From Kribbella flavida DSM 17836 (lineage in GTDB: Bacteria > Actinomycetota > Actinomycetes > Propionibacteriales > Kribbellaceae): a stretch of 64,000 nt of DNA. The position numbers and the translations under genes were made by a program. Below are positions 1 to 64,000 of the stretch, one piece after another. Where the stretch lies: positions 372,001 through 436,000 of the forward strand of contig NC_013729.1 in assembly GCF_000024345.1 (NCBI RefSeq), written 5' to 3'. The notes below the pieces were generated by a model. The model was not told where the DNA came from and did not search any database. It saw nothing but the letters and a program-made list of their open reading frames with translations. How positions within the stretch are numbered: position 1 is the stretch's first letter; every line of letters starts with the position of its first letter.

Positions 1-513
1 GGTGATCCGCACTGGTGGACGTTGGCCGTCACGGTCGACCTGGGGCCAGTGGGCGAGGTGCTCGCCATCACCCCGACCACTCCTTGGCAGCTGGACCACG
101 AGTACGCGCGCGAGCGGCAGGCCTTGGACATCGCCGCCCTCGACGCCCGCCACCGAACCGCCCTGCCCACCGTCCTGGCCGGCGACTTCAACGCGACCCC
201 GGATTCCGCGAGCATCCGCTTCCTCTCCGGCCACCAGTCCCTCGACGGCACCAGCGTCCACTTCCACGACGCCTGGACCACCCGAGGCGAAGGCCCCGGC
301 CACACCTGGACCACCGCGAACCCTCTCGCCCGCGAGGAGATCGCCACCCTGATCGGCCAGTCGCCCCACCACCGCCGCCTGGACTACATCTTCGTCGGCT
401 CCCGTCACGCTCACCCCGACACCCAGGCGACCATCGACACGGTCGACCTCGTCGGCGTCAACCCACCCCTCAGTGACCACTACGGCCTGGTCGCCGACCT
501 GACCTTGCTCTGA
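1..513 (+). CDS. Endonuclease/exonuclease/phosphatase family protein, C-terminal part
   Basis: The 5' end lies outside the window; the frame is open from base 1. The visible 170 residues carry the C-terminal half of the EEP (DNase I-like) fold: a GDFNATPDS block (metal-binding Asp and Asn), a DYIF block and the terminal SDHYG with the catalytic Asp-His. EEP proteins are metal-dependent phosphodiesterases acting on DNA, lipids or phosphoesters, and the substrate cannot be told from this fragment. No start codon should be assigned inside the window. The next gene follows after about 100 bases on the same strand. Confidence 0.85.
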   Translation, partial: GDPHWWTLAVTVDLGPVGEVLAITPTTPWQLDHEYARERQALDIAALDARHRTALPTVLAGDFNATPDSASIRFLSGHQSLDGTSVHFHDAWTTRGEGPGHTWTTANPLAREEIATLIGQSPHHRRLDYIFVGSRHAHPDTQATIDTVDLVGVNPPLSDHYGLVADLTLL

Positions 514-610
514 GCAACACGCACGCCGTACTGGCGTCAGGTGACGTGGGCGCGTTGACGGCGCGGCGATGCCGCAGCGGAGCGGTGACTCCGCGGATAG
601 GATTCGGCAG

Positions 611-1267
611 GTGCGGCAGCTTACGGACGGCGTGCACCAGCTGTTGGGGAGACCGCCGCATTTCATCAACGCGTACCTGGTCGACGACGTGCTCGTCGAC
701 GCCGGTACGCCGGCTGCCGCGCGCCGGATCCTGCGCGAGCTGCGCGACCGGCAGGTCGCCGCCCACGTCGTGACGCACGCGCACCCGGACCACTTCGGTT
801 CGAGTCATGCCGTCTGCGAGGCGCTGGGTATCCCGTTGTGGACCGGCGCAGCGGACGCCGAGGCGATCGAGACGGCGACTCCGGTGGTCGGTCCCGGCCG
901 GATCCCGGCGCTGATGGCGAAGTCCAAGATGCCGCCCGCGCATCCGGTCACCCGCCGGCTGGTCCAGGGTGACCAGGTCGGCAGCTTCACCGTGCTCGAC
1001 GTACCGGGGCACTCGCCCGGGCACATCGCGCTGTGGCGGGAGGCGGACCGCACGCTGCTGTGCGGTGACGTGTTCTTCCGGCTGCCGCGGTTGTCCGAGC
1101 CGTGGAAGTTCCTGACCGTCGACGTCCAGCGGAACTACGACTCGATGCGCCGGCTGGCCGAGCTGCGCCCGGAGCTGGTGCTGTTCGGTCACGGCCGTCC
1201 GCTGCGTGATCCCGACCGGCTGGCCCGGGTGGCCGAGGCGCTGCCGGCGTCCAGGACGCGGTTCTGA
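611..1267 (+). CDS. MBL-fold metallo-hydrolase
   Basis: This is a metallo-beta-lactamase fold hydrolase of about 218 residues. The zinc-binding HAHPDHFG motif, a GHSPGHIAL block, a CGDVFF block (bridging Asp) and a terminal FGHG histidine give the full set of ligands. The GTG at 611 is preferred because AGGA lies 8 bases upstream and the product begins directly with the first strand of the fold; an upstream in-frame ATG at 569 has no ribosome site. The stop codon abuts the start of the LuxR regulator, so the two are probably co-transcribed and coupled. Substrate is unknown; glyoxalase II-like thioesterase or lactonase activities are possible. Confidence 0.85.
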   Translation: MRQLTDGVHQLLGRPPHFINAYLVDDVLVDAGTPAAARRILRELRDRQVAAHVVTHAHPDHFGSSHAVCEALGIPLWTGAADAEAIETATPVVGPGRIPALMAKSKMPPAHPVTRRLVQGDQVGSFTVLDVPGHSPGHIALWREADRTLLCGDVFFRLPRLSEPWKFLTVDVQRNYDSMRRLAELRPELVLFGHGRPLRDPDRLARVAEALPASRTRF

Positions 1268-4117
1268 ATGGGCAGCACTCTCGAGCGACCCGGTGAGCTG
1301 AGCCGGATCGCGGCGGCCCTCGACGCCGCCGGCCAGGGCAACGGCCGGGTCGTGGTGATCGAGGGCGAGGCGGGCATCGGCAAGACCCGGCTGGTCGGCG
1401 AGGCGCGGGCGCTGGCCAAGCAGCGCGGGTTCGTCCGGATGCAGGCGATCGGCGACGAGCTGGAGAGCGCGCTCGCCTGGGGTGTCGTCCGGCAGATGGT
1501 CGAGCGGTCGATCGCCCGGTACGCCGGTGAGGTCCGCGCCGCGATTCTCGCCGGGCCCGCCGGCCGCGCGTTGGACGCTCTCGACAAGGCAACTCCGAAC
1601 GCGGGTGACGCCGAGGTCGCGCGGACGATGCACGCGCTCTGGTGGGTCGCGGTCGATCTGGCCTCGCCCCGTCCGTTGCTGATCAGCGTGGACGACGCCC
1701 AGTGGTCCGACCTGCCGTCGCTGCGGTTTCTCTCGTACTTGTCGAAACGCGTCGCCGACCTGCCGATCGCCCTCGTGGTGGCGACCCGTCCGCCGTCCGA
1801 CCGTCTGGGTCCGCTGGCCGAACTGACCGTCTCGCGCCACGTCGAACGTCTGTTGCCGAGGCCGTTGTCCCGCGAGGCGATCGGCACCCTGACGGCGGAG
1901 CACCTCGCGAGCGCCCCCCACCCGGCAGTTGGGACGGGAGAGGCGCCGGCGGAGAAGGTCGTGGATGCGGTCCTGGAGGCCAGTGGCGGCAATCCGTTCC
2001 TGGCCGAGTCGTTGCTGGACGAGTTGTCTGTGCTCCACCGGTCGGTGACAGACCCGGCGACAGCAGACGCGGTCCGGGGCCTGGCGTCGAGCGCGGTCAG
2101 TCGCACCACGCTGGCCCGGCTGTCTCCGGATGCCCTGGCGCTCGCAAGTGCGGTGGCGATTCTCGGAGCCCGCGCCGACCTCTGGGCGGCCGGGTCGATC
2201 GCCGGTCTCGCCGATGCGCCGCTGTCCGCAGCCATCGACGGGCTGGTCGCCGCGAACGTCGTCACCACCAGTTCCGCGCAGGTCAGCTTCCTGCACCCGG
2301 TCATCCGCGAGTCGGTTCGCTCGATGCTCGGCCCGATCGAGAAGGCAGCGCTGCATGCCCGGGCCGCCGAGACCCTGTCGGCGGCCGGAGCCCCCGCGGC
2401 CCGGGTCGCCGCCCACCTGATCCACACCCCTGCGGACTCGTCTGCGCAGACCGTCGAGGTGCTGTGCGAGGCGGCGGCCTCGTCAGCGGCCGCCGGCGAC
2501 ACCGCGACGGCGATCAGCTACCTGACCCGCGCGCTGGAAGGTGCCCCAGGCAACAGTTCGCTGCAGGGGCAACTGGGTCTCACGCTGCTCCGAGGCGGCG
2601 ACGCCCCGCAGGCGCGGCACCACCTGCTGGCCGCGGCGGCCGCGAGCGCCGTACCGGAGCGCGCGGCGTTGCTCGCAGCGGCGGCAACCGCCACGTCCCT
2701 GATCGACGGCCCACTCGCGGCGGCGAACGAGCTCGTGCACACCTTGGCCGACTGGCCAGGACCGCCCTTCGCCCCGGACCGCCTGACCCTGGAGGCGCGA
2801 CTGGGCATCCTGCGGTCCTACCTGCCCACCGAACGCAAGAAGGCGTCCGAGCATCTGCGCCGGTTCGCCGACCTGCCCGGCGAGACGCCCGACGAGCGGA
2901 CACTGCTGGCTCTGCTCGCCCAGCGCGGCCGCTACGAGGTCAGCCCCGCGGCCGACGTGCGGCGTACGGCGGAACGCGCACTGCGGCACGGCGCCCTGTT
3001 CAAGGACTCGGCCGGTCACTCGGACACCTTGGTCGGGTGGTTGCTGGCGATGATGTCGCTGGTCGCCGCCGACGGGGTGACCCTGGCCCGCGAGGAGATC
3101 GCCGGAGCCCGCGACTGGGTCCGGCGGCACGGCTCGCCGATCGAGTTCGCGATGGTGGCGAACGTCGCCGACTTCGTTGCCTGGCGGTGCGGGGACCTGC
3201 CCGCCGTCGAGGCCGACGCGGACGGCGTGCTGGCGGCGGTGGAACCGGAGGACCTGACGCCCCAGGTCGTCGCGCTGCGGGCGACCGCGGTGCACTTCGG
3301 CGGGTACGCCGCGCTGGAGCGGGGCGACGTGGCAGCGGCGCAGGCGCTGCTTGCCGACTTCGAGACGCAGTGCCAGGACGCGCCGCGGGTGATCGCGATG
3401 ATGTGGCTGCACGAGCTGCGGGCCCGGATCGCGCTGGAGCAGGACCATCCGGCGGCCGCGCTCGAGCACGCGTACCGGCTGCGCGACGAGATGGCCGCGG
3501 CTGAGCTCGATCCACTGGCCGTGCCCTGGCGTACGCCGGCCGCGTGGGCCCTGCTGCGGCTGGGTTCGGAGGAAGAGGCACGGCAACTCGCCGCCGACCA
3601 GCTGGAGCTCGCTCGCCGGTGGGGCGCCGCATCGGATCTCGGTACCGCGCTCCGGCTGACCGCGAAGGTGGACGTCGGCCAGGGTGCCCGCCGGGTGGCG
3701 ACCCTGGCCGAAGCGGTCGCCGTACTGGAGAAGTCGCCGGCCCAGCTGGAGCTGGCGAAGGCTCTGGTGGAGCTGGGCGAGGCGCTGCGCGTGGTCGGAC
3801 GTCGTACGGAGGCACGGGAAGCGTTGGCCCGGGGCGGTGAACTGGCGGCGGTCTGCGGGTCTGCCGTGATCAGGCAGCGAGCGGCAGAAGCCCTGCAGGC
3901 GTTGGGAGATCGCCCGCGCACACTGATCTCCACCGGCCAGGACTCGCTGACCGCCAGCGAACGCCGGGTCGCCGGACTGGCAGTGAGCGGCCGGACGAAC
4001 CGGGACATCGCGCACGAGCTCTTCGTCTCGCCGAAGACGGTCGAAAACCACCTCGGCCGGATCTACGTGAAGCTCGGCATCACCGGCCGGCGCGAACTGG
4101 CCCGCGCGCTGACGTAG
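1268..4117 (+). CDS. Large ATP-binding LuxR-family regulator (LAL type)
   Basis: The 949-residue protein has the architecture of LAL/MalT-like regulators. An N-terminal AAA-like ATPase carries Walker A GEAGIGKT at about residues 33-40 and a Walker B-like LLISVDDAQW near 140. A long helical TPR-like middle region follows, and a C-terminal LuxR helix-turn-helix occupies the last 65 residues (TASERRVAGLAVSG, then VSPKTVENHLGRIYVKLGI). Such proteins activate transcription when ATP and an inducer bind. The ATG follows the stop of the MBL hydrolase with no gap, which suggests an operon. The target genes are unknown. A strong hairpin downstream separates it from the convergent C39-like gene. Confidence 0.9.
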   Translation: MGSTLERPGELSRIAAALDAAGQGNGRVVVIEGEAGIGKTRLVGEARALAKQRGFVRMQAIGDELESALAWGVVRQMVERSIARYAGEVRAAILAGPAGRALDALDKATPNAGDAEVARTMHALWWVAVDLASPRPLLISVDDAQWSDLPSLRFLSYLSKRVADLPIALVVATRPPSDRLGPLAELTVSRHVERLLPRPLSREAIGTLTAEHLASAPHPAVGTGEAPAEKVVDAVLEASGGNPFLAESLLDELSVLHRSVTDPATADAVRGLASSAVSRTTLARLSPDALALASAVAILGARADLWAAGSIAGLADAPLSAAIDGLVAANVVTTSSAQVSFLHPVIRESVRSMLGPIEKAALHARAAETLSAAGAPAARVAAHLIHTPADSSAQTVEVLCEAAASSAAAGDTATAISYLTRALEGAPGNSSLQGQLGLTLLRGGDAPQARHHLLAAAAASAVPERAALLAAAATATSLIDGPLAAANELVHTLADWPGPPFAPDRLTLEARLGILRSYLPTERKKASEHLRRFADLPGETPDERTLLALLAQRGRYEVSPAADVRRTAERALRHGALFKDSAGHSDTLVGWLLAMMSLVAADGVTLAREEIAGARDWVRRHGSPIEFAMVANVADFVAWRCGDLPAVEADADGVLAAVEPEDLTPQVVALRATAVHFGGYAALERGDVAAAQALLADFETQCQDAPRVIAMMWLHELRARIALEQDHPAAALEHAYRLRDEMAAAELDPLAVPWRTPAAWALLRLGSEEEARQLAADQLELARRWGAASDLGTALRLTAKVDVGQGARRVATLAEAVAVLEKSPAQLELAKALVELGEALRVVGRRTEAREALARGGELAAVCGSAVIRQRAAEALQALGDRPRTLISTGQDSLTASERRVAGLAVSGRTNRDIAHELFVSPKTVENHLGRIYVKLGITGRRELARALT

Positions 4118-4142
4118 CGGGTTGCCGGCAGCCGAACGTGGC

Positions 4143-4176
4143 TCCGAGCGGCCCCTCCCTCCAGGGGCCGCTCGGA
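4143..4176. terminator. Bidirectional Rho-independent-like terminator
   Basis: A perfect 14-bp inverted repeat (TCCGAGCGGCCCCT and its complement) with a 6-base loop lies between two convergent genes, 25 bases after one stop and 19 bases before the other. There is no U-tract, as is common in high-GC actinobacteria. Confidence 0.8.
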
Positions 4177-4194
4177 ACCGGGATCCGGCGAGGC

Positions 4195-5115
4195 TCAGCC
4201 GACCGGCGGCGCCGCCTCGAACCAGTTGATCGCCTCGACGTACCCCATCGTCGAGCCCTGGTACTGCTCTCCGAACAGCCGCCAGTAGGTGCGCTGCTTG
4301 ATCGTCGTCACGCCGTCGTCCGACACCGACTTCACGTTGATCGCGACCCGGTACAGGGTGACCTTCTCGCCCCGGACCTCCGACTGGGTGTCCTTGTAGC
4401 CGGGGGTCTTGTGGTCGTCGGCGCGGGCGGGGTCGTGCAGGGTCAGCTCGACCTTGCCGGAGCCGACGTCACCCTTGGCCGCCACCACGGTGACCGCGTG
4501 GCCGCCGGTCCGGCTGTGCGTGTTGTCGGCGTTCAGCACGTACCGGCCGTACCAGAGCTGAACCGGTGCCTGCCGCAACCGCTTGGCGATCTCCAGCCCG
4601 AACTCCGGGGTGTTGTCGGTCCCGATGCCGCCCCGATTGACCGTCCAGCCGGCCGCCTTGGCCCCGACCGTGGCGGCGTCGAACGCGGCCCGGTTCTCGC
4701 CCGTGCTGGACCCGCCACCGTTCGGCCCCATTCCGGCCTTGTAGCCGAGCCAGCCGATCCAGGCGGTCACCTCGTCGTAGTCCTCCGGCTTGCCCGGGTC
4801 GTACTCCGTCAGCAGCTGGCCGTTCGGCGTGATCCGCATCGGCAGGCCCTTGTGCTCGCCGAGGTAGTACATCGCGTTGTAGAGCGAGGTCGGCCCGCAG
4901 TGGCTGCTGCCTTCCGCGGCCAGGTGGGTGCGGAACTGGTCGGCATCCGTCACGTCGCACAGGTTGACCGCGTACTGCGGGCCGGCGACGTCCTTCTGCT
5001 CGGCGCAGAGCGGGGCGATCGGCAGCTCGGCCGGGGCGGCGTACGCGCCGGCGGCCGGGAAGAGCGCGGTGGCGGCGGTGAGGCCGGCGAGAACGGAAAG
5101 GCGGTGACGCTTCAT
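4195..5115 (-). CDS. Secreted C39-like (papain-fold) peptidase domain protein
   Basis: The 306-residue product starts MKRHRLSVLAG and has a classic Sec signal peptide ending near AGAYA-AP. The mature part has a papain-like core: SSHCGPTSLYNAMYYL (candidate catalytic Cys in the CGPTS context), RTGGHAVTVV (candidate catalytic His) and LHDPAR (Asp). This order matches the C39-like peptidase domain. The start at 5115 is chosen because GGGGGTAG lies just upstream; earlier in-frame starts would place extra residues before the signal peptide. It is probably an exported protease or an inactive relative acting on extracellular peptides. Proteolytic activity is inferred from motif order only. Confidence 0.75.
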   Translation of the reverse strand: MKRHRLSVLAGLTAATALFPAAGAYAAPAELPIAPLCAEQKDVAGPQYAVNLCDVTDADQFRTHLAAEGSSHCGPTSLYNAMYYLGEHKGLPMRITPNGQLLTEYDPGKPEDYDEVTAWIGWLGYKAGMGPNGGGSSTGENRAAFDAATVGAKAAGWTVNRGGIGTDNTPEFGLEIAKRLRQAPVQLWYGRYVLNADNTHSRTGGHAVTVVAAKGDVGSGKVELTLHDPARADDHKTPGYKDTQSEVRGEKVTLYRVAINVKSVSDDGVTTIKQRTYWRLFGEQYQGSTMGYVEAINWFEAAPPVG

Positions 5116-5423
5116 GGTGGTGCTACCCCCAAGTGATGATTGTTCGGTGTGGCTCGGTGACACCAACTCTGTCGCTTCCCCGGCCTGAGGGCATGAGGGT
5201 CGATCCCTCATCTCTGCGGGTGGGGGTGCTTGGGGGGATCCCTCACCAGGGGTGCGCTTCGGCCCGGCGCTGCCCTACCATGGGCGGGTGACTGCCGGGT
5301 CGGCCTCGAGCCAAGGACTAGTTGGGTTCCCGGCCGCGTTCTGAGCGCGGCGAGGGCCGATCGCGGCCCGCCTCTGTGTCGATTTCTCCTGCGTCAATCG
5401 AGAATCCGCACAGAAAGTAGCGA

Positions 5424-6251
5424 ATGCTGAACGACTTCACCCAACAGATCATCACCGAGTTCCGTGCCAACCAGGGCCGCGTCGGCGGCCCGTTCGACGG
5501 CGCGCGGCTGCTCCTGCTCACCACCACCGGCGCCCGCTCCGGTCGCCCGCACACGGCCGTGCTCGGCTACTACCCCGACACCGAGGACCGCCTGCTGGTC
5601 GTGGGTTCGGCCGGTGGTGGCCCGAAGCATCCCGACTGGTTCCACAACCTGCGCGCCGATCCGCGCGTCACCGTGGAGACCGGCGTCTTCACCTACGAGG
5701 CGGAAGCCACCGTCCTGCAGGGCGCCGAGCGCGACGAGACCTTCGCCCGCCTCGCCGAGGCGGACCCGGGCTGGGCCGAGTACCAGCGCCGGACCACCCG
5801 CACGATCCCGGTCGTCGCCCTCACCCAGGTCGCGGGCGGCCCGCCCAACGCCTCCTCCTTCGGCGAGGCCCTGATCCTCATCCACGCCGCCTTTCGCCGC
5901 GAACTCGCCTTGATTCGCAAGGAAGTCGCCACCTCCGCCGCGAGTGGTTCGGTGGGCCTGGGCGCCCAGCTCCGCATCAACTGCCTGACGCTCTGCCGAG
6001 GTCTGCACTTCCACCACACCGTCGAGAGCGACGGGCTGTTTCCGAGCCTGCTCGACCGCTATCCCGAGCTCACCGACACGATCTCGGCGCTGCAGGCCGA
6101 CCACGACAAGATCGCCCTGCTGCTCGAGGAGTTCCAGCTGTTGCTCAGCACCGGCAGCCCGGCGGCGATCCTGCCCGAGATCGACCGCCTGATCGAGGAA
6201 CTGACCGACCACCTCGACCGGGAGGAAGCCCAGCTGATCCCGCTGATGTGA
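5424..6251 (+). CDS. F420-dependent DDN-family domain fused to hemerythrin domain
   Basis: The 275-residue protein has two domains. Residues about 1-135 match the DDN/F420-dependent quinone or nitro reductase split-barrel family (LLLTTTGARSGRPHTAVLGYY, then GGPKHPDWFHNLRADPRV). Residues about 150-275 form a hemerythrin-like four-helix bundle with spaced metal ligands (IHAAFRREL, GLHFHHTVESDGLF, LQADHDKI, DHLDREEAQLIPLM). DDN proteins transfer hydride from F420H2, while hemerythrin domains bind a di-iron centre that senses O2 or NO. The fusion suggests a redox enzyme coupled to an oxygen/NO-binding module. It is monocistronic, with GAAAG before the ATG. Confidence 0.85.
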   Translation: MLNDFTQQIITEFRANQGRVGGPFDGARLLLLTTTGARSGRPHTAVLGYYPDTEDRLLVVGSAGGGPKHPDWFHNLRADPRVTVETGVFTYEAEATVLQGAERDETFARLAEADPGWAEYQRRTTRTIPVVALTQVAGGPPNASSFGEALILIHAAFRRELALIRKEVATSAASGSVGLGAQLRINCLTLCRGLHFHHTVESDGLFPSLLDRYPELTDTISALQADHDKIALLLEEFQLLLSTGSPAAILPEIDRLIEELTDHLDREEAQLIPLM

Positions 6252-6377
6252 CGCTTCGGCGCCGCGTACGCCGTACTGCGGACGCGGCGCCGGGAGTCCG
6301 TCGGCAGGCAACCTATGCACGAAAGGCATACCTGCAGGTCTTGGACGCCGCTCACCTCGGCGAGGTGTGCTTTTCCC

Positions 6378-6893
6378 ATGAACGTTTCCGTCTCCCGAGC
6401 CACCGTCCTCCGCGGCGCCGCCGTAGCCGCCGCAGCAGCAGCGATCCCCGGTACGGCGTACGCCGCCCGGCCCGAGCATCCCAACGTCAAGCTCATCCGC
6501 GGTTACTACGAGGCCTATGCCGCGGGCGATCTGGCCGCCCTGCGCAACCGCTACTTCGCCCCCGGCATCCGCTGGACGATCCCCGGCCACCACCCGCTCG
6601 CCGGCACGAAGGAGGGCGTCGAGGAGGTGCTCGCCTTTTTCGCCCAGCTGGCTCGCGCCGGTTTCCGCGCGGATCCGCTGTTCCTGGCGGCCGACGGTGA
6701 CTGGGTCGTGGACCTGCACCGCGGCTGGAGCACCACGCCCGAAGGCCTCGACCTCACCTGGGCGCTGGCCTTCCGCATCGCCGACCGCCGCATCGTCGAA
6801 GCCGTCAACTACCCGTCGGACCAGCACGCCGCCGACGCGTTCTTCTGGCGTACCTACCCGTTGGCGCCGATCCCCACCCGCTTGCAGCAGTAG
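6378..6893 (+). CDS. Secreted SnoaL/NTF2-like protein with Tat-like leader
   Basis: The 171-residue product begins MNVSVSRATVLRGAAVAAAAA, a twin-arginine-like leader (SRATVLRG is an imperfect Tat motif) with cleavage near AYA-ARPE. The mature domain is an NTF2-like alpha+beta cone (LIRGYYEAYAAGDLAALRNRYFAPGIRWTIPG), as in the SnoaL-like family, whose members include small isomerases, cyclases and non-catalytic binders. The internal ATG at 6378 is chosen because it begins the leader and has GAGG about 12 bases upstream. No operon partner is evident. The specific role is unknown. Confidence 0.7.
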   Translation: MNVSVSRATVLRGAAVAAAAAAIPGTAYAARPEHPNVKLIRGYYEAYAAGDLAALRNRYFAPGIRWTIPGHHPLAGTKEGVEEVLAFFAQLARAGFRADPLFLAADGDWVVDLHRGWSTTPEGLDLTWALAFRIADRRIVEAVNYPSDQHAADAFFWRTYPLAPIPTRLQQ

Positions 6894-6926
6894 CCGCATC
6901 GGTGCCTTGCTCCGGGCACAAAAAAG

Positions 6927-6952
6927 GGAAAGGAGCGCGACGCTCTCTTTCC
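6927..6952 (+). terminator. Imperfect hairpin after NTF2-like gene
   Basis: GGAAAGGAGCG, loop CGA, then CGCTCTCTTTCC pair into an 11-bp stem with one bulged base and one wobble. It lies 34 bases after the stop codon, in a locally AT-rich stretch just upstream of the RAE. Confidence 0.45.
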
Positions 6953-6975
6953 ACTCTCAACTTATAGCGCACCGG

Positions 6976-6994
6976 GGGGCTTGCCGCAAGACCC
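6976..6994. promoter_or_regulatory. Rifamycin-associated element (RAE)
   Basis: The 19-base sequence GGGGCTTGCCGCAAGACCC is an inverted repeat with 8 of 9 base pairs around a central C. From memory of the published RAE consensus (GGGGCTTGCGGCAAGGCCC) it matches at 17 of 19 positions. RAEs lie upstream of rifamycin-inducible resistance genes in actinomycetes. This one is 59 bases upstream of the glycosyltransferase-helR operon, both of whose products are types known to act against rifamycins. Confidence 0.85.
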
Positions 6995-7053
6995 AGGTGG
7001 TGCCGCAGAATCGTCCGCCTTGACGAAAAACGGACGGATGCGGGGAGTCGCAA

Positions 7054-8310
7054 GTGCGAGTGTTGTTGTCGACGTACGGGTCGCGCGGTGACGTCGAGCC
7101 GGTGGTTGCGCTGGGCGTGCAGCTGCAGGCTCTCGGCGTGGAGGCGGTGGTGTGCGCACCGCCGGACGAGGAGTTCGCGGAGCTGCTGGCGGGGGCCGGC
7201 GTACCGCTGGTGCCGGTCGGCCAGTCGGCGCGTGCCCTGACGAAGTCGGCGCCACCGCCGTCCTCCATCCCGGAGCGCGCGGCCGAGCTGATCGCGAGCC
7301 AGTTCGCCGTGCTGCCCGCCGCGGCGCAAGGGTGTGACGCGCTGGTGGCGACCGGCATGATCCCGACCGTGGCCGGCGCGCTGTCGATCGCCGAAAAGCT
7401 GGGCATCCGGTCGGTCTCGGTGACGTTCCAGCAGCTGACCCTGCCGTCGCCGCACCACCGGCCGCTGGCCTACGCGGGCCGGTCGTTCCCGCCGGACGTG
7501 ACCGACAACCAGGCGCTGTGGGACCTGGATGCCGAGAGCAACAACGTGCTGTTCGGCGAGGCGCTGAACGGCAACCGGGCGTCGATCGGCCTGCCCCCGG
7601 TGCCGAACGTGCGCGACTACGTCGTCGGCGACCGCCCGTGGCTGGCGTCCGACCCGGTGCTCGACCCGTGGCTGGAGCCGGCCGACCTCGACGTCGTACA
7701 GACCGGTGCGTGGATCCTGCCCGACGAGCGCCCGCTGCCGGACGACCTGGAGGACTTCCTGGGAGCCGGCGGCCCACCGGTGTTCGTCGGTTTCGGCAGC
7801 ATGCCGCTGCACGCGGCGACGGACGCGGCGCGGGTCGCGATCGAGGCGGTCCGGGCCCAGGGCCGTCGCGTGATCATCCGGCGTGGCTGGGCCGACCTGG
7901 GCCTGATCGACGACCAGGACGACTGCTTCGCCGTCGGCGAGATCAACCAGCAGCAGTTGTTCACCCGGGTGGCGGCCGTCGTGCACCACGGTGGTGCCGG
8001 CACCACGACCACGGCCACCCGCGCCGGTACGCCGCAGGTGGTGGTGCCCCAGGCGGCGGATCAGCCGTACTGGGCCGGCCGGGTGGCCGACCTCGGCATC
8101 GGTGTGGCCCACGACGGCCCGATCCCGACCGTCGAGTCGCTCTCGGTCGCGCTCGAGACGGCCCTGACTCCCGAGACCGGCGCACGAGCGACCACCGTGG
8201 CCGCCTCCGTCCGTACCGACGGGGCCGCCGTGGCCGCGCGCTACCTGGTCGAGCTGATCAACGGGACATCGGACGATCGCCGGGCTCTGGCCTCGGATTG
8301 GAGGTCCTGA
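7054..8310 (+). CDS. GT1-family glycosyltransferase, probable rifamycin glycosyltransferase (Rgt-like)
   Basis: The 418-residue GT-B enzyme of family GT1 resembles macrolide and antibiotic glycosyltransferases: N-terminal MRVLLSTYGSRGDVEPVVALG, an FVGFGSMPL block, and the C-terminal nucleotide-sugar signature VVHHGGAGTTTTATRAGTPQ followed by PQAADQPYWAGRV. GT1 enzymes move a sugar from a UDP- or TDP-sugar to a small molecule. The RAE upstream and helR one base downstream point to Rgt, which inactivates rifamycins by glycosylating the ansa chain. GGGGAG lies before the GTG start. The family is certain from sequence; the rifamycin substrate is an inference from context. Other hydrophobic acceptors remain possible. 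Confidence 0.85.
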   Translation: MRVLLSTYGSRGDVEPVVALGVQLQALGVEAVVCAPPDEEFAELLAGAGVPLVPVGQSARALTKSAPPPSSIPERAAELIASQFAVLPAAAQGCDALVATGMIPTVAGALSIAEKLGIRSVSVTFQQLTLPSPHHRPLAYAGRSFPPDVTDNQALWDLDAESNNVLFGEALNGNRASIGLPPVPNVRDYVVGDRPWLASDPVLDPWLEPADLDVVQTGAWILPDERPLPDDLEDFLGAGGPPVFVGFGSMPLHAATDAARVAIEAVRAQGRRVIIRRGWADLGLIDDQDDCFAVGEINQQQLFTRVAAVVHHGGAGTTTTATRAGTPQVVVPQAADQPYWAGRVADLGIGVAHDGPIPTVESLSVALETALTPETGARATTVAASVRTDGAAVAARYLVELINGTSDDRRALASDWRS

Positions 8311-8311
8311 C

Positions 8312-10480
8312 GTGGCTTCCGTCTCCAGCAGCGCGTTCGCCCTTCCCGGCAACCTGGCCGCCAAGGCCGACCCGAGGCTGATCGCCGCCGACGAGCAGCA
8401 CTTCGCGGCCATCGCGACCAGCCTCGAGCAGTCGATCGCCGACCTGTCCGACCGCCTCGACGCCGCCCGCAAGACGCCCGGCGGCGCCGGCCAGGAGGCG
8501 CTCGACCGGGACCTGGAAATCCATCGCCTGACCGCCCGCCTGCGGACCCTTCGGCGTTTCGGTCTCGACCTGTGTCTCGGGCACATGGTCGGCGCGGACG
8601 ACCCCGACCCCGTGTACGTCGGCCGCCTCGGCCTGACCGACAGCGACGGCCGCCGGCTGCTGATCGACTGGCGCTCCCCAGCGGCCGAGCCGTTCTTCGG
8701 AGCGACGCACGCCAACCCGATGGGGCTGGCCAGCCGTCGCCGGTACCGCTGGACCCGCGGCCGGATCAGCGACTACTGGGACGAGGTGTTCAGCTCGGAT
8801 GGGTTCGAAGGGCACGCCGCCGCGCTCGACGACCAGTCCGCGTTCATCGCCAGCCTGGGCAGCAACCGGTCGGACCGGATGCGCGACGTCCTGGGCACCA
8901 TCCAGGCCGACCAGGACGCGATCATCCGGGCGGGATCCCGCGGCGCCCTCGTCGTCGACGGCGGTCCCGGCACGGGCAAGACCGTCGTCGCCCTGCACCG
9001 CACCGCGTACCTGCTGTACTCCGACCCGCGCCTCGGGCACAGCCGGGGCGGCGTGCTGTTCGTCGGGCCGCACCAGCCGTACCTGGCCTACGTCTCCGAC
9101 GTACTGCCCAGCCTCGGCGAGGAAGGCGTACAGATCTGCACCCTGCGCGACCTGCTGCCCGAGGGAGCCTCCGCGCCGGCCGAGGCGGACCCGGAGGTCG
9201 CCCGGCTGAAGTCGTCCGCGGACATGGTGGCGGCGATCGAACCGGCGGTCCGGCTGTACGAGGAACCGCCGACGAAGCCGATGACGGTCGAGACCCACTG
9301 GTCCGACATCTGGCTCACCGCCGCCGACTGGGCCGAGGCGTTCGGATCGGCCGACCCCAGTACGCCGCACAACGAGGCGCGCGACCAGGTCCTGGAGGAA
9401 CTGCTCACGATCCTGATGGACAAGCACGCCGACGAGTACGAGGACGACGACGTCTCGCCCGAGATGCTGCGCAGGTCCCTGCTGGGCAACGAGGACCTGA
9501 TGGACGCCTTCGGCAAGGCCTGGCCGCTGATCGACCCGACCGACCTGGTCGGAGATCTGTGGTCCGTGCCTGCCTACCTGCGAATGTGCGCCCCCTGGCT
9601 CACCCCCGACGAGGTGCGCACGCTGCAGCGGAGCGATCCCCAGGCGTGGACCGTCGCCGACCTCCCGCTCCTGGACGCGGCCCGGCAGCGCCTCGGTGAC
9701 CCGGAGGCGTCCCGTCGCAAGCGTCGCCAAGCGGCCGCCGCCGCGGTCGAACGCGAGCGGATGGCCGACGTCATCGACCACATCATCGAGGCCGACGACG
9801 ACAACGAAGGCTGGGTGCCGATGCTGCGCGGCAAGGACATCCAGGAGTCGTTGATCGACGTTGCCGCCCTTCCGGCCGCCGACCCGGACCTGCTGGCCGG
9901 GCCGTTCGCGCACATCGTGGTCGACGAGGCTCAGGAACTGACCGACGCCGAGTGGCAGATGCTGCTGCTTCGCTGCCCCTCCCGGAGCTTCACCATCGTC
10001 GGCGACCGAGCCCAGGCCCGCCACGGCTTCACCGAGTCCTGGCAGGAACGCCTCGAACGAGTAGGCCTGGACCGCGTGAATTTGGCCTCGCTCAGCATCA
10101 ACTACCGCACCCCGGCGGAGGTCATGACCGAGGCCGAGCCTGTCATCCGCGCCGTCCTCCCGGACGCCAACGTCCCCACTTCCATCCGCACCAGCGGGAT
10201 CCCGGTCAGCCACGGTGCTGTCGCCGACCTGGATGCCATCCTCGCCGGCTGGCAGGCCGAGCACCCGGAGGGCGTCGCCTGCATCATCGCCACCGAACCG
10301 ATCGGCCACCCGTCCGGTCCGCGCGTTCGCACGCTCACCCCTGAACTGTCCAAGGGACTCGAGTTCGACCTCGTCGTGCTCGTCGACCCGGAATCGTTCG
10401 GCGATGGCATCGAGGGTGCGGTGGATCGCTACGTGGCGATGACCCGGGCCACTCAGCGGTTGGTCATCCTCAACTCCTGA
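8312..10480 (+). CDS. helR: RNA polymerase recycling motor ATPase HelR (HelD-like)
   Basis: The 722-residue superfamily 1 ATPase has an N-terminal coiled-coil arm (residues about 20-90), a short beta domain ending DWRSPAAEPFF, Walker A GGPGTGKT near residue 218, a helicase II-type block HIVVDEAQELTDAEWQMLL, GDRAQA, LSINYRTPAEV, and a C-terminal KGLEFDLVVLVDP and YVAMTRATQRL. This is the HelD/HelR layout: the protein inserts into RNA polymerase, removes stalled complexes and displaces rifamycin. The start GTG is one base after the glycosyltransferase stop and is served by GGAGG inside the upstream gene, so the two genes form one operon under the RAE. Confidence 0.92.
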   Translation: MASVSSSAFALPGNLAAKADPRLIAADEQHFAAIATSLEQSIADLSDRLDAARKTPGGAGQEALDRDLEIHRLTARLRTLRRFGLDLCLGHMVGADDPDPVYVGRLGLTDSDGRRLLIDWRSPAAEPFFGATHANPMGLASRRRYRWTRGRISDYWDEVFSSDGFEGHAAALDDQSAFIASLGSNRSDRMRDVLGTIQADQDAIIRAGSRGALVVDGGPGTGKTVVALHRTAYLLYSDPRLGHSRGGVLFVGPHQPYLAYVSDVLPSLGEEGVQICTLRDLLPEGASAPAEADPEVARLKSSADMVAAIEPAVRLYEEPPTKPMTVETHWSDIWLTAADWAEAFGSADPSTPHNEARDQVLEELLTILMDKHADEYEDDDVSPEMLRRSLLGNEDLMDAFGKAWPLIDPTDLVGDLWSVPAYLRMCAPWLTPDEVRTLQRSDPQAWTVADLPLLDAARQRLGDPEASRRKRRQAAAAAVERERMADVIDHIIEADDDNEGWVPMLRGKDIQESLIDVAALPAADPDLLAGPFAHIVVDEAQELTDAEWQMLLLRCPSRSFTIVGDRAQARHGFTESWQERLERVGLDRVNLASLSINYRTPAEVMTEAEPVIRAVLPDANVPTSIRTSGIPVSHGAVADLDAILAGWQAEHPEGVACIIATEPIGHPSGPRVRTLTPELSKGLEFDLVVLVDPESFGDGIEGAVDRYVAMTRATQRLVILNS

Positions 10481-10541
10481 TCCACTGCGCACAGTGAAGG
10501 CGCGCGGGCGGGGCGGGCCGGAGTCAAGCTCGCTCCACCCG

Positions 10542-11225
10542 CTACAGGCTGCGCACTTCCGCGGGCCGCTGCTCGCCGGCGGACCACGGTTCGCTGACCG
10601 AACGCAGCAGCCGGTCGATCGCCGAGACGTCCCCGACGACGGTGGCGCTGCCGTCGTCGCGGGCGGTCGGCAGCGTGGCCGGATCGGTCAGCAGTGCGCT
10701 GAACGTCTTGGGGTCGGCACGCAGTGAGGCGGCAGCGGTCGCGGGCTCGCCGGGCTCCACCGCGACCCGCCCGGACGCCATCCGGACCGTCCACACCCGA
10801 CCGTCGAGCTCGAGGCGACACGTCGTCGGTTCCGCGGCGGGGTCGGGACGGGCGGCACCGCGGAGGAAGATCAGTACGGAGCTGGCGCTGAGAGCTGCCG
10901 GCGCCGGGGGCTCCGGGGCGTCGATTCCCCACTCGCCCAGCGCTGCCAGCATCGGCTCGAGCTTCCGCCCCCACTCGGTCAGTTCGTAGGCCTGCGCGCG
11001 TTCGGTCGCGGCCGGCCTCCGGCGGATCACGCCGCGGTGCTCGAGCTCGCGGAGCCGGTCGGCCAGCAGGTTCGAGCTGATGTTGGGCAGCGCATGCCGG
11101 AGTTCCGAAAACCGCTGCGGCTCCAGCAGCAGCTCGCGGACGACCAGCAAGGCCCACCGCTCCCCGACGACGTCGAGAGCCCGGGCGATCCCGCAGGAGT
11201 CCCGATAGCTGCGGCTCGTTGGCAT
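10542..11225 (-). CDS. HxlR-family winged-helix regulator with C-terminal SCP2-like domain
   Basis: The first 100 residues are a HxlR DNA-binding domain (SCGIARALDVVGERWALLVVRELL, LPNISSNLLADRLRELEHRGVI, YELTEWGRKLEPML). The C-terminal 120 residues look like an SCP2 sterol-carrier-like ligand domain (TCRLELDGRVWTVRMASGRV), a combination seen in many actinobacterial HxlR proteins. The ATG at 11225 has AGGAGAG 7 bases upstream. It is divergent from the MFS-SDR pair and shares with it an AT-rich intergenic region containing dyads, so it most likely represses these genes and itself. The ligand is unknown. Confidence 0.85.
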   Translation of the reverse strand: MPTSRSYRDSCGIARALDVVGERWALLVVRELLLEPQRFSELRHALPNISSNLLADRLRELEHRGVIRRRPAATERAQAYELTEWGRKLEPMLAALGEWGIDAPEPPAPAALSASSVLIFLRGAARPDPAAEPTTCRLELDGRVWTVRMASGRVAVEPGEPATAAASLRADPKTFSALLTDPATLPTARDDGSATVVGDVSAIDRLLRSVSEPWSAGEQRPAEVRSL

Positions 11226-11270
11226 GTGCACTCTCCTCGTCCCGTTCACTGCGGAACCACCATAACATTC

Positions 11271-11325
11271 AGTTGTTCTTTACAATGATCAGTAGTTGCT
11301 TTTAACAACTCCCTCCGCTTACCGT
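11271..11325 (+). promoter_or_regulatory. MFS promoter with candidate HxlR operator dyads
   Basis: In the divergent intergenic region AGTTGTT (11271-11277) and AACAACT (11304-11310) form an inverted repeat, and AGTTG (11294-11298) pairs with CAACT at 11306-11310. A -35 TTGCTT (11296-11301) and -10 TACCGT (11320-11325) with an 18-base spacer overlap the dyads. The local AT richness contrasts with the flanking genes, as expected for a regulator-binding site. Confidence 0.5.
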
Positions 11326-11368
11326 GGAGCCGTGTGGTCCGCGGCACGGCGATGAGGGGTGGAACCGA

Positions 11369-12583
11369 ATGCGGCAGACAAGTACTCGGTCAGGCGCGCT
11401 GAGCCGAAGCGGGACGAACCTCGCTTTGGCCTCGCTGTTCGTCGGCATGTTCGTGCTGGGCAGCGGCGAACTGCTCGTGGTGGGACTGCTGCACCTGATC
11501 GCGGTGGATCTCCAGGTCTCCATCCCCGCGGCCGGCGTCCTGGTGACGGCCTATGCGCTGGGTCTGGCCGCCGGTGGTCCGGTCCTGACCGCGCTCACCA
11601 TCAAGGTGAACAAGCGGACGATCCTGATCGGCGCGATCGCTCTGGTCGTCGTGCTCACCCTGATCCCGGTGCTGACCGGCAGCTTCGGCCTGTTCGTCGC
11701 GGTCCGAGCCGCGATCGGAGCGCTGCACGGCCTGTTCGTCGCCGTCGGTTTCGTCCTGGCCATGTCGATCGTCCCGCCGGAGCGCATGGGGCGGGCGATC
11801 TCGGTGGTCGTCTCCGGTCTCTTCGTGTCGACCGCACTGGGGGTGCCGCTGGGCACGCTGGTAGGCCAACTGCTGGGTTGGCGCGGCTCGTTCACCGCGG
11901 TCGCCGTACTGGGGGTGGTGGCCTTGGTCGCCACGCTGATGCTGATTCCGTCCATGCCCAGCTCGGGCGGCGGCGCGGCCAGCCAGGCCAGGTACGCGTT
12001 CGCGCCGCGGGTGCTCGCCGCACTGGTCGTGAACGTCGTCGCGTTCGCCGCCGTCTTCTCGGCCCTCACGTACATCGTGCCGTTCCTGCAGGACGTGACA
12101 GGGATCTCCGGCGCGCTGATCAGCCTGTTCCTGCTGGCCTACGGGGCCGCCACCGCGACGGGCTCGTTCGCCGGCGGCCGGTTCGCCGACCAGGACGCGG
12201 CGCGGACCTTGATCGTCGGCGCCATCGGGGTGGCGGCCTCCCTGCTGGTGCTCTACCTCGCCGGCTCGATCGCCGTACTGGTGGCGCTCGCGCTGCTGAC
12301 CTTCGGCTTGTTCGCCATGGGCATGGTGCCCTCGATGCAGTACCGCGTGGTGAGCCTGGCCGGCCCCGGCGGACAGCTCGCGTCCTCGCTCCCGGCCTCC
12401 GCCGCCAACGTCGGCATCGCGTTCGGCGCGTACGCCGGGGGCGTGGCGATCGGCGCCTTCACCGCCTCGGCCGCGGTGATCACCGGTCTGGTCATCGCCG
12501 TCGTCGCCATCCCGATCGCCTGGGCCGCCAGCTTCCTGAAACCGCCGACGACCGCAACAGCTCTGACTTCCGACCCTGCCTGA
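11369..12583 (+). CDS. MFS efflux transporter (DHA1/arabinose-efflux-like)
   Basis: The 404-residue membrane protein has about 12 hydrophobic segments. The MFS signatures include NLALASLFVGMFVLGSGELL in TM1, ALTIKVNKRT in the 2-3 loop and RAAIGALHGLFVAVGFVLA in TM4. It resembles proton-driven drug and sugar exporters of the AraJ/Cmx group. The ATG at 11369 follows GGGTGGA. The SDR gene begins 24 bases downstream and the HxlR regulator is divergent, a common actinobacterial arrangement in which a regulator senses a compound and controls an exporter plus a modifying enzyme. The substrate cannot be read from the sequence. Confidence 0.85.
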   Translation: MRQTSTRSGALSRSGTNLALASLFVGMFVLGSGELLVVGLLHLIAVDLQVSIPAAGVLVTAYALGLAAGGPVLTALTIKVNKRTILIGAIALVVVLTLIPVLTGSFGLFVAVRAAIGALHGLFVAVGFVLAMSIVPPERMGRAISVVVSGLFVSTALGVPLGTLVGQLLGWRGSFTAVAVLGVVALVATLMLIPSMPSSGGGAASQARYAFAPRVLAALVVNVVAFAAVFSALTYIVPFLQDVTGISGALISLFLLAYGAATATGSFAGGRFADQDAARTLIVGAIGVAASLLVLYLAGSIAVLVALALLTFGLFAMGMVPSMQYRVVSLAGPGGQLASSLPASAANVGIAFGAYAGGVAIGAFTASAAVITGLVIAVVAIPIAWAASFLKPPTTATALTSDPA

Positions 12584-12607
12584 TCAACCACCACCCGGAG
12601 GAACCAC

Positions 12608-13417
12608 ATGACTGGCTTGCTGCTCGAGAACAAGAACGCCGTGATCTACGGGGGCGCGGGTGCCATCGGCAGCGCCGTCGCCCGGGTCTTCGCCCGGGAG
12701 GGCGCGAAGGTCTTTCTCGCCGGACGGACCCAGGACAAGCTCGACGCCGTGGCCGGCGACATCGCTGCCGCCGGCGGAACGGTCGAAACCGCGCAGGTCG
12801 ACGTCTTCGACCAGGAGGCGGTCGAGAAGCACGCGAGCGCGGTCGCGGCGTCAGCCGGCGGCATCGACATCGCTCTCAACGCCGTCAGCGTCATGCACGA
12901 CCAGGGAACCGTGCTGGCCGACCTCTCGGTGGAGGAGTTCATGCGGCCGATCGACGGCTTCCTGCGCACGCTGTTCATCACCACCAAGGCGGTGGCGCAG
13001 CACATGGGCAGCGACCGTCCCGGCGTCATCCTCACGCTGTCCGAGCCCGGCGCCAAACTCGCCATCGGCGGCATCCTGGGCCACGGCGTGAGCGCGGCCG
13101 GCAAGGAGGCGTTCGCCCGGCTCCTGGCCGCGGAGCTGGCGCCCGCCAACGTCCGTGTCGTCAACCTCCGTCCCCACGCGATCGCCGATGCGCCGGCCGC
13201 GGGCTCGTACACCAAGGACCTGTTCCAGCCGTCCGCGGCAGCCTCCGGGCAGTCGGTCCAGGAGTTCCTCGACGGCGGACTGGCGCAGGGCACACTGCTG
13301 AAGAGGCTGCCCACGCTCGCCGAGATCGCGGAGACCGCCGCCTTCCTGGCATCGGACCGCGCCGGCGTGATGACCGGCACGGTCGCCAACCTGTCCGGGG
13401 GCGCTCTGGTCGACTGA
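12608..13417 (+). CDS. SDR-family protein lacking the canonical catalytic tyrosine
   Basis: The 269-residue Rossmann protein has an NAD(P)-binding YGGAGAIGSAVARVFAREGA (GxxxGxG) and a C-terminal MTGTVANLSGGALVD. At the place of the catalytic YxxxK motif it reads GHGVSAAGKEAFARLL: the lysine is present but the residue four before it is Ser, not Tyr. The Ser of the triad may be in TLSEPGA. Either it is a divergent oxidoreductase or a non-catalytic member. GGAGGA lies before the ATG. It is co-transcribed with the MFS gene and presumably controlled by the divergent HxlR protein. Confidence 0.85.
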   Translation: MTGLLLENKNAVIYGGAGAIGSAVARVFAREGAKVFLAGRTQDKLDAVAGDIAAAGGTVETAQVDVFDQEAVEKHASAVAASAGGIDIALNAVSVMHDQGTVLADLSVEEFMRPIDGFLRTLFITTKAVAQHMGSDRPGVILTLSEPGAKLAIGGILGHGVSAAGKEAFARLLAAELAPANVRVVNLRPHAIADAPAAGSYTKDLFQPSAAASGQSVQEFLDGGLAQGTLLKRLPTLAEIAETAAFLASDRAGVMTGTVANLSGGALVD

Positions 13418-13438
13418 GCCTCCTCGTCCGCCCGGACC

Positions 13439-13471
13439 GGTGACGCCGGGGTGACGCCGGGGTGACGCCGG
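13439..13471. repeat. Three perfect tandem copies of an 11-bp repeat
   Basis: GGTGACGCCGG occurs three times head to tail without mismatch, starting 21 bases after the SDR stop and about 50 bases before the next start codon. It is not coding. Confidence 0.9.
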
Positions 13472-13523
13472 CTCTTGGTTGCCTGAGGACATCAAAAGTT
13501 TCCAGGTCCACAGAGGAGTCAGC

Positions 13524-13883
13524 ATGAGGAAGACTGCGATGTTGGGTGTTGCGGCGGTCGGGACGATGGTTGTGCAACTGACCGGAGTGGGTTCCGCCTT
13601 CGCGGCGCCGGCCGCGGACCCGGCGCCCGTGACCAGCAAGAGTGCCGTGAGCGCCGCCGACGACGGCTACTGGTGCGAGCAGAGCGGCATCAACACGGAG
13701 AACGTCGTCGCCACCTGCTACAACCAGACCGATCAGGCGAGGTACGCGCACTTCCACGTCGACTGCTGGGGACTGGGCGACAACGATGCCGACCAGACCA
13801 AGTGGGTCGGCCCGTGGGGTTCGGTCAGCTTCGCCCACTACTGCTGGTCGCACGCCCAGAGCATCGAGGCGTACTTCCAGTAA
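13524..13883 (+). CDS. Small secreted cysteine-containing protein, unknown function
   Basis: The 119-residue precursor has a signal peptide (MRKTAMLGVAAVGTMVVQLT, cleavage near AFA-APAA). The mature part is about 90 residues with four cysteines (YWCEQSG, ATCYNQ, VDCWGLG, HYCWSH) that could form two disulfides, and it is rich in aromatic residues. AGAGGAG lies before the ATG. I recognise no family. It ends in a tandem duplication whose second copy lies outside the gene. It is convergent with the AfsR-type regulator, whose stop is 11 bases away. Confidence 0.7.
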   Translation: MRKTAMLGVAAVGTMVVQLTGVGSAFAAPAADPAPVTSKSAVSAADDGYWCEQSGINTENVVATCYNQTDQARYAHFHVDCWGLGDNDADQTKWVGPWGSVSFAHYCWSHAQSIEAYFQ

Positions 13884-13901
13884 GAGGCGTACTTTCAGTA
13901 A
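13866..13901. repeat. 18-bp tandem duplication at the end of the secreted-protein gene
   Basis: GAGGCGTACTTCCAGTAA (13866-13883) is followed immediately by GAGGCGTACTTTCAGTAA (13884-13901), one mismatch. The first copy contains the stop codon of the secreted protein; the second overlaps the stop of the convergent AfsR-type gene. Confidence 0.85.
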
Positions 13902-15826
13902 GTAGCCGGCGACCGGGTGGCCAGGGGCAGCACGTTCCTGGCCGCCCGGTCGCGTGCGGTTGGCGGGCCGTCGTGATGCGCCAGCTCCACCGCGTACGCC
14001 CGGACAAGGTCGTGGAACTCGAACCGCCGGCCATCGACCCGGCTGAGGAGATGCTGGTCCGCGAGAGACTCCAGCACCGGCACCGCGTCGTACGGGGTGG
14101 TGCCGAGGAGGGCAGCCGCAGCCGGCAGGCCGAACTGAGAGCCGAGATGCCGGCCGAGGACCCGGAACGCTTGCGCGGCGCGAGGTCCGAGCGCTTGGTA
14201 CGACCGGGCGAACACTGCCCGCAGGTCCCCGCTCTCGTCACCGACTGCCAGCGCTGCGAGGGGGTGGTGCCGGGTGCGCAGCTCGTCGATGAGCGCCGTG
14301 ATCTGCGCTTCGGGTGCCGACCCGGAGCGCTCGGCGGCGATCGACAGTGCCAGCGGTACATGGCCGCAGAGGTTCGCCAGCTCGGCGAGGAGATTGTCAC
14401 CGACGTCCTGAGTCGCGAGCCGGGCCCGCAGCAGGGCCTTCGACTCCGCGGAGGTCAGTTCGTCGAGCGCGATCCGGTCCGCACCTTCCCGAACGGCGAG
14501 TCCGTGGAGCTCGTTGCGACTGGTCACCACGGAGAGCGATCCCGGGCCCGGGATCAACGGCCGGACCTGGTCGGCGTTCAGAGCGTTGTCCAGCACGAGC
14601 AGGGCCTGACGGTCCGCCAGCATCGTCCGGAGCATCGAGCTGCGTGCCTCGACGTCGTCAGGTATCTGCGCCTCGGGGAGTCCCACTCCGACCAGGAGGC
14701 TGTGCAGCGCGGACGCTGGATCGACAGGCTCGCCCGGCCCGTACCCCTGCAAGTCGATGAACAGCTGACCATCGGGGAATCGCTCGCGCACGCTGTGCAC
14801 CCAGTGCAGCGCCAGCGCGGTCTTGCCGATACCGCCGAGCCCGTGCAGCACGATCATCTCGGGCTCCGCCGGCTCATCGGCCGCGCTGTCGAACAGTTCG
14901 TCCATCACTCGCAGCTCCCGCCCGCGCCCGACGAACACCCCGCGCGCCGCCGGAAGCTGCCGCGGTACTGCGGCCGGCGGGTGGTCCGGGGCTGGCGTGT
15001 TGTCCTCCGCTGCAGCCGAGGAACCGCTGTCCGGTGCTGGGGCGGGCTGCCCGCTGTGAAGCAGTTCGGAGTACTGGCGCTTCAGTTCGGGACCTGGGTC
15101 GACGCCGAGTTGATCGGCGAGCAGGACCCGGACCTCCTCGTAGCAAGCAAGAGCCTCCGCTTGCCGACCGCTGAGGCGAAGGGCCAGCAGCAGCCGCGAC
15201 CACAGTGCCTCTCGCAGCGGGTACCGCGCGGTGACCTCGCGCAACTCGGCGACCGCTGCGTCATGCCGGCCCGCTGCGAGGTCGAGGTCGACCCAGTGCT
15301 CGCGCGCACTCACGTACAACTCGACCATCCGGGTCGACTCGACCTCGTCCAGCCACTGCGACCCGACGCCTTCGAACGGCGCTCCCCGCCAGAGCTGCAA
15401 CGCCTCCGCCAGCAACCGCCGCTGCCCACCCGGATCCGGCTCCAGCGGGACAGCAGCGAGCAACTCGCCGAATCGCACTGCGTCCACCTGGGCCGGCCGG
15501 ACGTCCAGAAGGTACCCACCACCGGGCTCGGTGCGAATCCGAGAACGACCCAGCAGACGACGCAACCGCACAATGTGCGTCTGCACGCTCTTCCGCACGT
15601 TGACGGGCAGATCTTCACCCCACACCGCCCGAGCCAGCCGCCCGTTCGACACAGCCCGCCCCGGCTCCATCGCCAACATGGCGAGCACCGCCTGAAGCCG
15701 CCCGGCGGGGATGGCCAGGTCGTGACCGCCCAGCCGCACTCGCAACGGCCCGAGCAGTGCGATCTCAAGCTCCTCGGTCGGACCTCCTGGCTCGCCAAGC
15801 CCGCCGGTGCTGCGGCTGTACGCCAT
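13895..15826 (-). CDS. AfsR/SARP-family regulator with NB-ARC ATPase, no TPR region
   Basis: The 643-residue protein has an N-terminal OmpR-like winged helix (LLGPLRVRLGGHDLAIPAGR, WGEDLPVNVRKSVQTHI), a bacterial transcriptional activator domain (residues about 95-240, ending CYEEVRVLLADQLGVDPGPEL), a proline-rich linker, and an NB-ARC ATPase (GLGGIGKTALALHW near residue 300; Walker B QALLVLDNA). It ends soon after FEFHDLVRAYAVELAHH, where longer AfsR proteins continue into TPR repeats. SARP regulators activate secondary-metabolite genes. The ATG at 15826 has AAGGGG 5 bases upstream. Its upstream region now abuts the left end of the integrated element. Confidence 0.9.
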   Translation of the reverse strand: MAYSRSTGGLGEPGGPTEELEIALLGPLRVRLGGHDLAIPAGRLQAVLAMLAMEPGRAVSNGRLARAVWGEDLPVNVRKSVQTHIVRLRRLLGRSRIRTEPGGGYLLDVRPAQVDAVRFGELLAAVPLEPDPGGQRRLLAEALQLWRGAPFEGVGSQWLDEVESTRMVELYVSAREHWVDLDLAAGRHDAAVAELREVTARYPLREALWSRLLLALRLSGRQAEALACYEEVRVLLADQLGVDPGPELKRQYSELLHSGQPAPAPDSGSSAAAEDNTPAPDHPPAAVPRQLPAARGVFVGRGRELRVMDELFDSAADEPAEPEMIVLHGLGGIGKTALALHWVHSVRERFPDGQLFIDLQGYGPGEPVDPASALHSLLVGVGLPEAQIPDDVEARSSMLRTMLADRQALLVLDNALNADQVRPLIPGPGSLSVVTSRNELHGLAVREGADRIALDELTSAESKALLRARLATQDVGDNLLAELANLCGHVPLALSIAAERSGSAPEAQITALIDELRTRHHPLAALAVGDESGDLRAVFARSYQALGPRAAQAFRVLGRHLGSQFGLPAAAALLGTTPYDAVPVLESLADQHLLSRVDGRRFEFHDLVRAYAVELAHHDGPPTARDRAARNVLPLATRSPATY

Positions 15827-16063
15827 CGCAGCCCCTTCCCGAACGCGGAGCAGCGGAGCCGGGCGATCTGCTGCCTCCCCAGCACCCTCCAAGCGGGCGC
15901 TGCTTTCCGCAATCAGTTGCACCTGCCTCGAAGTGAGCCAGCGCGACGCAACCAGAAACCGGCCCGGTCGCTGATGCGCCCGGGCCGGTTCCACTGCGGT
16001 CTCTGCGGAGGGCCGGATGGTGCTCCGACCAGATGGAAGCTGGTCGATCGGCCGCTCGAAGAG

Positions 16064-16120
16064 TGGCGGAGGATACGAGATTCGAACTCGTGAGGGGTTG
16101 CCCCCAACACGCTTTCCAAG
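16064..16120. repeat. attL: displaced 3' end of tRNA-Ser
   Basis: These 57 bases are identical to 30843-30899 and cover the CCA end, discriminator, acceptor 3' strand, T arm, variable arm and part of the anticodon arm of tRNA-Ser on the minus strand. The sequence diverges immediately after 16120. The fragment cannot fold as a tRNA, since it lacks the D arm and the 5' acceptor strand. Confidence 0.95.
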
Positions 16121-16215
16121 ACCGCGAGTCGACGTTCGGGGCGGTACGCGGCCTAGTCTCAGCGCCGCGGCCGCGGAGTCGCGGACGGCGGCGAACGGCA
16201 TTGAACCGTCGTGGA

Positions 16216-16238
16216 TGAGACCCACTTTGAGACCCTGG
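16216..16238 (+). promoter_or_regulatory. Left-end integrase arm-type repeats (candidate)
   Basis: TGAGACCC occurs at 16216 and again at 16228, a 12-base phase, and the second copy extends as TTGAGACCCTGG. The same pair with the same phase and orientation occurs at the right end (30717 and 30729). These are candidate arm sites for the integrase, about 96 bases from the attL core. The rest of 16121-16373 holds no gene. Confidence 0.6.
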
Positions 16239-16373
16239 CCAGCCCACAACTGTGCCCCCATCGGACGCCGGTCTGGCACCGCGACCGCATGCGACACCAA
16301 ATCCCGCGCAGGACTGGACCGGTACTGGCAGAATCTCCCCCGGTAACAGGGTGTGTTTGCCAGGGGAGGAATC

Positions 16374-17849
16374 ATGGTCTACTCGCAGTTCCCGATCGAC
16401 GAGGTGTCGGTAAGCGATCTGCGGCTCGATGTCAGCAACTACCGGTTCCCGATAGATCAGCCCAGCGAGCACGCCGCCATGAACTACCTGTTCGCCGCTT
16501 CCGATGTGATGGAAGTTGTACGGCTCATTCTGCCGGACGGTTACGTTGATAACGAGTTGCCTCTAGTCGTTGAGGAGGACGGCGGGTTCGTCATTCTCGA
16601 GGGCAATCGGCGCTTGTCCGCCCTCAGAGCGCTACTCGACCCGTCGCTCGTTCCGTCTCACCAGACAGAGATCGAGCATCTGCTGCGACGCTATCCGCTT
16701 GAGGCAGCCGACCTGCCGGAGAAGATCCGCGTCATGCGATTCCCGGATAGGGAGGCCGCTGCTCCAGTTCTGGCGCGATTGCATATCGGGGAAAACAAGC
16801 GACGGTGGAATCTCGACGAACAAGCCAAATTTGTCTTCGCTCAACTGACCGACGGCATCACGGTCAGGGCGCTGAAGGAGCAGTTGCCCGCGATCAAGGA
16901 TGTTGTGCGTCTGATCCGTATGGGAAACGTCAGGCAGATGTTGGGCGAGATCTCCTTCGGAGATCCCGCATTGGAGGAGTATGCCGTCAGTAGCAAGTTG
17001 CCGATGTCGGCGTTCGAGTACGCCTACCGCAACTCGGCGATTCAATCCGCGATCGGCATCGCTTTCGACGACGAAGGCAACCTGACGAGTCGTCCGTCGA
17101 CGGACGCCCACGTAGCAGCTCTCGCTCGGTTGCTACGTGGCTTCAAGGCTGGTGAACTCAACACCCGCCGCGGTCTGAAGGTGGGCACGGATGATTTCCG
17201 CAGACTCATCGATGAGATGCGCGGGACTTCAGCCCAGGCGCAAGACGAGCCTCCCGCCGCCGCGGCGACTTCGGATGCCTCCAATGCCGGCGATGCGGGG
17301 TCAGGTGGTACTCGACCGGGCGGATCAGGACCAGCCGCGGCGCCGGGTCGTCCGTCGGGCGAGCCAGGCTCTGCTGCTGCAGCTGGGGACCAGACCTCAC
17401 GTCGCGGCCCAAACAGCCCCGAGACAAAGAAGACGCTCGACTTTGCCGGTATCGACGAGGAACCCCTACCGCTGCCGCTGAAACATCGCGTCCGAGAGTT
17501 GCGCCGGATCGAAGTTGCGCAGTTCCCCGCCGCCGCGGCGATGCTCATGAGGTCAGTACTTGAATCCGCGATCAAGGAGCACTACGGAGTCAAGGGCGGC
17601 CCGGCAGCCACCGGCATGCTCAGTGATGTCATGGTCAGGATCACCAGCGACTACAACCAGGACAAGCAGTTTGCTAACGCGATCTCGACGATCAACAGGA
17701 AGGGTAGAGGCGCAAGCACGGTGCCGGGATCCGGCGAATGGTTCAACATGGTGTCTCACAGCGTCAACATCGACGTGAACGGGCGGCAGGTGCACGAGGC
17801 CTGGCGCGTTGTCTTTCCTTTGGTCAGGTTCCTATTGAAGCGTCCGTAG
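16374..17849 (+). CDS. ParB/Srx-like N-terminal domain protein with helical C-terminal domain (element cargo)
   Basis: The 491-residue protein has an N-terminal ParB-like nuclease fold (residues about 1-180: FPIDEVSVSDLRLDVSNYRF, then EGNRRLSALRALLDP as the ParB box, and LHIGENKRRWNLDEQAKFVF). An Ala/Gly/Pro-rich linker covers about 280-350. The C-terminal helical domain (RRIEVAQFPAAAAMLMRSVLESAIKEHY) is reminiscent of HEPN-like helical bundles, but this is only a resemblance. GGGGAGGA lies before the ATG. The gene converges on the adenine methylase with a 26-base overlap of 3' ends. As AICE cargo the pair may serve defence, modification or anti-restriction; the function is not established. 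Confidence 0.75.
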   Translation: MVYSQFPIDEVSVSDLRLDVSNYRFPIDQPSEHAAMNYLFAASDVMEVVRLILPDGYVDNELPLVVEEDGGFVILEGNRRLSALRALLDPSLVPSHQTEIEHLLRRYPLEAADLPEKIRVMRFPDREAAAPVLARLHIGENKRRWNLDEQAKFVFAQLTDGITVRALKEQLPAIKDVVRLIRMGNVRQMLGEISFGDPALEEYAVSSKLPMSAFEYAYRNSAIQSAIGIAFDDEGNLTSRPSTDAHVAALARLLRGFKAGELNTRRGLKVGTDDFRRLIDEMRGTSAQAQDEPPAAAATSDASNAGDAGSGGTRPGGSGPAAAPGRPSGEPGSAAAAGDQTSRRGPNSPETKKTLDFAGIDEEPLPLPLKHRVRELRRIEVAQFPAAAAMLMRSVLESAIKEHYGVKGGPAATGMLSDVMVRITSDYNQDKQFANAISTINRKGRGASTVPGSGEWFNMVSHSVNIDVNGRQVHEAWRVVFPLVRFLLKRP

Positions 17850-18726
17850 TCGCCAGCTCCGTTTGCCGGATAACGTCAGCTACATAGCGCGAGGCGATCA
17901 TTAGTTCATCTGCCTGTCCTGGATGCCTTGCGGAGTAATTCAGCGCGTAACGCCGCTGGAAACTCTTGGCATATAGCCTTTCAATGAGTGGTGAGGTGTC
18001 ATACGTCATTAGCCAATGAGCGCCTTTGATGCCGTTGACAACCTTCGCAAGAGCCGTATGGTCGCGGTGTTCGAATGAGTTGAGGTACAACTGCGATCCT
18101 GCTTTAACGTATGGCGGATCGATATACATAAATGCGTTCGTGTCATTTGCATGGGCAAGGATTACTGCGCGCCCGTCCGTATTGCTGACTGTGATCTTGT
18201 CTGAGAGCCTACCGATCGCGCTTATTCGTTCTGACAGAGTGGATCTGTTAAAACGAGCGTCGATCTTGTAGGTACCGGTTTGCGCAAGGCCGCCAATAAC
18301 GCCGCCGCGGAGTACGCCGGAGCGGTTGGTGCGATTCAGGTAGAAGAACGCAAATCCAAGTGCGAGGAGGTCTGACTCGTCGGCCGCACGGTAGATCTCA
18401 CGCTGGGCTGACCATTCATCGATCGTCAAGGGGGTGGTCTCGACGAGTTCGACGAAGGCCTCGTTCTTGTGGACGACGCTATGCCAGAAAGCGTGCACGG
18501 CTGGATCTAGATCGTTGATGACGAGATGGTCGACGAGTTCGTTCCGTAGGAGTGCGATCCCCGCGCCCGCCCCGCCAGCATACGGTTCGACGTAACAGGG
18601 AGTGGGGAGCGCCAGGGCTGCAATCACATCCGCGAACAGGCCCGCGAGCGCGGACTTACCCCCCGGATACCTGAGCGGAGACAGCGTTCCGTATCGCCGC
18701 GACGCTACGACCTTCACTCGCTCCAC
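17824..18726 (-). CDS. D12-class DNA adenine N6-methyltransferase (Dam-like)
   Basis: The 300-residue enzyme has N-terminal PLRYPGGKSALAGLF, the SAM-binding motif YVEPYAGGAGAGIAL, FFYLNRTNRSGVLRGG and the catalytic motif IV DPPY in FMYIDPPYVKAGSQLY. This order is that of D12-class (Dam/DpnM) adenine methylases that modify a short target such as GATC; the target here is unknown. The base composition is clearly lower in GC than the chromosome. Its 3' end overlaps that of the convergent ParB-like gene. No classical restriction endonuclease is adjacent, so it is either an orphan methylase protecting the element or half of a modification system with the ParB-like protein. Confidence 0.92.
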   Translation of the reverse strand: MERVKVVASRRYGTLSPLRYPGGKSALAGLFADVIAALALPTPCYVEPYAGGAGAGIALLRNELVDHLVINDLDPAVHAFWHSVVHKNEAFVELVETTPLTIDEWSAQREIYRAADESDLLALGFAFFYLNRTNRSGVLRGGVIGGLAQTGTYKIDARFNRSTLSERISAIGRLSDKITVSNTDGRAVILAHANDTNAFMYIDPPYVKAGSQLYLNSFEHRDHTALAKVVNGIKGAHWLMTYDTSPLIERLYAKSFQRRYALNYSARHPGQADELMIASRYVADVIRQTELATTDASIGT

Positions 18727-18835
18727 TTACGATCCTCTCGTCCACCGCACTGCCCCGGGCAGTCAGTATTTCGTATAAGTAGCGCCTGGTCACCCACTGT
18801 CTCTGAGTGAGTCCGAGTCAAGTAAAGGTGCGCTA

Positions 18836-19513
18836 TCAGCGAATCGCTGCTGCGATAGCGAACATCGAGTCGACGACCGCGGATGCGCCGGAGTGTGTCA
18901 ACGCTTCCGACTTGCCGGGCTTGTTGGCGTACCCGATGATGCGGGTTCCGGCCGCCCGCCCGGCCTCCATGTCACTAGCCTGATCACCAATGAAGACACA
19001 AGCTGCCGTACGGATGCCAAGGGCAACCGTCGCGCGATCGAGTAGGTGTGGGCTGGGCTTCATCAAAGTCGGGTCCGAGGGGTCGCGGCCCTCAACATGC
19101 GCTACTCGGTCGGCTAGGCCGGTGCGGACGAGGTAGCGCACGACGGCTTCGGTGTAGTTGTTGCTCACGATCGCTACCAGCTTGCCGCTGCTCTTGCAGG
19201 CGGCCAGCGACTCAGCTGCGCCCGGAGTGGGCCGCGCAGTTTCCACCGCCTTTATCTCGGCTTCCTGCAAGGCCCGCTCAAGCCGGGTCGCGAGCCGCTG
19301 ATCGGTGGCGGCCGCTAGCAGCAACTCGTGAGGACCGGCAGGCTTTCGCAGTGCCTCGTCAAGGTCGTGCGGAAGCGTGCCGGCCAACTCACGAAGCTCG
19401 GCCGTGATGCGCTGGGCGGGGTATCCGTCGAACACGGAGCAGATCGGTCCGTCGAAGTCGAAAAGGACTGCGTCAGCTGAGTCGAATAGCTGTCGGAGTG
19501 GATCGGTTGTCAC
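18836..19513 (-). CDS. HAD-superfamily hydrolase in the repressor operon
   Basis: The 225-residue HAD phosphatase has motif I DAVLFDFDGPIC (nucleophile Asp), motif II-like VAIVSNNYT, motif III Lys in TLMKPSPHLL and motif IV CVFIGDQASDMEAG. This is the subfamily of small phosphoglycolate phosphatase-like enzymes. The GTG at 19513 overlaps the GntR stop codon (GTGA), which indicates translational coupling. In some AICEs this slot after the GntR repressor is held by a Nudix hydrolase, so a HAD enzyme here may play an analogous nucleotide-clearing or signalling role; that part is inference. Confidence 0.8.
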   Translation of the reverse strand: MTTDPLRQLFDSADAVLFDFDGPICSVFDGYPAQRITAELRELAGTLPHDLDEALRKPAGPHELLLAAATDQRLATRLERALQEAEIKAVETARPTPGAAESLAACKSSGKLVAIVSNNYTEAVVRYLVRTGLADRVAHVEGRDPSDPTLMKPSPHLLDRATVALGIRTAACVFIGDQASDMEAGRAAGTRIIGYANKPGKSEALTHSGASAVVDSMFAIAAAIR

Positions 19514-20364
19514 AGTTCGCGGACCTGCCCGAGTGTGCCCCACAGGCTTTCGAACCACCGGCGCGCCTGCTCGACATACTGCGACCCCGTGGCCTGGTCA
19601 TTGTCGCTGGTCGAGTGGTGGAAAAGCACCGTGTCTTTGCCGACTGCATCGAAGATTGAGACGTGCTCGCCCTCGATCTCGACCTCCCGCTCTACGACTG
19701 GATAGAACCCGAAGAAGATCTCTTCATCGTTCAACGCGTAGAGCTTGAACATCATCGGCAGCCCAACCACCACACGCGCCTCGACTTCGGTTTTCGGGAC
19801 GAGCCCCAACTCTCCGAGTTCGCGGACGGATTGGATGATCTCTCCTGCCGACCGGTGCGCAATTCCTGCGACCCGTGCACGTACTCGGGGATCGTCACCA
19901 GGAGTTTCCCCGGCGCGAGACGGTACGGCGATCGGTTGGTTCAGATCCGGTAGAAGCATGCGTATTGTGATCGATTGCGGAGTGAGGCGACCGCGTCTAA
20001 TGCGGTCGATTGGCTCCTCAAGCGCACCGAGCAGCGTTTCGCCAGTCAACCCGGCGAAGTCGATGCGCACCTCGTCCTGTTCGAACGCCTTCTCGATGTG
20101 CGGGCGGAGGCCGACCGCCTGGTCGGCCTGCTCGCGGACGTACACGCCGCTTCCGACACGGGACACGATCAAGCCTTCGTCGCGCAAGATTCGTAGAGCC
20201 TGCTGGATGGTCATCCGGGCAACGCCGTACTGCGTCGCTAGCTCGTTCTGAGACGGGAGCTTTTCGCCCGCCTTCACCTTCTTCGTGAGGATCGCCGCGC
20301 GTAGAGCGTTGGCGACCTGCTTGAACGGCGGTCGCGGGTCAGACGGATCTAGCTGCTGCTCCAT
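19510..20364 (-). CDS. GntR-family repressor (KorSA-like), element regulator
   Basis: The 284-residue protein has an N-terminal GntR winged helix (FKQVANALRAAILTKKVKAG, KLPSQNELATQYGVARMTIQ, RDEGLIVSRVGSGVYV) and a C-terminal effector domain of about 200 residues without a clear UTRA signature. In pSAM2-type elements a GntR protein, KorSA, represses transfer and replication. It is divergent from the DUF6284-to-int gene run, and the shared intergenic region is full of CTAG-centred dyads, one inside the promoter spacer. It is therefore likely to repress both itself and the forward operon. The following HAD gene is coupled. Confidence 0.85.
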   Translation of the reverse strand: MEQQLDPSDPRPPFKQVANALRAAILTKKVKAGEKLPSQNELATQYGVARMTIQQALRILRDEGLIVSRVGSGVYVREQADQAVGLRPHIEKAFEQDEVRIDFAGLTGETLLGALEEPIDRIRRGRLTPQSITIRMLLPDLNQPIAVPSRAGETPGDDPRVRARVAGIAHRSAGEIIQSVRELGELGLVPKTEVEARVVVGLPMMFKLYALNDEEIFFGFYPVVEREVEIEGEHVSIFDAVGKDTVLFHHSTSDNDQATGSQYVEQARRWFESLWGTLGQVREL

Positions 20365-20377
20365 GCTCGCAAGCTTA

Positions 20378-20478
20378 CTAGCTGACTAGGCAGGCTAGGG
20401 CAATCCTGTCCAAATGCTTGACCTGGCTAGCCAGCCTATGTAGCTTTCTGCCTACGAGAATCTGGCTAGGCAGGCTAG
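20378..20478. promoter_or_regulatory. CTAG-rich operator array for the GntR repressor
   Basis: CTAGGCAGGCTAG occurs twice in direct orientation (20386-20398 and 20466-20478, exactly 80 bases apart), and the perfect palindrome CTGGCTAGCCAG lies between them at 20423-20434. Further half-sites (CTAGCTGACTAGG from 20378; CCTAGTCAGG just beyond 20480) flank these. CTAG is rare in this genome, so the cluster is unlikely by chance. Position between the divergent repressor and the element operon supports operators. Confidence 0.7.
20418..20446 (+). promoter_or_regulatory. Forward operon promoter with operator in the spacer
   Basis: A -35 TTGACC (20418-20423) and -10 TAGCTT (20441-20446) are separated by 17 bases. 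The palindrome CTGGCTAGCCAG lies almost wholly inside this spacer, so a bound repressor would block RNA polymerase directly. The first gene starts about 108 bases downstream of the expected start site. Confidence 0.6.
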
Positions 20479-20492
20479 TCGCCTAGTCAGGT

Positions 20493-20524
20493 GGCGTCTC
20501 GGCGGTGGCACCCGCCGAGACGCC
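20493..20524 (+). promoter_or_regulatory. Strong leader hairpin upstream of DUF6284
   Basis: GGCGTCTCGGCGG and its exact complement are separated by a 6-base loop, a 13-bp stem in the untranslated leader between promoter and first gene. It has no U-tract. It could be an attenuator, an RNA-stabilising structure or a further protein-binding dyad. Confidence 0.55.
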
Positions 20525-20560
20525 TGGGCCGTACTAGCCGTCTGAACAGGAGCACAACCC

Positions 20561-20809
20561 ATGAGCATCATCCACCTGTCGGCCGTCAGTGGCGAGGAAC
20601 CGACCGCTGCTGACCTGGCCGGTATTGAGGCGGAATGGCCGCTGATCGCGGCTGAGCTGGATCTGTTAGACGCGCAGATCGCGTTCATCAACGCCGGTCC
20701 GCATGCGTCGGAGCTGGAGACGCGGCGGATCCGCCGCGCTGAGCGTCGCGTGCTGGAGGTGGGCCGGGAGTTGGCCGACCGCGTACCGGAGACGGAGGGC
20801 GCGGCATGA
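20561..20809 (+). CDS. DUF6284-like small protein
   Basis: The 82-residue acidic, largely helical protein (MSIIHLSAVSGEEPTAADLA; DLLDAQIAFINAG; RRIRRAERRVLEVGRELADR) resembles DUF6284 proteins that lead the transfer/replication operons of actinomycete integrative elements. AGGAG precedes the ATG. It is the first gene behind the GntR-controlled promoter and overlaps the next gene by ATGA. The molecular role is not known; its small size and position suggest a regulatory or accessory protein. Confidence 0.7.
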   Translation: MSIIHLSAVSGEEPTAADLAGIEAEWPLIAAELDLLDAQIAFINAGPHASELETRRIRRAERRVLEVGRELADRVPETEGAA

Positions 20810-21027
20810 CCGCGCAGGCCGTCGAGATGCCCCTCCCGGATCTCACCCGGGTGGATCTGGGCTGGTGGAAGGTCGCGGGTTACGACCTGGTGCAGGTTGT
20901 CTCGCCCCGTACAGCGCTGGGTACGGCGTGGATCGTGTGGCGCGGCGACCACGTCTTGCACACCACCGACACGCTGCCGCACGCGGGTCAGTGGGTCATG
21001 ACGCAGGTCGGAGGTGGCGTGCGATGA
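20806..21027 (+). CDS. Small hypothetical protein of the element operon
   Basis: The 73-residue product (MTAQAVEMPLPDLTRVDLGW) reads as a compact beta-rich domain with WWKVAGYDLVQVV and TAWIVWRGDHVLHTTDTL strands. No family is recognised. Start and stop codons overlap both neighbours in the ATGA form, so it is translated as part of the operon and is a real gene despite its size. Confidence 0.65.
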   Translation: MTAQAVEMPLPDLTRVDLGWWKVAGYDLVQVVSPRTALGTAWIVWRGDHVLHTTDTLPHAGQWVMTQVGGGVR

Positions 21028-21920
21028 GCACCCTCACAAAGGCCCCGAGCACCGCGCCAGCGGTGGCCAAGTCCAACGGCGTTGAGCGGTTGCGGACGGC
21101 GGCTGCTGAAGCGTCGCAGGTGCGTGCGCTGTCGACTCATCCGGACGTGGTGGCGCTGCGGGTGGAGTCGGTACGTACGCAGGTTGACCGCTGCATGTGG
21201 GTCGGCATCGTGCTGGGTCTGGCGTTCACGATGGTCAACGTGCAGGCGTTCGCCGCGCAGGGTGCTGCGCTGTGGTCGCTGCCGTGGTTCGCCGCGTGGC
21301 TGCTGGACCCGATGGTGTCGCTGGTGCTGATCGCGGTTCTACGGGCCGAGCAGATCACCGCCCGGTATCAGGTGAGCGACCACACCAAGTGGATCGGCCG
21401 GACCAAGCGGTTCGCGTTCGCCGCGACGTACGCCATGAACACGTGGCACTCGTTCGTTCACCTGGACGTGGCCGGGATCGTGCTGCACTCGGTGCCGCCG
21501 CTGCTGGTGTTCTGCGCGGCTGAGACCGCCCCGGTACTGCGCGACCGGCTGACCGAGGCCGTGCTGCGAGCCGAGCGCACCGCGGCGCTGGCCGACCCGG
21601 CGGGGGCATCTCACCACCTCGACACCACCCCCGCGGCTGCCGAGCCGCCTGCCACGATCGAGAGCCGGGAGAAGCCTGCCAAGACGGGCCGGAAGCTGCT
21701 GGCCGACTACGTGACCGAAGCCCTGGCAGCGATCGAGCCTGGCACGGCGGCCGACGCGATCACCCCGGCGTGGGCGCGGCACACCACCGGTTGCTCAACC
21801 GGGCTGGCGGCAAAGGTTGCCGCGGCTGTCCGCGACGAACTCACCAGCTCCCAGACCGCGAACCACACGAGCGCCGACGACACGGACGCACCGGGCGAGA
21901 CTGCCCGCGTCGCGGCCTGA
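21024..21920 (+). CDS. SpdB/DUF2637-like membrane protein (conjugal spread)
   Basis: The 298-residue protein has a soluble N-terminus and about three to four membrane segments (MWVGIVLGLAFTMVNVQAFA; LWSLPWFAAWLLDPMVSLVL; VAGIVLHSVPPLLVFCAAET), followed by a charged C-terminal tail with a winged-helix-like segment. This is the DUF2637/Spd pattern found beside traB in Streptomyces plasmids and AICEs, where Spd proteins help spread the element between mycelial compartments. The ATG at 21024 overlaps the previous stop; longer in-frame extensions upstream lie over the two preceding genes and are rejected. traB follows 19 bases downstream. Confidence 0.75.
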   Translation: MSTLTKAPSTAPAVAKSNGVERLRTAAAEASQVRALSTHPDVVALRVESVRTQVDRCMWVGIVLGLAFTMVNVQAFAAQGAALWSLPWFAAWLLDPMVSLVLIAVLRAEQITARYQVSDHTKWIGRTKRFAFAATYAMNTWHSFVHLDVAGIVLHSVPPLLVFCAAETAPVLRDRLTEAVLRAERTAALADPAGASHHLDTTPAAAEPPATIESREKPAKTGRKLLADYVTEALAAIEPGTAADAITPAWARHTTGCSTGLAAKVAAAVRDELTSSQTANHTSADDTDAPGETARVAA

Positions 21921-21939
21921 CCGATAGGAGCGAGACGGC

Positions 21940-24204
21940 ATGGACAACGTGCACAAGCTTCACCCCGACCACGACCAAGACCGCGACGCCACCGAAGACC
22001 GCCCGCAGGACGTTGCTCCGGGCATCGTCAGTGAGCCGTCCGAGCGCGTGGACGCCACCGACACCACGGCGGCCGATGCTGAGGTGGTTGAGGGCGAGAT
22101 CCTGACCGAGGAAGAGTCCGCCGAGCTGGACCGCCGCCTGGCCAGCCGTGGCGCGCTTGTGCGCCGGGCGGTGACGACGACGCAGGTAGTGGCGCGAGCG
22201 TCCAAGACGGTCGCCACGCACGACCGGACGAAGACGGCCGGGAAGGTGTTGCTGCGCGAGGGATTCACGGTCGTGCAGGGTGTCGAGTCCTGGGCCAAGC
22301 GGGCGTGGGACGCCTCGACCATGGGTGTCTACCGGCGGCAGATCAAGGCCGCTGAGGCGGTCGGTGACCGCGAGGAACTGAAGCAGTGGACCGACCGGAA
22401 GGAGGCCGCAACAGACCGCCGCCACAAGCGGCTGATGGACCTGCCGAAGCTCGCGTGGGGCGTCCTCAAGGTCACCGTGGCAATGACGATCGGTGTGCCG
22501 TTCCTGGTGCTGCTGATCGCGATCCTGACCAAGGCCACCGGGCACGGCTCGTTCACCAGCGTGTGGCTGGGGTTCTTCGCGCTGATCGGATTCCTGATCG
22601 CGGCTGGTGCGGTCATCTGGTCCGGCGTCTCGATCGCGGCACCGTTCCTGGTCGTGCTCGCTGCCTGGCGCGAGGGCAAGCGGCGTGCGGAGCCGCCCGC
22701 GTGGCTGGTTACCACGGCCGACGCCGAGTGGGACGCGGCGATCGATGAAACCACGATTGCTAAGGCCCTGGAGGCGCTGCGCATCCCGGCGATCACGCAA
22801 TACCTGAAAGCCGGTCTGAAGCTGCAGTTCATCACCCCGGCCCGCGTGGACGGTCGCGGCACCCACGCGATCGTGAGGCTGCCTGCCGGTGTCACGGCGG
22901 AGAAGATCGCGCGGCGTCGTGGTGACCTGGCGACCGGTCTGCACCGGGCAGCCAAGGAGGTGTGGCCGACCACCGGCAGCGAGGCCGGGATCTTGGATCT
23001 GTGGATCGCGGACAAGGGCGCGCTCGCTGAGGGCGCGGGTGAGTATCCGCTGCTGGCCGGCGGTCTGGTGGACGTGTTCAAGGGCGTGCCCGCTGGCAAG
23101 ACGCTGCGCGGTGATGCGCTGCTCGCGCTGATCATGGAGCGCAACACGATGACCGGTGGCATGCCGGGTCAGGGCAAGTCCAGCGCGGCGCGGGCGATCA
23201 TGGCCGGGTGTGCGCTGGACCCGACCGCGGAACTGCGGATCTGGGTGCCGGACACGAACTTTGACTTCGAGGTGTTCAAGCCGCGGTGCGCGAACTACAT
23301 CATGGGCGCGGACGACGATTCCATGAAAGCTATCCGCGATCAGCTCGTGAACGTTCATGAAGAGGTCCAGCGGCGCGGTGAGCTGCTGATTCGCTACGAA
23401 CAGCCCGCTGTGACTCGTGAACTCGCCAACGCCGGGGTCGGGCTGCACCCGCTGATCTGCCTGCTGGAGGAAGCGCACGTGGCGATCACGGACGACACCT
23501 ACGGCAAGGAGATCTCCAAGTTGCTGGTGGAGATCGTGAAGCTCGGACGCAAGCGCGGCATTCACATGATCGTGTCCACGCAGGCACCAACACGGGATTC
23601 GATGCCGCGTGACGTGACCCGGAACTGTTCCAACGGGATCGCGTTCGCGGTCGGTGATCACGTCGCGAACGACGCGCTGCTCGGTCAGGGCGCGTACGCG
23701 GCCGGGCACCGGGCAACCGAGCTGATTCCCGGCACCGACAAGGGCACCGCGGTCGTCAAGGGCTTCACCGGCGAGCGGAGCGAGATCTTGCAGTGGTACT
23801 ACCTCGATGTTGCCAAGGGCAATGACCAGGTGACACCTCTGATCAAGCGGTCGCTGGAAGCGATCGCCAAGCTCGGCAGGACGATCCCGGACAGCAAGTC
23901 GGTGCAGATCGAGGCGCGTGACTTGCTCTCGGACCTGGACGAGGTGCTTGGAGACGACCCGCGGCCGATCGCGGACGTGCCCGCGCTGCTCAAGCGGCAC
24001 GCGCCGTCCTGGACGCCGTACCAGTCGCTCACCGGTAAGGCGCTGCGCGAGCTGCTGGACCGCGAGCACGGGATCAAGGTCCCCTCGACCGGGAACCGCT
24101 ACCCGCTCGATCCGGCTACCGTACGTGACGCGATCGTGCGCCGCGAACAAGCCACCGCGGACGGCGACGACAGCGGCGACGACGCCGGGACGCTCGCGAG
24201 TTAG
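21940..24204 (+). CDS. TraB-type FtsK/SpoIIIE conjugal DNA translocase
   Basis: The 754-residue protein is the transfer motor of the element. It has a disordered N-terminus, a membrane region at about residues 170-245 (VTVAMTIGVPFLVLLIAILT; SVWLGFFALIGFLIAAGAVI), a FtsK ATPase with Walker A GGMPGQGKSSAARA near 405 and Walker B LICLLEEAH, the VSTQAPTRDSMP sensor block, and a C-terminal winged-helix (SLTGKALRELLDREHG). Actinomycete TraB moves double-stranded DNA from donor to recipient by a single protein, recognising short repeats (clt) through the winged helix. Candidate recognition repeats occur just downstream and in the replication gene. Confidence 0.92.
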   Translation: MDNVHKLHPDHDQDRDATEDRPQDVAPGIVSEPSERVDATDTTAADAEVVEGEILTEEESAELDRRLASRGALVRRAVTTTQVVARASKTVATHDRTKTAGKVLLREGFTVVQGVESWAKRAWDASTMGVYRRQIKAAEAVGDREELKQWTDRKEAATDRRHKRLMDLPKLAWGVLKVTVAMTIGVPFLVLLIAILTKATGHGSFTSVWLGFFALIGFLIAAGAVIWSGVSIAAPFLVVLAAWREGKRRAEPPAWLVTTADAEWDAAIDETTIAKALEALRIPAITQYLKAGLKLQFITPARVDGRGTHAIVRLPAGVTAEKIARRRGDLATGLHRAAKEVWPTTGSEAGILDLWIADKGALAEGAGEYPLLAGGLVDVFKGVPAGKTLRGDALLALIMERNTMTGGMPGQGKSSAARAIMAGCALDPTAELRIWVPDTNFDFEVFKPRCANYIMGADDDSMKAIRDQLVNVHEEVQRRGELLIRYEQPAVTRELANAGVGLHPLICLLEEAHVAITDDTYGKEISKLLVEIVKLGRKRGIHMIVSTQAPTRDSMPRDVTRNCSNGIAFAVGDHVANDALLGQGAYAAGHRATELIPGTDKGTAVVKGFTGERSEILQWYYLDVAKGNDQVTPLIKRSLEAIAKLGRTIPDSKSVQIEARDLLSDLDEVLGDDPRPIADVPALLKRHAPSWTPYQSLTGKALRELLDREHGIKVPSTGNRYPLDPATVRDAIVRREQATADGDDSGDDAGTLAS

Positions 24205-24215
24205 CTCCGTGCCAT

Positions 24216-24263
24216 GGGCCGGAAACCTGCCGAAACCAGCCCTGACCAGGCGGTTTCCGGCCC
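24216..24263. terminator. Hairpin after traB
   Basis: GGGCCGGAAACC (24216-24227) and GGTTTCCGGCCC (24252-24263) form a perfect 12-bp stem, extended inward by GCC/GGC after one bulged base. It starts 11 bases after the traB stop and is a likely terminator or processing structure. Confidence 0.6.
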
Positions 24264-24366
24264 ACGGCTAACTCGGTTCACTCGCTAACTTTCCGCAGGT
24301 CACGGCCACATTAGCCACCCCTGGTGGTCGGAGTTAGGAACCTAACCCGATCGCCGGTATCTAACC
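24264..24366. repeat. CTAAC/GTTAG repeat cluster, candidate transfer locus (clt)
   Basis: CTAAC occurs at 24268, 24285, 24342 and 24361, and GTTAG at 24333; GTTAGG-AA-CCTAAC (24333-24346) forms an inverted repeat. TTAGCC also occurs at 24311. The cluster lies in the 245-base gap after traB, which holds no gene. Actinomycete clt loci are typically short repeat clusters close to traB, so this is one of two candidates in the element. Confidence 0.45.
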
Positions 24367-24449
24367 GTCCCACCTCACCGAACCAGGCCGACACCCAACG
24401 GGTGCTCGCCGTAGCTCGTCACGCCCTCTTGCGACTACAGAAAGTGATA

Positions 24450-24767
24450 ATGATGACTGATCCCGTTCACGCCGTCCTACTCGGTGGCTCCGGACTCGTC
24501 CTCGCTGGACTCGCGGCGGCTGCCGACGCGGCCGACGCTCTCAGTCGCCCCGAACAGGTCGCGGTCCTGGTCATTGCCGCGCTCATCCTGTCCGGGCTGT
24601 ACCTGCTCGCCTGCACGCTCTGGCCCTACGCCAACTGCCCCCGCTGTGCAGGGTCGGGCAAGTCCCGGTCGCCGTCCGGCAAGTCGTTCCGCAACTGCCC
24701 CCGCTGCAAGGGAACGGGGCGTCGCGAACGATTCGGCCGCCGCCTGCTCAACAGGGGAGACCGCTGA
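24450..24767 (+). CDS. Small membrane protein with DnaJ-like zinc ribbon
   Basis: The 105-residue product has one or two N-terminal membrane segments (VLLGGSGLVLAGLAAAADAA; AVLVIAALILSGLYLLACTL) followed by two CxxCxGxG motifs (NCPRCAGSGKS and NCPRCKGTGRR), the zinc-binding half-sites known from DnaJ. Similar small genes follow traB in other actinomycete elements. The ATG at 24450 has only a weak GAAAG site. The 3' end is coupled to the next gene by TGATG. The function is unknown; zinc binding is inferred from the cysteines. Confidence 0.65.
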   Translation: MMTDPVHAVLLGGSGLVLAGLAAAADAADALSRPEQVAVLVIAALILSGLYLLACTLWPYANCPRCAGSGKSRSPSGKSFRNCPRCKGTGRRERFGRRLLNRGDR

Positions 24768-25189
24768 TGTGCGCCGCGCTGGCAGGTCTCAGTCTGCACC
24801 CGGCCAAGGCGGAATGGATCGAGCTGTGGAACGGCAAGCAGGCGCTCGGCTGGGACTACTACGGGACGCCGATGTTTCGGTTCCGGTGGGCACCCGCAGG
24901 GCTGGCCACCCGCCGCCAGCTCCGAGCGATGCGCATGTCTCCGGGTGGCCAGGAGCCGTACGCGCTGCTGGTCTGGCGCAACGGCAAGCGGTGGGCGTGG
25001 TTGTACCGGCTCGATCTCGCCAAGCCCTCCCGTGTGCCATCACCGGCCCAGCTCAACGCCCTCGACAGGGCCATGCAGGCACGCCGCACCTGCGGACTCT
25101 GCGGGACCGTCACCGTCTACTGCATCCCCACCTCAGACGGCCGTTGCCTGGACTGCATCGATGCCGCCAGCTACCCGACCGCCGCCTAA
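24767..25189 (+). CDS. RRQRL-type zinc-binding protein
   Basis: The 140-residue protein carries ATRRQLRAMRMSPGGQEPYA, matching the RRQRL-motif family, and a C-terminal zinc ribbon formed by CGLCGTVTVYC and CLDC. The start overlaps the upstream stop (TGATG). Proteins of this type are widespread in actinomycete integrative elements and plasmids, next to replication genes. A role in nucleic acid binding is plausible from the ribbon and basic motif but unproven. Confidence 0.75.
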   Translation: MCAALAGLSLHPAKAEWIELWNGKQALGWDYYGTPMFRFRWAPAGLATRRQLRAMRMSPGGQEPYALLVWRNGKRWAWLYRLDLAKPSRVPSPAQLNALDRAMQARRTCGLCGTVTVYCIPTSDGRCLDCIDAASYPTAA

Positions 25190-25208
25190 CACTCGAGAGG
25201 AGATCCCG

Positions 25209-26081
25209 ATGAACGACCTACTGACCGCCGCCCTCGCTGCTGCTGCTCGTGGCTGGCCGGTGTTCATGCTCGGTCGCTCCAAGCGGCCGGTTGCCAACTG
25301 CGACGACTGCCGCGACAACCCGCACGACCCGGCGACCTGTGGGCATCTGACCTGTCACGGGTTCTACGCCGCCACTACCGACCCTGAACGCGTCGCACAG
25401 ATCGTCGCCGCGGTCCCGGACGGACAGCTCGCCGTCCGGACCGGTGCCGTGGCCGGGCTGGTGGTGGTCGACGTGGACCCCGCGCACGGCGGCAACGACA
25501 GCCTTGCCGAGCTGGTCACGCACCAACTGGTGCCGCGCACGCTGTGGGTCCGCACTGGCTCAGGCGGAGCGCATCTGTACTACCGGCACCCCGGTCGCGA
25601 GATCGCGTCGCGGCCGATGCCGGGACGGGCCGGGATCGATGTGAAGGCTGACGGCGGGTACGTCGTACTGCCGCCCTCGATGCACCACCGCACCCACCTG
25701 CCCTACCAGTGGGGATCGGGTCCGGCCGACCCGACCGAGATGCCCCCCGCGCTGATCACCGCATGCCTGCCCGCTACGCCGGCCGAATCCGCTACCCGCA
25801 CGGCCGGGCCGATCCGGACGACCCGAGCGGGGGGCATCTCGAACCCAGAAGGGCTGCTCACATCCACCCTCAACGCCGTACGCAACGCACCTGAGGGCAA
25901 GCGCCGAACGACGCTCTACGGCGCTGCGAGAGGCGTTGCGCGGATGGTCGCGGCCGGTGCGATCAGCCACGCCGACGCGATCGCCGCGCTGACCGCTGTG
26001 GGGCAGCAAGTCGACCAGACCGCCCGCGACATTCGAGCCGCTATCTCCGGTGGCTTCCATGACGAAGGGATTGCCGCATGA
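25209..26081 (+). CDS. Bifunctional DNA primase/polymerase (Prim-Pol)
   Basis: The 290-residue protein matches the Prim-Pol N-terminal domain: WPVFMLGRSKRP, a cysteine/histidine cluster (CDDCRDNPHDPATCGHLTCH), the catalytic VVVDVDPAHGG (DxD metal site), LYYRHPG, and GIDVKADGGYVVLPPS. It ends with a helical primase C-terminal segment. Prim-Pol proteins prime and copy DNA without a separate primase and are the replication initiators of one AICE class. GAGGAG precedes the ATG. The stop overlaps the DUF3631 start (ATGA), so the pair is translated together as the replication module. Confidence 0.9.
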   Translation: MNDLLTAALAAAARGWPVFMLGRSKRPVANCDDCRDNPHDPATCGHLTCHGFYAATTDPERVAQIVAAVPDGQLAVRTGAVAGLVVVDVDPAHGGNDSLAELVTHQLVPRTLWVRTGSGGAHLYYRHPGREIASRPMPGRAGIDVKADGGYVVLPPSMHHRTHLPYQWGSGPADPTEMPPALITACLPATPAESATRTAGPIRTTRAGGISNPEGLLTSTLNAVRNAPEGKRRTTLYGAARGVARMVAAGAISHADAIAALTAVGQQVDQTARDIRAAISGGFHDEGIAA

Positions 26082-27430
26082 CCACCCCCGACCCGATCGA
26101 CGCTCACCGCATCGACGGTGCCGAGCTGCTGGACGAAGTGGCCGCGACCATCACCCGCTACGTCGTACTCCCGAGCGACGCCGCCTTAACCGCAGTCGTG
26201 TTGTGGATCGCCGCGACGCACGCCGTACCGGCCTGGAACTGCGCGCCCCGGCTCGTGATCCGCGCCCCGGAGAAGCGGTGCGGGAAGTCGCGGCTGCTGG
26301 ACATGGCTGATGGCATGGTGCACCGGCCGCTGATGACCACCAACGCGTCCCCGTCCGCGGTGTACCGGTCGATTGGGCTCACGCCGTCCGATCCACCGAC
26401 GCTGCTGATCGATGAGGCTGACACGATTTTCGGACCGAAGGCGGGCGACAACGAAGACCTGCGAGGGCTGCTGAACGCCGGTCACCAGCGCGGACGGCCG
26501 ACCCTGCGGTACGACGCCGGATCGCGCAGTGTCGAGCGGATCGAGACGTTCGCCATGGCCGCACTGGCAGGGATCGGCACAATGCCGGACACGATCGAGG
26601 ACCGGGCCGCGGTGATCCGGATGCGTCGCCGCGCGGCCGGTGAGACCGTCCAGCCCTACCGGGTTCGCCGGGACGGGCCGGTGCTGGCCGATCTGCGCGA
26701 CCGTCTCCACGCGTGGGTTACCGCGCACCTGGACGAGCTGACCAGCGCGGCACCGTCGATGCCCTTGGAGGACCGTGCGGCCGACACCTGGGAACCGCTG
26801 ATCGCGCTGGCCGATCTAGCAGGCGGCGACTGGCCGCAGGCAGCCCGTCAGGCCGCGTTGACGCTGCTCGCTGAGCTACAGGACTCCACAGAGGTTTCAC
26901 TGTCGGTCCGGCTGCTGAGTGACTGCCGGACCGCCTTCGGCGCGGCATCCGCGTTGCCCTCGACCGTGCTCGTACAACGGCTGCGCGCCGACGAGGAATC
27001 GCCGTGGCAGGAGGGTCCGGGTGTCGGCGGTCTGACCGTGCGGCGACTGGCCGCGCTGCTGCGCGAGTTCGACATCACCCCGAAGAACCACCGCTGGGAG
27101 GACGGCACCCAGTCCAAGGGCTACACCCGTGATGACTTCACTGACGCCTGGGCGAGGTACTGCCCTGAACCGGCCGAAATCGGCTCTAGTCAACCAACCG
27201 TCGCGAACCGTCCCAACCGTCCCAACGCAGGTCACGCCGGGGACGGATCGGTCCTGAGGGACGGATCGAACCGTCCCAACGATCCATCCGTCCCCGCTCT
27301 GACCTGGGCAGGGACGGTTGGGACGGATGGGACGGATCACCCACCCAAACCCGCCCAGCCAACCTGCATCCGTTGCCGACGGCCCCTTTCGGAGGACGAC
27401 GGCAGCCACACCCACCCGAACTGCGCATGA
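26078..27430 (+). CDS. DUF3631 helicase-like ATPase of the replication module
   Basis: The 450-residue protein has a P-loop-like RAPEKRCGKSRLLDMADG (Walker A variant), TLLIDEADTIF (Walker B) and the DUF3631 core (LLNAGHQRGRPTLRYDAG; AALAGIGTMPDTIEDRAAVI; LSVRLLSDCRTAFG), then a winged-helix-like GLTVRRLAALLREFDITPKN. It probably loads or acts as the replicative helicase with the Prim-Pol. The last 80 residues are low-complexity (NRPNRPNAG, GTVGTDGTD) because the DNA there encodes a 9-bp iteron array, followed by a CxxC...H zinc-like tail (CIRCRRPLSEDDGSH). Confidence 0.85.
   Translation: MTTPDPIDAHRIDGAELLDEVAATITRYVVLPSDAALTAVVLWIAATHAVPAWNCAPRLVIRAPEKRCGKSRLLDMADGMVHRPLMTTNASPSAVYRSIGLTPSDPPTLLIDEADTIFGPKAGDNEDLRGLLNAGHQRGRPTLRYDAGSRSVERIETFAMAALAGIGTMPDTIEDRAAVIRMRRRAAGETVQPYRVRRDGPVLADLRDRLHAWVTAHLDELTSAAPSMPLEDRAADTWEPLIALADLAGGDWPQAARQAALTLLAELQDSTEVSLSVRLLSDCRTAFGAASALPSTVLVQRLRADEESPWQEGPGVGGLTVRRLAALLREFDITPKNHRWEDGTQSKGYTRDDFTDAWARYCPEPAEIGSSQPTVANRPNRPNAGHAGDGSVLRDGSNRPNDPSVPALTWAGTVGTDGTDHPPKPAQPTCIRCRRPLSEDDGSHTHPNCA
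27206..27337. repeat. Nine-copy 9-bp iteron array inside the replication gene
   Basis: The 9-mer GGGACGG(A/T)T occurs nine times without mismatch in 132 bases. Plus-strand copies start at 27240, 27258, 27311, 27320 and 27329. Minus-strand copies cover 27206-27214, 27215-27223, 27269-27277 and 27286-27294. The last three plus copies and the first two minus copies are directly tandem. A degenerate copy lies at 27196. The outward-inward arrangement and position at the end of the replication module suggest an origin of replication or a TraB recognition locus. Confidence 0.85.
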
Positions 27431-27468
27431 GTGAACGCGACGGACTGACTGAAGGAGATCTCTTCCCG

Positions 27469-27696
27469 ATGAGCATCGCTGAAGCCTCGATCACCAACAC
27501 TGCGCCGCTCTTGCTGACCGTGGAGCAGGCCGCGCAGCAGCTCGGCATCGGCCGGACAACTGTGTTCGCTCTGCTGAAGTCGGGCGAACTCGAATCGATC
27601 CCGCTCGGTCGCCTGCGGCGAATCCCAGCGGAGTGCATCACCGAGTACATCGATCGTCTCCGGGCCGCCGCCCGCGATAACCGACAGGCCGCCTAG
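27469..27696 (+). CDS. xis: Excisionase (Xis), helix-turn-helix
   Basis: The 75-residue protein is a MerR-like winged helix of the excisionase family: LLTVEQAAQQLGIGRTTVFA, then LLKSGELESIPLGRLRRIP and a C-terminal helix. It would bend attL/attR DNA and direct the integrase to excision. The ATG at 27469 has an excellent GAAGGAG site; an in-frame ATG at 27427 overlapping the previous stop would add 14 residues and cannot be excluded. The integrase starts 12 bases downstream. Confidence 0.88.
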   Translation: MSIAEASITNTAPLLLTVEQAAQQLGIGRTTVFALLKSGELESIPLGRLRRIPAECITEYIDRLRAAARDNRQAA

Positions 27697-27708
27697 GAGG
27701 GAATCCCA

Positions 27709-29004
27709 ATGAGCGACGAGAAAGCGAAGCGTCACAAGAATCCTGACGGCCGGTCGTCGATCTACTTCGGCTCGGATGGTTACTGGCACGGTCGCGTCAG
27801 CATGGGCGTGAAGGACGACGGCACGCCGGATCGGGCACACGTGAAGCGCAGACGTAAGGAAGACGTGGTGGCGCGCGTCAAGGAGTTGGAGAAGCAGCGT
27901 GACAGCGGCAAGATCCGTCGCGCTGGTCCGAAGAATTGGACAGTGGCGCAGTGGCTCACGCACTGGCTGACGATCACGCGGCCGACACTGCGGGACGGCG
28001 CGTATGACGCCTATGAAGTCGCGGTGCGGGTGCATCTCATCCCTGGTCTCGGAGCGCACAAGCTGAACAAGTTGCTGCCCGAGCACCTGGAGCGCTTCTA
28101 CGCCAAGATGCAGGCCAACGGATCGAGCGCCGGCACAGCTCACCAGGCTCACCGCACGATCCGGAGAGCGCTGGGGGAAGCCGAGAAACGTGGCGCGCTC
28201 ACGGCCGACAATCCTGCCGAGCTGGCGATTCCGCCGCGCCTGGACCTGGACGAAGAGGACGAGATCGAGCCCTACACCGTGGACGAGATCAAGGCGATCT
28301 TGGCTGAGGCGAACAAGCACCGGAACAGTGCGCGCTGGGCCATCGCCCTGGCGCTCGGATTGCGGCAGGGCGAGGCGCTGGGACTGAAGTGGTCGGACAT
28401 CGACATCAAGACCGGAGTTCTGCGGGTCCGGCGGAGCCTGAATCGGCCGAAGTACAAGCACGGGTGTGCTGACGACCCGTGCGGCCGAAAGCCGGGGTTC
28501 TGTCCGAAGCGTCAGAAGGCCCGGCCGGACTCGGCGCCGACTAAATCGCGAGCCGGTCGCCGGACGATCGGTCTACCGGCCGAGCTGACGAAGATCCTGC
28601 AGGCGCACTGGCAGGAGCAGGCCGCCGAAAGGACTCTCGCCCGGCAGCTCTGGAAGGACGAAGGATGGGTGTTCGCCAAGCGAACCGGAGAAGCGCTCAG
28701 CCCGAACATGGATTACCGGGAATGGAAAGCGATGCTGGCGGCTGCCGGGATTCGTGACGGCCGACTGCACGATGCCCGGCACACGGCCGCGACGGTCCTG
28801 CTGCTGCTCGGTGTGCCCGAGCGGGCCGTGATGGACGTGATGGGCTGGTCCTCATCATCGATGGTCAAGCGGTACCAGCACGTGACCGCGCCGGTTCGGA
28901 TGGACATTGCCGAACGCGTCGGCGGCCTGCTCTGGTCGGCCATGGAGGCAGGGGAGGAGGATGACCCGGGCGAGGCAGCCGGCGGGGTTCACGTGCCTGC
29001 CTGA
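27709..29004 (+). CDS. int: Tyrosine-recombinase integrase
   Basis: The 431-residue phage-type integrase has an N-terminal AP2-like arm-binding region (DGRSSIYFGSDGYWHGRVSM), a SAM-like core-binding domain (residues about 80-180), and a catalytic domain with Arg in ALGLRQGEALGLKW, HxxR in LHDARHTAATVLLLLGV, a His/Trp-position GWSSSSMVKRYQHVT and the nucleophile Tyr in KRYQHV. A Cys-rich insert (CADDPCGRKPGFCPKR) in the catalytic domain resembles that of other AICE integrases. It recombines the 57-bp tRNA-Ser core. GGAGGGA precedes the ATG. A hairpin follows. Confidence 0.95.
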   Translation: MSDEKAKRHKNPDGRSSIYFGSDGYWHGRVSMGVKDDGTPDRAHVKRRRKEDVVARVKELEKQRDSGKIRRAGPKNWTVAQWLTHWLTITRPTLRDGAYDAYEVAVRVHLIPGLGAHKLNKLLPEHLERFYAKMQANGSSAGTAHQAHRTIRRALGEAEKRGALTADNPAELAIPPRLDLDEEDEIEPYTVDEIKAILAEANKHRNSARWAIALALGLRQGEALGLKWSDIDIKTGVLRVRRSLNRPKYKHGCADDPCGRKPGFCPKRQKARPDSAPTKSRAGRRTIGLPAELTKILQAHWQEQAAERTLARQLWKDEGWVFAKRTGEALSPNMDYREWKAMLAAAGIRDGRLHDARHTAATVLLLLGVPERAVMDVMGWSSSSMVKRYQHVTAPVRMDIAERVGGLLWSAMEAGEEDDPGEAAGGVHVPA

Positions 29005-29043
29005 GAGGCTGTGAGGCGCCCTCGTCGAGACGATTGGACACGG

Positions 29044-29074
29044 GTGGGGCCGGACGGTGATCGTCCGGCCCCAC
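29044..29074 (+). terminator. Integrase terminator
   Basis: GTGGGGCCGGACG and CGTCCGGCCCCAC form a perfect 13-bp stem with a 5-base loop, 40 bases after the integrase stop. The core GGGGCCGGACG recurs in the hairpin at 30747-30779. Confidence 0.75.
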
Positions 29075-29153
29075 TAGCGTTAGTGCCCTAACGGCGAGAG
29101 CCTTCTGAACTGCAGAATCGCGATTCTGGGTCCCTCTACGAGAAGGGCTCGTG

Positions 29154-30416
29154 TCACCGAAGGCTCCAATTAGCCTGGTCGCGAGGACCGTCTAATTGCA
29201 TTGAAATCCTTGGCAGTGTATCGGGCGCCCCGGCTAGCATCGGCGAAAGCTCGCCTCTAACCGTCTCGCGAGGCAGCCACAGGCGACTCGTGAGGACTTC
29301 GGACATGAACGCTCGGCATGCCCAGAGTTGAAGAGCATGGCCCTCGACTCGCCGAGAGACGGTGCGGCCCAGGTGCCAATTGAATTCAGTTCCATCTGGG
29401 TGATCGGGGGCAGCCAACCCCGTGAGATCGAGCAATGCGATTGCGCGGTCGCGCATCATGGGGTGGGTGTTGCGAGGCTCCAGGCCCAGCGGGTTGCTGC
29501 TGGGCTGTGCCGCTGTCAGTTCTTCCATCAGATCGAACGCGAGGAGTGCCGAGAATGCGGCGGCAACGGCGTCGATTGCGCGGCCGTAGCTCGCCGTTGC
29601 GTCTGCGCCGTCCCCGAGGAGCAAGAAGAGTGCCAGTGCGTCAGCTTCGAATTCGTGTAGGTGAGACTTTGATATGTCTGTCGGGAACTCATGGTCGATT
29701 TCAGCGAATCTCTGCGTAAGGTACCGCCGTGCGGGCGCGCTCGAATTGCTCGCCGCCTTCGCTGGATGGTTCAGAAGATGATGAGATAACTCGTGGGCTA
29801 GAACGAACTCTGCGGCGCGATCGGCGAAGTACAAATGCATCGTATTCGGGTGGGGGAGTTTCACCCATCGACCCGCCAGGCGCGGCAGATCCTTTGGGCT
29901 GCGCACAAGGTCAGAAACTAGACGCTTAGCCTCGCCGAGAAGAAAGTCATGGTGTCGGTGGGCGAACTGCTTGCCAGTATCCTCCATATGGGCAATCGCG
30001 TCAGCCGTCGGCAATATCTTTTTGGGACTTCGCTTTAGCTCGATTCCCATGAACTTGCGAAAATCGTCAAGAAAGGATGCGATAGCGGTTCCTAGGAAGC
30101 CCAGCATGACGCGTGCAGGTTGACTCAGTATCACGACGCGTGAGGTGGCGCCGTATGCGATAGCCTCTGCTTGGATTGTCGTTGTATGTGAAGGGGTCGC
30201 CACTAATACTCGTTCGATGTATGGTGCGAGACTGGCGGGGGCGTTTGCATGCAGAAAAGCAATCTGCTCGCGGAGGCCCTCCGAACTCGCGGCAGCGATT
30301 ATCTGCTCCTTCTTGGCTCTGCTGAGAGTCTGGGTCGGCTTGATGAATCGGCTGATGTAGTCAGATCGTGCTTGATCAAGGTTCCAACTTGGTTCTCTGG
30401 ATATGATCCCTCCCAT
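29154..30416 (-). CDS. HExxH zinc metallopeptidase-like protein (element cargo)
   Basis: The 420-residue protein has FVLAHELSHHLLNH, an HExxH zinc site, and about 55 residues later HLHEFEADALALFLLLGDG, fitting the third glutamate ligand and Asp of M48-like gluzincins. A hydrophobic patch (MLGFLGTAIASFL) precedes the active site, but there is no signal peptide. The rest is helical and unassigned. The GC content is well below the chromosome. It lies between int and attR on the opposite strand, the usual place for AICE cargo. The ribosome site is weak, so the start is uncertain. A defence, toxin or regulatory protease role is speculative. Confidence 0.7.
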   Translation of the reverse strand: MGGIISREPSWNLDQARSDYISRFIKPTQTLSRAKKEQIIAAASSEGLREQIAFLHANAPASLAPYIERVLVATPSHTTTIQAEAIAYGATSRVVILSQPARVMLGFLGTAIASFLDDFRKFMGIELKRSPKKILPTADAIAHMEDTGKQFAHRHHDFLLGEAKRLVSDLVRSPKDLPRLAGRWVKLPHPNTMHLYFADRAAEFVLAHELSHHLLNHPAKAASNSSAPARRYLTQRFAEIDHEFPTDISKSHLHEFEADALALFLLLGDGADATASYGRAIDAVAAAFSALLAFDLMEELTAAQPSSNPLGLEPRNTHPMMRDRAIALLDLTGLAAPDHPDGTEFNWHLGRTVSRRVEGHALQLWACRAFMSEVLTSRLWLPRETVRGELSPMLAGAPDTLPRISMQLDGPRDQANWSLR

Positions 30417-30715
30417 GTCGGGCGTGCACTTAATCCAGGTCGGCGTGTAATTTTGTTAGCTGTGTCGGGCCGGGACGTCGGCCAATTGGGTGTGGCCTGG
30501 TGATGTGCGCCTAGGCATGGGAGGACGATAGCTGTCATGGTCGGCAAATGGGACAGTCGGTCGCGACGTTATCCCGGACTGGTGCCAAGACCACCTCTAC
30601 GACAGTGGGACACCGGACGGTCGCCCGTCGAACGGTTCGATGCGGCACTTGGGGTGAGCGAGCGGCCCGTGACGACGGCTCGGAAGGGGCGCCGGTTCCT
30701 GCCCGAGAGGGATCG

Positions 30716-30739
30716 TTGAGACCCTCGTTGAGACCCTGG
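30716..30739 (+). promoter_or_regulatory. Right-end integrase arm-type repeats (candidate)
   Basis: TTGAGACCC at 30716-30724 is followed by TTGAGACCCTGG at 30728-30739, 12 bases out of register, matching the pair at the left end in sequence, phase and orientation. They lie 103 bases before the attR core. Confidence 0.6.
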
Positions 30740-30746
30740 GGCATGA

Positions 30747-30779
30747 AGAGGGGCCGGACGCTGAGCGTCCGGCCCCTCT
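30747..30779 (+). terminator. Strong hairpin near the right end
   Basis: AGAGGGGCCGGACGC and its exact complement enclose a 3-base loop, a 15-bp stem. It lies between the arm-type repeats and attR and may insulate the element from the tRNA gene, which is transcribed towards it. Confidence 0.7.
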
Positions 30780-30842
30780 GTCGTTCGTGCCTCCGGAGTC
30801 CGAAACCTGGCCTTGACCTGCGGTTTCTTCAGTCCGGGAGAC

Positions 30843-30899
30843 TGGCGGAGGATACGAGATTCGAACTCGTGAGGGGTTGCCCCCAACACGCTTTCCAAG
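30843..30899. repeat. attR core within tRNA-Ser
   Basis: The 57 bases are identical to attL (16064-16120). Here they are supplied by the element and restore the 3' part of the tRNA gene. Confidence 0.95.
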
Positions 30900-30930
30900 C
30901 GTGCGCCCTAGGCCTCTAGGCGAATCCTCC
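30843..30930 (-). tRNA. tRNA-Ser (anticodon GGA)
   Basis: Read on the minus strand, the gene has a 7-bp acceptor stem GGAGGAT/ATCCTCC, a D arm containing CCTAGAGGCCTAGG, the anticodon arm CACGC-TTGGAAA-GCGTG with anticodon GGA, a long variable arm (class II), GGTTCGAATC-type T loop (GAGTTCGAATCTC), discriminator G and an encoded CCA. The long variable arm and GGA anticodon identify serine (UCC/UCU codons). It is the integration target, and its function is preserved after insertion. Confidence 0.95.
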
Positions 30931-31005
30931 AAGCGGAGAGAATACGTGAGGTGGGGGCGCGGGGGGAAATCGGGGGTAGGGGCGGCTGGGAGCGGGCTGG
31001 GGCGG

Positions 31006-32217
31006 TTACGCGAGGGGTGCGGTGGGTTGCCAGGTCGCGTCCAGGCCGAACAGGGACGATCCGTCGGTCTCGGCGATCCAGAGCTCGAAGTTCTGGTGCC
31101 GGACGTAGAAGTCGCGGTGCGGGCTGTGCACCGGCTTGAGGGTTCCGTAACCCTTGCTCGCCAGGTCGCCGTAGCCGGAGACGAAGGCGAAGGTCGCGTC
31201 CTTGCGGAACAGTTCGGTCCCGTCGTCCTTGTGCAGCTTGACGCGGAAGTCCTGGTGCCGGAGGTAGTGACCCGGGAAGTTGCGGGACTCCAGACTCACT
31301 CCCTGAGGGAACGGGCCGTTCCTCCACAGTCCGGGACGGACCACGAAGGTGGCGTCGTTGCGATCGAGGTCGCTGCTGACCCGGCTGATCTCCCCGAGGG
31401 AGTTGCGGTGCCGGACGTAGTGCCCGGGGAAGTTCACCGAATGGAACGACACGGTGCCGGGCGGCGCGCCCTTCGGCGGTGGCGGGATCCTCAGCCACTG
31501 CGCGTCCAGCCAGACCTGGTCGGACCCGTCGTGCTTGGAGATCACGAGCTCGGAGTTCTGGTGCCGCAGGTAGTGTTCCGGGAAGTTCACCGACTCGAAG
31601 CTGACGATGCCGACGACTTCGTCACCGCCGTGACGCTTGAACGTCGCGTCGGCGCGGAACAGGTCTGAGTTGTCGTTCTTGTGCAGGCCGACTTTGAAGT
31701 TGGCATGGCGCAGGAAGTGGCCCGGGTGGTTGGACGCCTCGAAACTGACGGTTCCCGCGGCCCCGGTCAGCCCCTTCCGGACGACGAACGTCGCGTCGGC
31801 GCGATCCAGGTCCGTTTCCACCGGCGTGAGCAGGCCGGCGAAGTTGCGGTGCCGCGCCAGCAGCCCGGGGAAGTTGATCGCCTGCAACGAACACACGTCG
31901 CGAGGCAGCGGCTGGGCGTCCACCGTGGCCGGCGGAGATGCCGGCCCCGACACCGGCGGCATGGTGGTCACGCTGCCGAACTCGGAGCACGCCCGGTCGA
32001 AGTCGTACACCGCGCACACCCGGTACCGGTACGTGTGGCTGGGATCCAGCCCCGTCACGCTCCACGCCCGCTTACCGATGTCCGCGACCCAGAACGTGTA
32101 CGGCGTTTCCAGTTCGATCACGAACCAGTGCACCCCGTCACCACTGTGGTCCCACGTCACCGTGACCATTCCCGGTGCGTTCGCGAACGCACCCACAACC
32201 GGCTGTTCCCCACTCAT
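31006..32217 (-). CDS. Fibronectin III plus two AbfB (CBM42-like) beta-trefoil domains
   Basis: The 403-residue protein has an N-terminal Fn3-like domain (VTVTWDHSGDGVHWFVIELE; GLDPSHTYRYRVCAVYD) and six related units of about 45 residues forming two beta-trefoils. Each unit has the AbfB pattern, for example SFESVNFPEHYLRHQN followed by a D-A-x-W/F ending (LDAQWLR, RADATF, GLDATW). AbfB domains bind arabinofuranose side chains of arabinoxylan. No catalytic domain and no signal peptide are visible. GGAGGGGG lies before the ATG at 32217; longer in-frame starts add a non-hydrophobic basic segment. It is probably a lectin-like protein, with its export route unclear. Confidence 0.85.
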   Translation of the reverse strand: MSGEQPVVGAFANAPGMVTVTWDHSGDGVHWFVIELETPYTFWVADIGKRAWSVTGLDPSHTYRYRVCAVYDFDRACSEFGSVTTMPPVSGPASPPATVDAQPLPRDVCSLQAINFPGLLARHRNFAGLLTPVETDLDRADATFVVRKGLTGAAGTVSFEASNHPGHFLRHANFKVGLHKNDNSDLFRADATFKRHGGDEVVGIVSFESVNFPEHYLRHQNSELVISKHDGSDQVWLDAQWLRIPPPPKGAPPGTVSFHSVNFPGHYVRHRNSLGEISRVSSDLDRNDATFVVRPGLWRNGPFPQGVSLESRNFPGHYLRHQDFRVKLHKDDGTELFRKDATFAFVSGYGDLASKGYGTLKPVHSPHRDFYVRHQNFELWIAETDGSSLFGLDATWQPTAPLA

Positions 32218-32458
32218 CTGCGCTTCCCCCTCCAGATCCGACCGTACGAGCGAGCTGCTGCATCGACCCGTCGAACACCAGCGTCGTCGCCGACCTTCAG
32301 AAAGACTTAAAGCGTCCTTCGCCGCAGGTACCAGGGCCCTCGTCCTGGACACGAACCGGCGCGAGGGTGAATGAGGAGAGGGCCGGTGGCTGGCGGCTCT
32401 CGCCTCGGCGGCAGGTGCCGACGATCATGGCGGGCAGCGTCGACGAACTGGAGGCAGT

Positions 32459-33451
32459 ATGGAAATCCGTCCGGTAGCGCCGGAGGACGTCGAGGCGGTT
32501 CAGGCGCTGATCGAGTCCGATCCGGGCTACACGGAGCGGATCACCGGCCATCCGCCCGGGCCGGCGGACGCGCAAAGTCTGCTGATGATGCGGCCGGACG
32601 GTCTGCCGGAGCAGGCGAAGGTGGTGCTCGGGGTGTTCGAGGGCAACGAGTTGGTTGCCGTGGCCGATCTGCTCCGCGGGTATCCGGACGACGGCTTCGC
32701 CTTCATCGGGCTGCTGCAGGTGCATGGCGATCGACAGGGCTGCGGCACCGGCAGTACGGCGTACGGGCTGGTGGAGCGGTATGTCTTCGAGCACTGGGCT
32801 GAGGTACGGCGGTTGCGGCTGGCCGTGGTGGAGATGAACGCGGAGCGGGCCGCGCCATTCTGGCGTCGGCAGGGGTTCGAGCCGACCGGCGAGGTGAAGC
32901 CGCACCAGTACGACAAGTTGACCTCGACTGTGCAGCTCTACGAGAAGGCGTTGTGCTGGGGTCATCCGCGGCTTGCGGTGCGCGACTCCCCGATCGCGGG
33001 GAAAGGGCTCTTTGCGGCTGGGCCGATCGCGGTCGGCGAGGTCATCGCGGTGCTTGCCGGGCGCAAGGTGTCGACAGCCGAGCTGGAGGAACTGCTGGAG
33101 CATCCGCCAGTCGACACAATCACGGTGGCCGACGACCTCCACCTGGTACTGCCGACGGATCCCCGGCCAGTGATCGCGTACGGCAACCACAGCTGCGATC
33201 CGACCACCTGGTGGGTGGACGCCGTCACGCTGTCTGCCCGCCGGGACATCGCGCCCGGGGAGGAGGTCACCAGCGACTACGGCACGAGCACCGGCATCGC
33301 TGACTGGCGCATGAAGTGCTCCTGCGGGTCGCCTCTGTGCCGTGGCGTCGTCACGGGGACGGACTGGCGGCGTCCGGAGCTGCAGGAGCGGTACGGCGAT
33401 CACTGGATCCCGCTGCTCCTGCAGAGACAGCGTGCAGCTCAGCACGCCTAG
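32459..33451 (+). CDS. GNAT acetyltransferase fused to SET-domain methyltransferase
   Basis: A single 330-residue frame joins two modifying enzymes. Residues about 1-150 are GNAT (MEIRPVAPEDVEAVQALIES; acetyl-CoA loop HGDRQGCGTGSTAYGLVERY; NAERAAPFWRRQGFEPTGE). Residues about 165-300 are a SET domain: HPRLAVRDSPIAGKGLFAAG, the SAM-binding AYGNHSCDPTTWW, ARRDIAPGEEVTSDYG, and a post-SET-like CSCGSPLCRG. SET enzymes methylate protein lysines. Stand-alone SET genes occur in actinobacteria, but this fusion suggests one polypeptide that both acetylates and methylates, or is targeted by its GNAT half. GGAGG precedes the ATG. No operon partner is visible. Confidence 0.85.
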   Translation: MEIRPVAPEDVEAVQALIESDPGYTERITGHPPGPADAQSLLMMRPDGLPEQAKVVLGVFEGNELVAVADLLRGYPDDGFAFIGLLQVHGDRQGCGTGSTAYGLVERYVFEHWAEVRRLRLAVVEMNAERAAPFWRRQGFEPTGEVKPHQYDKLTSTVQLYEKALCWGHPRLAVRDSPIAGKGLFAAGPIAVGEVIAVLAGRKVSTAELEELLEHPPVDTITVADDLHLVLPTDPRPVIAYGNHSCDPTTWWVDAVTLSARRDIAPGEEVTSDYGTSTGIADWRMKCSCGSPLCRGVVTGTDWRRPELQERYGDHWIPLLLQRQRAAQHA

Positions 33452-33460
33452 TGCTGCGGG

Positions 33461-34279
33461 TCAGCTGAGCAGCACGGGTGCCAGCGTGCGCCACTGGTCG
33501 ATCGGCTGCGGGCCGGTCACGCCGGTGAGGATGTTGATGGCGACATGGTCCGCGCCGGCGGTCAGGTGCTCCCGGAGCTTGTCGGCGATCTGGTCAGGAG
33601 TGCCCCAGGCGGTCAGCGCGTCGACCATGTGGTCGGGCAGCTCGGACAGGTCGCTGTCGCTGAAGCCCATCCGGCGGAGGCTGGCGGCGTAGCCGGGCAG
33701 CGTGGTGAAGAAACTGATCGGTTCACGGGCGATCGCGCGGGCCCTTTCGGCGTCGGTCTCCACCACCGTCAGGTGGCTCACCGAAAGCAGCTTGTCGGTG
33801 CCCAGAGTCGCTCGGGCCTCAGCCGTGTACTCCGGCGTCACCAGGAACGGGTACGCCCCGCTGGTCCGCTCCCGAGCCAGCTTCAGCATTCGCGGGCCGA
33901 GGGCGGCGAGCAGCTGATGCTCAACCGGTACGCCGTCCAGTTGGTCGAGGAACTGGTTCAGCGTGGCCAGTGGCTTCGGCCCGTGCGCACCTCCGAGTCC
34001 GACCGTGAAGCGGCCGGGGTGTGCCGACTCCAGCGTCTTGTAGAGCGCGCTGACTTCCTCGGGGGTGTAGGTGTCGACGGCGAGAATGCCGCTGACGAAC
34101 TTGATCGTGCTGGTCGCCTCGACCAGGTCGTGAATGGTCTGCAGGTCGGTCATCGGGCCGCCGGACAGCCAGATCGCGGGGTAGCCGAGCTCCTCGGCGA
34201 TCCGCGCTGCCTCGAGTGATTCCGGGGAGCTGGTCAGCCCCGTGGTGATGCCGAACGGGCCGAAGGAGAGCTTGGTCAC
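33461..34279 (-). CDS. LLM-class F420-dependent oxidoreductase
   Basis: The 272-residue luciferase-like TIM barrel begins VTKLSFGPFGITTGLTSSPE, with WLSGGPMTDL, FVSGILAVDTYTPEEV, GRFTVGLGGAHGP and a C-terminal WGTPDQIADKLREHLTAGADHVAI, all typical of the actinobacterial F420 LLM group of about 280 residues. These enzymes use F420 to oxidise or reduce alcohols and other small molecules; the substrate is unknown. The GTG at 34279 has no ribosome site but lies 7 bases after a -10 TACGCT, so the mRNA is probably leaderless. The 3' end converges on the GNAT-SET gene. Confidence 0.85.
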   Translation of the reverse strand: MTKLSFGPFGITTGLTSSPESLEAARIAEELGYPAIWLSGGPMTDLQTIHDLVEATSTIKFVSGILAVDTYTPEEVSALYKTLESAHPGRFTVGLGGAHGPKPLATLNQFLDQLDGVPVEHQLLAALGPRMLKLARERTSGAYPFLVTPEYTAEARATLGTDKLLSVSHLTVVETDAERARAIAREPISFFTTLPGYAASLRRMGFSDSDLSELPDHMVDALTAWGTPDQIADKLREHLTAGADHVAINILTGVTGPQPIDQWRTLAPVLLS

Positions 34280-34286
34280 CCGGCCC

Positions 34287-34292
34287 AGCGTA
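34287..34292 (-). promoter_or_regulatory. -10 of a leaderless promoter for the LLM gene
   Basis: TACGCT ends 7 bases before the GTG. The surrounding GACCTACGCTGGGC is identical to the sequence before the alpha/beta hydrolase start at 36505. Confidence 0.55.
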
Positions 34293-34536
34293 GGTCGCCG
34301 CCGGCGGCGTGCACGGCCGTACTCAGCAGATGGACGCTGCGGCATCACGCTCAGAGCGGGTGCACGGGTTCGCCGGACACGGGTTCGCCGACTCCAGTCG
34401 CCGGACACGGTCGGCGGGCAGGGTCGGCGGGCAGAGCCGACGGGCAGGGGCGGCGAACTCACCGATCAGCCGGGCGTGGAAACCGGCGGTGGCCCCGGGC
34501 CGATTCCGGATCTGGGCCGGTGATCCCGTACACTTC

Positions 34537-34635
34537 CTCCTGGTTCCCCGCGTGGCGGTATCTCGCCCAACTCCCCCAGGGCCGGAAGGCAGCAAGGGTA
34601 AGTGAGCTCTTCCGGGTGCGCGGGGAATCCTCATG
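34537..34635 (+). ncRNA. ffs: Signal recognition particle RNA (4.5S, small type)
   Basis: The hallmark SRP Alu-less hairpin is present: CAGGGCCGGAAGGCAGCA, with the GGAA tetraloop and the asymmetric AGCA bulge of helix 8 that binds Ffh. The ends TTCCCCGCG (34544-34552) and CGCGGGGAA (34619-34627) pair perfectly. The length of about 100 bases fits the small bacterial SRP RNA. It lies just upstream of nadE, and the open frame that runs through it is not coding. Exact ends are estimated from the outer stem. Confidence 0.92.
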
Positions 34636-34726
34636 TCCGGGTCCGTGCGGCCCGGTCGCGGCGTGGCTGATGGACCGTCCGATACTTGGGTACCGGATCA
34701 GGGAACCGACCAGCCGAGGGAGCCCG

Positions 34727-35542
34727 ATGAGCGAGGACCGCCGCTACCTGCAGGAACTGATCATCGCCGAGTTAGGCGTCACACCGTCGTTCGACGCCGA
34801 TGTGGAGATCCAACGCCGAGTCGCGTTCCTGGCCGACCAGCTGCGCCGCACCGGCGCCACGTCGTACGTGCTCGGCATCAGCGGTGGAGTCGACTCCACC
34901 GTCGCGGGCCGGCTCTGCCAGCTCGCGGTGGAGCGGGTCCGGGCCGACGGCGGCAGCGCGACCTTCGTGGCGATGCGGCTCCCGTACGGGGTCCAGCACG
35001 ACGAGGAGGACGCGCAGCGCGCGCTGGACTTCATCCGGCCCGACGAGACGCTGACCGTCGACATCAAGGATTCCACCGACGCGATGGTGGACGCGATGAA
35101 GCACGTCGGTCTCGGCGACCGGGTCGAGTTCCACGCCGGCAACGTCAAGGCGCGGGAGCGGATGATCGCCCAGTACGCCGTGGCCGGCGTACGCGGCGGA
35201 CTGGTGGTCGGTACCGATCACGCGGCCGAAGCCGTGATGGGCTTTTACACCAAGTGGGGCGACGGCGCGTGTGACGTGACGCCGCTGTCCGGCCTGACCA
35301 AGCGCCGGGTCCGCGCGATCGGCGAACGCCTGGGCGCGTCGCCCGAGATCACCGGCAAGGTGCCGACCGCCGACCTCGAGTCCGACCGTCCGGGCATCCC
35401 GGACGAGACCGTGCTCGGCGTCAGCTACGACCAGATCGACTCCTTCCTCGAGGGCCACGACGTCGACGACCAGGCCGCCGAGACGATCATCGCCACCCAC
35501 CGCCGCACCAGCCACAAGCGCGCCATGCCCATCGGCCTCTGA
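34727..35542 (+). CDS. nadE: NAD synthetase, ammonia-dependent
   Basis: The 271-residue enzyme amidates nicotinate adenine dinucleotide with ATP and ammonia, the last step of NAD synthesis. It has the N-type ATP pyrophosphatase P-loop LGISGGVDSTVAGRL near residues 48-62, MRLPYGVQHDEEDAQRALDF, GTDHAAEAVMGFYTKWGDGA, and PLSGLTKRRVRAIGERLGAS. No glutaminase domain is present, so it uses free ammonia. GAGGGAG lies before the ATG at 34727; an upstream extension would overlap the SRP RNA and is rejected. A hairpin separates it from the convergent hydrolase. Confidence 0.95.
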   Translation: MSEDRRYLQELIIAELGVTPSFDADVEIQRRVAFLADQLRRTGATSYVLGISGGVDSTVAGRLCQLAVERVRADGGSATFVAMRLPYGVQHDEEDAQRALDFIRPDETLTVDIKDSTDAMVDAMKHVGLGDRVEFHAGNVKARERMIAQYAVAGVRGGLVVGTDHAAEAVMGFYTKWGDGACDVTPLSGLTKRRVRAIGERLGASPEITGKVPTADLESDRPGIPDETVLGVSYDQIDSFLEGHDVDDQAAETIIATHRRTSHKRAMPIGL

Positions 35543-35590
35543 CGCATCCGATCAGGCCTCGTCGCCGGGCTCGGCCACCGTTGTCCAGCG

Positions 35591-35617
35591 CCGGTTCGCG
35601 GCTCAATCGCGAACCGG
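35591..35617. terminator. Bidirectional terminator between nadE and the hydrolase
   Basis: CCGGTTCGCG and CGCGAACCGG form a 10-bp stem with a 7-base loop; the loop contains the hydrolase stop codon. It lies between convergent genes. Confidence 0.65.
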
Positions 35618-36505
35618 TTGCTGGAGTGCGGCGGCTGAGCCGAGCACGAACGCGGTGACGAGTTCGGCGTACTCCGCGGGCTGCTCGGCGTGCACGAAGT
35701 GCCCGACGCCATCGACCTGTCGGTAGGTGGCGTTCGGCGCGTCAGCCTGGAACCGGGCGATCTCCTCCGAGCTGGTGACGGGGTCGTACTCGCCCTTGAT
35801 CAGCAGCGCGGGTTGAGTCAGTTGCGCGAGGTACGGCAGCAGGGACTCGTTGAAGCTGGGAGCTCGGGTGATGGTCTCGGCGAAGTAGCCTGCGCGCTCC
35901 TGAACCTCCTCAGGAAGGTCGTTGGAGGGCAGGCGGAGACCATGGGACGTCGGGCCGAGGTAGACCTCCATGCGGCGGTCGCCCAGTTGGTGAAGCAGGG
36001 CGATGCGTTCGTCCCACGTCTCCGAGGTCGCCGGCCCTTGGTGGGCCAGCAGCCTCTTCGCCTCGTTCTCGAGGCCGAGCTCACTGAGCAGCGGGCCGGC
36101 TGCTTCGACCAGCGTGCGCGTGGCCAGGACCATGTCCCACGGCGGATTCTCGAAGATCACCTTGCTCACGGTCTCGGGACGCGTGACGGCGTACCGCAGC
36201 GCGAGCCGTCCGCCGTACGAGTGGCCGAGCACCGCCCAGTGGTCGACGCGGAGCTGGTCCCGCAGTGCCTCGAAGTCGGCGATCACATCCTCTTCCGTGG
36301 CCGGCTCGTCGATCGGGTCGGACTGCTGGACCCCGCGTTGGTCCACGCCGATCACGCGGAGCCGTTCGGCTAGTCGATCGCCCTGGTAGGCCAGGAAGTC
36401 GTACGAGCCGGCCCCTGGTCCGCCATGGATGTAGAGCAGTGGCGGCGCATCGGCCGCACCGCGCGGATCGACGTACAGGCGAGTCCCACGAATCTCCGTC
36501 AACAT
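35603..36505 (-). CDS. Alpha/beta hydrolase, proline iminopeptidase-like
   Basis: The 300-residue hydrolase has the oxyanion HGGPGAGSYDF, DQRGVQQSDP, the nucleophile elbow LGHSYGGRLALRYA, a catalytic Asp region (IKGEYDPVTSS) and His in GVGHFVHAEQPAEY. The HGGPG and DQRG blocks are those of the S33 proline iminopeptidase group, though many members are esterases. The ATG at 36505 starts 7 bases after a -10 TACGCT, so a leaderless transcript is likely. It is divergent from the acyl-CoA dehydrogenase. Confidence 0.85.
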   Translation of the reverse strand: MLTEIRGTRLYVDPRGAADAPPLLYIHGGPGAGSYDFLAYQGDRLAERLRVIGVDQRGVQQSDPIDEPATEEDVIADFEALRDQLRVDHWAVLGHSYGGRLALRYAVTRPETVSKVIFENPPWDMVLATRTLVEAAGPLLSELGLENEAKRLLAHQGPATSETWDERIALLHQLGDRRMEVYLGPTSHGLRLPSNDLPEEVQERAGYFAETITRAPSFNESLLPYLAQLTQPALLIKGEYDPVTSSEEIARFQADAPNATYRQVDGVGHFVHAEQPAEYAELVTAFVLGSAAALQQPVRD

Positions 36506-36512
36506 GAAGCCC

Positions 36513-36518
36513 AGCGTA
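36513..36518 (-). promoter_or_regulatory. -10 of a leaderless promoter for the hydrolase
   Basis: TACGCT lies 7 bases before the ATG within the 14-mer GACCTACGCTGGGC shared with the LLM gene. Confidence 0.55.
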
Positions 36519-36606
36519 GGTCCGCCTAGGGTGGCAAAGAACGACCTCTGCAGGCACTCACTGTGCATTCCCGACGCATTCCCGCGGCACTTCCAGGAGG
36601 CAGCGC

Positions 36607-37779
36607 ATGGTCGACTTCTCGCTCACCGAGGAGGAGCAGGCGATCCGGGCGACGACCCGGGAGTTCGTCCGGCGGGAGCTGATGCCACTGGAGAACGACG
36701 TCCTGCGGCGGGAGCGGGAGGGGTTGCCAGGGGTCGAACCCGACGTCGTGCAAGCCCTGCGAGCGAAGGCGAAGAGCTTCGGGTTCTGGGGCTTGAGCAC
36801 GCCCGAGCAGTACGGCGGAATGAACCTGTCGGCCGTCGACCAGGCGCTGATCACCAGCGAGCTCGGCCGGACCTTCGTGCCGTTCTCGTTCGGCGGCGAG
36901 GCCGACAACATCCTCTACGAGTGCAACGAGGAGCAGCGCAAGGAGTACCTGCTGCCGACCATCTCCGGAGAACGCCGGTCCTGCTTCGCGATCACCGAGC
37001 CGGGCGCGGGCTCCGACACCCGCGCGATCCGGACCACCGCCCGCCGCGACGGCGACGACTGGATCATCCGCGGCGAGAAGACGTTCATCACCGGCGGCAA
37101 CGAGGCCGACTTCGCGATCGTGATCGCGGTGACGGACCCGGAGAAGGGCTCGAAGGGCGGGTTCACGGCCTTCCTGGTCGACCGCGAGCGCGGCTGGACC
37201 TCGGACCGGATCGTGACGATGGGGCAAGCCGTTCCGGCGACGCTGAACTTCGACGACGTGCGGGTCCCCGGCGACCATGTGCTCGGCGAGATCGGCCAGG
37301 GCTACGAACTGGCGATGCGCTGGATCATGAAGGGCCGGTTCATCATTCCCGCCCGCGGTATCGGTGCCTGCGAACGGCTGCTGGAGCTGGCGATCGAGCA
37401 CGCGACCAGCCGGGAGACGTTCGGCCGGCCGATCGCCGACAACCAGGCGATCCAGTGGATGATCGCGGACTCCGAGGTCGAGATGGAGGCCGCGCGCTGG
37501 CTGGTCCTGTACGCCGCGTGGGCGGTCGACCAGGGCCGCCATCCTCAGCACGACAGCGCGATCGCCAAGCTCTACGGCACCAACACGGTGAACCGGATTG
37601 CCGACCGGGTGCTGCAGATCCACGGCGGCATGGGCTACACCAAGGAACTGCCGATCGAACGCTGGTTCCGTGAGGTCCGGCTCTGGCGCATCTTCGAGGG
37701 CACAGACGAGATGCAGCGGCTGATCATCTCCCGCGGCCTGCTGCGCGGCTACCGCAAGCCGGGCGCGCACTTCCACTGA
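36607..37779 (+). CDS. Acyl-CoA dehydrogenase
   Basis: The 390-residue FAD enzyme oxidises acyl-CoA to enoyl-CoA. The family blocks are present: FSLTEEEQAIRATTREFVRR, FWGLSTPEQYGGMNLSAVDQ, CFAITEPGAGSDTRAIRTTA, the FAD-binding QIHGGMGYTKELPIERWFRE and the terminal RLWRIFEGTDEMQRLIISRG, where Glu of FEGT is the usual catalytic base. Length is normal. AGGAGG lies before the ATG. No electron-transfer flavoprotein is adjacent. A stem-loop ends the transcript. Confidence 0.93.
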   Translation: MVDFSLTEEEQAIRATTREFVRRELMPLENDVLRREREGLPGVEPDVVQALRAKAKSFGFWGLSTPEQYGGMNLSAVDQALITSELGRTFVPFSFGGEADNILYECNEEQRKEYLLPTISGERRSCFAITEPGAGSDTRAIRTTARRDGDDWIIRGEKTFITGGNEADFAIVIAVTDPEKGSKGGFTAFLVDRERGWTSDRIVTMGQAVPATLNFDDVRVPGDHVLGEIGQGYELAMRWIMKGRFIIPARGIGACERLLELAIEHATSRETFGRPIADNQAIQWMIADSEVEMEAARWLVLYAAWAVDQGRHPQHDSAIAKLYGTNTVNRIADRVLQIHGGMGYTKELPIERWFREVRLWRIFEGTDEMQRLIISRGLLRGYRKPGAHFH

Positions 37780-37783
37780 CGCA

Positions 37784-37813
37784 CAGGTGCCTCAGCAGTT
37801 GCTGAGGCACCTG
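37784..37813. terminator. Terminator between the dehydrogenase and SRPBCC genes
   Basis: CAGGTGCCTCAGC and its complement form a perfect 13-bp stem with an AGTT loop between convergent genes. Confidence 0.8.
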
Positions 37814-37831
37814 CTGTATGGCGTCGTAGGC

Positions 37832-38230
37832 TCAAGCAGCTCTGGTGAGCTGGGCGAGACGATTGGCGAGGCGATCCAGGCGGACAGCAGCGATGCCCCG
37901 GTACGCCGGGCGCAGTACCGTCGCGAGCGGGCCGGTCTGGGCAAAGGCGTGGGTGACCCGTCCGGTCGGCCCGAGGGTCCAGCTGCCCGTCTCGTGGAAG
38001 CCCGGGACGTCCCACTCCATCTCCACCCGGTCCGGCTCGATCACCGTGTAGACCAGCGTGCCGGTGAAGCCGGGGCGCACGCGCAGCGCGTACGGCGTAC
38101 CGACGGTTGGCCGGGCAGGTCCGTCGATGGACAGAAAGGCCTCGTTCCACTCCGGGAGTGACAGGGCGTCCAGCAGCGCGTGCCGGATCGCGTCTGGTGA
38201 GGCCGGGATCTGAGAGGTGGCTTGCTCCAT
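37832..38230 (-). CDS. SRPBCC-family protein
   Basis: The 132-residue START/SRPBCC-like fold (SPDAIRHALLDALSLPEWNE; RVRPGFTGTLVYTVIEPDRV; FHETGSWTLGPTGRVTHAFA) resembles small polyketide-cyclase or lipid-binding proteins of the group. AAGGAG lies before the ATG. It starts 2 bases after the MarR stop, so it is expressed with that regulator and may bind the same hydrophobic ligand. The substrate is unknown. Confidence 0.8.
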   Translation of the reverse strand: MEQATSQIPASPDAIRHALLDALSLPEWNEAFLSIDGPARPTVGTPYALRVRPGFTGTLVYTVIEPDRVEMEWDVPGFHETGSWTLGPTGRVTHAFAQTGPLATVLRPAYRGIAAVRLDRLANRLAQLTRAA

Positions 38231-38232
38231 GA

Positions 38233-38700
38233 CTATTTCTCCTTCACGGTGTCGCGCCGGCGGGCCAGGGCTTCGCCGGCCGGAAAGGCCTCGGCGACGG
38301 CTCGCAGCGTGCTGATCGTTTCGTCGAGATGCTGGTCCGCCACCAGTGCGCTGAGGTGGCGGTGGAGGCGGTCCTCCGCGGTGACGATGCGCCGGCAGAG
38401 CTGGCGTCCGCGCGGAGTGAGGCTCAGGGCGAGGTAGCGCCGGTCGTGCTCGTCGATCTCTCGCCGGACCAGGCCCTGCGCGACCAGTCGGTCGACCAGT
38501 CGGCTGGGACTGCTGCCGGTCTCGCAGACGAGCAGACCGCCCAGGGCGCTGAGGGTGAGGGGTCCGTGGTCGCGGAGTACGCGGAGCACTTCGGCCTGGG
38601 ACGGTGTGATGCCGAGGGGGCGCAGGTCGGCGGCGAGCAGTCGGTTGCCTTCGCGCTGGATCGCCAGCACGAGATACCGCAGTTCTTCCGCCTGCTTCAC
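38233..38700 (-). CDS. MarR-family regulator
   Basis: The 155-residue winged-helix protein (ITPSQAEVLRVLRDHGPLTL; TGSSPSRLVDRLVAQGLVRR; DEHDRRYLALSLTPRGRQL) is a standard MarR protein. The GTG start has no ribosome site; a -10-like TAATCT lies 6 bases upstream, so it may be leaderless. It is divergent from an acyl-CoA synthetase, and a dyad lies between them. It probably represses its own operon and perhaps the synthetase in response to an aromatic or fatty ligand. Confidence 0.87.
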   Translation of the reverse strand: MKQAEELRYLVLAIQREGNRLLAADLRPLGITPSQAEVLRVLRDHGPLTLSALGGLLVCETGSSPSRLVDRLVAQGLVRREIDEHDRRYLALSLTPRGRQLCRRIVTAEDRLHRHLSALVADQHLDETISTLRAVAEAFPAGEALARRRDTVKEK

Positions 38701-38706
38701 ATCAAT

Positions 38707-38731
38707 AGATTACATGACACGTATGTCGTAT
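38707..38731. promoter_or_regulatory. MarR promoter and candidate operator
   Basis: On the minus strand TAATCT (38707-38712) is a leaderless -10. Just upstream ACATGACA-CGTA-TGTCGTAT (38712-38731) is an imperfect dyad with GACA/TGTC core arms, suitable as a MarR site. Confidence 0.45.
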
Positions 38732-38826
38732 CAACTATCGGTCCGTCGAGTTGTGCAGACAGAGTGCGGACCGAGTGCAGGAAGAGGTCATGGTCAAGGT
38801 GACATCGGAACTGGCAAAGTGACCTC

Positions 38827-40452
38827 ATGAAGGGTCTGATGCAGGACTTCCAGCTGTCCCTGGACACCATCTTCCGCCGGGCGGAGCAGTTCTTCCCGGA
38901 CAAGACCGTGCACACCGGCGGCCCCGCGCCCACCACCACGACGTACGCCGAGTGGGCGGCGCGGACCAGGCGTCTGGGCGGCGTGCTCGACACCCTCGGC
39001 ATCAGTGCCGACGGACGTGTGGGCACCTTCGCCTGGAACTCGGGCCGGCACCTCGAGCTGTACTTCGCGGCGCCGTGCACGGGCCGGGTCCTGCACACGC
39101 TGAACATCCGGCTGTTCCCCGACCAGGTCGTCTACATCGCGAACCACGCCGAGGACGAAGTGATCTTCGTCGACCGGTCCCTGCTCGGGCTGTTCCTGCC
39201 CCTGCTGGATCGGCTGCCGCTGGTCCGGCACGTCGTGGTGATGGACGACCTGCCGCCGGGCGCGGCCGGGGTCGAGATTCCCGCCGACGACCGGTTCCAC
39301 GACTACGAGCAGCTACTGGCGGCCGCCGAGCCGGTCGAGTTCCATGTCGAGAACGAGAACCAGGCCGCCGCCATGTGCTACACGAGCGGCACGACCGGCA
39401 ATCCCAAGGGGGTCGTCTACTCGCATCGGTCCACCTGGCTGCACTCGATCGGCGTACTGACCAACGCAGGTCTCGGGCTGCACGAGACCGACACCGTGAT
39501 GCCGGTGGTGCCCATGTTCCACGCGAACGCGTGGGGTCTCGCGCACGCGGCGCCGATGGCCGGCGCGAGCCTGGTGTTCCCCGGTCCGGACATGTCGCCG
39601 CAGGGCATCCTCAAGCTGCTCACGGAGCAGGAGGTCACGCTGTCCGCCGGTGTTCCGACCATCTGGCAGGGACTGCTGCCCCTGCTGGACGGGGTGGAGC
39701 TGCCGAAGCTGCGGCGGATCCCGTGCGGTGGTTCGGCTGTGCCGCTCGCGCTGTCGGAGGCGTTCCGGCAGAAGCTGGGCAAGCCGATTCTGCAGGCGTG
39801 GGGAATGACGGAGACCAGTCCGGTGGCGACCGCTTCGCACGTCCCGATGCGCGACCAGGGGCTGCCCGAAGACGACCAGGCGAAGCTGCGCGCCCGGCAG
39901 GGATTGCCGCTGCCGGGTGTCGAAGTGCGGATCGTGGAGCCGGGATCGACCACTCCGCTGCCGTGGAACGACGAGGCGACGGGCGAGCTCCAGGTGCGCG
40001 GCCCGTGGATCGCCGCGGAGTACTACCGTCTCGACGACGACGTCCGGCTGAACACCGAGGACGGCTGGATGAAGACGGGGGACGTCGCCGCGATCGACCA
40101 GTACGGATCGGTGCGGCTCGTGGACCGGACGAAGGACCTGGTGAAGTCCGGTGGCGAGTGGATCAGCTCCGTCGAGCTGGAGAACCTCCTGATGGCGCAC
40201 CCTGCCGTCAAGGAGGCGGCGGTGATCGGCGTACCGCACCCGAAGTGGGACGAGCGGCCGCTGGCCTGCGTGGTTCTGCAGGAAGGGGAGACGGTGACCG
40301 GCGAGGAGATCCTGGCCTACCTCGAGCCGTTGGTGGCGAAGTGGTGGTTGCCGGACGCGGTGGAGTTCATCGAGGAGGTGCCGAAGACCTCGGTCGGCAA
40401 GTTCTCCAAGAAGGACCTCCGGACGCGGTTCGCGCAGTACCACCTGGAGTGA
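38827..40452 (+). CDS. Long/medium-chain acyl-CoA synthetase
   Basis: The 541-residue adenylate-forming enzyme activates a carboxylic acid to its CoA thioester. It has the AMP signature [50 protein letters not shown], the hinge and adenylate-binding [20 protein letters not shown], and the C-terminal catalytic lysine in [14 protein letters not shown]. The closest group is the fatty-acid/medium-chain ligase set of about 540 residues. It is divergent from MarR. I see no ribosome site before the ATG. Confidence 0.9.
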
Positions 40453-40526
40453 AACCGGCCTGTTCACCGGGAGCGGACCAGTGCTTGATGTGGCATGGAC
40501 CGCCATCGTCGGTAAGGTGCGGTCGC

Positions 40527-41402
40527 ATGCGAGGGATCATCCTGGCCGGCGGTTCCGGCACGCGACTGCATCCGATCACGATGGCAGCGAGCAAGCAGCT
40601 GCTCCCGGTGTACGACAAGCCGATGATCTACTACCCGTTGTCCACGCTGATGCTGGCCAACATCCGCGAGGTGCTGGTCATCACCACGCCGGACGACGCT
40701 CCGCAGTTCCAGCGGCTGCTCGGCGACGGGTCGCAGTTCGGGATGGAGATCACGTACGCCGTCCAGCCGAGCCCGGACGGGCTCGCGCAGGCGTTCCTGA
40801 TCGGGGAGTCCTTCATCCAGGACCAGCCGGTCGCGCTCGCCCTGGGCGACAACATCTTCTACGGGCCGGGCCTGGGCGTGCACCTGCAGACCTTCAACGA
40901 GGTCGACGGGGGTGTCGTGTTCGCCTACCGGGTGGCGGATCCGACGGCGTACGGGGTGGTCGAGTTCGACGCCGAGGGACGGGCGTTGAGCATCGAGGAG
41001 AAGCCCGCCGAGCCGAAGAGCAACTACGCGGTGCCAGGTCTGTACTTCTACTCCAGCGACGTGGTGGAGATCGCCAAGCAGATCAAGCCGTCGGCGCGGG
41101 GCGAGCTGGAGATCTCCTCGGTGAACGAGGTCTACCTCGACGCCAAGCGTCTCCAGGTCGAGGTGCTGCCGCGCGGTACCGCGTGGCTGGACACCGGCAC
41201 GTTCGACTCGCTGATGGCGGCGGGTGAGTTCGTGCGCGCGGTCGAGATGCGCCAGGGCCAGAAGATCGGCTGCCCCGAGGAGATCGCGTGGCGCCGCGGC
41301 TTCATCGACGACGCCGGCCTGCAGGCCCGCGCCGACACCCTCGCCAAGTCCGGCTACGGCGCCTACCTGCTCGGCCTGCTCGACGAAGAACGCGGCTTCT
41401 GA
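40527..41402 (+). CDS. rfbA: Glucose-1-phosphate thymidylyltransferase
   Basis: The 291-residue RmlA/RfbA makes dTDP-glucose from dTTP and glucose-1-phosphate, the first step to dTDP-rhamnose and other deoxysugars. The sequence shows [20 protein letters not shown] (nucleotide loop), [33 protein letters not shown] (metal Asp), [26 protein letters not shown] and [20 protein letters not shown] -10-like TAAGGT lies 8 bases before the ATG, consistent with a very short or absent leader. The other rml genes are not in this window. Confidence 0.95.
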
Positions 41403-41769
41403 CGCCGAAGTCCGCCGCTGACGGTTCCTGTGCCGGGCTGAGTTGGCTTGGTGGTTGCGTACTCCGTTGGCGCGTGTCCGCGCTTCTGCCGTCGGTTGGG
41501 GCCGACAGGTCATGTTCCGGGTGTGGCCGGCGCTAACCGGCTGCCGCGCCGACCACCACGAGAAAATGGTCGTTCGAGTGGTGGCTGGCCGGGCGCAGAT
41601 TTGATCGTGAAGTGGACGGCGGCTGCCATGCAAGACCGAATCATCGCCATCCGCTGGCTTTCTCGAAACGCCACGTGACTGTCGTGACGTTGTTGGCGCG
41701 AAAGGGGCGCGAAAGGCCCGACTGTTCCACTGATTCCACTATTCGTGGTGAGGACAGTGAGGCAGAACA
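41403..41769. other. Intergenic region, no gene seen
   Basis: No frame with coding character is visible in these 367 bases. CCACCAC (41553-41559) and GTGGTGG (41578-41584) form a weak hairpin, and GGCGCGAAAGG is directly repeated near 41695-41716. The 3' part presumably holds the promoter for the following gene. Confidence 0.5.
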
Positions 41770-41937
41770 ATGAGTGATTCCCGACAATTTTCACCTACTC
41801 GGCCGACTCGGCGGACGGCTCTCGGACTCGCGGTGGTGGCGACGGCGTCAGCGCTCGGGGTTGCCGCTCCGCAGGCGGCGCAGGCTGCGCAGAATCGCGC
41901 TGTGATCGAGTGCCTGGCCGATTTGAAGGTGATCTGA
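41770..41937 (+). CDS. Tat-signal micro-ORF coupled to the amidase
   Basis: This 55-residue product is almost entirely a twin-arginine signal peptide: PTRPTRRTALGLAVVATASA, ending in an AQAAQA cleavage region and a short tail with one Cys. GAGG precedes the ATG. Its stop codon overlaps the ATG of the amidase (TGATG), in another frame. Amidases of this kind are normally exported, and the amidase gene itself lacks a leader. Either this is an independent small secreted peptide with translational coupling, or a frameshift has separated the leader from the enzyme. Confidence 0.6.
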   Translation: MSDSRQFSPTRPTRRTALGLAVVATASALGVAAPQAAQAAQNRAVIECLADLKVI

Positions 41938-43346
41938 TGGCTGCCATCACCTGGTTGGCGGACGTTCTACGGGGTGCCGGGCTCCAGGTGATCGAGGAGG
42001 GCGACTGGCGGCGCCGCGCCGTGGCCGGCTCGTTCGCGCCGATCGGGGTGTTGTGGCACCACACCGCAGCGACCTCGAGCCCGGAGAACCCGGCGCCGGC
42101 GTTGGCCACGGTCATCGCAGGGCGGCCGGAGCTGGAAGGGCCGTTGTGCCACGCGCTCGTGGACTACAACGGTGTTTTCCACGTCATCGCCGCAGGGCGT
42201 GCCAACCATGCCGGTGAAACAAGGCCGTCCGGCCCGATCCCCGCCGGCGACGGCAACGCCCTGCTGGTCGGCTGGGAAATCGACTACGACGGCCAGGATC
42301 AGGTGATGACCCCTCAGCAGTACACCGGGTCGGTCAGGGCGACCGCGGCGGTACTGCGGCAGCTCGGCCGCGACGCGAGCTACGCGCGAGGTCACCTCGA
42401 GACCAGTACGACGGGCAAGATCGACCCGCACGGCGTCGATCTCGACAGAATGCGCGCCGATGTCGCCGCTCAGCTGGCCGGTGGAGGCACGGCGACCGCG
42501 GCGTTCCACGCGCGGTGGACCGATGGGACGTGGACGCCGTTCCGTCCACTCGGGATGGCGGTCAAGGACGTCGCTGTCGCGGGCACGCCGGACGGTCGCG
42601 CGCAGGTCGCCGTCATCGGCGTCGACGACGTGGTCTACCACCGGCTGCGGAACAGCGACGGTACCTGGACCGAGTTCGGATTCCTGACCGGCTTCGGTGG
42701 GCCGGCGAAAGGTCGGCGGGTCAGCATCGCGGGGATGGAGGACGGTACGTCGCAGGTGGTGATCACCGGCACCGACGGTGCGTCGTACCACTCGGTGCGG
42801 CGCACCGACGGCACGTGGACACCGTTCGGGCCTTTGGGGATGGTCGCGAAGGATGTTGCCATTGCGGGCATGCCCGACGGACTTGCGCAGGTCGCCGTCA
42901 TCGGGACTGACGACGTGGTCTACCACCGCGTGCGAGACAGCGACGGTACGTGGACGAAGTTCGGGGCGCTCGCCGGCTTCGGGGGACCGGCCAAGGGAAA
43001 GTCCGTCAGTATCGCGGGGTTGGAGGACGGCACGTCCCAGGTGGTGATCACCGGCACCGACGGTGCGTCGTACCACTCGGTGCGGCGCACCGACGGCACA
43101 TGGACACCGTTCAGGCCTTTGGGGATGGTCGCGAAGGACGTTGCCATCACGGGCATGCCGGACGGTCGCGCGCAGGTCGCCGTCATCGGGATCGATGACG
43201 TGGTCTACCACCGCGTGCGAGACAGCGACGGTACGTGGACGAAATTCGAGGCGCTCGCCGGCTTCGGGGGACCGGCCAAAGGAAGGGCCGTCAGTATCGC
43301 CGGAAGTTCCGATCGAACCTCCGAGGTGGTCATCAACGCAGTTTGA
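41937..43346 (+). CDS. N-acetylmuramoyl-L-alanine amidase with propeller-like repeats
   Basis: The 469-residue protein has an N-terminal Amidase_2/PGRP domain (ITWLADVLRGAGLQVIEEGD; zinc-ligand VLWHHTAATSS; HALVDYNGVFHVIAAGRANH; ARGHLETSTTGKIDPHGVDL) that would cleave the lactyl-amide bond of peptidoglycan. Residues about 190-469 are three 95-residue repeats (DGTWTPFRPLGMVAKDVAI; VVYHRVRDSDGTWTKF; SQVVITGTDGASYHSVRRTD), each like two blades of a beta-propeller lectin. The frame has no leader of its own; the upstream Tat micro-ORF is coupled to it by TGATG. It is probably a cell-wall hydrolase with glycan-binding repeats. Confidence 0.85.
   Translation: MAAITWLADVLRGAGLQVIEEGDWRRRAVAGSFAPIGVLWHHTAATSSPENPAPALATVIAGRPELEGPLCHALVDYNGVFHVIAAGRANHAGETRPSGPIPAGDGNALLVGWEIDYDGQDQVMTPQQYTGSVRATAAVLRQLGRDASYARGHLETSTTGKIDPHGVDLDRMRADVAAQLAGGGTATAAFHARWTDGTWTPFRPLGMAVKDVAVAGTPDGRAQVAVIGVDDVVYHRLRNSDGTWTEFGFLTGFGGPAKGRRVSIAGMEDGTSQVVITGTDGASYHSVRRTDGTWTPFGPLGMVAKDVAIAGMPDGLAQVAVIGTDDVVYHRVRDSDGTWTKFGALAGFGGPAKGKSVSIAGLEDGTSQVVITGTDGASYHSVRRTDGTWTPFRPLGMVAKDVAITGMPDGRAQVAVIGIDDVVYHRVRDSDGTWTKFEALAGFGGPAKGRAVSIAGSSDRTSEVVINAV
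42513..43346 (+). repeat. Three 285-bp in-frame tandem repeats
   Basis: Marker strings such as GACGTGGTCTACCACCG recur at 42627, 42912 and 43197, exactly 285 bases apart. Copies two and three are nearly identical at the DNA level, suggesting recent duplication or conversion. Confidence 0.85.
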
Positions 43347-43534
43347 CCAGAAGCGCAGGCCGCGCGCGGGAGGTCACCGCCCGCGCGCGGCCGGCGCGCT
43401 GCCAGGGGCACTTCCGCCGGGCACCGTTGGGGCTTGGCCGGGCCGCCGTCGGACTGTACTTCCTTACCGCCCGAGTTCCTCACCGCTCACCTCCGAGAGA
43501 GTTGGGGCGGGGTGGGAATGTCGGTCGGCGGCGC

Positions 43535-43540
43535 TAGGGT
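43535..43540 (+). promoter_or_regulatory. -10 of a leaderless dnaX promoter
   Basis: TAGGGT lies exactly 7 bases before the GTG that begins the conserved VEAPLALYRRYRPETF N-terminus of DnaX, and there is no ribosome site. Confidence 0.6.
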
Positions 43541-43547
43541 TGCGGTC

Positions 43548-46500
43548 GTGGAAGCACCCCTTGCGTTGTACCGCCGGTATCGCCCGGAGACGTTCGCCGA
43601 GGTGATCGGGCAGGACCATGTCACGGCGCCGTTGCGCAACGCGCTGAGCAACAACCGGGTCAACCACGCCTACCTGTTCTCCGGCCCGCGCGGATGCGGC
43701 AAGACGACCAGCGCCCGGATCCTGGCGCGTGCGATCAACTGCGAGAAAGGGCCGATCGCGCAGCCGTGCGGCGTGTGCAAGTCCTGCACCGACCTGGCGC
43801 GCGGCGGTCCGGGCAGCATCGACGTGATCGAGATCGACGCCGCCTCGCACGGTGGTGTCGACGACGCCCGAGACCTGCGCGAACGTGCGTTCTTCGCGCC
43901 GGTCGAGAGCCGGTACAAGATCTACATCATCGACGAGGCGCACATGGTGACGACGCAGGGCTTCAACGCCCTGCTGAAGCTGGTCGAGGAGCCGCCGCCG
44001 CACCTCAAGTTCATCTTCGCCACCACCGAGCCCGACAAGGTGATCGGCACGATCCGGTCCCGCACCCACCACTACCCGTTCCGCCTGGTGCCGCCGAAGG
44101 TGCTCGGCGACTACATGGCGACGCTGTGCGAGGCCGAGGGCGTTGCGATCGCGCCGGCCGCGCTGCCGCTGGTGGTCCGCGCGGGCGCCGGGTCGGTGCG
44201 TGACTCGCTGAGCGTTCTGGACCAGCTGATCGGTGGTGCAGGGCCGGAGGGTGTGACGTACGAGCTGGCCGTCGCGCTGCTCGGGTTCACGCCCGACTCG
44301 CTGCTGGATGCGTGCGTGGACGGGTTCGCGGCACACGACAGCAGGGCTGTGTTCGAGACGGTCGAGAAGGTCATCGAGACCGGGCAGGACCCGAAGCGGT
44401 TCGCCGAGGACCTGCTGCGCCGGCTCCGGGACCTGGTCATCCTGTCGGCGGTGCCGAACGCGGTTGCCTCCGGCCTGATCGAAGCGGCCGAGGACCAGGG
44501 CGAACGCCTGCAGACCCAGGCCGCTGGGATCGGCCCGGCCGAGCTGACTCGCGCGGCCGACATCGTGGCAGCCGGCCTGCTGGAGATGCGCGGCGCGACG
44601 GCCCCCCGGCTCCAGCTCGAACTCATCTGCGCCAAGGTGCTGCTGCCCGGCGCGGACGACTCCACCAACGGCATCCAGGCCCGGCTCGACCGGATGGAGC
44701 GCCGCCTCACGATCGGCGTCCCCGCCGGTACGCCGGAGGTGGCGCCTGCTGCGCGGGTGATGCCGGCGACCGACGGAGCTGCTGGTACGCCGGCGGGTGG
44801 TTCCGCGGGTGGTTCTTCGGCGGGCGGAGTCGGCGGCTCGGCGGGTGCTGCTGTTGCTGGTGGAGCGGGCTCGGCGGGTGCCGTAGGCGGCGTGGGCTCA
44901 GCGGGTGGCGTAGGCGGCGCGGCGGGTGCTTCCGGTGGCGGTACAGGTGGCTCGGCGGGTGACGCGGGCGCTGCGGCGGGTTCCACGGGTGGCGCGGCGG
45001 GTTCCACGAATGGTGGGCGTGCTGCCTCTGTTGCTTCGGCTCGCGCGGGAGCGGGCGGTCGGGCGGAGTCAGGTGCTGCCGGGGGAGCGGTGAATCCGCC
45101 GGTCGGCGGAGACAACCGGTCCGGTGCGTGGCCCGACGAGTCGGATTCTGCAGGTGCTGGTCGGGCAGGTGGCGGTCAGGCGGCTGCTGGGCGCGTCGAT
45201 GGCGGTCAAGCCGGTGGTGCCCAGGCTGACGCTGGTCAGGCGGGTGGCGGGGACGCTGCCCCCGGTCAGGCGAGTAGTGGGCAAGGCGGCGCAGGGTGGT
45301 CTGGTGCTGGTGCTGGTCAGACCGGCGGGCAGGCTGGTGCTGGGCAGGCCGGGGCGGTTGGGGAGCCGGGTGGCCAGTCGCTGGCGGCTTCGGCGGTGGC
45401 GCCGGCTGCAGCTGCTCCGGTGTCGTCGGGTGCTGTTGGGCTTGCTGATGTTCGGCGGCTGTGGCCCGAAGTTCTCGAGGCTGTGAAGACGAAGCGCCGG
45501 TTCGCCTGGATCATGCTGAGTCAGAACGCTCAGGTGATCGCGATCGACGACCAGACGCTGACGTTGGGGCTGGTGAACGCCGGGGCTCGGGAGAGCTTCG
45601 CGCGTTCGGGCAGCGACGAGATTCTGCGGCAGGCGATGATCGACACGATCGGGCTCAACCGGCGGATCGAGGCGGTGGTGGATCCGTCGACTGATCCCGG
45701 CGCGGGTCAGGGTGCGGCACCGCCGCCGGCGCCTCCGGCTGCGCCGTCGAGTTCGTCGTGGGGTTCGCAGGCGGCACAGGGTGTGGCTGGTGGAGGCGCG
45801 GGCGGTGCCCAGTCCGGTGTTGGGGCGTCTGGGCAGCCTGCATCTGGCGGATCGGTGGGTCAGGCTGGAGCGGGCGCGGGTGGCTCAGCTGGGCAGAGTG
45901 GATCCGGCGGTTTGGGCGGAGCTGCTGGGCACGGCGGAGCTGCTGGTCCTGGTGGAGCTGCAGGCGTAGGCGTGTCGGGCGGTCCGGGCGGCCGTGGTGG
46001 GCCCGGCGGAGAGGCTGGCTCCGGCGGGGCGAGCGGCGTGAGTGGATCCGGCGGGGCGAGCGGCGTGAGTGGATCCGGCGGGGCGACCGGCGGGACCGGA
46101 TCCGGTGGTCCGACCGGCGCGAGTGGGCCCGGTGGCGCGACCGGCGTGAGTGGGTCCGGTGGTCCCGGCGGGGTTGCTGGGGGCAACGGTTCGTTCGGTG
46201 CCGGGGCTGCGGGCGGCCTGGCTGGTGACTTCGGCGCGGGGCAGGCGGCGGCTGAGCCAGACTGGTTTGCTGAAGGTGGTCCGGACTGGGCGCAGGGTCC
46301 CGCGGGATCGCCGAGTGACGAGTCGGCGCTGGCCGGCGGTGGAGCCTCGGGTGCCGGCGCGTCGCTGACGGGTGGCGCGGCTGCGCGTGCGGGCGCGGCA
46401 GGTGTGGATGGCGGCAGTCGCGGTACGGGCGCGGGGCGGGCTGGAGTTGCTGATCCCGTGAGTGGTGTCGACGGGCTGTCTTCGCCGGCTGGCGCCGGTG

Positions 46501-46859
46501 GGGCGACCGTGAACGGCGGCGTCCAGGGACCGGCGGACGGGCAGGGGCAGCCGGTTGCCGGCGTGCCGTTGCAGGGTGGTCAGCAGGCGGGTGGACCGCC
46601 GGCTCCGTCGGCTGTTCCGGATCAGGTCGACCGGCGGGAACTCGCTGCCAGTAAGCGGCGCGCGGCCGAGGCTGCGGTTGCGGCTGAGCAGGCGCGCAAG
46701 GCGGCTCTGGCGACGGTGACCGAGGCGCCTCTCACGCCTGAGGAGGAGGCGGAGGCGATCGGTGAGGACGACATCGTGCTGGAAGAGGACTCGCGGTCGC
46801 ACACCGACCTGCTGCGTGACACGCTCGGCGCGCAGATCATCACCGAAGAACCGAACTGA
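43548..46859 (+). CDS. dnaX: DNA polymerase III gamma/tau subunit with very long Gly-rich linkers
   Basis: The 1103-residue clamp-loader subunit starts LALYRRYRPETFAEVIGQDH, with Walker A FSGPRGCGKTTSARI, a four-Cys zinc site (CEKGPIAQPCGVCKSC), Walker B YIIDEAHMVT and the SRC-like sensor TIRSRTHHYPF. Domain III ends near residue 380. A Gly/Ala/Ser-rich stretch of about 240 residues leads to a folded tau segment (DVRRLWPEVLEAVKTKRRFA; QVIAIDDQTLTLGLVNAG), then about 370 more Gly-rich residues and an acidic C-terminus (EEEAEAIGEDDIVLEED). Actinobacterial DnaX is usually 600-800 residues, so the linkers are exceptional. No frameshift signal for gamma was sought successfully. Confidence 0.95.
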   Translation: MEAPLALYRRYRPETFAEVIGQDHVTAPLRNALSNNRVNHAYLFSGPRGCGKTTSARILARAINCEKGPIAQPCGVCKSCTDLARGGPGSIDVIEIDAASHGGVDDARDLRERAFFAPVESRYKIYIIDEAHMVTTQGFNALLKLVEEPPPHLKFIFATTEPDKVIGTIRSRTHHYPFRLVPPKVLGDYMATLCEAEGVAIAPAALPLVVRAGAGSVRDSLSVLDQLIGGAGPEGVTYELAVALLGFTPDSLLDACVDGFAAHDSRAVFETVEKVIETGQDPKRFAEDLLRRLRDLVILSAVPNAVASGLIEAAEDQGERLQTQAAGIGPAELTRAADIVAAGLLEMRGATAPRLQLELICAKVLLPGADDSTNGIQARLDRMERRLTIGVPAGTPEVAPAARVMPATDGAAGTPAGGSAGGSSAGGVGGSAGAAVAGGAGSAGAVGGVGSAGGVGGAAGASGGGTGGSAGDAGAAAGSTGGAAGSTNGGRAASVASARAGAGGRAESGAAGGAVNPPVGGDNRSGAWPDESDSAGAGRAGGGQAAAGRVDGGQAGGAQADAGQAGGGDAAPGQASSGQGGAGWSGAGAGQTGGQAGAGQAGAVGEPGGQSLAASAVAPAAAAPVSSGAVGLADVRRLWPEVLEAVKTKRRFAWIMLSQNAQVIAIDDQTLTLGLVNAGARESFARSGSDEILRQAMIDTIGLNRRIEAVVDPSTDPGAGQGAAPPPAPPAAPSSSSWGSQAAQGVAGGGAGGAQSGVGASGQPASGGSVGQAGAGAGGSAGQSGSGGLGGAAGHGGAAGPGGAAGVGVSGGPGGRGGPGGEAGSGGASGVSGSGGASGVSGSGGATGGTGSGGPTGASGPGGATGVSGSGGPGGVAGGNGSFGAGAAGGLAGDFGAGQAAAEPDWFAEGGPDWAQGPAGSPSDESALAGGGASGAGASLTGGAAARAGAAGVDGGSRGTGAGRAGVADPVSGVDGLSSPAGAGGATVNGGVQGPADGQGQPVAGVPLQGGQQAGGPPAPSAVPDQVDRRELAASKRRAAEAAVAAEQARKAALATVTEAPLTPEEEAEAIGEDDIVLEEDSRSHTDLLRDTLGAQIITEEPN
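46023..46157 (+). repeat. Five 27-bp repeats in the dnaX linker
   Basis: Five consecutive 27-base units begin at 46023, 46050, 46077, 46104 and 46131. The first two are identical, the rest diverged. They encode the nine-residue unit GGASGVSGS and variants. Confidence 0.85.
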
Positions 46860-47483
46860 GCAGCAGGCCGAGCTGATCGGCTGGCTCGACGACGCGGTCC
46901 GCCAGCGGCACACGCCGTCGTGCTGAACGCCGTCCCGGCCGACGGCCGGGGCAGACGGGACAGCCGAGCGGCAGGCGGCCGGACAGCCGGGCAAGCGGAC
47001 AACTGGGCATGACGACGGGGCTGACCGGAAGCACTGCCGGGCGCAGTCCTCGCCGGTGGGAGTCGGTTCCACCACGCGTAGGTTGTCGATTTCACCACGC
47101 AAGTGGCCGCGCCGTTGCTTTCCGAGCCCCTCTGGCATTGTGACCAGGCCGGGGACGGCGGGCCGCCGGCTTCGACGCATTCCACGCGTGCCAGGTGGGT
47201 AGATCCACAGATACCGGCCGTCGGCAATCACAGGCGGCTGTGGCTGTGAAGCCAACCTCGTGGGTTATCCACAGGAGTTCTCCACTGGTGTGGAATTCAA
47301 GCGCACGTGCTGACCCGGCTGGTAGTGCACAACTCCTCCACAGGTTGTGGATAACTAGTTCCACAGCCTGTGGAAGAACAAGGAGGACTCCGCGGTTTCC
47401 GTCGGGAGGTCGCCTGGGGCTGGGGTTGTCGCAGGGACCGGCTAGGCTCAGGGGCAAGCGGAACAGTCCGACGGGAGATCGCG
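46860..47483. other. Non-coding spacer between dnaX and ybaB
   Basis: I see no gene in these 624 bases. The first half is GC-rich; the second half, from about 47195, carries DnaA-box-like sequences listed separately. A -10-like TAGGCT at 47443-47448 probably serves ybaB. Confidence 0.6.
47202..47375. promoter_or_regulatory. DnaA-box cluster
   Basis: Two perfect TTATCCACA boxes face each other: 47265-47273 on the plus strand and 47346-47354 on the minus strand. Relaxed relatives surround them: GATCCACAG at 47202, TCTCCACTG near 47279, TCCTCCACAGG near 47334, GTTCCACAGC near 47358 and CTGTGGAAG near 47368. The cluster may titrate DnaA or let it regulate ybaB-recR. Confidence 0.5.
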
Positions 47484-47948
47484 GTGTTCGACGGTGGCGG
47501 TGGGCAGGGCGGCGGCTTCGACATGTCCGAGCTGCTCGCGCAGGCACAGGCGATGCAGAACCAGCTGATGGAAGCTCAGGCCAACCTGGAGAACCAGGAG
47601 GTCGAGGGCACCGCGGGTGGTGGCTTGGTGACCGCGATGGTGTCCGGCACCGGTGAGCTGCTCAGCCTGACGATCAACCCGAAGGCGGTCGACCCCGACG
47701 ACACCGAGACGCTGGCCGACCTGATCGTGGCCGCGGTGCGGGACGCCTCGGAGAACGCCAAAGAGGTCGCGGCCCGGGCGATGGGTCCGCTGGCCGGCGG
47801 GCTCGGCGGCGGTCTGCCCGGTCTCGGTGGCGGCCCGGAGGCACTGCCCGGTGGCGCCGAGGGTGGCCAGAGCGGCAACCAGGGCCCCGGCCTGGGATTC
47901 ACCCGGCCAGGCGGCCAGACCGGCCTGCCCGGTCAGAACCCGGGCTGA
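47484..47948 (+). CDS. ybaB: YbaB/EbfC nucleoid-associated protein
   Basis: The 154-residue protein has the YbaB core ([60 protein letters not shown]), a DNA-binding dimer that often sits between dnaX and recR as here. Both ends carry Gly-rich extensions, the C-terminal one of about 45 residues being longer than usual. The GTG at 47484 has GGGAG 6 bases upstream; an internal ATG at 47523 begins the core and is a second possibility. recR starts 1 base after its stop. Confidence 0.9.
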
Positions 47949-47949
47949 C

Positions 47950-48549
47950 GTGTACGAAGGGGCCGTCCAGGACCTCATCGACGAGCTCGGCCGGCTCCCC
48001 GGCGTCGGTCCGAAGTCCGCGCAACGCATCGCGTTCCACCTGTTGTCCGCCGACGAGACCGACGTTCGGCGGCTGGCGCACGTCCTGGTGCAGGTGAAGG
48101 AGAAGGTCAAGTTCTGCGAGATCTGCGGCAACGTGGCCGAGGAGACGATGTGCCGGATCTGCCGCGACCCGCGCCGCGACCTCGCGCTGATCTGCGTGGT
48201 CGAGGAGGCCAAGGACGTGGTCGCGATCGAGCGGACCCGGGAGTTCCGCGGCCGGTACCACGTGCTCGGCGGTGCGATCTCGCCGATCGAGGGCATCGGC
48301 CCGGACGAGCTGCGGATCCGCGAACTGATGCAGCGACTGGCCAGCGGTGAGGTGACCGAGATCATTCTCGCTACCGACCCGAACCTGGAAGGCGAGGCGA
48401 CCGCCACCTACCTGAGCCGGTTGCTCCGGCCCATGGGGTTGCGCGTCACCCGTTTGGCCAGTGGACTACCTGTAGGCGGTGACCTCGAGTACGCCGACGA
48501 GGTCACACTCGGACGGGCGTTTGAAGGGCGACGATCGATCGATGACTGA
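47950..48549 (+). CDS. recR: Recombination mediator RecR
   Basis: The 199-residue RecR helps load RecA in the RecFOR pathway. The sequence shows the HhH ([19 protein letters not shown]), a four-Cys zinc finger ([16 protein letters not shown]), the Toprim domain ([40 protein letters not shown]) and [16 protein letters not shown]. Length is standard. The GTG start lies 1 base after the ybaB stop, and the stop overlaps the next gene by 8 bases, so all three are one operon. Confidence 0.96.
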
Positions 48550-49186
48550 CTCAACCGATATTGCGGACCGCGCGCTGGACACCGACAACGAGGACCTGAC
48601 CGAGTTCGCCGAGCAGATCGCCGACCAGGTGCAGAGCTTCCTGATCTCGGTCCGCGACATCGCCGCGCAGCCGGACGAGGACGGCGTGGACGAGGGCCTT
48701 GCCTCGCTGCCGTACCTGCTGCTCGAGGTGAGCCAGCTGCTGCTGGCCGGTGGCCGGCTCGGCGCCTTCGAGGACTTCGTCCCGGAAGAGCGGTTCGAGA
48801 GCGACGCGGGTCCGGACCCCGACCTCGACGCGATGCGCGACCGGCTGGCCGTGCTGTTCGAGGGCTTGGACGAGTACGCCGAGGTCTTCGACCCGTACGC
48901 CGCGCCGCCGGAGATCACGGTGAACCGGCTGTCCGACGACCTGACCGCGATCGCCACCGACCTGGTGCACGGGCTCGCGCACTACCAGTCCGGCCGGATC
49001 CTCGAGGCGCTGTGGTGGTGGCAGTTCTCCTACGTGTCCACCTGGGGCGCGGCGGCGAGCGCCGTCCTGCGGGCCATCCAGTCGCTGATCGCGCACGACC
49101 GGCTCGAGCCGGCACACGACCCGGAGACGGAGGCGTCCGACCGCGAGCTGGTCGAGGTCGCGGAAGAAGTCGTCCAGCGCCGCTGA
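48542..49186 (+). CDS. DUF5063-family protein
   Basis: The 214-residue acidic, helical protein ([60 protein letters not shown]) matches the DUF5063 family that follows recR in many actinobacteria. The start overlaps the recR stop, showing coupling. The function is unknown. Conservation beside recR suggests a link with DNA repair or chromosome upkeep, but nothing in the sequence shows this. A strong terminator follows. Confidence 0.8.
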
Positions 49187-49196
49187 GCGCCACGTA

Positions 49197-49229
49197 AAAG
49201 GCCGGGTCCGCACACCGGGCCCGGCCTTT
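49197..49229 (+). terminator. Terminator of the ybaB-recR operon
   Basis: AAAGGCCGGGTCC pairs with GGGCCCGGCCTTT (13 bp with one G-U) around a 7-base loop, followed by TTTG; it begins 10 bases after the stop. Confidence 0.85.
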
Positions 49230-49337
49230 GTGCGTTCCAGGCTTGTGCGTTCCAGGCCGTGGTGCTGTCAGACCGTCGCCGGCGTCAGCGCCTCACCCAG
49301 CACACCGGCCGCCTGGACGACAGGATCCGCTGACGGC

Positions 49338-49733
49338 TCAGCGAGCCCGCGTCAGCAGTTCGAGCATGTCCGGCAGTTCGAAGACCTGGGCGACATCGAG
49401 CGCCGACCTGGTGCCGAGCGCCGGGTCCGCGCCGGCGGCGAGCAGCGCCTCGACGCTCTCGGTCGAGCGGCGGAAGACCGCGGCAGCCAGAGCGGTCTGC
49501 CCGCGGTCGTTGACCCGAGCCGTGTCAGCGCCTCGATCGAGCAGCGCGCGGACCGTCGCGGGATGGTCGTGGTACGCGGCCAGGATGAGCAGCGAGTCAC
49601 CGGTACCGGTGGTGAGGTTCACCGGTACGCCGGCGTCGATCGCGGTGACCAGCTCCTCGGTCTCGCCGTTCCTGGCCCGGTCGAACAGGGATCGCAGGTA
49701 CGCCAGCTCGGATTCGGTCAGCTCTTCGCCCAT
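49338..49733 (-). CDS. Ankyrin-repeat protein beside catalase
   Basis: The 131-residue protein is made of ankyrin repeats (AYLRSLFDRARNGETEELVT; DSLLILAAYHDHPATVRALL; GQTALAAAVFRRSTESVEAL), with no signal peptide. Ankyrin proteins next to catalase genes are known in other bacteria (AnkB with KatB in Pseudomonas), where they support catalase activity. It is divergent from the Fur-type regulator and catalase, so the same job is plausible here. The ATG is 7 bases after a -10 TAGGCT, suggesting a leaderless mRNA. Confidence 0.85.
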   Translation of the reverse strand: MGEELTESELAYLRSLFDRARNGETEELVTAIDAGVPVNLTTGTGDSLLILAAYHDHPATVRALLDRGADTARVNDRGQTALAAAVFRRSTESVEALLAAGADPALGTRSALDVAQVFELPDMLELLTRAR

Positions 49734-49782
49734 GCCTCCGAGCCTACGGCGGCCCGTCGCTCGCAACACGCCCCGGTGCGCC

Positions 49783-49816
49783 AAGATTTGACTCATTCAA
49801 GATTACGCGATGCCAT
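49783..49816 (+). promoter_or_regulatory. AT-rich control region upstream of the Fur-type regulator
   Basis: TTGACT (49788-49793) with TGCCAT 17 bases downstream is a possible promoter. It overlaps an AT-rich dyad (TTGACTCATTCAA) that could be the autoregulatory site of the Fur protein. Confidence 0.4.
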
Positions 49817-49822
49817 GGGGGT

Positions 49823-50275
49823 ATGTCCGCACCAGCTGATCTCCGGCTTCGCGGGACGGGTCTGCGGGTCACCAAGCCGCGGATGGCCGTTCTCGAGGTC
49901 CTGGACGAAGCACAGACCGGGCACGACCACCTCACCGTGGCCGTGGTCGCCGACCGCGCCCGGGCCCGCCTCGGCACGGTCTCGACCCAGGCGGTCTACG
50001 ACTGCCTCGGCGCCCTGACCACCGCGGGACTGGTCCGCCGGATCGAGCCGGCCGGTCATCCCGCCCTGTTCGAGACCCGGGTCGACGACAACCACCACCA
50101 CCTGGTCTGCCGCGGCTGTGGGCTGACCACGGACGTCGACTGCGTGGCCGGCGCCGCCCCGTGCCTGGAGCCGTCGCGTCGTGACGGGTTCCTCGTCGAC
50201 GAGGCCGAGGTCATCTTCTGGGGCCTGTGCCCCGACTGCACGACCGTTTCCGACCCCTCAGAAAGGCCATCATGA
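49823..50275 (+). CDS. Fur-family peroxide-type regulator of catalase
   Basis: The 150-residue Fur-family protein has the winged helix ([40 protein letters not shown]) and metal-site blocks [13 protein letters not shown] and GLCPDC, whose four cysteines form a structural zinc site. The catalase start overlaps its stop (ATGA), the arrangement of FurA-KatG and CatR-CatA type pairs, so it is almost certainly a peroxide-sensing repressor of this operon. Confidence 0.9.
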
Positions 50276-51933
50276 CCACCGCGTCCTCCCAGCAGCCGGA
50301 GCCGGGCACCGAACGCCCGGTCCTGACCAACCGTCAGGGTCACCCGGTCTACGACAACCAGAACCAGCGCACCGTCGGCGCCCGCGGTCCGGCCACGCTG
50401 GAGAACTACCAGTTCCTGGAGAAGATCAGCCACTTCGACCGCGAGCGCATCCCCGAGCGGGTGGTGCACGCACGCGGCGCGACGGCGTTCGGCTACTTCG
50501 AGGCCTACGGCACCGTCGGCGACCAGCCGGCCTCGGTGTTCACCCGGGCCAAGCTGTTCCAGGAGCAGGGCAAGCGCACCGACCTGGCGATCCGGTTCTC
50601 CACCGTCGCCGGCGGCCGGGACTCCTCCGAGGTGGCCCGCGACCCGCGCGGCTTCGCGGTGAAGTTCTACACCGAGGACGGCAACTGGGACCTGGTCGGC
50701 AACAACCTCGGCGTCTTCTTCATCCGGGACGCGATCAAGTTCCCCGACTTCATCCACTCGCAGAAGCCGGACCCGGTCACCTTCGAGCGCCAGGACCCCA
50801 ACCGCGCGTTCGACTTCCTCAGCCAGACGCCCGAGGCGCTGCACATGGTGACGCTGGTCTTCAGCCCGCGTGGCATCCCGGCCAGCTACCGCCACCAGCA
50901 GGGCTTCGGCGTCAACACCTACAAGTGGGTCAACGCCCAGGGTGAGACGAAGCTGATCAAGTACCACTGGATGCCGCTGCAGGGCGTCAAGTCGCTGACC
51001 GCCGAGGACGCCGCGAACATCCAGGCCACCGACCTCGGTTCGCACACCCGCGACCTGTACGACGCGATCGCGCGCGGCGACTACCCCGAGTGGGAGCTGT
51101 CCGTCCAGCTGATGGACGACCACGAGCACCCCGAGCTCGACTTCGACCCGCTGGACGACACCAAGGTGTGGCCGGAGGAGCAGTTCCCGCTGCTCAAGGT
51201 CGGCAAGATGGTGCTGAACCGGGCGCCGGAGAACTTCTTCGCCGAGAACGAGCAGATCGCCTTCGGCACCGGTGTCCTGGTCGACGGCCTGGACTTCTCC
51301 GACGACAAGATGCTGGTCGGCCGGACCTTCAGCTACAGCGACACCCAGCGCTACCGCGTCGGCCCGAACTACCTGCAGCTGCCGGTGAACGCGCCGAAGA
51401 AGAAGGTCGCCACCAACCAGCGCGACGGCCAGATGGCCTACGGCGTGGACCTCGCCGAGGGGCAGAACCCGCACGTCAACTACGAGCCCTCGATCCTCGG
51501 CGGCCTGCGCGAGGCGGAGTACCCGGCGCACGACGAGCAGGGTCCGGAGATCGTCGGCCGGCTGACCCGCAAGCGCATCCCGCGCACCAACGACTACAAG
51601 CAGGCCGGTGAGCGGTACCTGCTGTCCGAGCAGTGGGAGCGCGACGACCTGGTGGCCAACCTGGTGGACGCGCTGAGCCAGTGCGACCGGGCGATGCAGG
51701 AGCGCATGGTCTGGCACTTCGTGATGGCCGAGGACGAGCTGGGCGTGCGGGTCGGGGACGGCCTGGGCATCACCCCCGCCGACGTCAGCCACCTGGAGCC
51801 GCTGCCGACCCAGTCGCTCACCGAGGAGGAGCTGACCCGGATGGCGAACCTCGGCAAGAACGGCCCGCGCGACGTGAGCGGTCTGACCATGACGCACTGC
51901 GTCCCGAACGAGCGCGTCGTCACCGAGCGCTGA
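50272..51933 (+). CDS. Monofunctional haem catalase
   Basis: The 553-residue catalase removes hydrogen peroxide. It has the catalytic His in [18 protein letters not shown] (residue about 66), [19 protein letters not shown], the distal Asn in [12 protein letters not shown], and the haem-ligand Tyr in [17 protein letters not shown]. The C-terminus is that of small-subunit clade 3-like catalases with a modest extension. It is translated with the Fur regulator through ATGA overlap and ends at a strong hairpin. Confidence 0.96.
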
Positions 51934-51950
51934 TCCCTGCGCGACCACCG

Positions 51951-51985
51951 CACGCCGTGGCCGGGTTCGTCCCGGCCGCGGCGTG
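51951..51985 (+). terminator. Catalase operon terminator
   Basis: CACGCCGTGGCCGGG and CCCGGCCGCGGCGTG form a 15-bp stem with one G-U pair and a TTCGT loop, 17 bases after the stop. Confidence 0.85.
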
Positions 51986-52044
51986 CTGCTGTTCGGCACC
52001 GGCCTGATGGCGGAGGCGGACGGCGGAACCGCTTGAATTGCGGG

Positions 52045-52698
52045 ATGTCCGTCTACGAACTGATCGCCCGGTTGCCCGGCATCGACGCGGTACGCAGGAC
52101 CAGTCGCGCGCTGGCCGTGCTCGACGCCGTGCTGAGCCCGGACCCGGAGTACCGGTACTACAGCTTCGACGCGCGCTGGTCGCCGACCGACGAGGCGGCG
52201 CTGATGCGCAACGGGTCCGGCGACGAGTACTCGATCGTCTTCTCGCCGGACGGGGCGATCGCCCAGGGGTTCGACCACGAGTCGCCGATGTCGCCCCGGC
52301 AATCCCCGGGCGGGCGGACCTGGCCCGGCCTGTTCATCGGCGTACCGGATGAGCTGGCGCCGGCCCTCGACGAGCCGGCCTTTCGCGACGGCGACGGCAA
52401 TCAGTCGGTGACGGTGTGCTTCTGGCGCACTCCCGCCGACGACCGCTGGCTGTGCGGACCGGTCGAAGGCGCCGACAAGGACGGCGCGGAGCGCTTGTTC
52501 GGACTGCTGGCGGAGGGGCCCGAGGGTTATCTCACCTTCGCCGAGGACCACTACGAGGTCGCCCTGGACCTGGACGCGATCCGGCACGTCTACGCACTGA
52601 TGCCGCTGACGGAGTACGTCGTGACATCGCTCAACCGGGAACGCCGGCTGGCCGACCTCACGGAAGAGATCGCCGAGATCGGCTATCCGCGGTCCTGA
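52045..52698 (+). CDS. Conserved actinobacterial protein of unknown function
   Basis: The 217-residue soluble protein begins MSVYELIARLPGIDAVRRTS and contains YRYYSFDARWSPTDEAALMR, GSGDEYSIVFSPDGAIAQGF, DHESPMSP and a terminal LADLTEEIAEIGYP. I recall similar proteins in streptomycetes but no assigned function. The pattern of conserved aromatic and acidic residues is that of immunity-like or SUFU/SMI1-type alpha+beta folds, which is only an impression. The ATG at 52045 is preferred to 52033 because it matches the family start. Confidence 0.7.
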   Translation: MSVYELIARLPGIDAVRRTSRALAVLDAVLSPDPEYRYYSFDARWSPTDEAALMRNGSGDEYSIVFSPDGAIAQGFDHESPMSPRQSPGGRTWPGLFIGVPDELAPALDEPAFRDGDGNQSVTVCFWRTPADDRWLCGPVEGADKDGAERLFGLLAEGPEGYLTFAEDHYEVALDLDAIRHVYALMPLTEYVVTSLNRERRLADLTEEIAEIGYPRS

Positions 52699-52703
52699 TC
52701 CGT

Positions 52704-52738
52704 TGTTTTGCACCAATCATTCCAAAACATGTTACCGT
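52704..52738 (+). promoter_or_regulatory. TetR promoter with inverted repeat
   Basis: TGTTTTG (52704-52710) and CAAAACA (52723-52729) form a 7-bp inverted repeat with a 12-base spacer. TACCGT (52733-52738) lies 6 bases before the ATG as a leaderless -10. The dyad is a good candidate autoregulatory operator. Confidence 0.6.
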
Positions 52739-52744
52739 CCTCCC

Positions 52745-53317
52745 ATGGCCAGGCCGCGGAAGTTCGTCGAGGACGCGGCGATCGACGCCGCCATGCGCGC
52801 GTTCTGGGCCCACGGCTACGAAGGCACCTCCACGCAGGACCTGTGCGAAGCCACCGGGCTCGGCCGCAGCAGCATCTACAACACGTTCGCCAGCAAGCAC
52901 GATCTCTTCGAGAAGGCGCTGGCTCGCTACATCGAGCTGAAGACGGCTGCTGCCCTGGAGCTGCTGGCCGGTGACCTACCGGTCCGGGAGAAGGTGCGCA
53001 CGCTGCTGTGGTGGGCCGTCGAGCCGGACGAGGACAACCCGATCGGGTGCCTGGTGGTCAACGCCACCGTCGAGCTCGGCCCTCATGACCCGGCCGCCGC
53101 CGACATGCTGCGCCGCGATCAGGAGGTCCGGCTGGCCGCGCTGGTCGCGGCGATCGAGGCGGGCCGGCGGGCCGGCGAGATCGCTGCGGACAAGGACGCC
53201 GAAAGCCTGGCCAGGTTCGTCGTCGCGACGATCAGCGGGATGCGCGTGATGGCTCGCGGGGGTGCCGACCGCGCTGCCCTGGAGTCCATCGCGACCACTG
53301 CGCTGTCCGCTCTCTGA
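52745..53317 (+). CDS. TetR-family regulator of the efflux gene
   Basis: The 190-residue TetR protein has the HTH AIDAAMRAFWAHGYEGTSTQ and GLGRSSIYNTFASKHDLFEK, and a ligand domain with CLVVNATVELGPHDPAAADM, typical of the TetR_C group near YxaF-like repressors. The efflux gene starts 32 bases downstream on the same strand. It probably represses both genes through the upstream inverted repeat. Confidence 0.88.
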   Translation: MARPRKFVEDAAIDAAMRAFWAHGYEGTSTQDLCEATGLGRSSIYNTFASKHDLFEKALARYIELKTAAALELLAGDLPVREKVRTLLWWAVEPDEDNPIGCLVVNATVELGPHDPAAADMLRRDQEVRLAALVAAIEAGRRAGEIAADKDAESLARFVVATISGMRVMARGGADRAALESIATTALSAL

Positions 53318-53349
53318 CCCTCCTGCCGCACCGAAGGAAGGATTCCGCC

Positions 53350-54690
53350 ATGCCGCTTGCCGTCTACGTGCTCGGCCTCGCGATCTTTGCCCAGGGCACC
53401 TCCGAGCTGATGCTGGCCGGACTGCTGCCGGAGCTGTCGGCCGATCTCGGCGTCTCCATCCCGGACGCCGGTCTGCTGATCTCCGCCTTCGCGGTCGGCA
53501 TGCTGGTGGGAGCGCCGGTCCTGGCCGTCGTCACCCTGCGCTGGCCACGGCGTACGGCGTTGCTGACCTTTCTCGCGATCTTCGCGCTCACCCATGTCGT
53601 CGGCGCGCTGACGCCCAACTACGAGGTGCTGTTCGCGACCCGGGTCGTCGGCGCCTTCGTGTACGCCGGCTTCTGGGCCGTCGCGGCGGTCACCGCGCTG
53701 AACCTGGTGCCGGCCGATCGCCGGGGCCGGGCGATGAGTGTGGTGGCCGGTGGACTGACGCTGGCCACCATCGTCGGACTGCCCGCGGGCACGGTCGTCG
53801 GTCAGCACCTCGGCTGGCGTGCCGCGTTCTGGGGCGTTGCCCTGCTGTCCACCGCGGCCATGGCCGGCGTGCTGGCGACCATTCCCGGCGGCAAGCCGGC
53901 CACCGCGCCCCGCATCTTCGACGAGGTCGGCGCCTTCGCGAATCCCCGGTTGTGGCTGGCCTACTCGACGACGGCCCTGTCGGTCGGCGCGCTGATCGTC
54001 AGCTTCAGCTACTTCGCGCCGTTGCTCACCGAGGTGACCGGGCTGTCCGCCGGGTGGGTGCCGATCGTGCTCGCCCTGTACGGCGTGGGTGCGCTGATCG
54101 GCATCACGGTCGGTGGCCGGACCTCGGACCGCAGGCCCTTCGGCACGCTGCTGGTCGGGCTCGGTGGACTCGTCGTCCTGTCCGTCGCGCTGGCGCTGTG
54201 GGCTGGTCAGCCGGCCGCTGTCGTCGCGGTGATCGTGCTGCTCGGCGTCTTCGGGTTCGCGACCAACCCGGCCGTGAACACCCGGGTCTTCAGGCTGGCC
54301 GAGAGCGCGCCCACGCTGGCCGCGGCGGTGAACGTCTCCGCGTTCAACGTCGGGATCACCGTCGCGCCCTGGCTCGGAGGTCTGGCGATCGAAGCCGGGG
54401 CGGGCTATCGCTCGCTGGGCTGGATCGGCGCCGCCATCGGCGCACTCGCGCTGCTCACGGTCGTCGTCGCCGCACTGCAAGCGGCCAGAACGCCAGGCGC
54501 CGACCAGCCCGCCGGAACACCAGGCGCCGAGCAGCCCGCCGGAACACCAGGCGCCGAGCAGCCTGCCGGATCGCTGCGCACCGACCAGCCGGCGGCAGCG
54601 ACGCGCACCGACGAGCCGGTGAGCGATCGCGCCGGGACGGCCGGCGAGGACAACCTGTGCGGCGTCAGTCGGGCAGCATCGGGACAGTGA
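53350..54690 (+). CDS. Cmx/CmrA-type MFS chloramphenicol efflux transporter
   Basis: The 446-residue protein has 12 membrane segments and the Cmx/CmrA N-terminus MPLAVYVLGLAIFAQGTSEL, then LISAFAVGMLVGAPVLAVVT and the motif C-like GGLTLATIVGLPAGTVVGQH. The family exports chloramphenicol and related compounds; the substrate here is inferred from family. The last 75 residues are a hydrophilic tail with three nine-residue repeats (TPGAEQPAG). GAAGGAAGG precedes the ATG. The 3' end overlaps the convergent dinB by 26 bases. Confidence 0.88.
   Translation: MPLAVYVLGLAIFAQGTSELMLAGLLPELSADLGVSIPDAGLLISAFAVGMLVGAPVLAVVTLRWPRRTALLTFLAIFALTHVVGALTPNYEVLFATRVVGAFVYAGFWAVAAVTALNLVPADRRGRAMSVVAGGLTLATIVGLPAGTVVGQHLGWRAAFWGVALLSTAAMAGVLATIPGGKPATAPRIFDEVGAFANPRLWLAYSTTALSVGALIVSFSYFAPLLTEVTGLSAGWVPIVLALYGVGALIGITVGGRTSDRRPFGTLLVGLGGLVVLSVALALWAGQPAAVVAVIVLLGVFGFATNPAVNTRVFRLAESAPTLAAAVNVSAFNVGITVAPWLGGLAIEAGAGYRSLGWIGAAIGALALLTVVVAALQAARTPGADQPAGTPGAEQPAGTPGAEQPAGSLRTDQPAAATRTDEPVSDRAGTAGEDNLCGVSRAASGQ
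54489..54569 (+). repeat. Three 27-bp repeats in the transporter tail
   Basis: Units begin at 54489, 54516 and 54543, each 27 bases with at most a few mismatches, encoding the tail repeat TPGAEQPAG. Confidence 0.8.
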
Positions 54691-55867
54691 TGCCCTGGTC
54701 GCGGCCGAGCAGGATGCCGCGGGTGACGGCGTTGTTGCCGAACTTGTCCCGGACGTGGTCGAGCGCGCTGTCCAGCTCGTCGTTGCTCGCCTTGTCGAAC
54801 GGCAGCGCGAGCTGGACGGTGGTCTCGTTCTCCAGGTTGCCGACCGCGACGCCGACCAGGGTGACGCCCTGCTTCTCGATCAGCGGCCGGGCCTCGGCCA
54901 TCAGCGCCCGGGCGGTGACCAGCAGTGCGCGGGTCTGGCCAGTTGCCTGAGGCAACGTGTGGGACCGGGTCACCCGGCTGAAGTCGTCGAACCGCAGTCG
55001 CAGCGTGACCGTCCGCCCGGCCCGGCCCGCCGATCGCATCCGCCGGCTGACCCGGTCCACCAGGCCGGCCAGCACGGCGTCCAGTGTCTCGGCCGACTTC
55101 GGTGACCGGCCGAGCGCGCGCTGGGAGCCGATCGATCCCCGGCGCTTGCCGACCTCGATCGGGCGCGGGTCGCGGTTGTGCGCGAGCGCGTGCAGGTGCC
55201 GGCCCGAGGCGCGGCCGAGCATCGCGACCAGCGCGGCCTCCGGCAGCATCGCGACGTCGCCGACCGTGGTCAGGCCGCGGGTGCGCAGCTTGGCGGCGGT
55301 CACCTCGCCGACACCCCACAACCGCTCGACCGCCAGCGGGTGCAGGAACTCCAGTTCCTCGTCGGGCGGCACCACCAGCAGCCCGTCCGGCTTGGCGACG
55401 CCGCTGGCCACCTTGGCGAGGAACTTCGTCCGGGCGACGCCGACGGTGATCGGCAGCCCGACCTTGGCCAGCACGTCGGCTCGCAGCCGCCGGGCGATGT
55501 CGACCGGCGTACCGGCGATCTTGCGCAGGCCGCCGACGTCCAGGAACGCCTCGTCGATCGACAGCCCTTCCACCAGCGGCGTGGTGTCGTTGAAGACCCG
55601 GAACACCGCCTTGCTGGCCTCGGAGTACGCCGACATCCGCGGCGGCACCACGATCGCCTGCGGGCAGTGGCGCAGGGCTTGCCCGCCGTTCATCGCGGTC
55701 CGGACGCCGAGCGCCTTCGCCTCGTAGCTGCAGGCCAGCACGACGCCGCCGCCGACGATCACCGGCCGGCCGCGCAGCCGCGGGTCGTCGCGCTGCTCGA
55801 CCGACGCGTAGAAGGCGTCGAGATCGGCGTGCAGGATCGACGCGGCGGGAGGTCGGGACACGAACAC
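54665..55867 (-). CDS. dinB: DNA polymerase IV (Y family)
   Basis: The 400-residue translesion polymerase has ILHADLDAFYASVEQRDDPR (metal Asp), VVLACSYEAKALGVRTAMNG, the catalytic LSIDEAFLDVGG, two HhH motifs (VERLWGVGEVTAAKLRTRGL) and a little-finger domain. It copies damaged DNA. The start GTG at 55867 lies within a LexA box, so it is part of the SOS response. The usual C-terminal clamp-binding peptide is not obvious; the end reads QGITVPMLPD. Confidence 0.94.
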   Translation of the reverse strand: MFVSRPPAASILHADLDAFYASVEQRDDPRLRGRPVIVGGGVVLACSYEAKALGVRTAMNGGQALRHCPQAIVVPPRMSAYSEASKAVFRVFNDTTPLVEGLSIDEAFLDVGGLRKIAGTPVDIARRLRADVLAKVGLPITVGVARTKFLAKVASGVAKPDGLLVVPPDEELEFLHPLAVERLWGVGEVTAAKLRTRGLTTVGDVAMLPEAALVAMLGRASGRHLHALAHNRDPRPIEVGKRRGSIGSQRALGRSPKSAETLDAVLAGLVDRVSRRMRSAGRAGRTVTLRLRFDDFSRVTRSHTLPQATGQTRALLVTARALMAEARPLIEKQGVTLVGVAVGNLENETTVQLALPFDKASNDELDSALDHVRDKFGNNAVTRGILLGRDQGITVPMLPD

Positions 55868-55874
55868 ATGTTCG
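55861..55874. promoter_or_regulatory. LexA (SOS) box over the dinB start
   Basis: CGAACACATGTTCG is a perfect palindrome in its arms and fits the actinobacterial SOS consensus CGAAC-N4-GTTCG. It overlaps the GTG start codon of dinB. Confidence 0.85.
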
Positions 55875-55959
55875 CATAAACTCAGCGGTGTGATCTAGGG
55901 ATGCGGACCGGAGGAGTAGGGAGAATTCTGGAGGCGGGACTCCGGCGCGACAGGACAGA

Positions 55960-57174
55960 ATGCGGTCCATGGACCTGTCGGCTTATCGCGCGCTCTGGAG
56001 AACCCGCGGGGTGGCGTCGCTGCTCGCGTCCGCCCTGGTGGCCCGGCTGCCGGTGATGGCCTCGATGGTGCCGGTGTCGTTCCTGGCCAAGGACGCCGCC
56101 GGCAGCTTCGGCTGGGCGGGCGTGGTGGCCGGCGCCTACTCGGTCGGTACGGCGGTCGGCGGGCCGATCTGGTCCCGGCTGGCCGACCGGCGCGGCGGTC
56201 GCTGGGTGGTCATCGGCACCGGAATGGCCTGGAGCGTCGCGATGGTCGTGCTCGCGCTGCTGCCCGGCGACCTGTACCGGGCGATGCCGGTGGTGTCCGC
56301 GATCGCCGGCGCGTTCGTGTCGCCGGTGACTGCGACGCTGCGGGCGGCCTGGCCGCGGCTGGTCCAGGGGTCCAGGCTCCGGGCGGTCTACGCGCTCGAC
56401 GCGACGGCCCAGGAGGTGCTGTTCGCGATCGGCCCGATGCTCGGTGCGCTGGTGGTGAGTTTCGCCAGCCCGCGGGCCGGCGTGCTTTCGGCGGCAGCGG
56501 TCGCGATGGCGTCGATCTGGTGGTACGGCGTACAGCAGCAGCCGGCGGTGAAGCACGACGAGAACGTGCAGCGACTGACGGCGCCGCAGTTGCTCTGGCA
56601 CCGCTACCGGCTGCCATTGATCCTCGCGTTCGCCTTGTGCGTCACGGCGTTCGCCTCGGTCTCGCTGGGCATCGTCGCCTTCGCCGACGAGCACGGCAAC
56701 CGGCTGATCGCCGGGGTGCTGGAGTCGGTGTGGGCGCTGGGCAGCCTGATCGGCGGAGTGATCGTGGGTGCGCTGCCGGGCCGGCGGAACTCGTTCGTCT
56801 GGCGGCGGGCGCTGTTGATCGCCGCCGGCATGCTGCTGTGCGTGTTCGCGACGTCGTCGCCGGTCACGCTCGGCATCGGGCTGCTGCTGTCCGGCTGCGT
56901 GCTGGCGCCGACCGTGGGCGCGCTGTACGAGCGGCTCGGAACGATGACGCCCGACTCGGTACGCACCGAGATCTTCGGCTGGATGGGCAGCGGCGCGATG
57001 ATCGGCGGCGCGGTCGGCTCGGCCGTGTCCGGGGTGGTCGTCGAGAGCTTCGGCGTTCGCTACGTCTGGGTGATGGCCGCCGGTCTCGCCCTGCTGGCCG
57101 CGCTCGCGGTGCTGCACGTGCCCCCGCACCGACCCGCCGACGACCCGGTCGTCGAAGAGGTCGCCGTCGCCTGA
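55960..57174 (+). CDS. MFS transporter
   Basis: The 404-residue membrane protein has about 12 segments (VASLLASALVARLPVMASMV; GAYSVGTAVGGPIWSRLADR as loop 2-3 motif A; LGIGLLLSGCVLAPTVGALY). It resembles the actinobacterial MFS group with an N-terminus of the form YRALWRTRGVASLL, whose substrates are largely unknown. ATG at 55960 follows GGACAG; ATG at 55969 is an alternative. It converges on a MerR regulator. Confidence 0.85.
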   Translation: MRSMDLSAYRALWRTRGVASLLASALVARLPVMASMVPVSFLAKDAAGSFGWAGVVAGAYSVGTAVGGPIWSRLADRRGGRWVVIGTGMAWSVAMVVLALLPGDLYRAMPVVSAIAGAFVSPVTATLRAAWPRLVQGSRLRAVYALDATAQEVLFAIGPMLGALVVSFASPRAGVLSAAAVAMASIWWYGVQQQPAVKHDENVQRLTAPQLLWHRYRLPLILAFALCVTAFASVSLGIVAFADEHGNRLIAGVLESVWALGSLIGGVIVGALPGRRNSFVWRRALLIAAGMLLCVFATSSPVTLGIGLLLSGCVLAPTVGALYERLGTMTPDSVRTEIFGWMGSGAMIGGAVGSAVSGVVVESFGVRYVWVMAAGLALLAALAVLHVPPHRPADDPVVEEVAVA

Positions 57175-57204
57175 CCCTCCGGCCGTCGGGCCGACGCCCA
57201 GCCT

Positions 57205-57243
57205 GCCGGGGCACACGCGGCCGGATGTGGGCGTGCCCCCGGC
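57205..57243. terminator. Imperfect hairpin between MFS and MerR genes
   Basis: GCCGGGGCACACGC and GCGTGCCCCCGGC can pair with small bulges between convergent genes. It is weaker than the other terminators in the window. Confidence 0.4.
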
Positions 57244-57247
57244 GGCG

Positions 57248-57658
57248 TCAGTTCAGGTCGCGCGCCGGGGGATCGATGCCGTCCTCGGCGGCCTGGTACG
57301 CGGCGATCTTCCAGTCGATCACCTCGAGGTCCGCCTCCAGTTGCGCGAGATCAGCGGCCACCCGCTCCCGATGGGCTCGCAGCAGCGCGAGCCGCCCGGC
57401 CCGCAGCCGGTCGCCGGCCCGGACGTGCTCGGCGAACTCGCGGACCTGCTCCACCGGCATCCCGGTCCGCCGCAGCCGGAGCAGGACGTCGAGCAGGCCG
57501 AGCGCGTCCGGGGTGAACCGCCGCCGGCCACCGGAGTCCCGCGGCAGGTCGCCGAACAGCCCTTCCCGGTCGTAGTACCGCAGCGTCTCGACCGGCAGAC
57601 CCGAGATCCGCGAGGCCTCGCCGATGGTGACGGCCTGGGTGAGTTCCTCCTGCATCAT
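57248..57658 (-). CDS. MerR-family regulator
   Basis: The 136-residue protein has the MerR winged helix (TIGEASRISGLPVETLRYYD, EGLFGDLPRDSGGRRRFTPD) and a long dimerisation helix (LRAHRERVAADLAQLEADLE), with no cysteines for metal sensing. It belongs to the small-molecule or redox-independent MerR group. Its own promoter has the 19-base spacer and central palindrome typical of MerR-controlled promoters, so it is autoregulated. ATG at 57655 is an equally good start. Confidence 0.88.
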   Translation of the reverse strand: MMQEELTQAVTIGEASRISGLPVETLRYYDREGLFGDLPRDSGGRRRFTPDALGLLDVLLRLRRTGMPVEQVREFAEHVRAGDRLRAGRLALLRAHRERVAADLAQLEADLEVIDWKIAAYQAAEDGIDPPARDLN

Positions 57659-57664
57659 GCCGTC

Positions 57665-57695
57665 AGCTAACTACCTGGACCGCACTCCAGGTCAA
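57665..57695 (-). promoter_or_regulatory. MerR-type promoter with palindromic operator
   Basis: On the minus strand -35 TTGACC (57690-57695) and -10 TTAGCT (57665-57670) are separated by 19 bases. The spacer region holds ACCTGGA-CCGCAC-TCCAGGT (57673-57692), perfect 7-bp arms. The overlong spacer with a dyad is the hallmark of MerR activation by DNA distortion. Confidence 0.75.
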
Positions 57696-58231
57696 GCTTC
57701 CGGAGACCCGGATCTCGGCAGCAAAGCCGACCAGCGGGGCTTGAGGATCGCCTGCGCCGCGACCCAGGACACGGCGGCCGGGTCCCGGCCGGCCAGGAGC
57801 TCGGTCAGCCGGTTCAGGAAGTCCTCCCAGCCGTAGCCGTAGTCGACCGCCGTGTCCGGACCCACCAGGGAATGGGTGAGCGTGAGCACGGTGTTGTCTG
57901 CTTCCGGCTCCAGCAGGAGCTCGACCGCGGAGTCGGGTTCACCCGGCCAGGTCCAGCGAACGCGCAGCCGGGTGGGAGCCTCGCAGGTCTCGACGTGCAG
58001 AACTGCGACTTCCTGATCGGGCGGGGACATCGTCAGCTGGAGCGTCCCATCGACCCCAGTTTCACCGGTCAGGTCGCCCAGCCAGCGGGACAGCCGGGCG
58101 GGAGTGGTCCAGGCCGACCAGACGTCGTGCACGTCGGCGGCGTACGAGCGCCGCAGCTGTACGGCGTACGTGCCGTCCTCGGTGGTGATCTTGCGGCCGG
58201 TCGAGTCCAGCAGTTCCTGCAGCTCAGTCAT
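57692..58231 (-). CDS. SRPBCC/AHSA1-family protein
   Basis: The 179-residue protein is an AHSA1-like START fold (AVQLRRSYAADVHDVWSAWT, ARLSRWLGDL, LRVRWTWPGEPDSAVELLLE, LTHSLVGPD, GYGWEDFLNRL), with an extended C-terminus. Genes of this family are commonly coupled to ArsR-type regulators, as here, where the start overlaps the regulator's stop by 8 bases. Ligand unknown. Confidence 0.87.
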   Translation of the reverse strand: MTELQELLDSTGRKITTEDGTYAVQLRRSYAADVHDVWSAWTTPARLSRWLGDLTGETGVDGTLQLTMSPPDQEVAVLHVETCEAPTRLRVRWTWPGEPDSAVELLLEPEADNTVLTLTHSLVGPDTAVDYGYGWEDFLNRLTELLAGRDPAAVSWVAAQAILKPRWSALLPRSGSPEA

Positions 58232-58574
58232 GGGTTTCCTCCAATGGCGTCGCGCGGGCCCGGCGGCCGCGGCGCAGCTCGGTGTCCAGCGCGTCGAGCC
58301 GGTTGGTCCAGAACTTGCGGTAGCGGTCCAGCCACTGGTCGATCTCCCGCAGCGGTGCGGTGTCCACGGCGTACAGTCGGCGGGTGCCGTCGACGGTCAC
58401 CGTGGCGAACCCGTTGTCGCGCAGCACCCGCAGGTGCTGGGAGACGGCCGGCTGGCTGATCCCGAACTCCGCGCCGATGGTGGCCGCGATGCTGCCGGCC
58501 GGCAGCTGCCCGTCCGCGAGCAGCTCCAGGATCCGTCGCCGGACCGGGTCGCCGAGGATGTCGAAGGCGTGCAT
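58224..58574 (-). CDS. ArsR-family winged-helix regulator
   Basis: The 116-residue protein has the ArsR fold (FDILGDPVRRRILELLADGQ, GISQPAVSQHLRVLRDNGFA, TRRLYAVDTAPLREIDQWLD) without metal-binding cysteines. It belongs to the group paired with AHSA1 proteins. An AT-rich dyad-like stretch (GATCACTTATATAAGCAAGTG, near 58592-58611) just upstream may be its operator. It is co-translated with the SRPBCC gene. Confidence 0.88.
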   Translation of the reverse strand: MHAFDILGDPVRRRILELLADGQLPAGSIAATIGAEFGISQPAVSQHLRVLRDNGFATVTVDGTRRLYAVDTAPLREIDQWLDRYRKFWTNRLDALDTELRRGRRARATPLEETHD

Positions 58575-58738
58575 AGGCCGAGTGTTTCAGTGATCACTTA
58601 TATAAGCAAGTGGTCCGGAAGGCCGGAAGGTCTGCGGCCGGGGCGGGCGCTCGCCCCGGTTCCTGCGCGCGCCGGGGCCGGGGGCCGGACGGGCCGCCCG
58701 GGTGCTGGTCAGACGGGAGACAACAGGCCCCGCACGGC

Positions 58739-58744
58739 TAGAAT
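58739..58744 (+). promoter_or_regulatory. -10 of the lysC promoter
   Basis: TAGAAT lies about 100 bases before the lysC start. No clear -35 is seen. The leader of about 95 bases shows no obvious attenuator. Confidence 0.4.
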
Positions 58745-58845
58745 GAGCCGACAGAACACGCCTGGTGCAGCCCTGTTGCGGCGCAGGACGGCGTACCGCA
58801 ACCAGTGTGAGCTGGTTGGGAACCAAGCTTTGAGGAGACACAGCT

Positions 58846-60114
58846 GTGGGACGCGTCGTGCACAAGTACGGCGGTTCTTCGGTCGCTGACGCCGATTGCA
58901 TCAAGCGTGTGGCCCAACGGATCGTCGCGACGAAGAAGGCCGGGAACGACGTGGTGGTGGTCATTTCCGCCATGGGTGACACCACCGACGAACTGATGGA
59001 TCTGGCCCAGCAGGTCTCGCCCCTGCCGCCACCGCGCGAGCTGGACATGCTGCTCACCTCGGGTGAGCGGATCTCCGCGGCGCTGCTGGCGATGGCGATC
59101 GCGAACCTGGGCTACGAGGCCCGGTCGTTCACCGGCTCGCAGGCCGGCGTGATCACCACCTCCGCGCACGGCAACGCGCGCATCATCGACATCACCCCCA
59201 GCCGGATCGAGGACGCGCTGGCCGAGGGTCACGTGGCGATCGTGGCCGGCTTCCAGGGGGTCGCGCAGGACACCAAGGACATCACCACGATGGGCCGCGG
59301 CGCCTCCGACACCACCGCGGTCGCGCTGGCGGCGGCGCTGGAGGCGGACTACTGCGAGATCTACACCGACGTGGACGGCATCTTCACCGCCGACCCGCGG
59401 ATCGTGCCGGCCGCCCAGCAGATCCCGAAGATCTCCTACGAGGAGATGCTCGAGATGGCCGCCTGCGGCGCCAAAGTCCTGCACCTGCGCTGCGTCGAGT
59501 ACGCGCGGCGCTACAACGTCCCCGTCCACGTGCGTTCCTCCTTCTCGCAGAAGGAAGGCACCTGGGTCGTCGATGCGAAGGAACTGAATCAGATGGAACA
59601 GGCGATCATCTCCGGCGTGGTCCAGGACCGCAACGAGGCCAAGATCACCGTGGTCGGCGTACCCGACAAGCCCGGTGAGGCGGCGCGGATCTTCGAGACG
59701 GTCGCCGGTGCCGAGACCAACATCGACATGATCGTGCAGAACGTGTCGGCGGTCGCCACCAACCGCACCGACATCTCCTTCACCCTGCCGCGCGCCGACG
59801 GCGCCCGGGCGATGTCCGCGCTGGCCCGGATGAAGGACGCGGTCGGCTACGAACAGCTGCTCTACGACGACCAGATCGGTAAGGTCTCGGTCGTCGGTGT
59901 CGGCATGCGCTCGCACCCCGGCGTGTCGGCGAAGTTCTTCTCGGCGCTCGCGGACGCGGGCGTGAACATCGAGATGATCTCGACCTCGGAGATCCGGATC
60001 TCCGTGGTCGTCGACGAGAACCTGGTGGACGTCGCCGTGACCGCGGCGCACACCGCATTCGACCTGGACGACGAGCACACCCAGGCCGTCGTCTACGGAG
60101 GAACAGGACGGTGA
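58846..60114 (+). CDS. lysC: Aspartate kinase
   Basis: The 422-residue enzyme phosphorylates aspartate, the first step to lysine, diaminopimelate, threonine and methionine. The sequence shows [54 protein letters not shown] and [20 protein letters not shown], followed by two ACT domains ([40 protein letters not shown]) for feedback control. GAGGAG precedes the GTG. The asd start overlaps its stop (GTGA). In many actinobacteria the ACT part is also made separately from an internal start. Confidence 0.96.
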
Positions 60115-61217
60115 CCCCGGTGAGCGCTGCGGACCCCACGACCGACGACCGGGCAGGTCTGCCCACCCTGGCGGTGGTCGGCGCGACCGGCGCCGTCGGC
60201 ACGGTGATGCTGAGCCTGCTCTCGACCCGGCAGAACGTCTGGGGCGAGATCCGGCTGATCGCGTCCGAGCGCTCGGCCGGCAAGCGGCTCAAGGTCCGCG
60301 GCGAGGAGGTCGAGGTCGTCGCGATCACCGAGCAGGCCTTCGACGGCGTCGACGTGGCGATGTTCGACGTACCGGACGAGGTGTCGGCGCACTGGGCCCC
60401 GATCGCGGCCGCCAAGGGCGCCGTCGTGGTGGACAACTCCGGCGCGTTCCGGATGGACCCGGAGGTGCCGCTGGTGGTGCCCGAGGTGAACGCCGAGGCG
60501 GCCCGGAACCGGCCGAAGGGCATCATCTCCAACCCCAACTGCACCACCTTGTCGATGATCGTGGCGATGGGCGCGCTGCACCACCGCTACGAGCTGGAGC
60601 AGCTCGTGGTCGCGTCGTACCAGGCCGCGTCGGGGGCCGGGCAGGAAGGCATCGACGCGCTCTACGACCAGCTGATGAAGGTGGCCGGCAATCGCGAGCT
60701 GGGGACCACGCCCGGCGACGTCCGGCGGGTGATCGGCAACGCCCTCGGCCCGTTCCCGGCGCCGCTGGTGATGAACGTGGTGCCGTGGGCCGGCTCGCTG
60801 AAGGACGACGGCTGGTCCTCGGAGGAGCTGAAGGTCCGCAACGAGTCGCGCAAGATCCTCAACCTGCCCGGCCTGAAGGTGTCCGCGACCTGCGTCCGGG
60901 TGCCGGTGATCACCACCCACTCGTTGTCCGTGCACGCGCGGTTCGCCCGCGAGGTGGACGTCGAGGAGGCGCGCGAGGTCCTGCGGGACGCGCCGGGCGT
61001 AATCCTGTTCGACAACCCGGCCGAGGGCGAGTTTCCGACCCCGGCCGACGTGGTCGGCACCGACCCGACCTGGGTCGGCCGGCTGCGCAAGTCGCTGGAC
61101 GACCCGCAGGCGCTGGAGCTGTTCGTCTGCGGCGACAACCTGCGCAAGGGCGCCGCGCTGAACACCGCGCAGATCGCCGAGGTCGTCGCCAAGGAGTTCG
61201 CCGCGGCGGCCGGCTGA
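60111..61217 (+). CDS. asd: Aspartate-semialdehyde dehydrogenase
   Basis: The 368-residue enzyme reduces aspartyl phosphate to the semialdehyde with NADPH. It has [20 protein letters not shown] (nucleotide loop), [20 protein letters not shown], the nucleophile Cys in [29 protein letters not shown] and a C-terminal His in [10 protein letters not shown]. It carries about 15 extra N-terminal residues. Overlap with lysC shows one operon; a 20-bp hairpin ends it. Confidence 0.96.
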
Positions 61218-61230
61218 CCCCCACCACGAC

Positions 61231-61272
61231 AACGGGACCTCGGACAGGACATGTCCTGTCCGAGGTCCCGTT
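61231..61272. terminator. Very strong terminator after asd
   Basis: A 42-base perfect palindrome: 20-bp arms beginning AACGGGACCTCGG around a central AT. It lies between convergent genes and can serve both. Confidence 0.9.
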
Positions 61273-61292
61273 CGGTGTCCGGAGCCCCGTGT

Positions 61293-62285
61293 CTACAACC
61301 AGTTCTCGCGGGCGGCGTGCAGGGCGAGCTGGAAGCGGGTGCTGGCGCCGGTGCGGTTCATCAGCCGTTCCAGGTAGCGGAAGAAGGTCCGGCGGCTGAT
61401 GCCGAGCGTGCGGGCGATCGTGTCGTCGGCGGCGCCGGTGGCCAGCAGGGCGAGCAGCCGGCGCTCGATCGGCTCCAGCCGGTCGTCCTCCGCGCCGACC
61501 GACGCGTGCAACGGCAACGCGTTGCGCCAGCAGAGCTCGAACATGCCGATCAGTGCGGTCAGCAGGCTGCTCGGCCGGATGATCAGCAGGGACCGGTTCA
61601 CGTCGGTGTCGCGCACCGACATCGACACGAACGCGATCGAGCCGTCGATGATCGTCAGCTTGGCCGGTACGTCGGGCAGCACCCGCGCCTGCTCGCCGGC
61701 CTCCACGCAGGGCAGGATGTTCTCGGTCAGGTAACCGGGCACCTCGACCGACTCCGGCGAGTAGACCACCCGGTAGGCGACCCCGCGGTTGAGCTGCTCG
61801 ATCTCCATCTGATTCGGCCCCGCGCCCAGGTAGTACGGCGGTGAGTCGATCGCCAGGATCTCGCGTTGGGCGCTGCCCTTGATCTGGTTGATCCGCTCGA
61901 CGATCGCCGTCCCGGTGACCACCTCGATCAGGTGCGTGGTCGACTCGTTGTGCACGGTCCGGCGGAACTCGTCGTACGCGTTCAGCACCTCGATCCGGGC
62001 CTGCTTCAGCTCGGACTCGCGGCGCAGCGTGAGCGCTTCCAGGCCGGCGTCGGGTGGCACCGGCAGGAACCGGGCGTGGTCGGAACCGGACCGGCGGGCC
62101 AGTCCCGCCTGGACCAGTCCGCCCAGGGTGGTGTCGATGCCGGTCTCCCGGCCGGCGACGACGGCCGCCAGCTCGCTCACCGACGAGGGGCCGGTTCGGA
62201 GCAGGTGCTGGTAGACCAGGATCTCGTCGTCGTTCAGGCCGAGCACGCGTAGATGGTCGGCACGCTCCGTGTCGGTCGAGTTCAT
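61293..62285 (-). CDS. TrmB-like/LuxR-type two-HTH transcriptional regulator
   Basis: The 330-residue protein has an N-terminal TrmB-like winged helix (LRVLGLNDDEILVYQHLLRT, SVSELAAVVAGRETGIDTTL), a middle effector region and a C-terminal LuxR-type HTH (LALLATGAADDTIARTLGIS, RRTFFRYLERLMNRTGASTR). This layout is frequent in actinobacteria, and the ligands are mostly unknown. AGGGG lies 7 bases before the ATG at 62285. The secreted protease upstream is divergent, but nearly 400 bases separate them. Confidence 0.82.
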   Translation of the reverse strand: MNSTDTERADHLRVLGLNDDEILVYQHLLRTGPSSVSELAAVVAGRETGIDTTLGGLVQAGLARRSGSDHARFLPVPPDAGLEALTLRRESELKQARIEVLNAYDEFRRTVHNESTTHLIEVVTGTAIVERINQIKGSAQREILAIDSPPYYLGAGPNQMEIEQLNRGVAYRVVYSPESVEVPGYLTENILPCVEAGEQARVLPDVPAKLTIIDGSIAFVSMSVRDTDVNRSLLIIRPSSLLTALIGMFELCWRNALPLHASVGAEDDRLEPIERRLLALLATGAADDTIARTLGISRRTFFRYLERLMNRTGASTRFQLALHAARENWL

Positions 62286-63853
<1,568 letters not shown>

Positions 63854-63888
63854 TCCCCTGGTCCGTGCCTTCGGCGCGGTCAGGACCC

Positions 63889-63924
63889 ACCGAGGCCCCG
63901 GCATCCGCCCGCCGGGGCCTCGGT
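63889..63924. terminator. Bidirectional terminator after the protease
   Basis: ACCGAGGCCCCGGC and its exact complement form a 14-bp stem with an 8-base loop between convergent genes. Confidence 0.82.
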
Positions 63925-63944
63925 TCCGTGCTGGGTGGATCAGG

Positions 63945-64000
63945 TCAGCGGCTGGCCTCGACGAACTGGCGCATCAGGGCCTCCGGGTCGGACTCCGGCT
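63945..64000 (-). CDS. C-terminal end of an unidentified gene
   Basis: A frame on the minus strand is open from the window edge to TGA at 63945-63947. The visible C-terminus reads PESDPEALMRQFVEASR, an acidic helix. Codon use is typical for the genome, and a terminator lies just beyond the stop. Too little is present to name a family. Confidence 0.5.
   Translation of the reverse strand, partial: PESDPEALMRQFVEASR

Follow-up and report, generated by a model that had tools for sequence, protein, structure and literature searches.

The window, that is, the whole stretch of 64,000 nucleotides that was analysed, covers positions 372001-436000 of the 7.58 Mb single-contig genome of Kribbella flavida DSM 17836. 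The locus described here consists of an RAE palindrome, a glycosyltransferase (GT) gene and helR, together with several predicted elements on both strands (positions counted from the first nucleotide of the window):

6920..6925, minus strand, T6 tract directly after the hairpin, predicted intrinsic terminator
6926..6952, minus strand, hairpin at the 5' end of the predicted antisense RNA (dG -14.8 kcal/mol, z -3.3)
6951..6952, minus strand, predicted antisense start site, GG (plus-strand CC conserved)
6959..6964, minus strand, putative antisense -10 hexamer TAAGTT, 19-bp spacer (TANNNT at a conserved offset)
6976..6994, no strand assigned, RAE, GGGGCTTGCCGCAAGACCC, proposed shared -35 DNA of two divergent promoters
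6981..6986, plus strand, putative sense -35 hexamer TTGCCG, within the RAE
6984..6989, minus strand, putative antisense -35 hexamer TTGCGG, within the RAE and overlapping the sense -35
7006..7011, plus strand, putative sense -10 hexamer CAGAAT, first base C, 19-bp spacer (conserved offset)
7054..8310, plus strand, Rgt-like GT1 glycosyltransferase, 418 aa, GTG start (open reading frame and profile match)
8312..10480, plus strand, helR, 722 aa, GTG start (open reading frame and profile match)

The initial annotation had placed a GT1 gene and helR one base apart on a single transcript, and the reading frames agree with it: one base separates the stop codon of the GT from the start of helR (TGA-C-GTG; junction sequence, GGAGGTCCTGACGTG), a spacing that implies co-transcription, and a GGAGG resembling a Shine-Dalgarno sequence for helR lies within the 3' end of the GT frame. 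The identity proposed for helR was confirmed by the HelR profile NF041254, which gives 1290 bits (curated cut-off, 750) over profile positions 1-705 of 706, and the structure match is HelD of Mycobacterium smegmatis (6yxu, E 6e-106). HelR proteins remove rifamycin from RNA polymerase. Like HelR of the Streptomyces venezuelae type (NF041254), the window protein is full length and RAE-linked, but its gene comes second, behind the GT, instead of directly behind the RAE. It is highly probable that the two genes form a rifamycin-defence operon delivering GT and HelR from one transcript, which would unite drug inactivation and target protection.

The GT is a GT-B/GT1 protein with the Pfam domains EryCIII-like_C and Glyco_transf_28. 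Its earlier description as Rgt-type stands insofar as Rgt (NF000354) is by far its best family (508 bits, with nearly all of the model covered, against 60 bits for the next family), but the score falls below the equivalog cut-off of 800 bits. This cut-off is reached in none of 247 Streptomyces genomes, where the best score is 708, and is therefore very tight. In the phylogenetic tree, the 12 proteins closest to the Rgt model group as a single clade that lies within a set of RAE-linked and helR-linked GTs; they are approximately 59 to 65% identical to the window GT, their genes have the RAE 77-79 bp before the start, and no helR was found downstream of them within the 1.5 kb examined. The window GT clusters with other Kribbella GTs, so that the phylogeny, suggested earlier as a check, makes it a member of the RAE-linked Rgt family that does not belong to the Rgt-nearest clade. 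In the broad sense it is an Rgt member, with Rgt as its best family and with a tree and gene arrangement, both RAE-linked, that it has in common with the others. Rgt1438, a rifamycin-inactivating glycosyltransferase, belongs to the same family, and the RAE of its nearest relatives is placed as it is here; the window GT differs in its clade and in adjoining helR, and its activity is a prediction. We therefore regard the GT as an Rgt-family enzyme that probably glycosylates rifamycins. We regard as very improbable an enzyme that acts on some other compound and is merely co-regulated with helR, a reading that would fit the score under the equivalog cut-off, the distinct clade and the nearest solved structures, which are the glycopeptide glycosyltransferases GtfB, GtfA and GtfD. 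Against it, the margin of Rgt over any other family exceeds 440 bits, the GTs of the Rgt-nearest clade carry the same RAE at the distance given above, the GT adjoins and is sometimes fused with HelR, and the other RAE gene of this genome codes for Rox, a rifamycin enzyme that scores over its own cut-off.

The pairing itself is ordinary. Among GT homologues of Actinobacteria (65 to 80% identical), 44 out of 80 have a HelR more than 60% identical directly downstream, in Streptomyces, Kribbella, Nonomuraea, Actinomadura, Microtetraspora, Rhodococcus and others; the two genes are separated by anything from an overlap to 463 bp (1-2 bp in Kribbella). The claim of an unusual arrangement was therefore not borne out, nor was the suggestion that the pair might be undescribed in the genus, since HelR scores over its cut-off in 19 of 38 Kribbella genomes and a GT precedes helR in nine of those 19. 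In one Acrocarpospora locus (L030, 1134 aa) and one Streptomyces locus (L026, 1195 aa), a single reading frame encodes both GT and HelR, and these fusions support a functional coupling of the two. Operons of this kind are thus widespread in Actinobacteria, and the two products are sometimes joined in a single protein.

The inverted repeat, initially called RAE-like, is a true RAE: GGGGCTTGCCGCAAGACCC has two mismatches to the consensus, which we take to be GGGGCTTGCGGCAAGGCCC, and is the only site in the window with three or fewer (dinucleotide shuffles gave a mean of 0.05). There is only one other convincing copy in the 7.58 Mb genome, at 1,618,110, before rox, whose product scores 907 bits against a cut-off of 800. 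The RAE sits 78 bp before the GT start, and in nearly all homologues this distance is 74-105 bp, mostly 76-80. The RAE, the gene families and the RAE-to-gene distance are the same as in the RAE-controlled rgt, rph, rox, arr and helR genes of Actinobacteria. In the GT-linked copies, positions 1-3 and 17-19 (the outer GGG/CCC) are 98 to 100% conserved. RAE positions 4 and 16 are systematically non-complementary (complementary in 12 to 14%). An alignment of 75 homologous loci showed that conservation extends well beyond the RAE. For a set meant to avoid the bias of homologous genes, RAEs were selected by sequence only, with the pattern GGGNCTTGCNGCAAGNCCC; 114 of 297 genomes of the class were positive, versus three with the reversed pattern, and RAE-bearing genomes span 47 genera. 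The surroundings were retrieved and 74 loci kept, and in nearly all of them the downstream gene is helR, rox, rph, arr or a GT.

The conserved flanks resemble promoter elements on both strands. With the RAE numbered 1 to 19, TTGCNG occupies positions 6-11, and the key bases of a -10 element are A2 and T6. On the sense side, NANNNT lies exactly 19 bp from TTGCNG in 76/76 GT-linked and 72/74 class-wide RAEs, and the first base of this hexamer is C in 74/76 and 70/74, respectively. On the antisense side, 97% of the loci in each set have TANNNT with a spacing of precisely 19 bp, and nearly all other spacings match in only 0 to 3%. Broken down by gene class, the antisense element precedes helR in 30/30 cases, rox in 18/18, rph in 7/7, arr in 7/7, and GTs in 74/76 and 4/5; its T1, A2 and T6 are the three most invariant bases of the box (99% class-wide). 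Both -10 elements occur together in 96% of the class-wide set as opposed to 1.25e-4 of random frames from the same loci, and although the orientation of the class-wide loci was chosen with the help of the -10 boxes, requiring both sides makes this test orientation-independent. Related loci are non-independent events, and their far flanks agree at background level only (28 to 29%). Beyond the palindrome, strong complementarity between the class-wide flanks is confined to positions 27, 32 and 36, of which 32 and 36 are the key bases A2 and T6. At position 31 the two sides complement each other in just 0 to 3% of class-wide RAEs, because the sense base is C (approximately 95%) and the antisense base T (97 to 99%). 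A sigma-70 scan found no promoter; it allows spacers of 16-18 bp only and hence missed promoters with a 19-bp spacer, for which reason the offset statistics were used. A TATAGC box was rejected as the sense -10, as it has neither T at position 6 nor any conserved -35. The antisense -10 also has an overlapping alternative reading, TATAAG with a 17-bp spacer.

At the sequence level, then, opposing sense and antisense promoters stand before the operon, and the RAE looks like the shared -35 of two divergent, mutually exclusive promoters. In the literature covered, the RAE is a 19-bp palindrome overlapping the sense -35, whereas on our reading it belongs to two overlapping promoters that diverge, in many cases with a terminator on the antisense side. 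In M. abscessus, induction of helR is lost once half of the RAE is removed (PMC10719064). We consider it very likely that the antisense promoter is real. The conserved C of the sense -10, set against the T of its antisense counterpart, suggests a deliberate handicap of the sense promoter.

Antisense transcription, as predicted from the conserved elements, would begin at the first base of the hairpin, where the plus-strand CC (minus-strand GG) is present in 93 to 100% of loci. Reading along the minus strand, the order is RAE, GTGCGCTATANGTTGAGAGTGG, the hairpin GGCAAGGAG-N-CTCCTTGCC and the T tract, and the predicted RNA in the window, GGAAAGAGAGCGUCGCGCUCCUUUCCCUUUUUUG, would be about 33 nt long. 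A G+C hairpin (-14.8 kcal/mol, z -3.3) followed by CTTTTTTG has the form of an intrinsic terminator. Among the GT-linked loci, at least four T are found in the 8 nt after the hairpin in 58% on the minus strand versus 4% on the plus strand. The hairpin arms pair at 7.83 of 9 positions within loci and at most 7.26 when swapped between loci, and they show a compensatory C-G/A-T change (30 versus 14 loci). An Rfam search gave no match. The hairpin was also considered as the terminator of the upstream SnoaL-like gene, which was rejected, since the T tracts follow on the minus strand and the distance from hairpin to RAE is constant whatever gene lies upstream. The T tract is present in only 22% of the class-wide loci, and the terminator is clearest in the GT, rox and some rph copies, with the arr copies lacking the hairpin. 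Since the antisense -10 is present in all gene classes and the terminator only in some, the former is a general feature of RAEs and the latter a frequent addition. In most rgt-type copies, the putative antisense promoter runs at once into hairpin and T tract. Neither the conserved elements flanking the RAE nor the minus-strand hairpin and T tract (6920-6952) appeared in the initial annotation.

A different reading of these flanks is that the box upstream of the RAE belongs to a second sense promoter or is the site of another protein, and that the hairpin is the terminator of an upstream gene or due to chance. It has a precedent in M. smegmatis helD, where, besides a mapped sense promoter whose -35 overlaps the RAE, a second sense promoter starts approximately 20 bp upstream of the RAE (PMC10719064), and NANNNT is likewise matched by the plus strand of the box (CAACNT, positions -17 to -12). 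However, no conserved -35 for such a sense promoter was found 15-20 bp upstream, the 99% conservation of T1, A2 and T6 falls exactly 19 bp from the antisense TTGCNG, and both the strand of the T tracts and the fixed place of the hairpin speak against an upstream terminator. We therefore deem it distinctly unlikely and retain the antisense promoter.

How such a promoter pair might respond to the drug can be compared with Bacillus subtilis, in which rifampicin induces helD by way of a weaker sense promoter and a dominant antisense promoter (PMC12802891). By arresting the polymerase at the dominant antisense promoter, rifampicin releases the weak sense promoter there; helD and pps each have an antisense promoter with a spacer of 19 bp (PMC12802891). 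The Kribbella locus resembles this in that a HelD gene is preceded by a putative weak sense promoter and, opposing it, a seemingly stronger antisense promoter whose spacer is again 19 bp. It differs in that the promoters of B. subtilis are convergent and do not overlap, a geometry that was not found at the window locus, where the predicted promoters are divergent, have -35 DNA in common and would be mutually exclusive, and where the antisense transcript would end in an immediate hairpin. Direct transfer of the B. subtilis mechanism was rejected, because moving the promoters so close together that polymerases collide abolished induction there (PMC12802891).

The switch that we propose for Kribbella would work as follows. 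The RAE palindrome would contain a -35 hexamer (TTGCNG) on either strand, the two overlapping. The promoter facing the operon would be handicapped by its -10 (CAGAAT, with the non-consensus C first and the 19-bp spacer), while the one facing away would have a consensus-like TANNNT at 19 bp, a GG start and an immediate hairpin with a T tract, which in the window would limit its yield to the RNA of about 33 nt. Polymerase footprints predicted from -55 to +20 overlap by approximately 44 bp; sense and antisense promoters should therefore exclude each other. Without the drug, the polymerase would mostly occupy the antisense promoter and the operon would stay low; at low rifamycin, antisense complexes would be shortened or disabled, and drug-free polymerase could then fire the sense promoter. 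An extra step would be needed, either fast departure of the drug-bound polymerase from the antisense promoter or an RAE-bound protein that reads the drug, because the B. subtilis mechanism depends on promoters that converge without overlapping and was lost once these were brought close to each other. We give the whole explanation, a defence operon driven by a divergent promoter pair on the RAE that acts as a polymerase-competition switch, a probability of about 0.5. That promoter competition is the rifamycin sensor is a tentative proposal with the odds somewhat against it, and its strictest form, in which RNA polymerase itself is the sensor, the drug diverts it from an unproductive antisense promoter to the defence genes and the RAE is the shared -35 core, seems rather unlikely.

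The RAE may instead be the operator of a dimeric protein responding to rifamycin or to RNA polymerase stress, which would sit symmetrically at approximately -33 of both promoters and control both, the antisense RNA being a by-product cut short by its terminator. Palindromes are typical dimer sites, and the outer GGG/CCC is conserved beyond what contacts with a -35 would demand, in keeping with binding by a dimeric protein. The mechanism and the regulator of the RAE are called unknown in a 2026 paper (PMC12802891), as is the mechanism in PMC10719064, and both papers presume an unknown factor. The loss of induction by steric overlap in B. subtilis (PMC12802891) favours the operator as well. Under competition, a polymerase arrested by the drug on the antisense side ought to obstruct the sense side too, unless it departs quickly. 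On the other hand, no such factor is named in the literature covered, positions 4 and 16 depart systematically from the symmetry of the palindrome, and an operator alone leaves unexplained why both -10 elements lie at exactly 19 bp with C on the sense and T on the antisense side. The operator is a serious candidate that we would place a little short of even odds, and we judge it and competition to be close. Two further points count against the promoter-pair explanation: hairpin and T tract are not universal across RAE loci, and M. smegmatis helD has the second sense promoter mentioned above.

The operon being already ordinary, the new point is the RAE as the shared core of two promoters; keyword searches of the literature covered, two later papers that discuss the RAE among it, yielded no account of an antisense promoter there, though part of this architecture may have been described before. 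Throughout Actinobacteria, mycobacteria included, inducible resistance to rifamycins is under RAE control. A divergent promoter pair, if true, would explain why the RAE is a palindrome, and a polymerase acting as sensor would be a second, geometrically different solution besides that of B. subtilis helD. With a conserved antisense promoter in the RAE, the question of sensing can be answered by point mutations and in vitro transcription. A search for divergent gene pairs with a single common RAE yielded one candidate (L048), with no terminator found between the two genes: a GT is oriented one way and a HelD-type gene the opposite way with the RAE between them, and the HelD-type gene may have a separate promoter of its own.

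The genome of K. flavida holds a second RAE (contig C1, 1618110-1618128; L010:1501-1519; L199), which carries the same predicted antisense promoter, hairpin and T-tract as the RAE of the window. The gene behind it codes for a rifampin monooxygenase (Rox) scoring above its cut-off. Five more HelD-like proteins were found in this genome beside HelR, none of them above the HelR cut-off. Across all loci, positions 4 and 16 of the RAE are systematically non-palindromic (the pair is complementary in only 12-14% of loci), an asymmetry that none of the models proposed for the RAE accounts for.

Two genes lie upstream of the GT-helR operon, and no link between them and the operon was seen:
5424-6251, fusion protein of an F420H2-dependent quinone reductase domain and a hemerythrin domain
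6315-6893, SnoaL-like protein

No RAE precedes the GT homologues of loci L031, L040, L043 and L073 (nor that of L069), and four of these homologues fall in one tight clade; hence, judging from sequence, RAE control can be lost from the GT. At L048:2390-4942, one RAE lies between the GT and a divergently oriented HelD-type gene, and a search for a terminator in the antisense leader of this locus found none. Possibly this single RAE is truly used in both directions; the HelD-type gene may have its own promoter.

In six loci (L045, L050, L068, L075, L079, and L081) the GT is followed, in several of them directly, by a HelD of a different class, 35-37% identical to the HelR of the window, so that GT and HelD may have become paired on more than one occasion. 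Single uninterrupted ORFs span GT and HelR, with both domains complete, at L030:5001-8402 (1134 aa) and L026:1848-5432 (1195 aa); these are either natural fusions or cases of lost stop codons.

What the first reader, a model, noticed from the sequence alone, without database searches (positions are those of the whole stretch)
27206..27337. Nine perfect 9-bp iterons hidden inside the replication gene
GGGACGG(A/T)T occurs nine times, five on one strand and four on the other, within 132 bases of the DUF3631 coding end, with tandem triplet and doublet blocks. Keeping such DNA in frame has forced a low-complexity protein tail. Iterons in this place suggest the origin of the element or the TraB recognition site, embedded in coding DNA.
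Basis: partly seen in the sequence, partly recalled or inferred. Interest (0 to 1): 0.76.

Follow-up and report, generated by a model that had tools for sequence, protein, structure and literature searches.

The report
Replication origin hidden inside initiator gene
A small mobile DNA element in a soil actinobacterium carries what is very probably its replication start site as a mirror-symmetric set of nine short repeats inside the end of the gene for its own replication protein, and one amino acid of that protein predicts one letter of the repeats across about 125 related elements.

Summary
GGGACGG(A/T)T occurs nine times in 27206-27337 (5 on +, 4 on -), plus a tenth copy with one mismatch. 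The copies lie in all three reading frames of the DUF3631 (RepAM) gene. They form a dyad-symmetric array inside a 14.8-kb AICE (16064-30899, tRNA-Ser).

The array is a family-wide feature. All 81 assessable homologous loci carry one at the same place with the same kind of geometry (typically <9<9<22>18>13<18<22>9>9>), although the repeat sequence differs between lineages. The RepAM stop codon lies after, within or before the array (55, 66 and 19 loci), so selection acts on DNA.

Decisive evidence: iteron base 3 (G or T) is matched by RepAM residue 337 (Asn or Thr) in 76/76 training loci and 47/49 new loci, through at least 11 independent switches. Residue 337 lies in the wing hairpin of a predicted winged helix. 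Prim-Pol, TraB and integrase show nothing comparable.

Best explanation: RepAM is an AAA+ initiator helicase whose C-terminal winged helix binds these iterons, and the array is the element's replication origin. It works like SaPI Rep, SCCmec Cch2 and pWTY27 RepA origins. The TraB-site reading and the published rolling-circle prediction are disfavoured. Binding and origin activity are not shown experimentally.

The parts
16064..16120 (.). attL: 57-bp exact direct repeat of the 3' part of the tRNA-Ser gene; left end of the AICE
   Evidence: exact 57-bp repeat with 30843-30899
30843..30899 (.). attR inside tRNA-Ser(GGA) 30843-30930(-); right end of the AICE (about 14.8 kb)
   Evidence: tRNA; repeat
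21940..24204 (+). TraB-like FtsK/SpoIIIE DNA translocase
   Evidence: weak FtsK_SpoIIIE and plasmid_TraB matches, below curated cut-offs
25209..26081 (+). [quoted passage not shown]
   Evidence: Pfam PF09250, E 2.4e-40; start codon read
26078..27430 (+). RepAM-type initiator: AAA+ ATPase (Walker A around 64-71, Walker B 110-113) with DUF3631, C-terminal winged-helix-like domain (about 275-361), array-encoded linker, Cys/His tail
   Evidence: Pfam PF12307 E 1.2e-70; AlphaFold models; Foldseek
27083..27127 (+). codons 336-350: predicted wing beta-hairpin (strands 336-339 and 345-350); residue 337 (Asn) predicts iteron base 3
27196..27204 (-). degenerate tenth iteron, GCGACGGTT (1 mismatch)
27206..27214 (-). 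iteron GGGACGGTT, left outer block
27215..27223 (-). iteron GGGACGGTT, left outer block
27227..27234 (+). second conserved motif GCAGGTCA, left arm
   Evidence: one of the motif variants is in 129/140 arrays against 7.9 expected
27240..27248 (+). iteron GGGACGGAT, left inner
27258..27266 (+). iteron GGGACGGAT, left half of the core dyad
   Evidence: '>13<' core present in most relatives
27269..27277 (-). iteron GGGACGGTT, right half of the core dyad
27286..27294 (-). iteron GGGACGGAT, right inner
27300..27306 (+). second conserved motif TGACCTG, right arm (inverse of the left-arm motif)
27311..27319 (+). iteron GGGACGGTT, right outer block
27320..27328 (+). iteron GGGACGGAT, right outer block
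27329..27337 (+). iteron GGGACGGAT, right outer block
27196..27337 (.). whole proposed origin (RepAM-binding iteron array), dyad centre about 27267.5
27472..27696 (+). HTH_17 protein, probable excisionase (start codon not certain)
27709..29004 (+). tyrosine integrase

Best explanation
The array at 27196-27337 is the replication origin of a RepAM/Prim-Pol type AICE. The DUF3631 (RepAM) protein is a AAA+ initiator helicase whose C-terminal winged-helix domain binds each iteron; residue 337 in the first strand of its wing helps read iteron base 3 (Asn with G, Thr with T). The 5+5 inverted array would assemble RepAM on both sides of the dyad, probably as two oppositely facing rings that open the DNA, after which the adjacent Prim-Pol makes primers. 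Shown here: the repeats, their conserved geometry, DNA-level selection, and residue-base covariation. Inferred: physical binding, origin activity, two-ring assembly and priming. The origin overlaps the 3' end of the initiator gene, so the specificity domain and its target are inherited as one unit; in many relatives the stop codon lies within or before the array.
For: (1) Family-wide array just after the winged-helix codons, with fixed spacings: << 9 (91 times), >> 9 (96), >> 18 (53), >< 13 (88), <> 22/23 or 31/32 (126). It is usually the densest such cluster in the 13-kb locus. (2) The geometry persists to about 43% identity although the iteron becomes TGTAGCGG, GGTTCCG or GTTACGG; two circular 13.5-14.3-kb Streptomyces plasmids carry GGTAGCGG arrays in the same place. 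(3) The stop codon floats: array all inside 55, spanning 66, all after 19 of 140 loci; copies of one orientation lie in more than one frame in 66. (4) Covariation: base 3 G with Asn337 52/52, T with Thr337 24/24, p 2.7e-20, 8 independent supported switches (iteron types assigned before the proteins were aligned). New loci 47/49. Pooled tree without the wing: 11 supported independent pairs, 10.7 on average the same way, 0 opposite. (5) Best columns elsewhere reach only 2.8e-6 (Prim-Pol), 4.6e-6 (TraB) and 3.5e-7 (Int). (6) AlphaFold puts 337 in the wing hairpin at pLDDT about 90. Foldseek returns ORC, MCM, NrS-1 and SaPI PriRep1 bound to dsDNA, the best at E 1e-5 to 1e-3. (7) RepAM was reported as responsible for pMEA300 autonomous replication (PMC3218068).
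Against: No A+T-rich unwinding element is visible near the array. Exceptions to the residue-base rule: L249 (Thr with mainly GGGACGG), L273 (Asn with GGTACGG; wing Arg339 replaced by Asp), L025 (Asn with TGTACGG; Arg339 replaced by Ser) and mixed arrays in L021 and L032. Many Streptomyces homologs (50-57% identity) have degenerate arrays that give no clear call. TM-scores in Foldseek are low (0.2-0.4). Covariation shows a shared specificity, not that the site is the origin: operator or copy-control roles of the same binding are not excluded.
Confidence: 0.86

Rival explanations
1. The array is the TraB recognition site (clt) of the element, bound by the TraB C-terminal winged helix.
For: Published clt sites are also clusters of short repeats (PMC3583192).
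Against: No TraB column tracks iteron base 3 (best p 4.6e-6 against 2.7e-20 for RepAM residue 337). None of 59 loci with traB has 3 or more GG(G/T)ACGG in the 350 bp after traB, whereas many have other repeat clusters there (CGCTACC, CCGCTAG, CGGGGAG). In the window that stretch (about 24200-24370) has GTTAG/CTAAC repeats instead, a better clt candidate.
Confidence: 0.04
2. The array is a rolling-circle origin (dso/sso hairpin), as predicted earlier for RepAM elements.
For: PMC3218068 reports that RepAM was predicted to be a rolling-circle initiator. The array folds as one long hairpin, -59.8 kcal/mol, z -9.7.
Against: RepAM has no HUH motif and no Rep nuclease domain; its only Pfam hit is DUF3631 and its fold matches are AAA+ helicases. 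It sits beside a Prim-Pol. Across 120 loci, arm positions 1-8 outside the core dyad are complementary in only 8-40% of loci, so a continuous stem is not conserved; iteron positions are.
Confidence: 0.05
3. The array is an operator or copy-control site where RepAM binds, and the origin lies elsewhere.
For: The covariation shows binding specificity, not its purpose; iterons often serve both initiation and control (general knowledge).
Against: A 3' position downstream of the rep coding region is unusual for an operator of rep; the >130-bp dyad geometry with outer tandem blocks is conserved to about 43% identity. Comparable initiator helicases (SaPI Rep, SCCmec Cch2) have their origin or putative origin at this place (PMC7581432).
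Confidence: 0.05
4. The repeats are only a low-complexity coding tail (protein-level repeat) without DNA function.
For: In the window the whole array is in frame.
Against: Copies lie in three frames and both strands; synonymous null mean 0.25 against 9; the stop codon lies before the whole array in 19 relatives, and L025, L035 and L087 show this in the first set.
Confidence: 0.003

Closest known systems
SaPI Rep/ori (staphylococcal pathogenicity islands), including PriRep1
   Same: [quoted passage not shown] PriRep1 bound to dsDNA is among the top Foldseek hits.
   Different: No sequence homology to solved Rep chains found; here the array overlaps the coding end and shows a residue-base code; the partner is a Prim-Pol; the elements are conjugative AICEs, not phage satellites.
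pWTY27 RepAB/iteron (Streptomyces)
   Same: Prim-Pol (RepB) plus a large RepA with an adjacent iteron region made of short repeats in both orientations forming a ~105-bp inverted repeat; RepA binds it in EMSA and footprinting, and replication is bidirectional (PMC3583192). The plasmid is probably an excised AICE (PMC3218068).
   Different: The iteron is GTGGGAAC and lies in a noncoding region; whether pWTY27 RepA is a DUF3631 protein could not be checked, because the record is not held.
RepAM AICEs (pMEA300 family, DUF3631)
   Same: Same initiator family by Pfam and same element layout (PMC3218068).
   Different: The open-access source read here describes no iteron array or specificity code for RepAM and reports a rolling-circle prediction. 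The primary pMEA300 replicon papers are not held.
SCCmec Cch2 / CCPol-MP
   Same: Helicase C-terminal domain binds direct repeats just downstream of the gene (putative origin); a primase-polymerase is encoded beside it (PMC7581432).
   Different: Only three AAGTG iterons, noncoding; non-canonical primase.
pRN1 ORF904 and phage P4 alpha
   Same: Primase + helicase + C-terminal winged helix; the origin lies 3' of the gene (pRN1) or is made of repeats bound by the winged helix (P4) (PMC4234260).
   Different: The pRN1 origin is a stem-loop without iterons and no specific binding was seen; P4 uses a Toprim primase.

Membership tests
RepAM/Prim-Pol AICE | DUF3631 initiator, Prim-Pol, FtsK/TraB translocase, tyrosine integrase, HTH excisionase | tested here: met
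   (TraB match weak)
RepAM/Prim-Pol AICE | Integration in the 3' end of a tRNA gene with flanking direct repeats | tested here: met
   57-bp att repeat in tRNA-Ser, element about 14.8 kb
RepAM/Prim-Pol AICE | Excision and autonomous replication | not testable with these tools
   indirect only: relatives exist as 13.5-14.3-kb circular plasmids
Iteron-type replication origin | Multiple short repeats beyond chance next to the initiator gene | tested here: met
Iteron-type replication origin | Conserved place and spacing in relatives | tested here: met
Iteron-type replication origin | Cognate initiator recognises the repeats | tested here: inconclusive
   strong covariation; physical binding not tested
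Iteron-type replication origin | A+T-rich unwinding element (usual, not universal) | tested here: not met
   G+C 0.53-0.73 around the array
Iteron-type replication origin | Array sufficient for replication with its initiator | not testable with these tools
   needs a minimal replicon
Rolling-circle replicon | HUH nuclease or other Rep endonuclease domain in the initiator | tested here: not met
   only DUF3631 in Pfam, no H-hydrophobic-H in the sequence, AAA+ helicase fold matches
TraB clt/TRS site | Repeats recognised by the TraB C-terminal winged helix, next to tra | tested here: not met
   no TraB covariation; iteron cluster absent beside traB in 59 loci
SaPI-type Rep/ori (works like) | AAA+ initiator helicase with C-terminal origin-binding domain, origin just 3' of the gene | tested here: inconclusive
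   architecture and place fit; no sequence homology to solved Rep chains, so works-like only

The most novel reading that the evidence does not exclude
RepAM origins form a decodable recognition system. The wing hairpin of the initiator and the iterons encoded a few codons downstream switch together (Asn337 with GGGACGG, Thr337 with GGTACGG, Met/Leu/Ala337 plus a PL-RGY wing with GT(T/A)ACGG, Lys337 type with GGTTCCG), creating replication compatibility groups. Elements that share a chromosome are selected to carry different codes (11 of 12 co-resident pairs differ against 7.7 expected, P 0.036, exploratory). Because specificity domain and origin overlap in one stretch of DNA, new codes can spread as one unit.
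Probability: 0.45. Interest if true: 0.76.

Novelty: new variant of a known kind. Interest (0 to 1): 0.66.

Why it matters
RepAM (DUF3631) elements are abundant: 222 of 396 sampled genomes of one actinobacterial family have a homolog. The family is still named a domain of unknown function and was predicted to replicate by rolling circle. This work places the probable origin of the whole family, gives it a fixed anatomy recognisable by computer, and names a residue and a base that can be swapped in one simple test. It also shows how a cis-acting site can live inside its own trans-acting gene, leaving a low-complexity protein tail as a by-product. Compatibility of AICEs and design of actinomycete vectors follow directly if the code is real.

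Tried and rejected
TraB site: rejected on covariation and place. Rolling-circle or hairpin origin: the array does fold, but a continuous stem is not conserved and no nuclease domain exists. Protein-level repeat: rejected. Chance: rejected. First AlphaFold model with the tail gave only weak Foldseek matches; a trimmed, deeper alignment gave better ones. Profile search against PDB sequences found no homolog. pWTY27, the best experimental analogue, could not be fetched; a guessed accession gave an unrelated phage and a repeat-based query found nothing useful. att repeats right after int were not found; they lie at the tRNA-Ser gene instead. Searches from G163 and G280 added little.

Full report
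1. Observation. GGGACGG(A/T)T is present exactly as described: nine perfect copies in 27206-27337, five on the + and four on the - strand, against a shuffle mean of 1.8 for the whole 64 kb. With the tail's amino acids fixed and synonymous codons redrawn, the mean is 0.25 and the maximum 4. The copies fall in three ORF frames and give NRP, DGS, SVP and GTD/GTV, so one DNA word produces unrelated peptide motifs. A tenth copy with one mismatch lies at 27196(-). The layout is a dyad: < < < (gap) > > core < < (gap) > > >, centred near 27267.5.

2. Setting. The host is a complete 7.58-Mb genome whose closest matches are Kribbella. The array lies in an AICE of about 14.8 kb bounded by a 57-bp repeat of the tRNA-Ser(GGA) 3' part (16064-16120 and 30843-30899). 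It carries a GntR regulator, TraB-like translocase, Prim-Pol, DUF3631 protein, HTH_17 protein and tyrosine integrase. DUF3631 is the RepAM initiator family of pMEA300 (PMC3218068). The same genome has a second RepAM gene (68% identical) with GGTACGG iterons.

3. The array is a family trait. Among 80 homologous loci in GTDB genomes plus the window and its second copy, every locus in which the region is complete carries an array right after the winged-helix codons; L042 ends in the array region. The repeat word differs: GGGACGG, GGTACGG, TGTACGG, GTAACGG, GCCACGG and others. Spacings are quantised: tandem 9, inner 18, core 13 (two 9-mers 2 bp apart), arm gaps 22/23, or 31/32 when one copy is missing; a few loci (L022, L025, L032, L035, L037, L075) have a different inverted layout. 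The geometry survives to about 43% protein identity with entirely different words, for example TGTAGCGG with <9<9<31>18>39<18<31>8>9> in L172. Circular Streptomyces plasmids of 13.5 and 14.3 kb carry GGTAGCGG arrays at the same place. A second motif, CAGGTCA in the left arm and TGACC(A/T)G in the right, sits in the arm gaps; one of its forms occurs in 129 of 140 arrays against 7.9 expected.

4. DNA, not protein, is conserved. In 140 callable loci the array lies wholly inside the ORF in 55, spans the stop in 66 and lies wholly after it in 19; copies of one orientation occupy more than one frame in 66. In L035 the Cys/His tail seen after the array in the window follows the winged helix directly and the array lies after the stop codon. 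The low-complexity tail is thus a by-product.

5. Who binds it. Iteron types were called from DNA before the proteins were aligned: 52 loci GGGACGG, 24 GGTACGG, 6 left out as mixed, other or incomplete. On the DUF3631 tree the type changes 12 times (8 forced by supported branches). Residue 337 is Asn in 52/52 and Thr in 24/24 (p 2.7e-20; 8 supported independent pairs, all the same way). The neighbouring columns 336, 342 and 344 come next. The same scan of Prim-Pol, TraB and integrase gives best p-values of 1e-6 to 1e-7, the level expected from shared ancestry.

6. Test on new loci. Loci from further genome searches at 57% identity or more, not identical in the array to earlier ones (some are near relatives of them), gave Asn-GGG 28, Thr-GGT 19, contradictions 2. 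Pooled: 123 of 125 agree. On a tree built without the wing, 11 supported independent pairs, on average 10.7 the same way and none opposite. Two of the three clear exceptions (L273 and L025) have lost the otherwise nearly invariant Arg339 of the same wing strand; L249 has no such excuse. In the mixed array of L021 (Thr337) the inner copies are GGT and most outer ones GGG. Other wings go with other words: Met/Leu/Ala337 with PL-RGY and GT(T/A)ACGG; Lys337 with GGTTCCG.

7. Structure. AlphaFold (pLDDT 82.6, pTM 0.70) shows an AAA+ core and a C-terminal winged helix with wing strands 336-339 and 345-350; blocks 321-350 have pLDDT of about 87-92. Foldseek returns MCM, ORC, NrS-1 primase-helicase and SaPI PriRep1 with dsDNA, the ten best at E below 1e-3 with low TM-scores. 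So an AAA+ initiator helicase is likely; a rolling-circle nuclease is not seen.

8. Mechanism. Most likely RepAM monomers bind the iterons through the winged helix; the dyad places two sets facing each other, which suits two rings loaded in opposite directions; AAA+ activity opens the DNA and Prim-Pol primes. Binding preference is supported by covariation; ring assembly, opening and priming are inferred from SaPI Rep and Cch2 (PMC7581432), pRN1 and P4 (PMC4234260) and pWTY27, whose RepA binds a 105-bp inverted iteron region and replicates bidirectionally (PMC3583192).

9. Rivals. TraB site: no covariation, no such cluster near traB; other repeats occupy the traB 3' flank. Rolling circle or hairpin: the strand folds well, but the complementarity is confined mostly to iterons and the second motif, and positions 1-8 from the core are 8-40% complementary. 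Operator: possible as an additional role.

10. Novelty and limits. Iteron origins beside initiator genes are known, so this is a new variant of a known kind. New, as far as the open library shows, are the location of the origin for the DUF3631 family, its overlap with coding DNA, and the residue-base code. Most subscription papers, including the primary pMEA300 work, could not be read, so part may already be described there. Co-resident elements differing in code (11 of 12 pairs, P 0.036) is a single exploratory test.

Noticed in passing
window 24200-24370: Noncoding stretch just after traB with repeated GTTAG/CTAAC words in both orientations, kept in L012, L018 and L050; other TraB types have CGCTACC, CCGCTAG, CGGGGAG or CCTCTAG clusters at this place. 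A likely clt (TraB site) family.
   Followed up: partly
window 24242 and 24296; 27227 and 27300: The motif CTGACCAG / GCAGGTCA occurs both in the proposed origin and in the traB 3' flank (25 of 59 loci against 4.4 expected there). It may be a site for a shared second protein.
   Followed up: partly
window 27361-27430; L020-L023, L035, L037, L040, L077: A short Cys/His tail (CIRCRRPLSxDDGSHTHPxC) follows the array in frame in several lineages, and directly follows the winged helix in L035.
   Followed up: no
own genome 3,591,459-3,592,691 (L002/L095): Second RepAM gene in the same chromosome, Thr337 with GGTACGG iterons, so the two elements carry different codes.
   Followed up: partly
L229, L243, L264 (one genome, G1246): Three RepAM elements in one genome with three different residue-337 classes (Asn, Thr, Met).
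   Followed up: partly
L133, L140, L144: Homologs with a shortened wing and CGTCAGA / TCTGACGG iterons in a related geometry: a further code class.
   Followed up: no
window 17824-18726(-) and 29154-30416(-): Possible cargo inside the element: a D12-class adenine methyltransferase and a weak peptidase M48 match.
   Followed up: no
window 28993-29088 and 30695-30791: 75% similar stretches at the int 3' end and next to the tRNA-Ser, including a terminator-like hairpin; possible trace of an earlier insertion.
   Followed up: no
L079, about 7000-7500: A second repeat, CGGTAAC / GGTTACCG (12 and 8 copies), close to the GGTACGG array in this Amycolatopsis locus.
   Followed up: no
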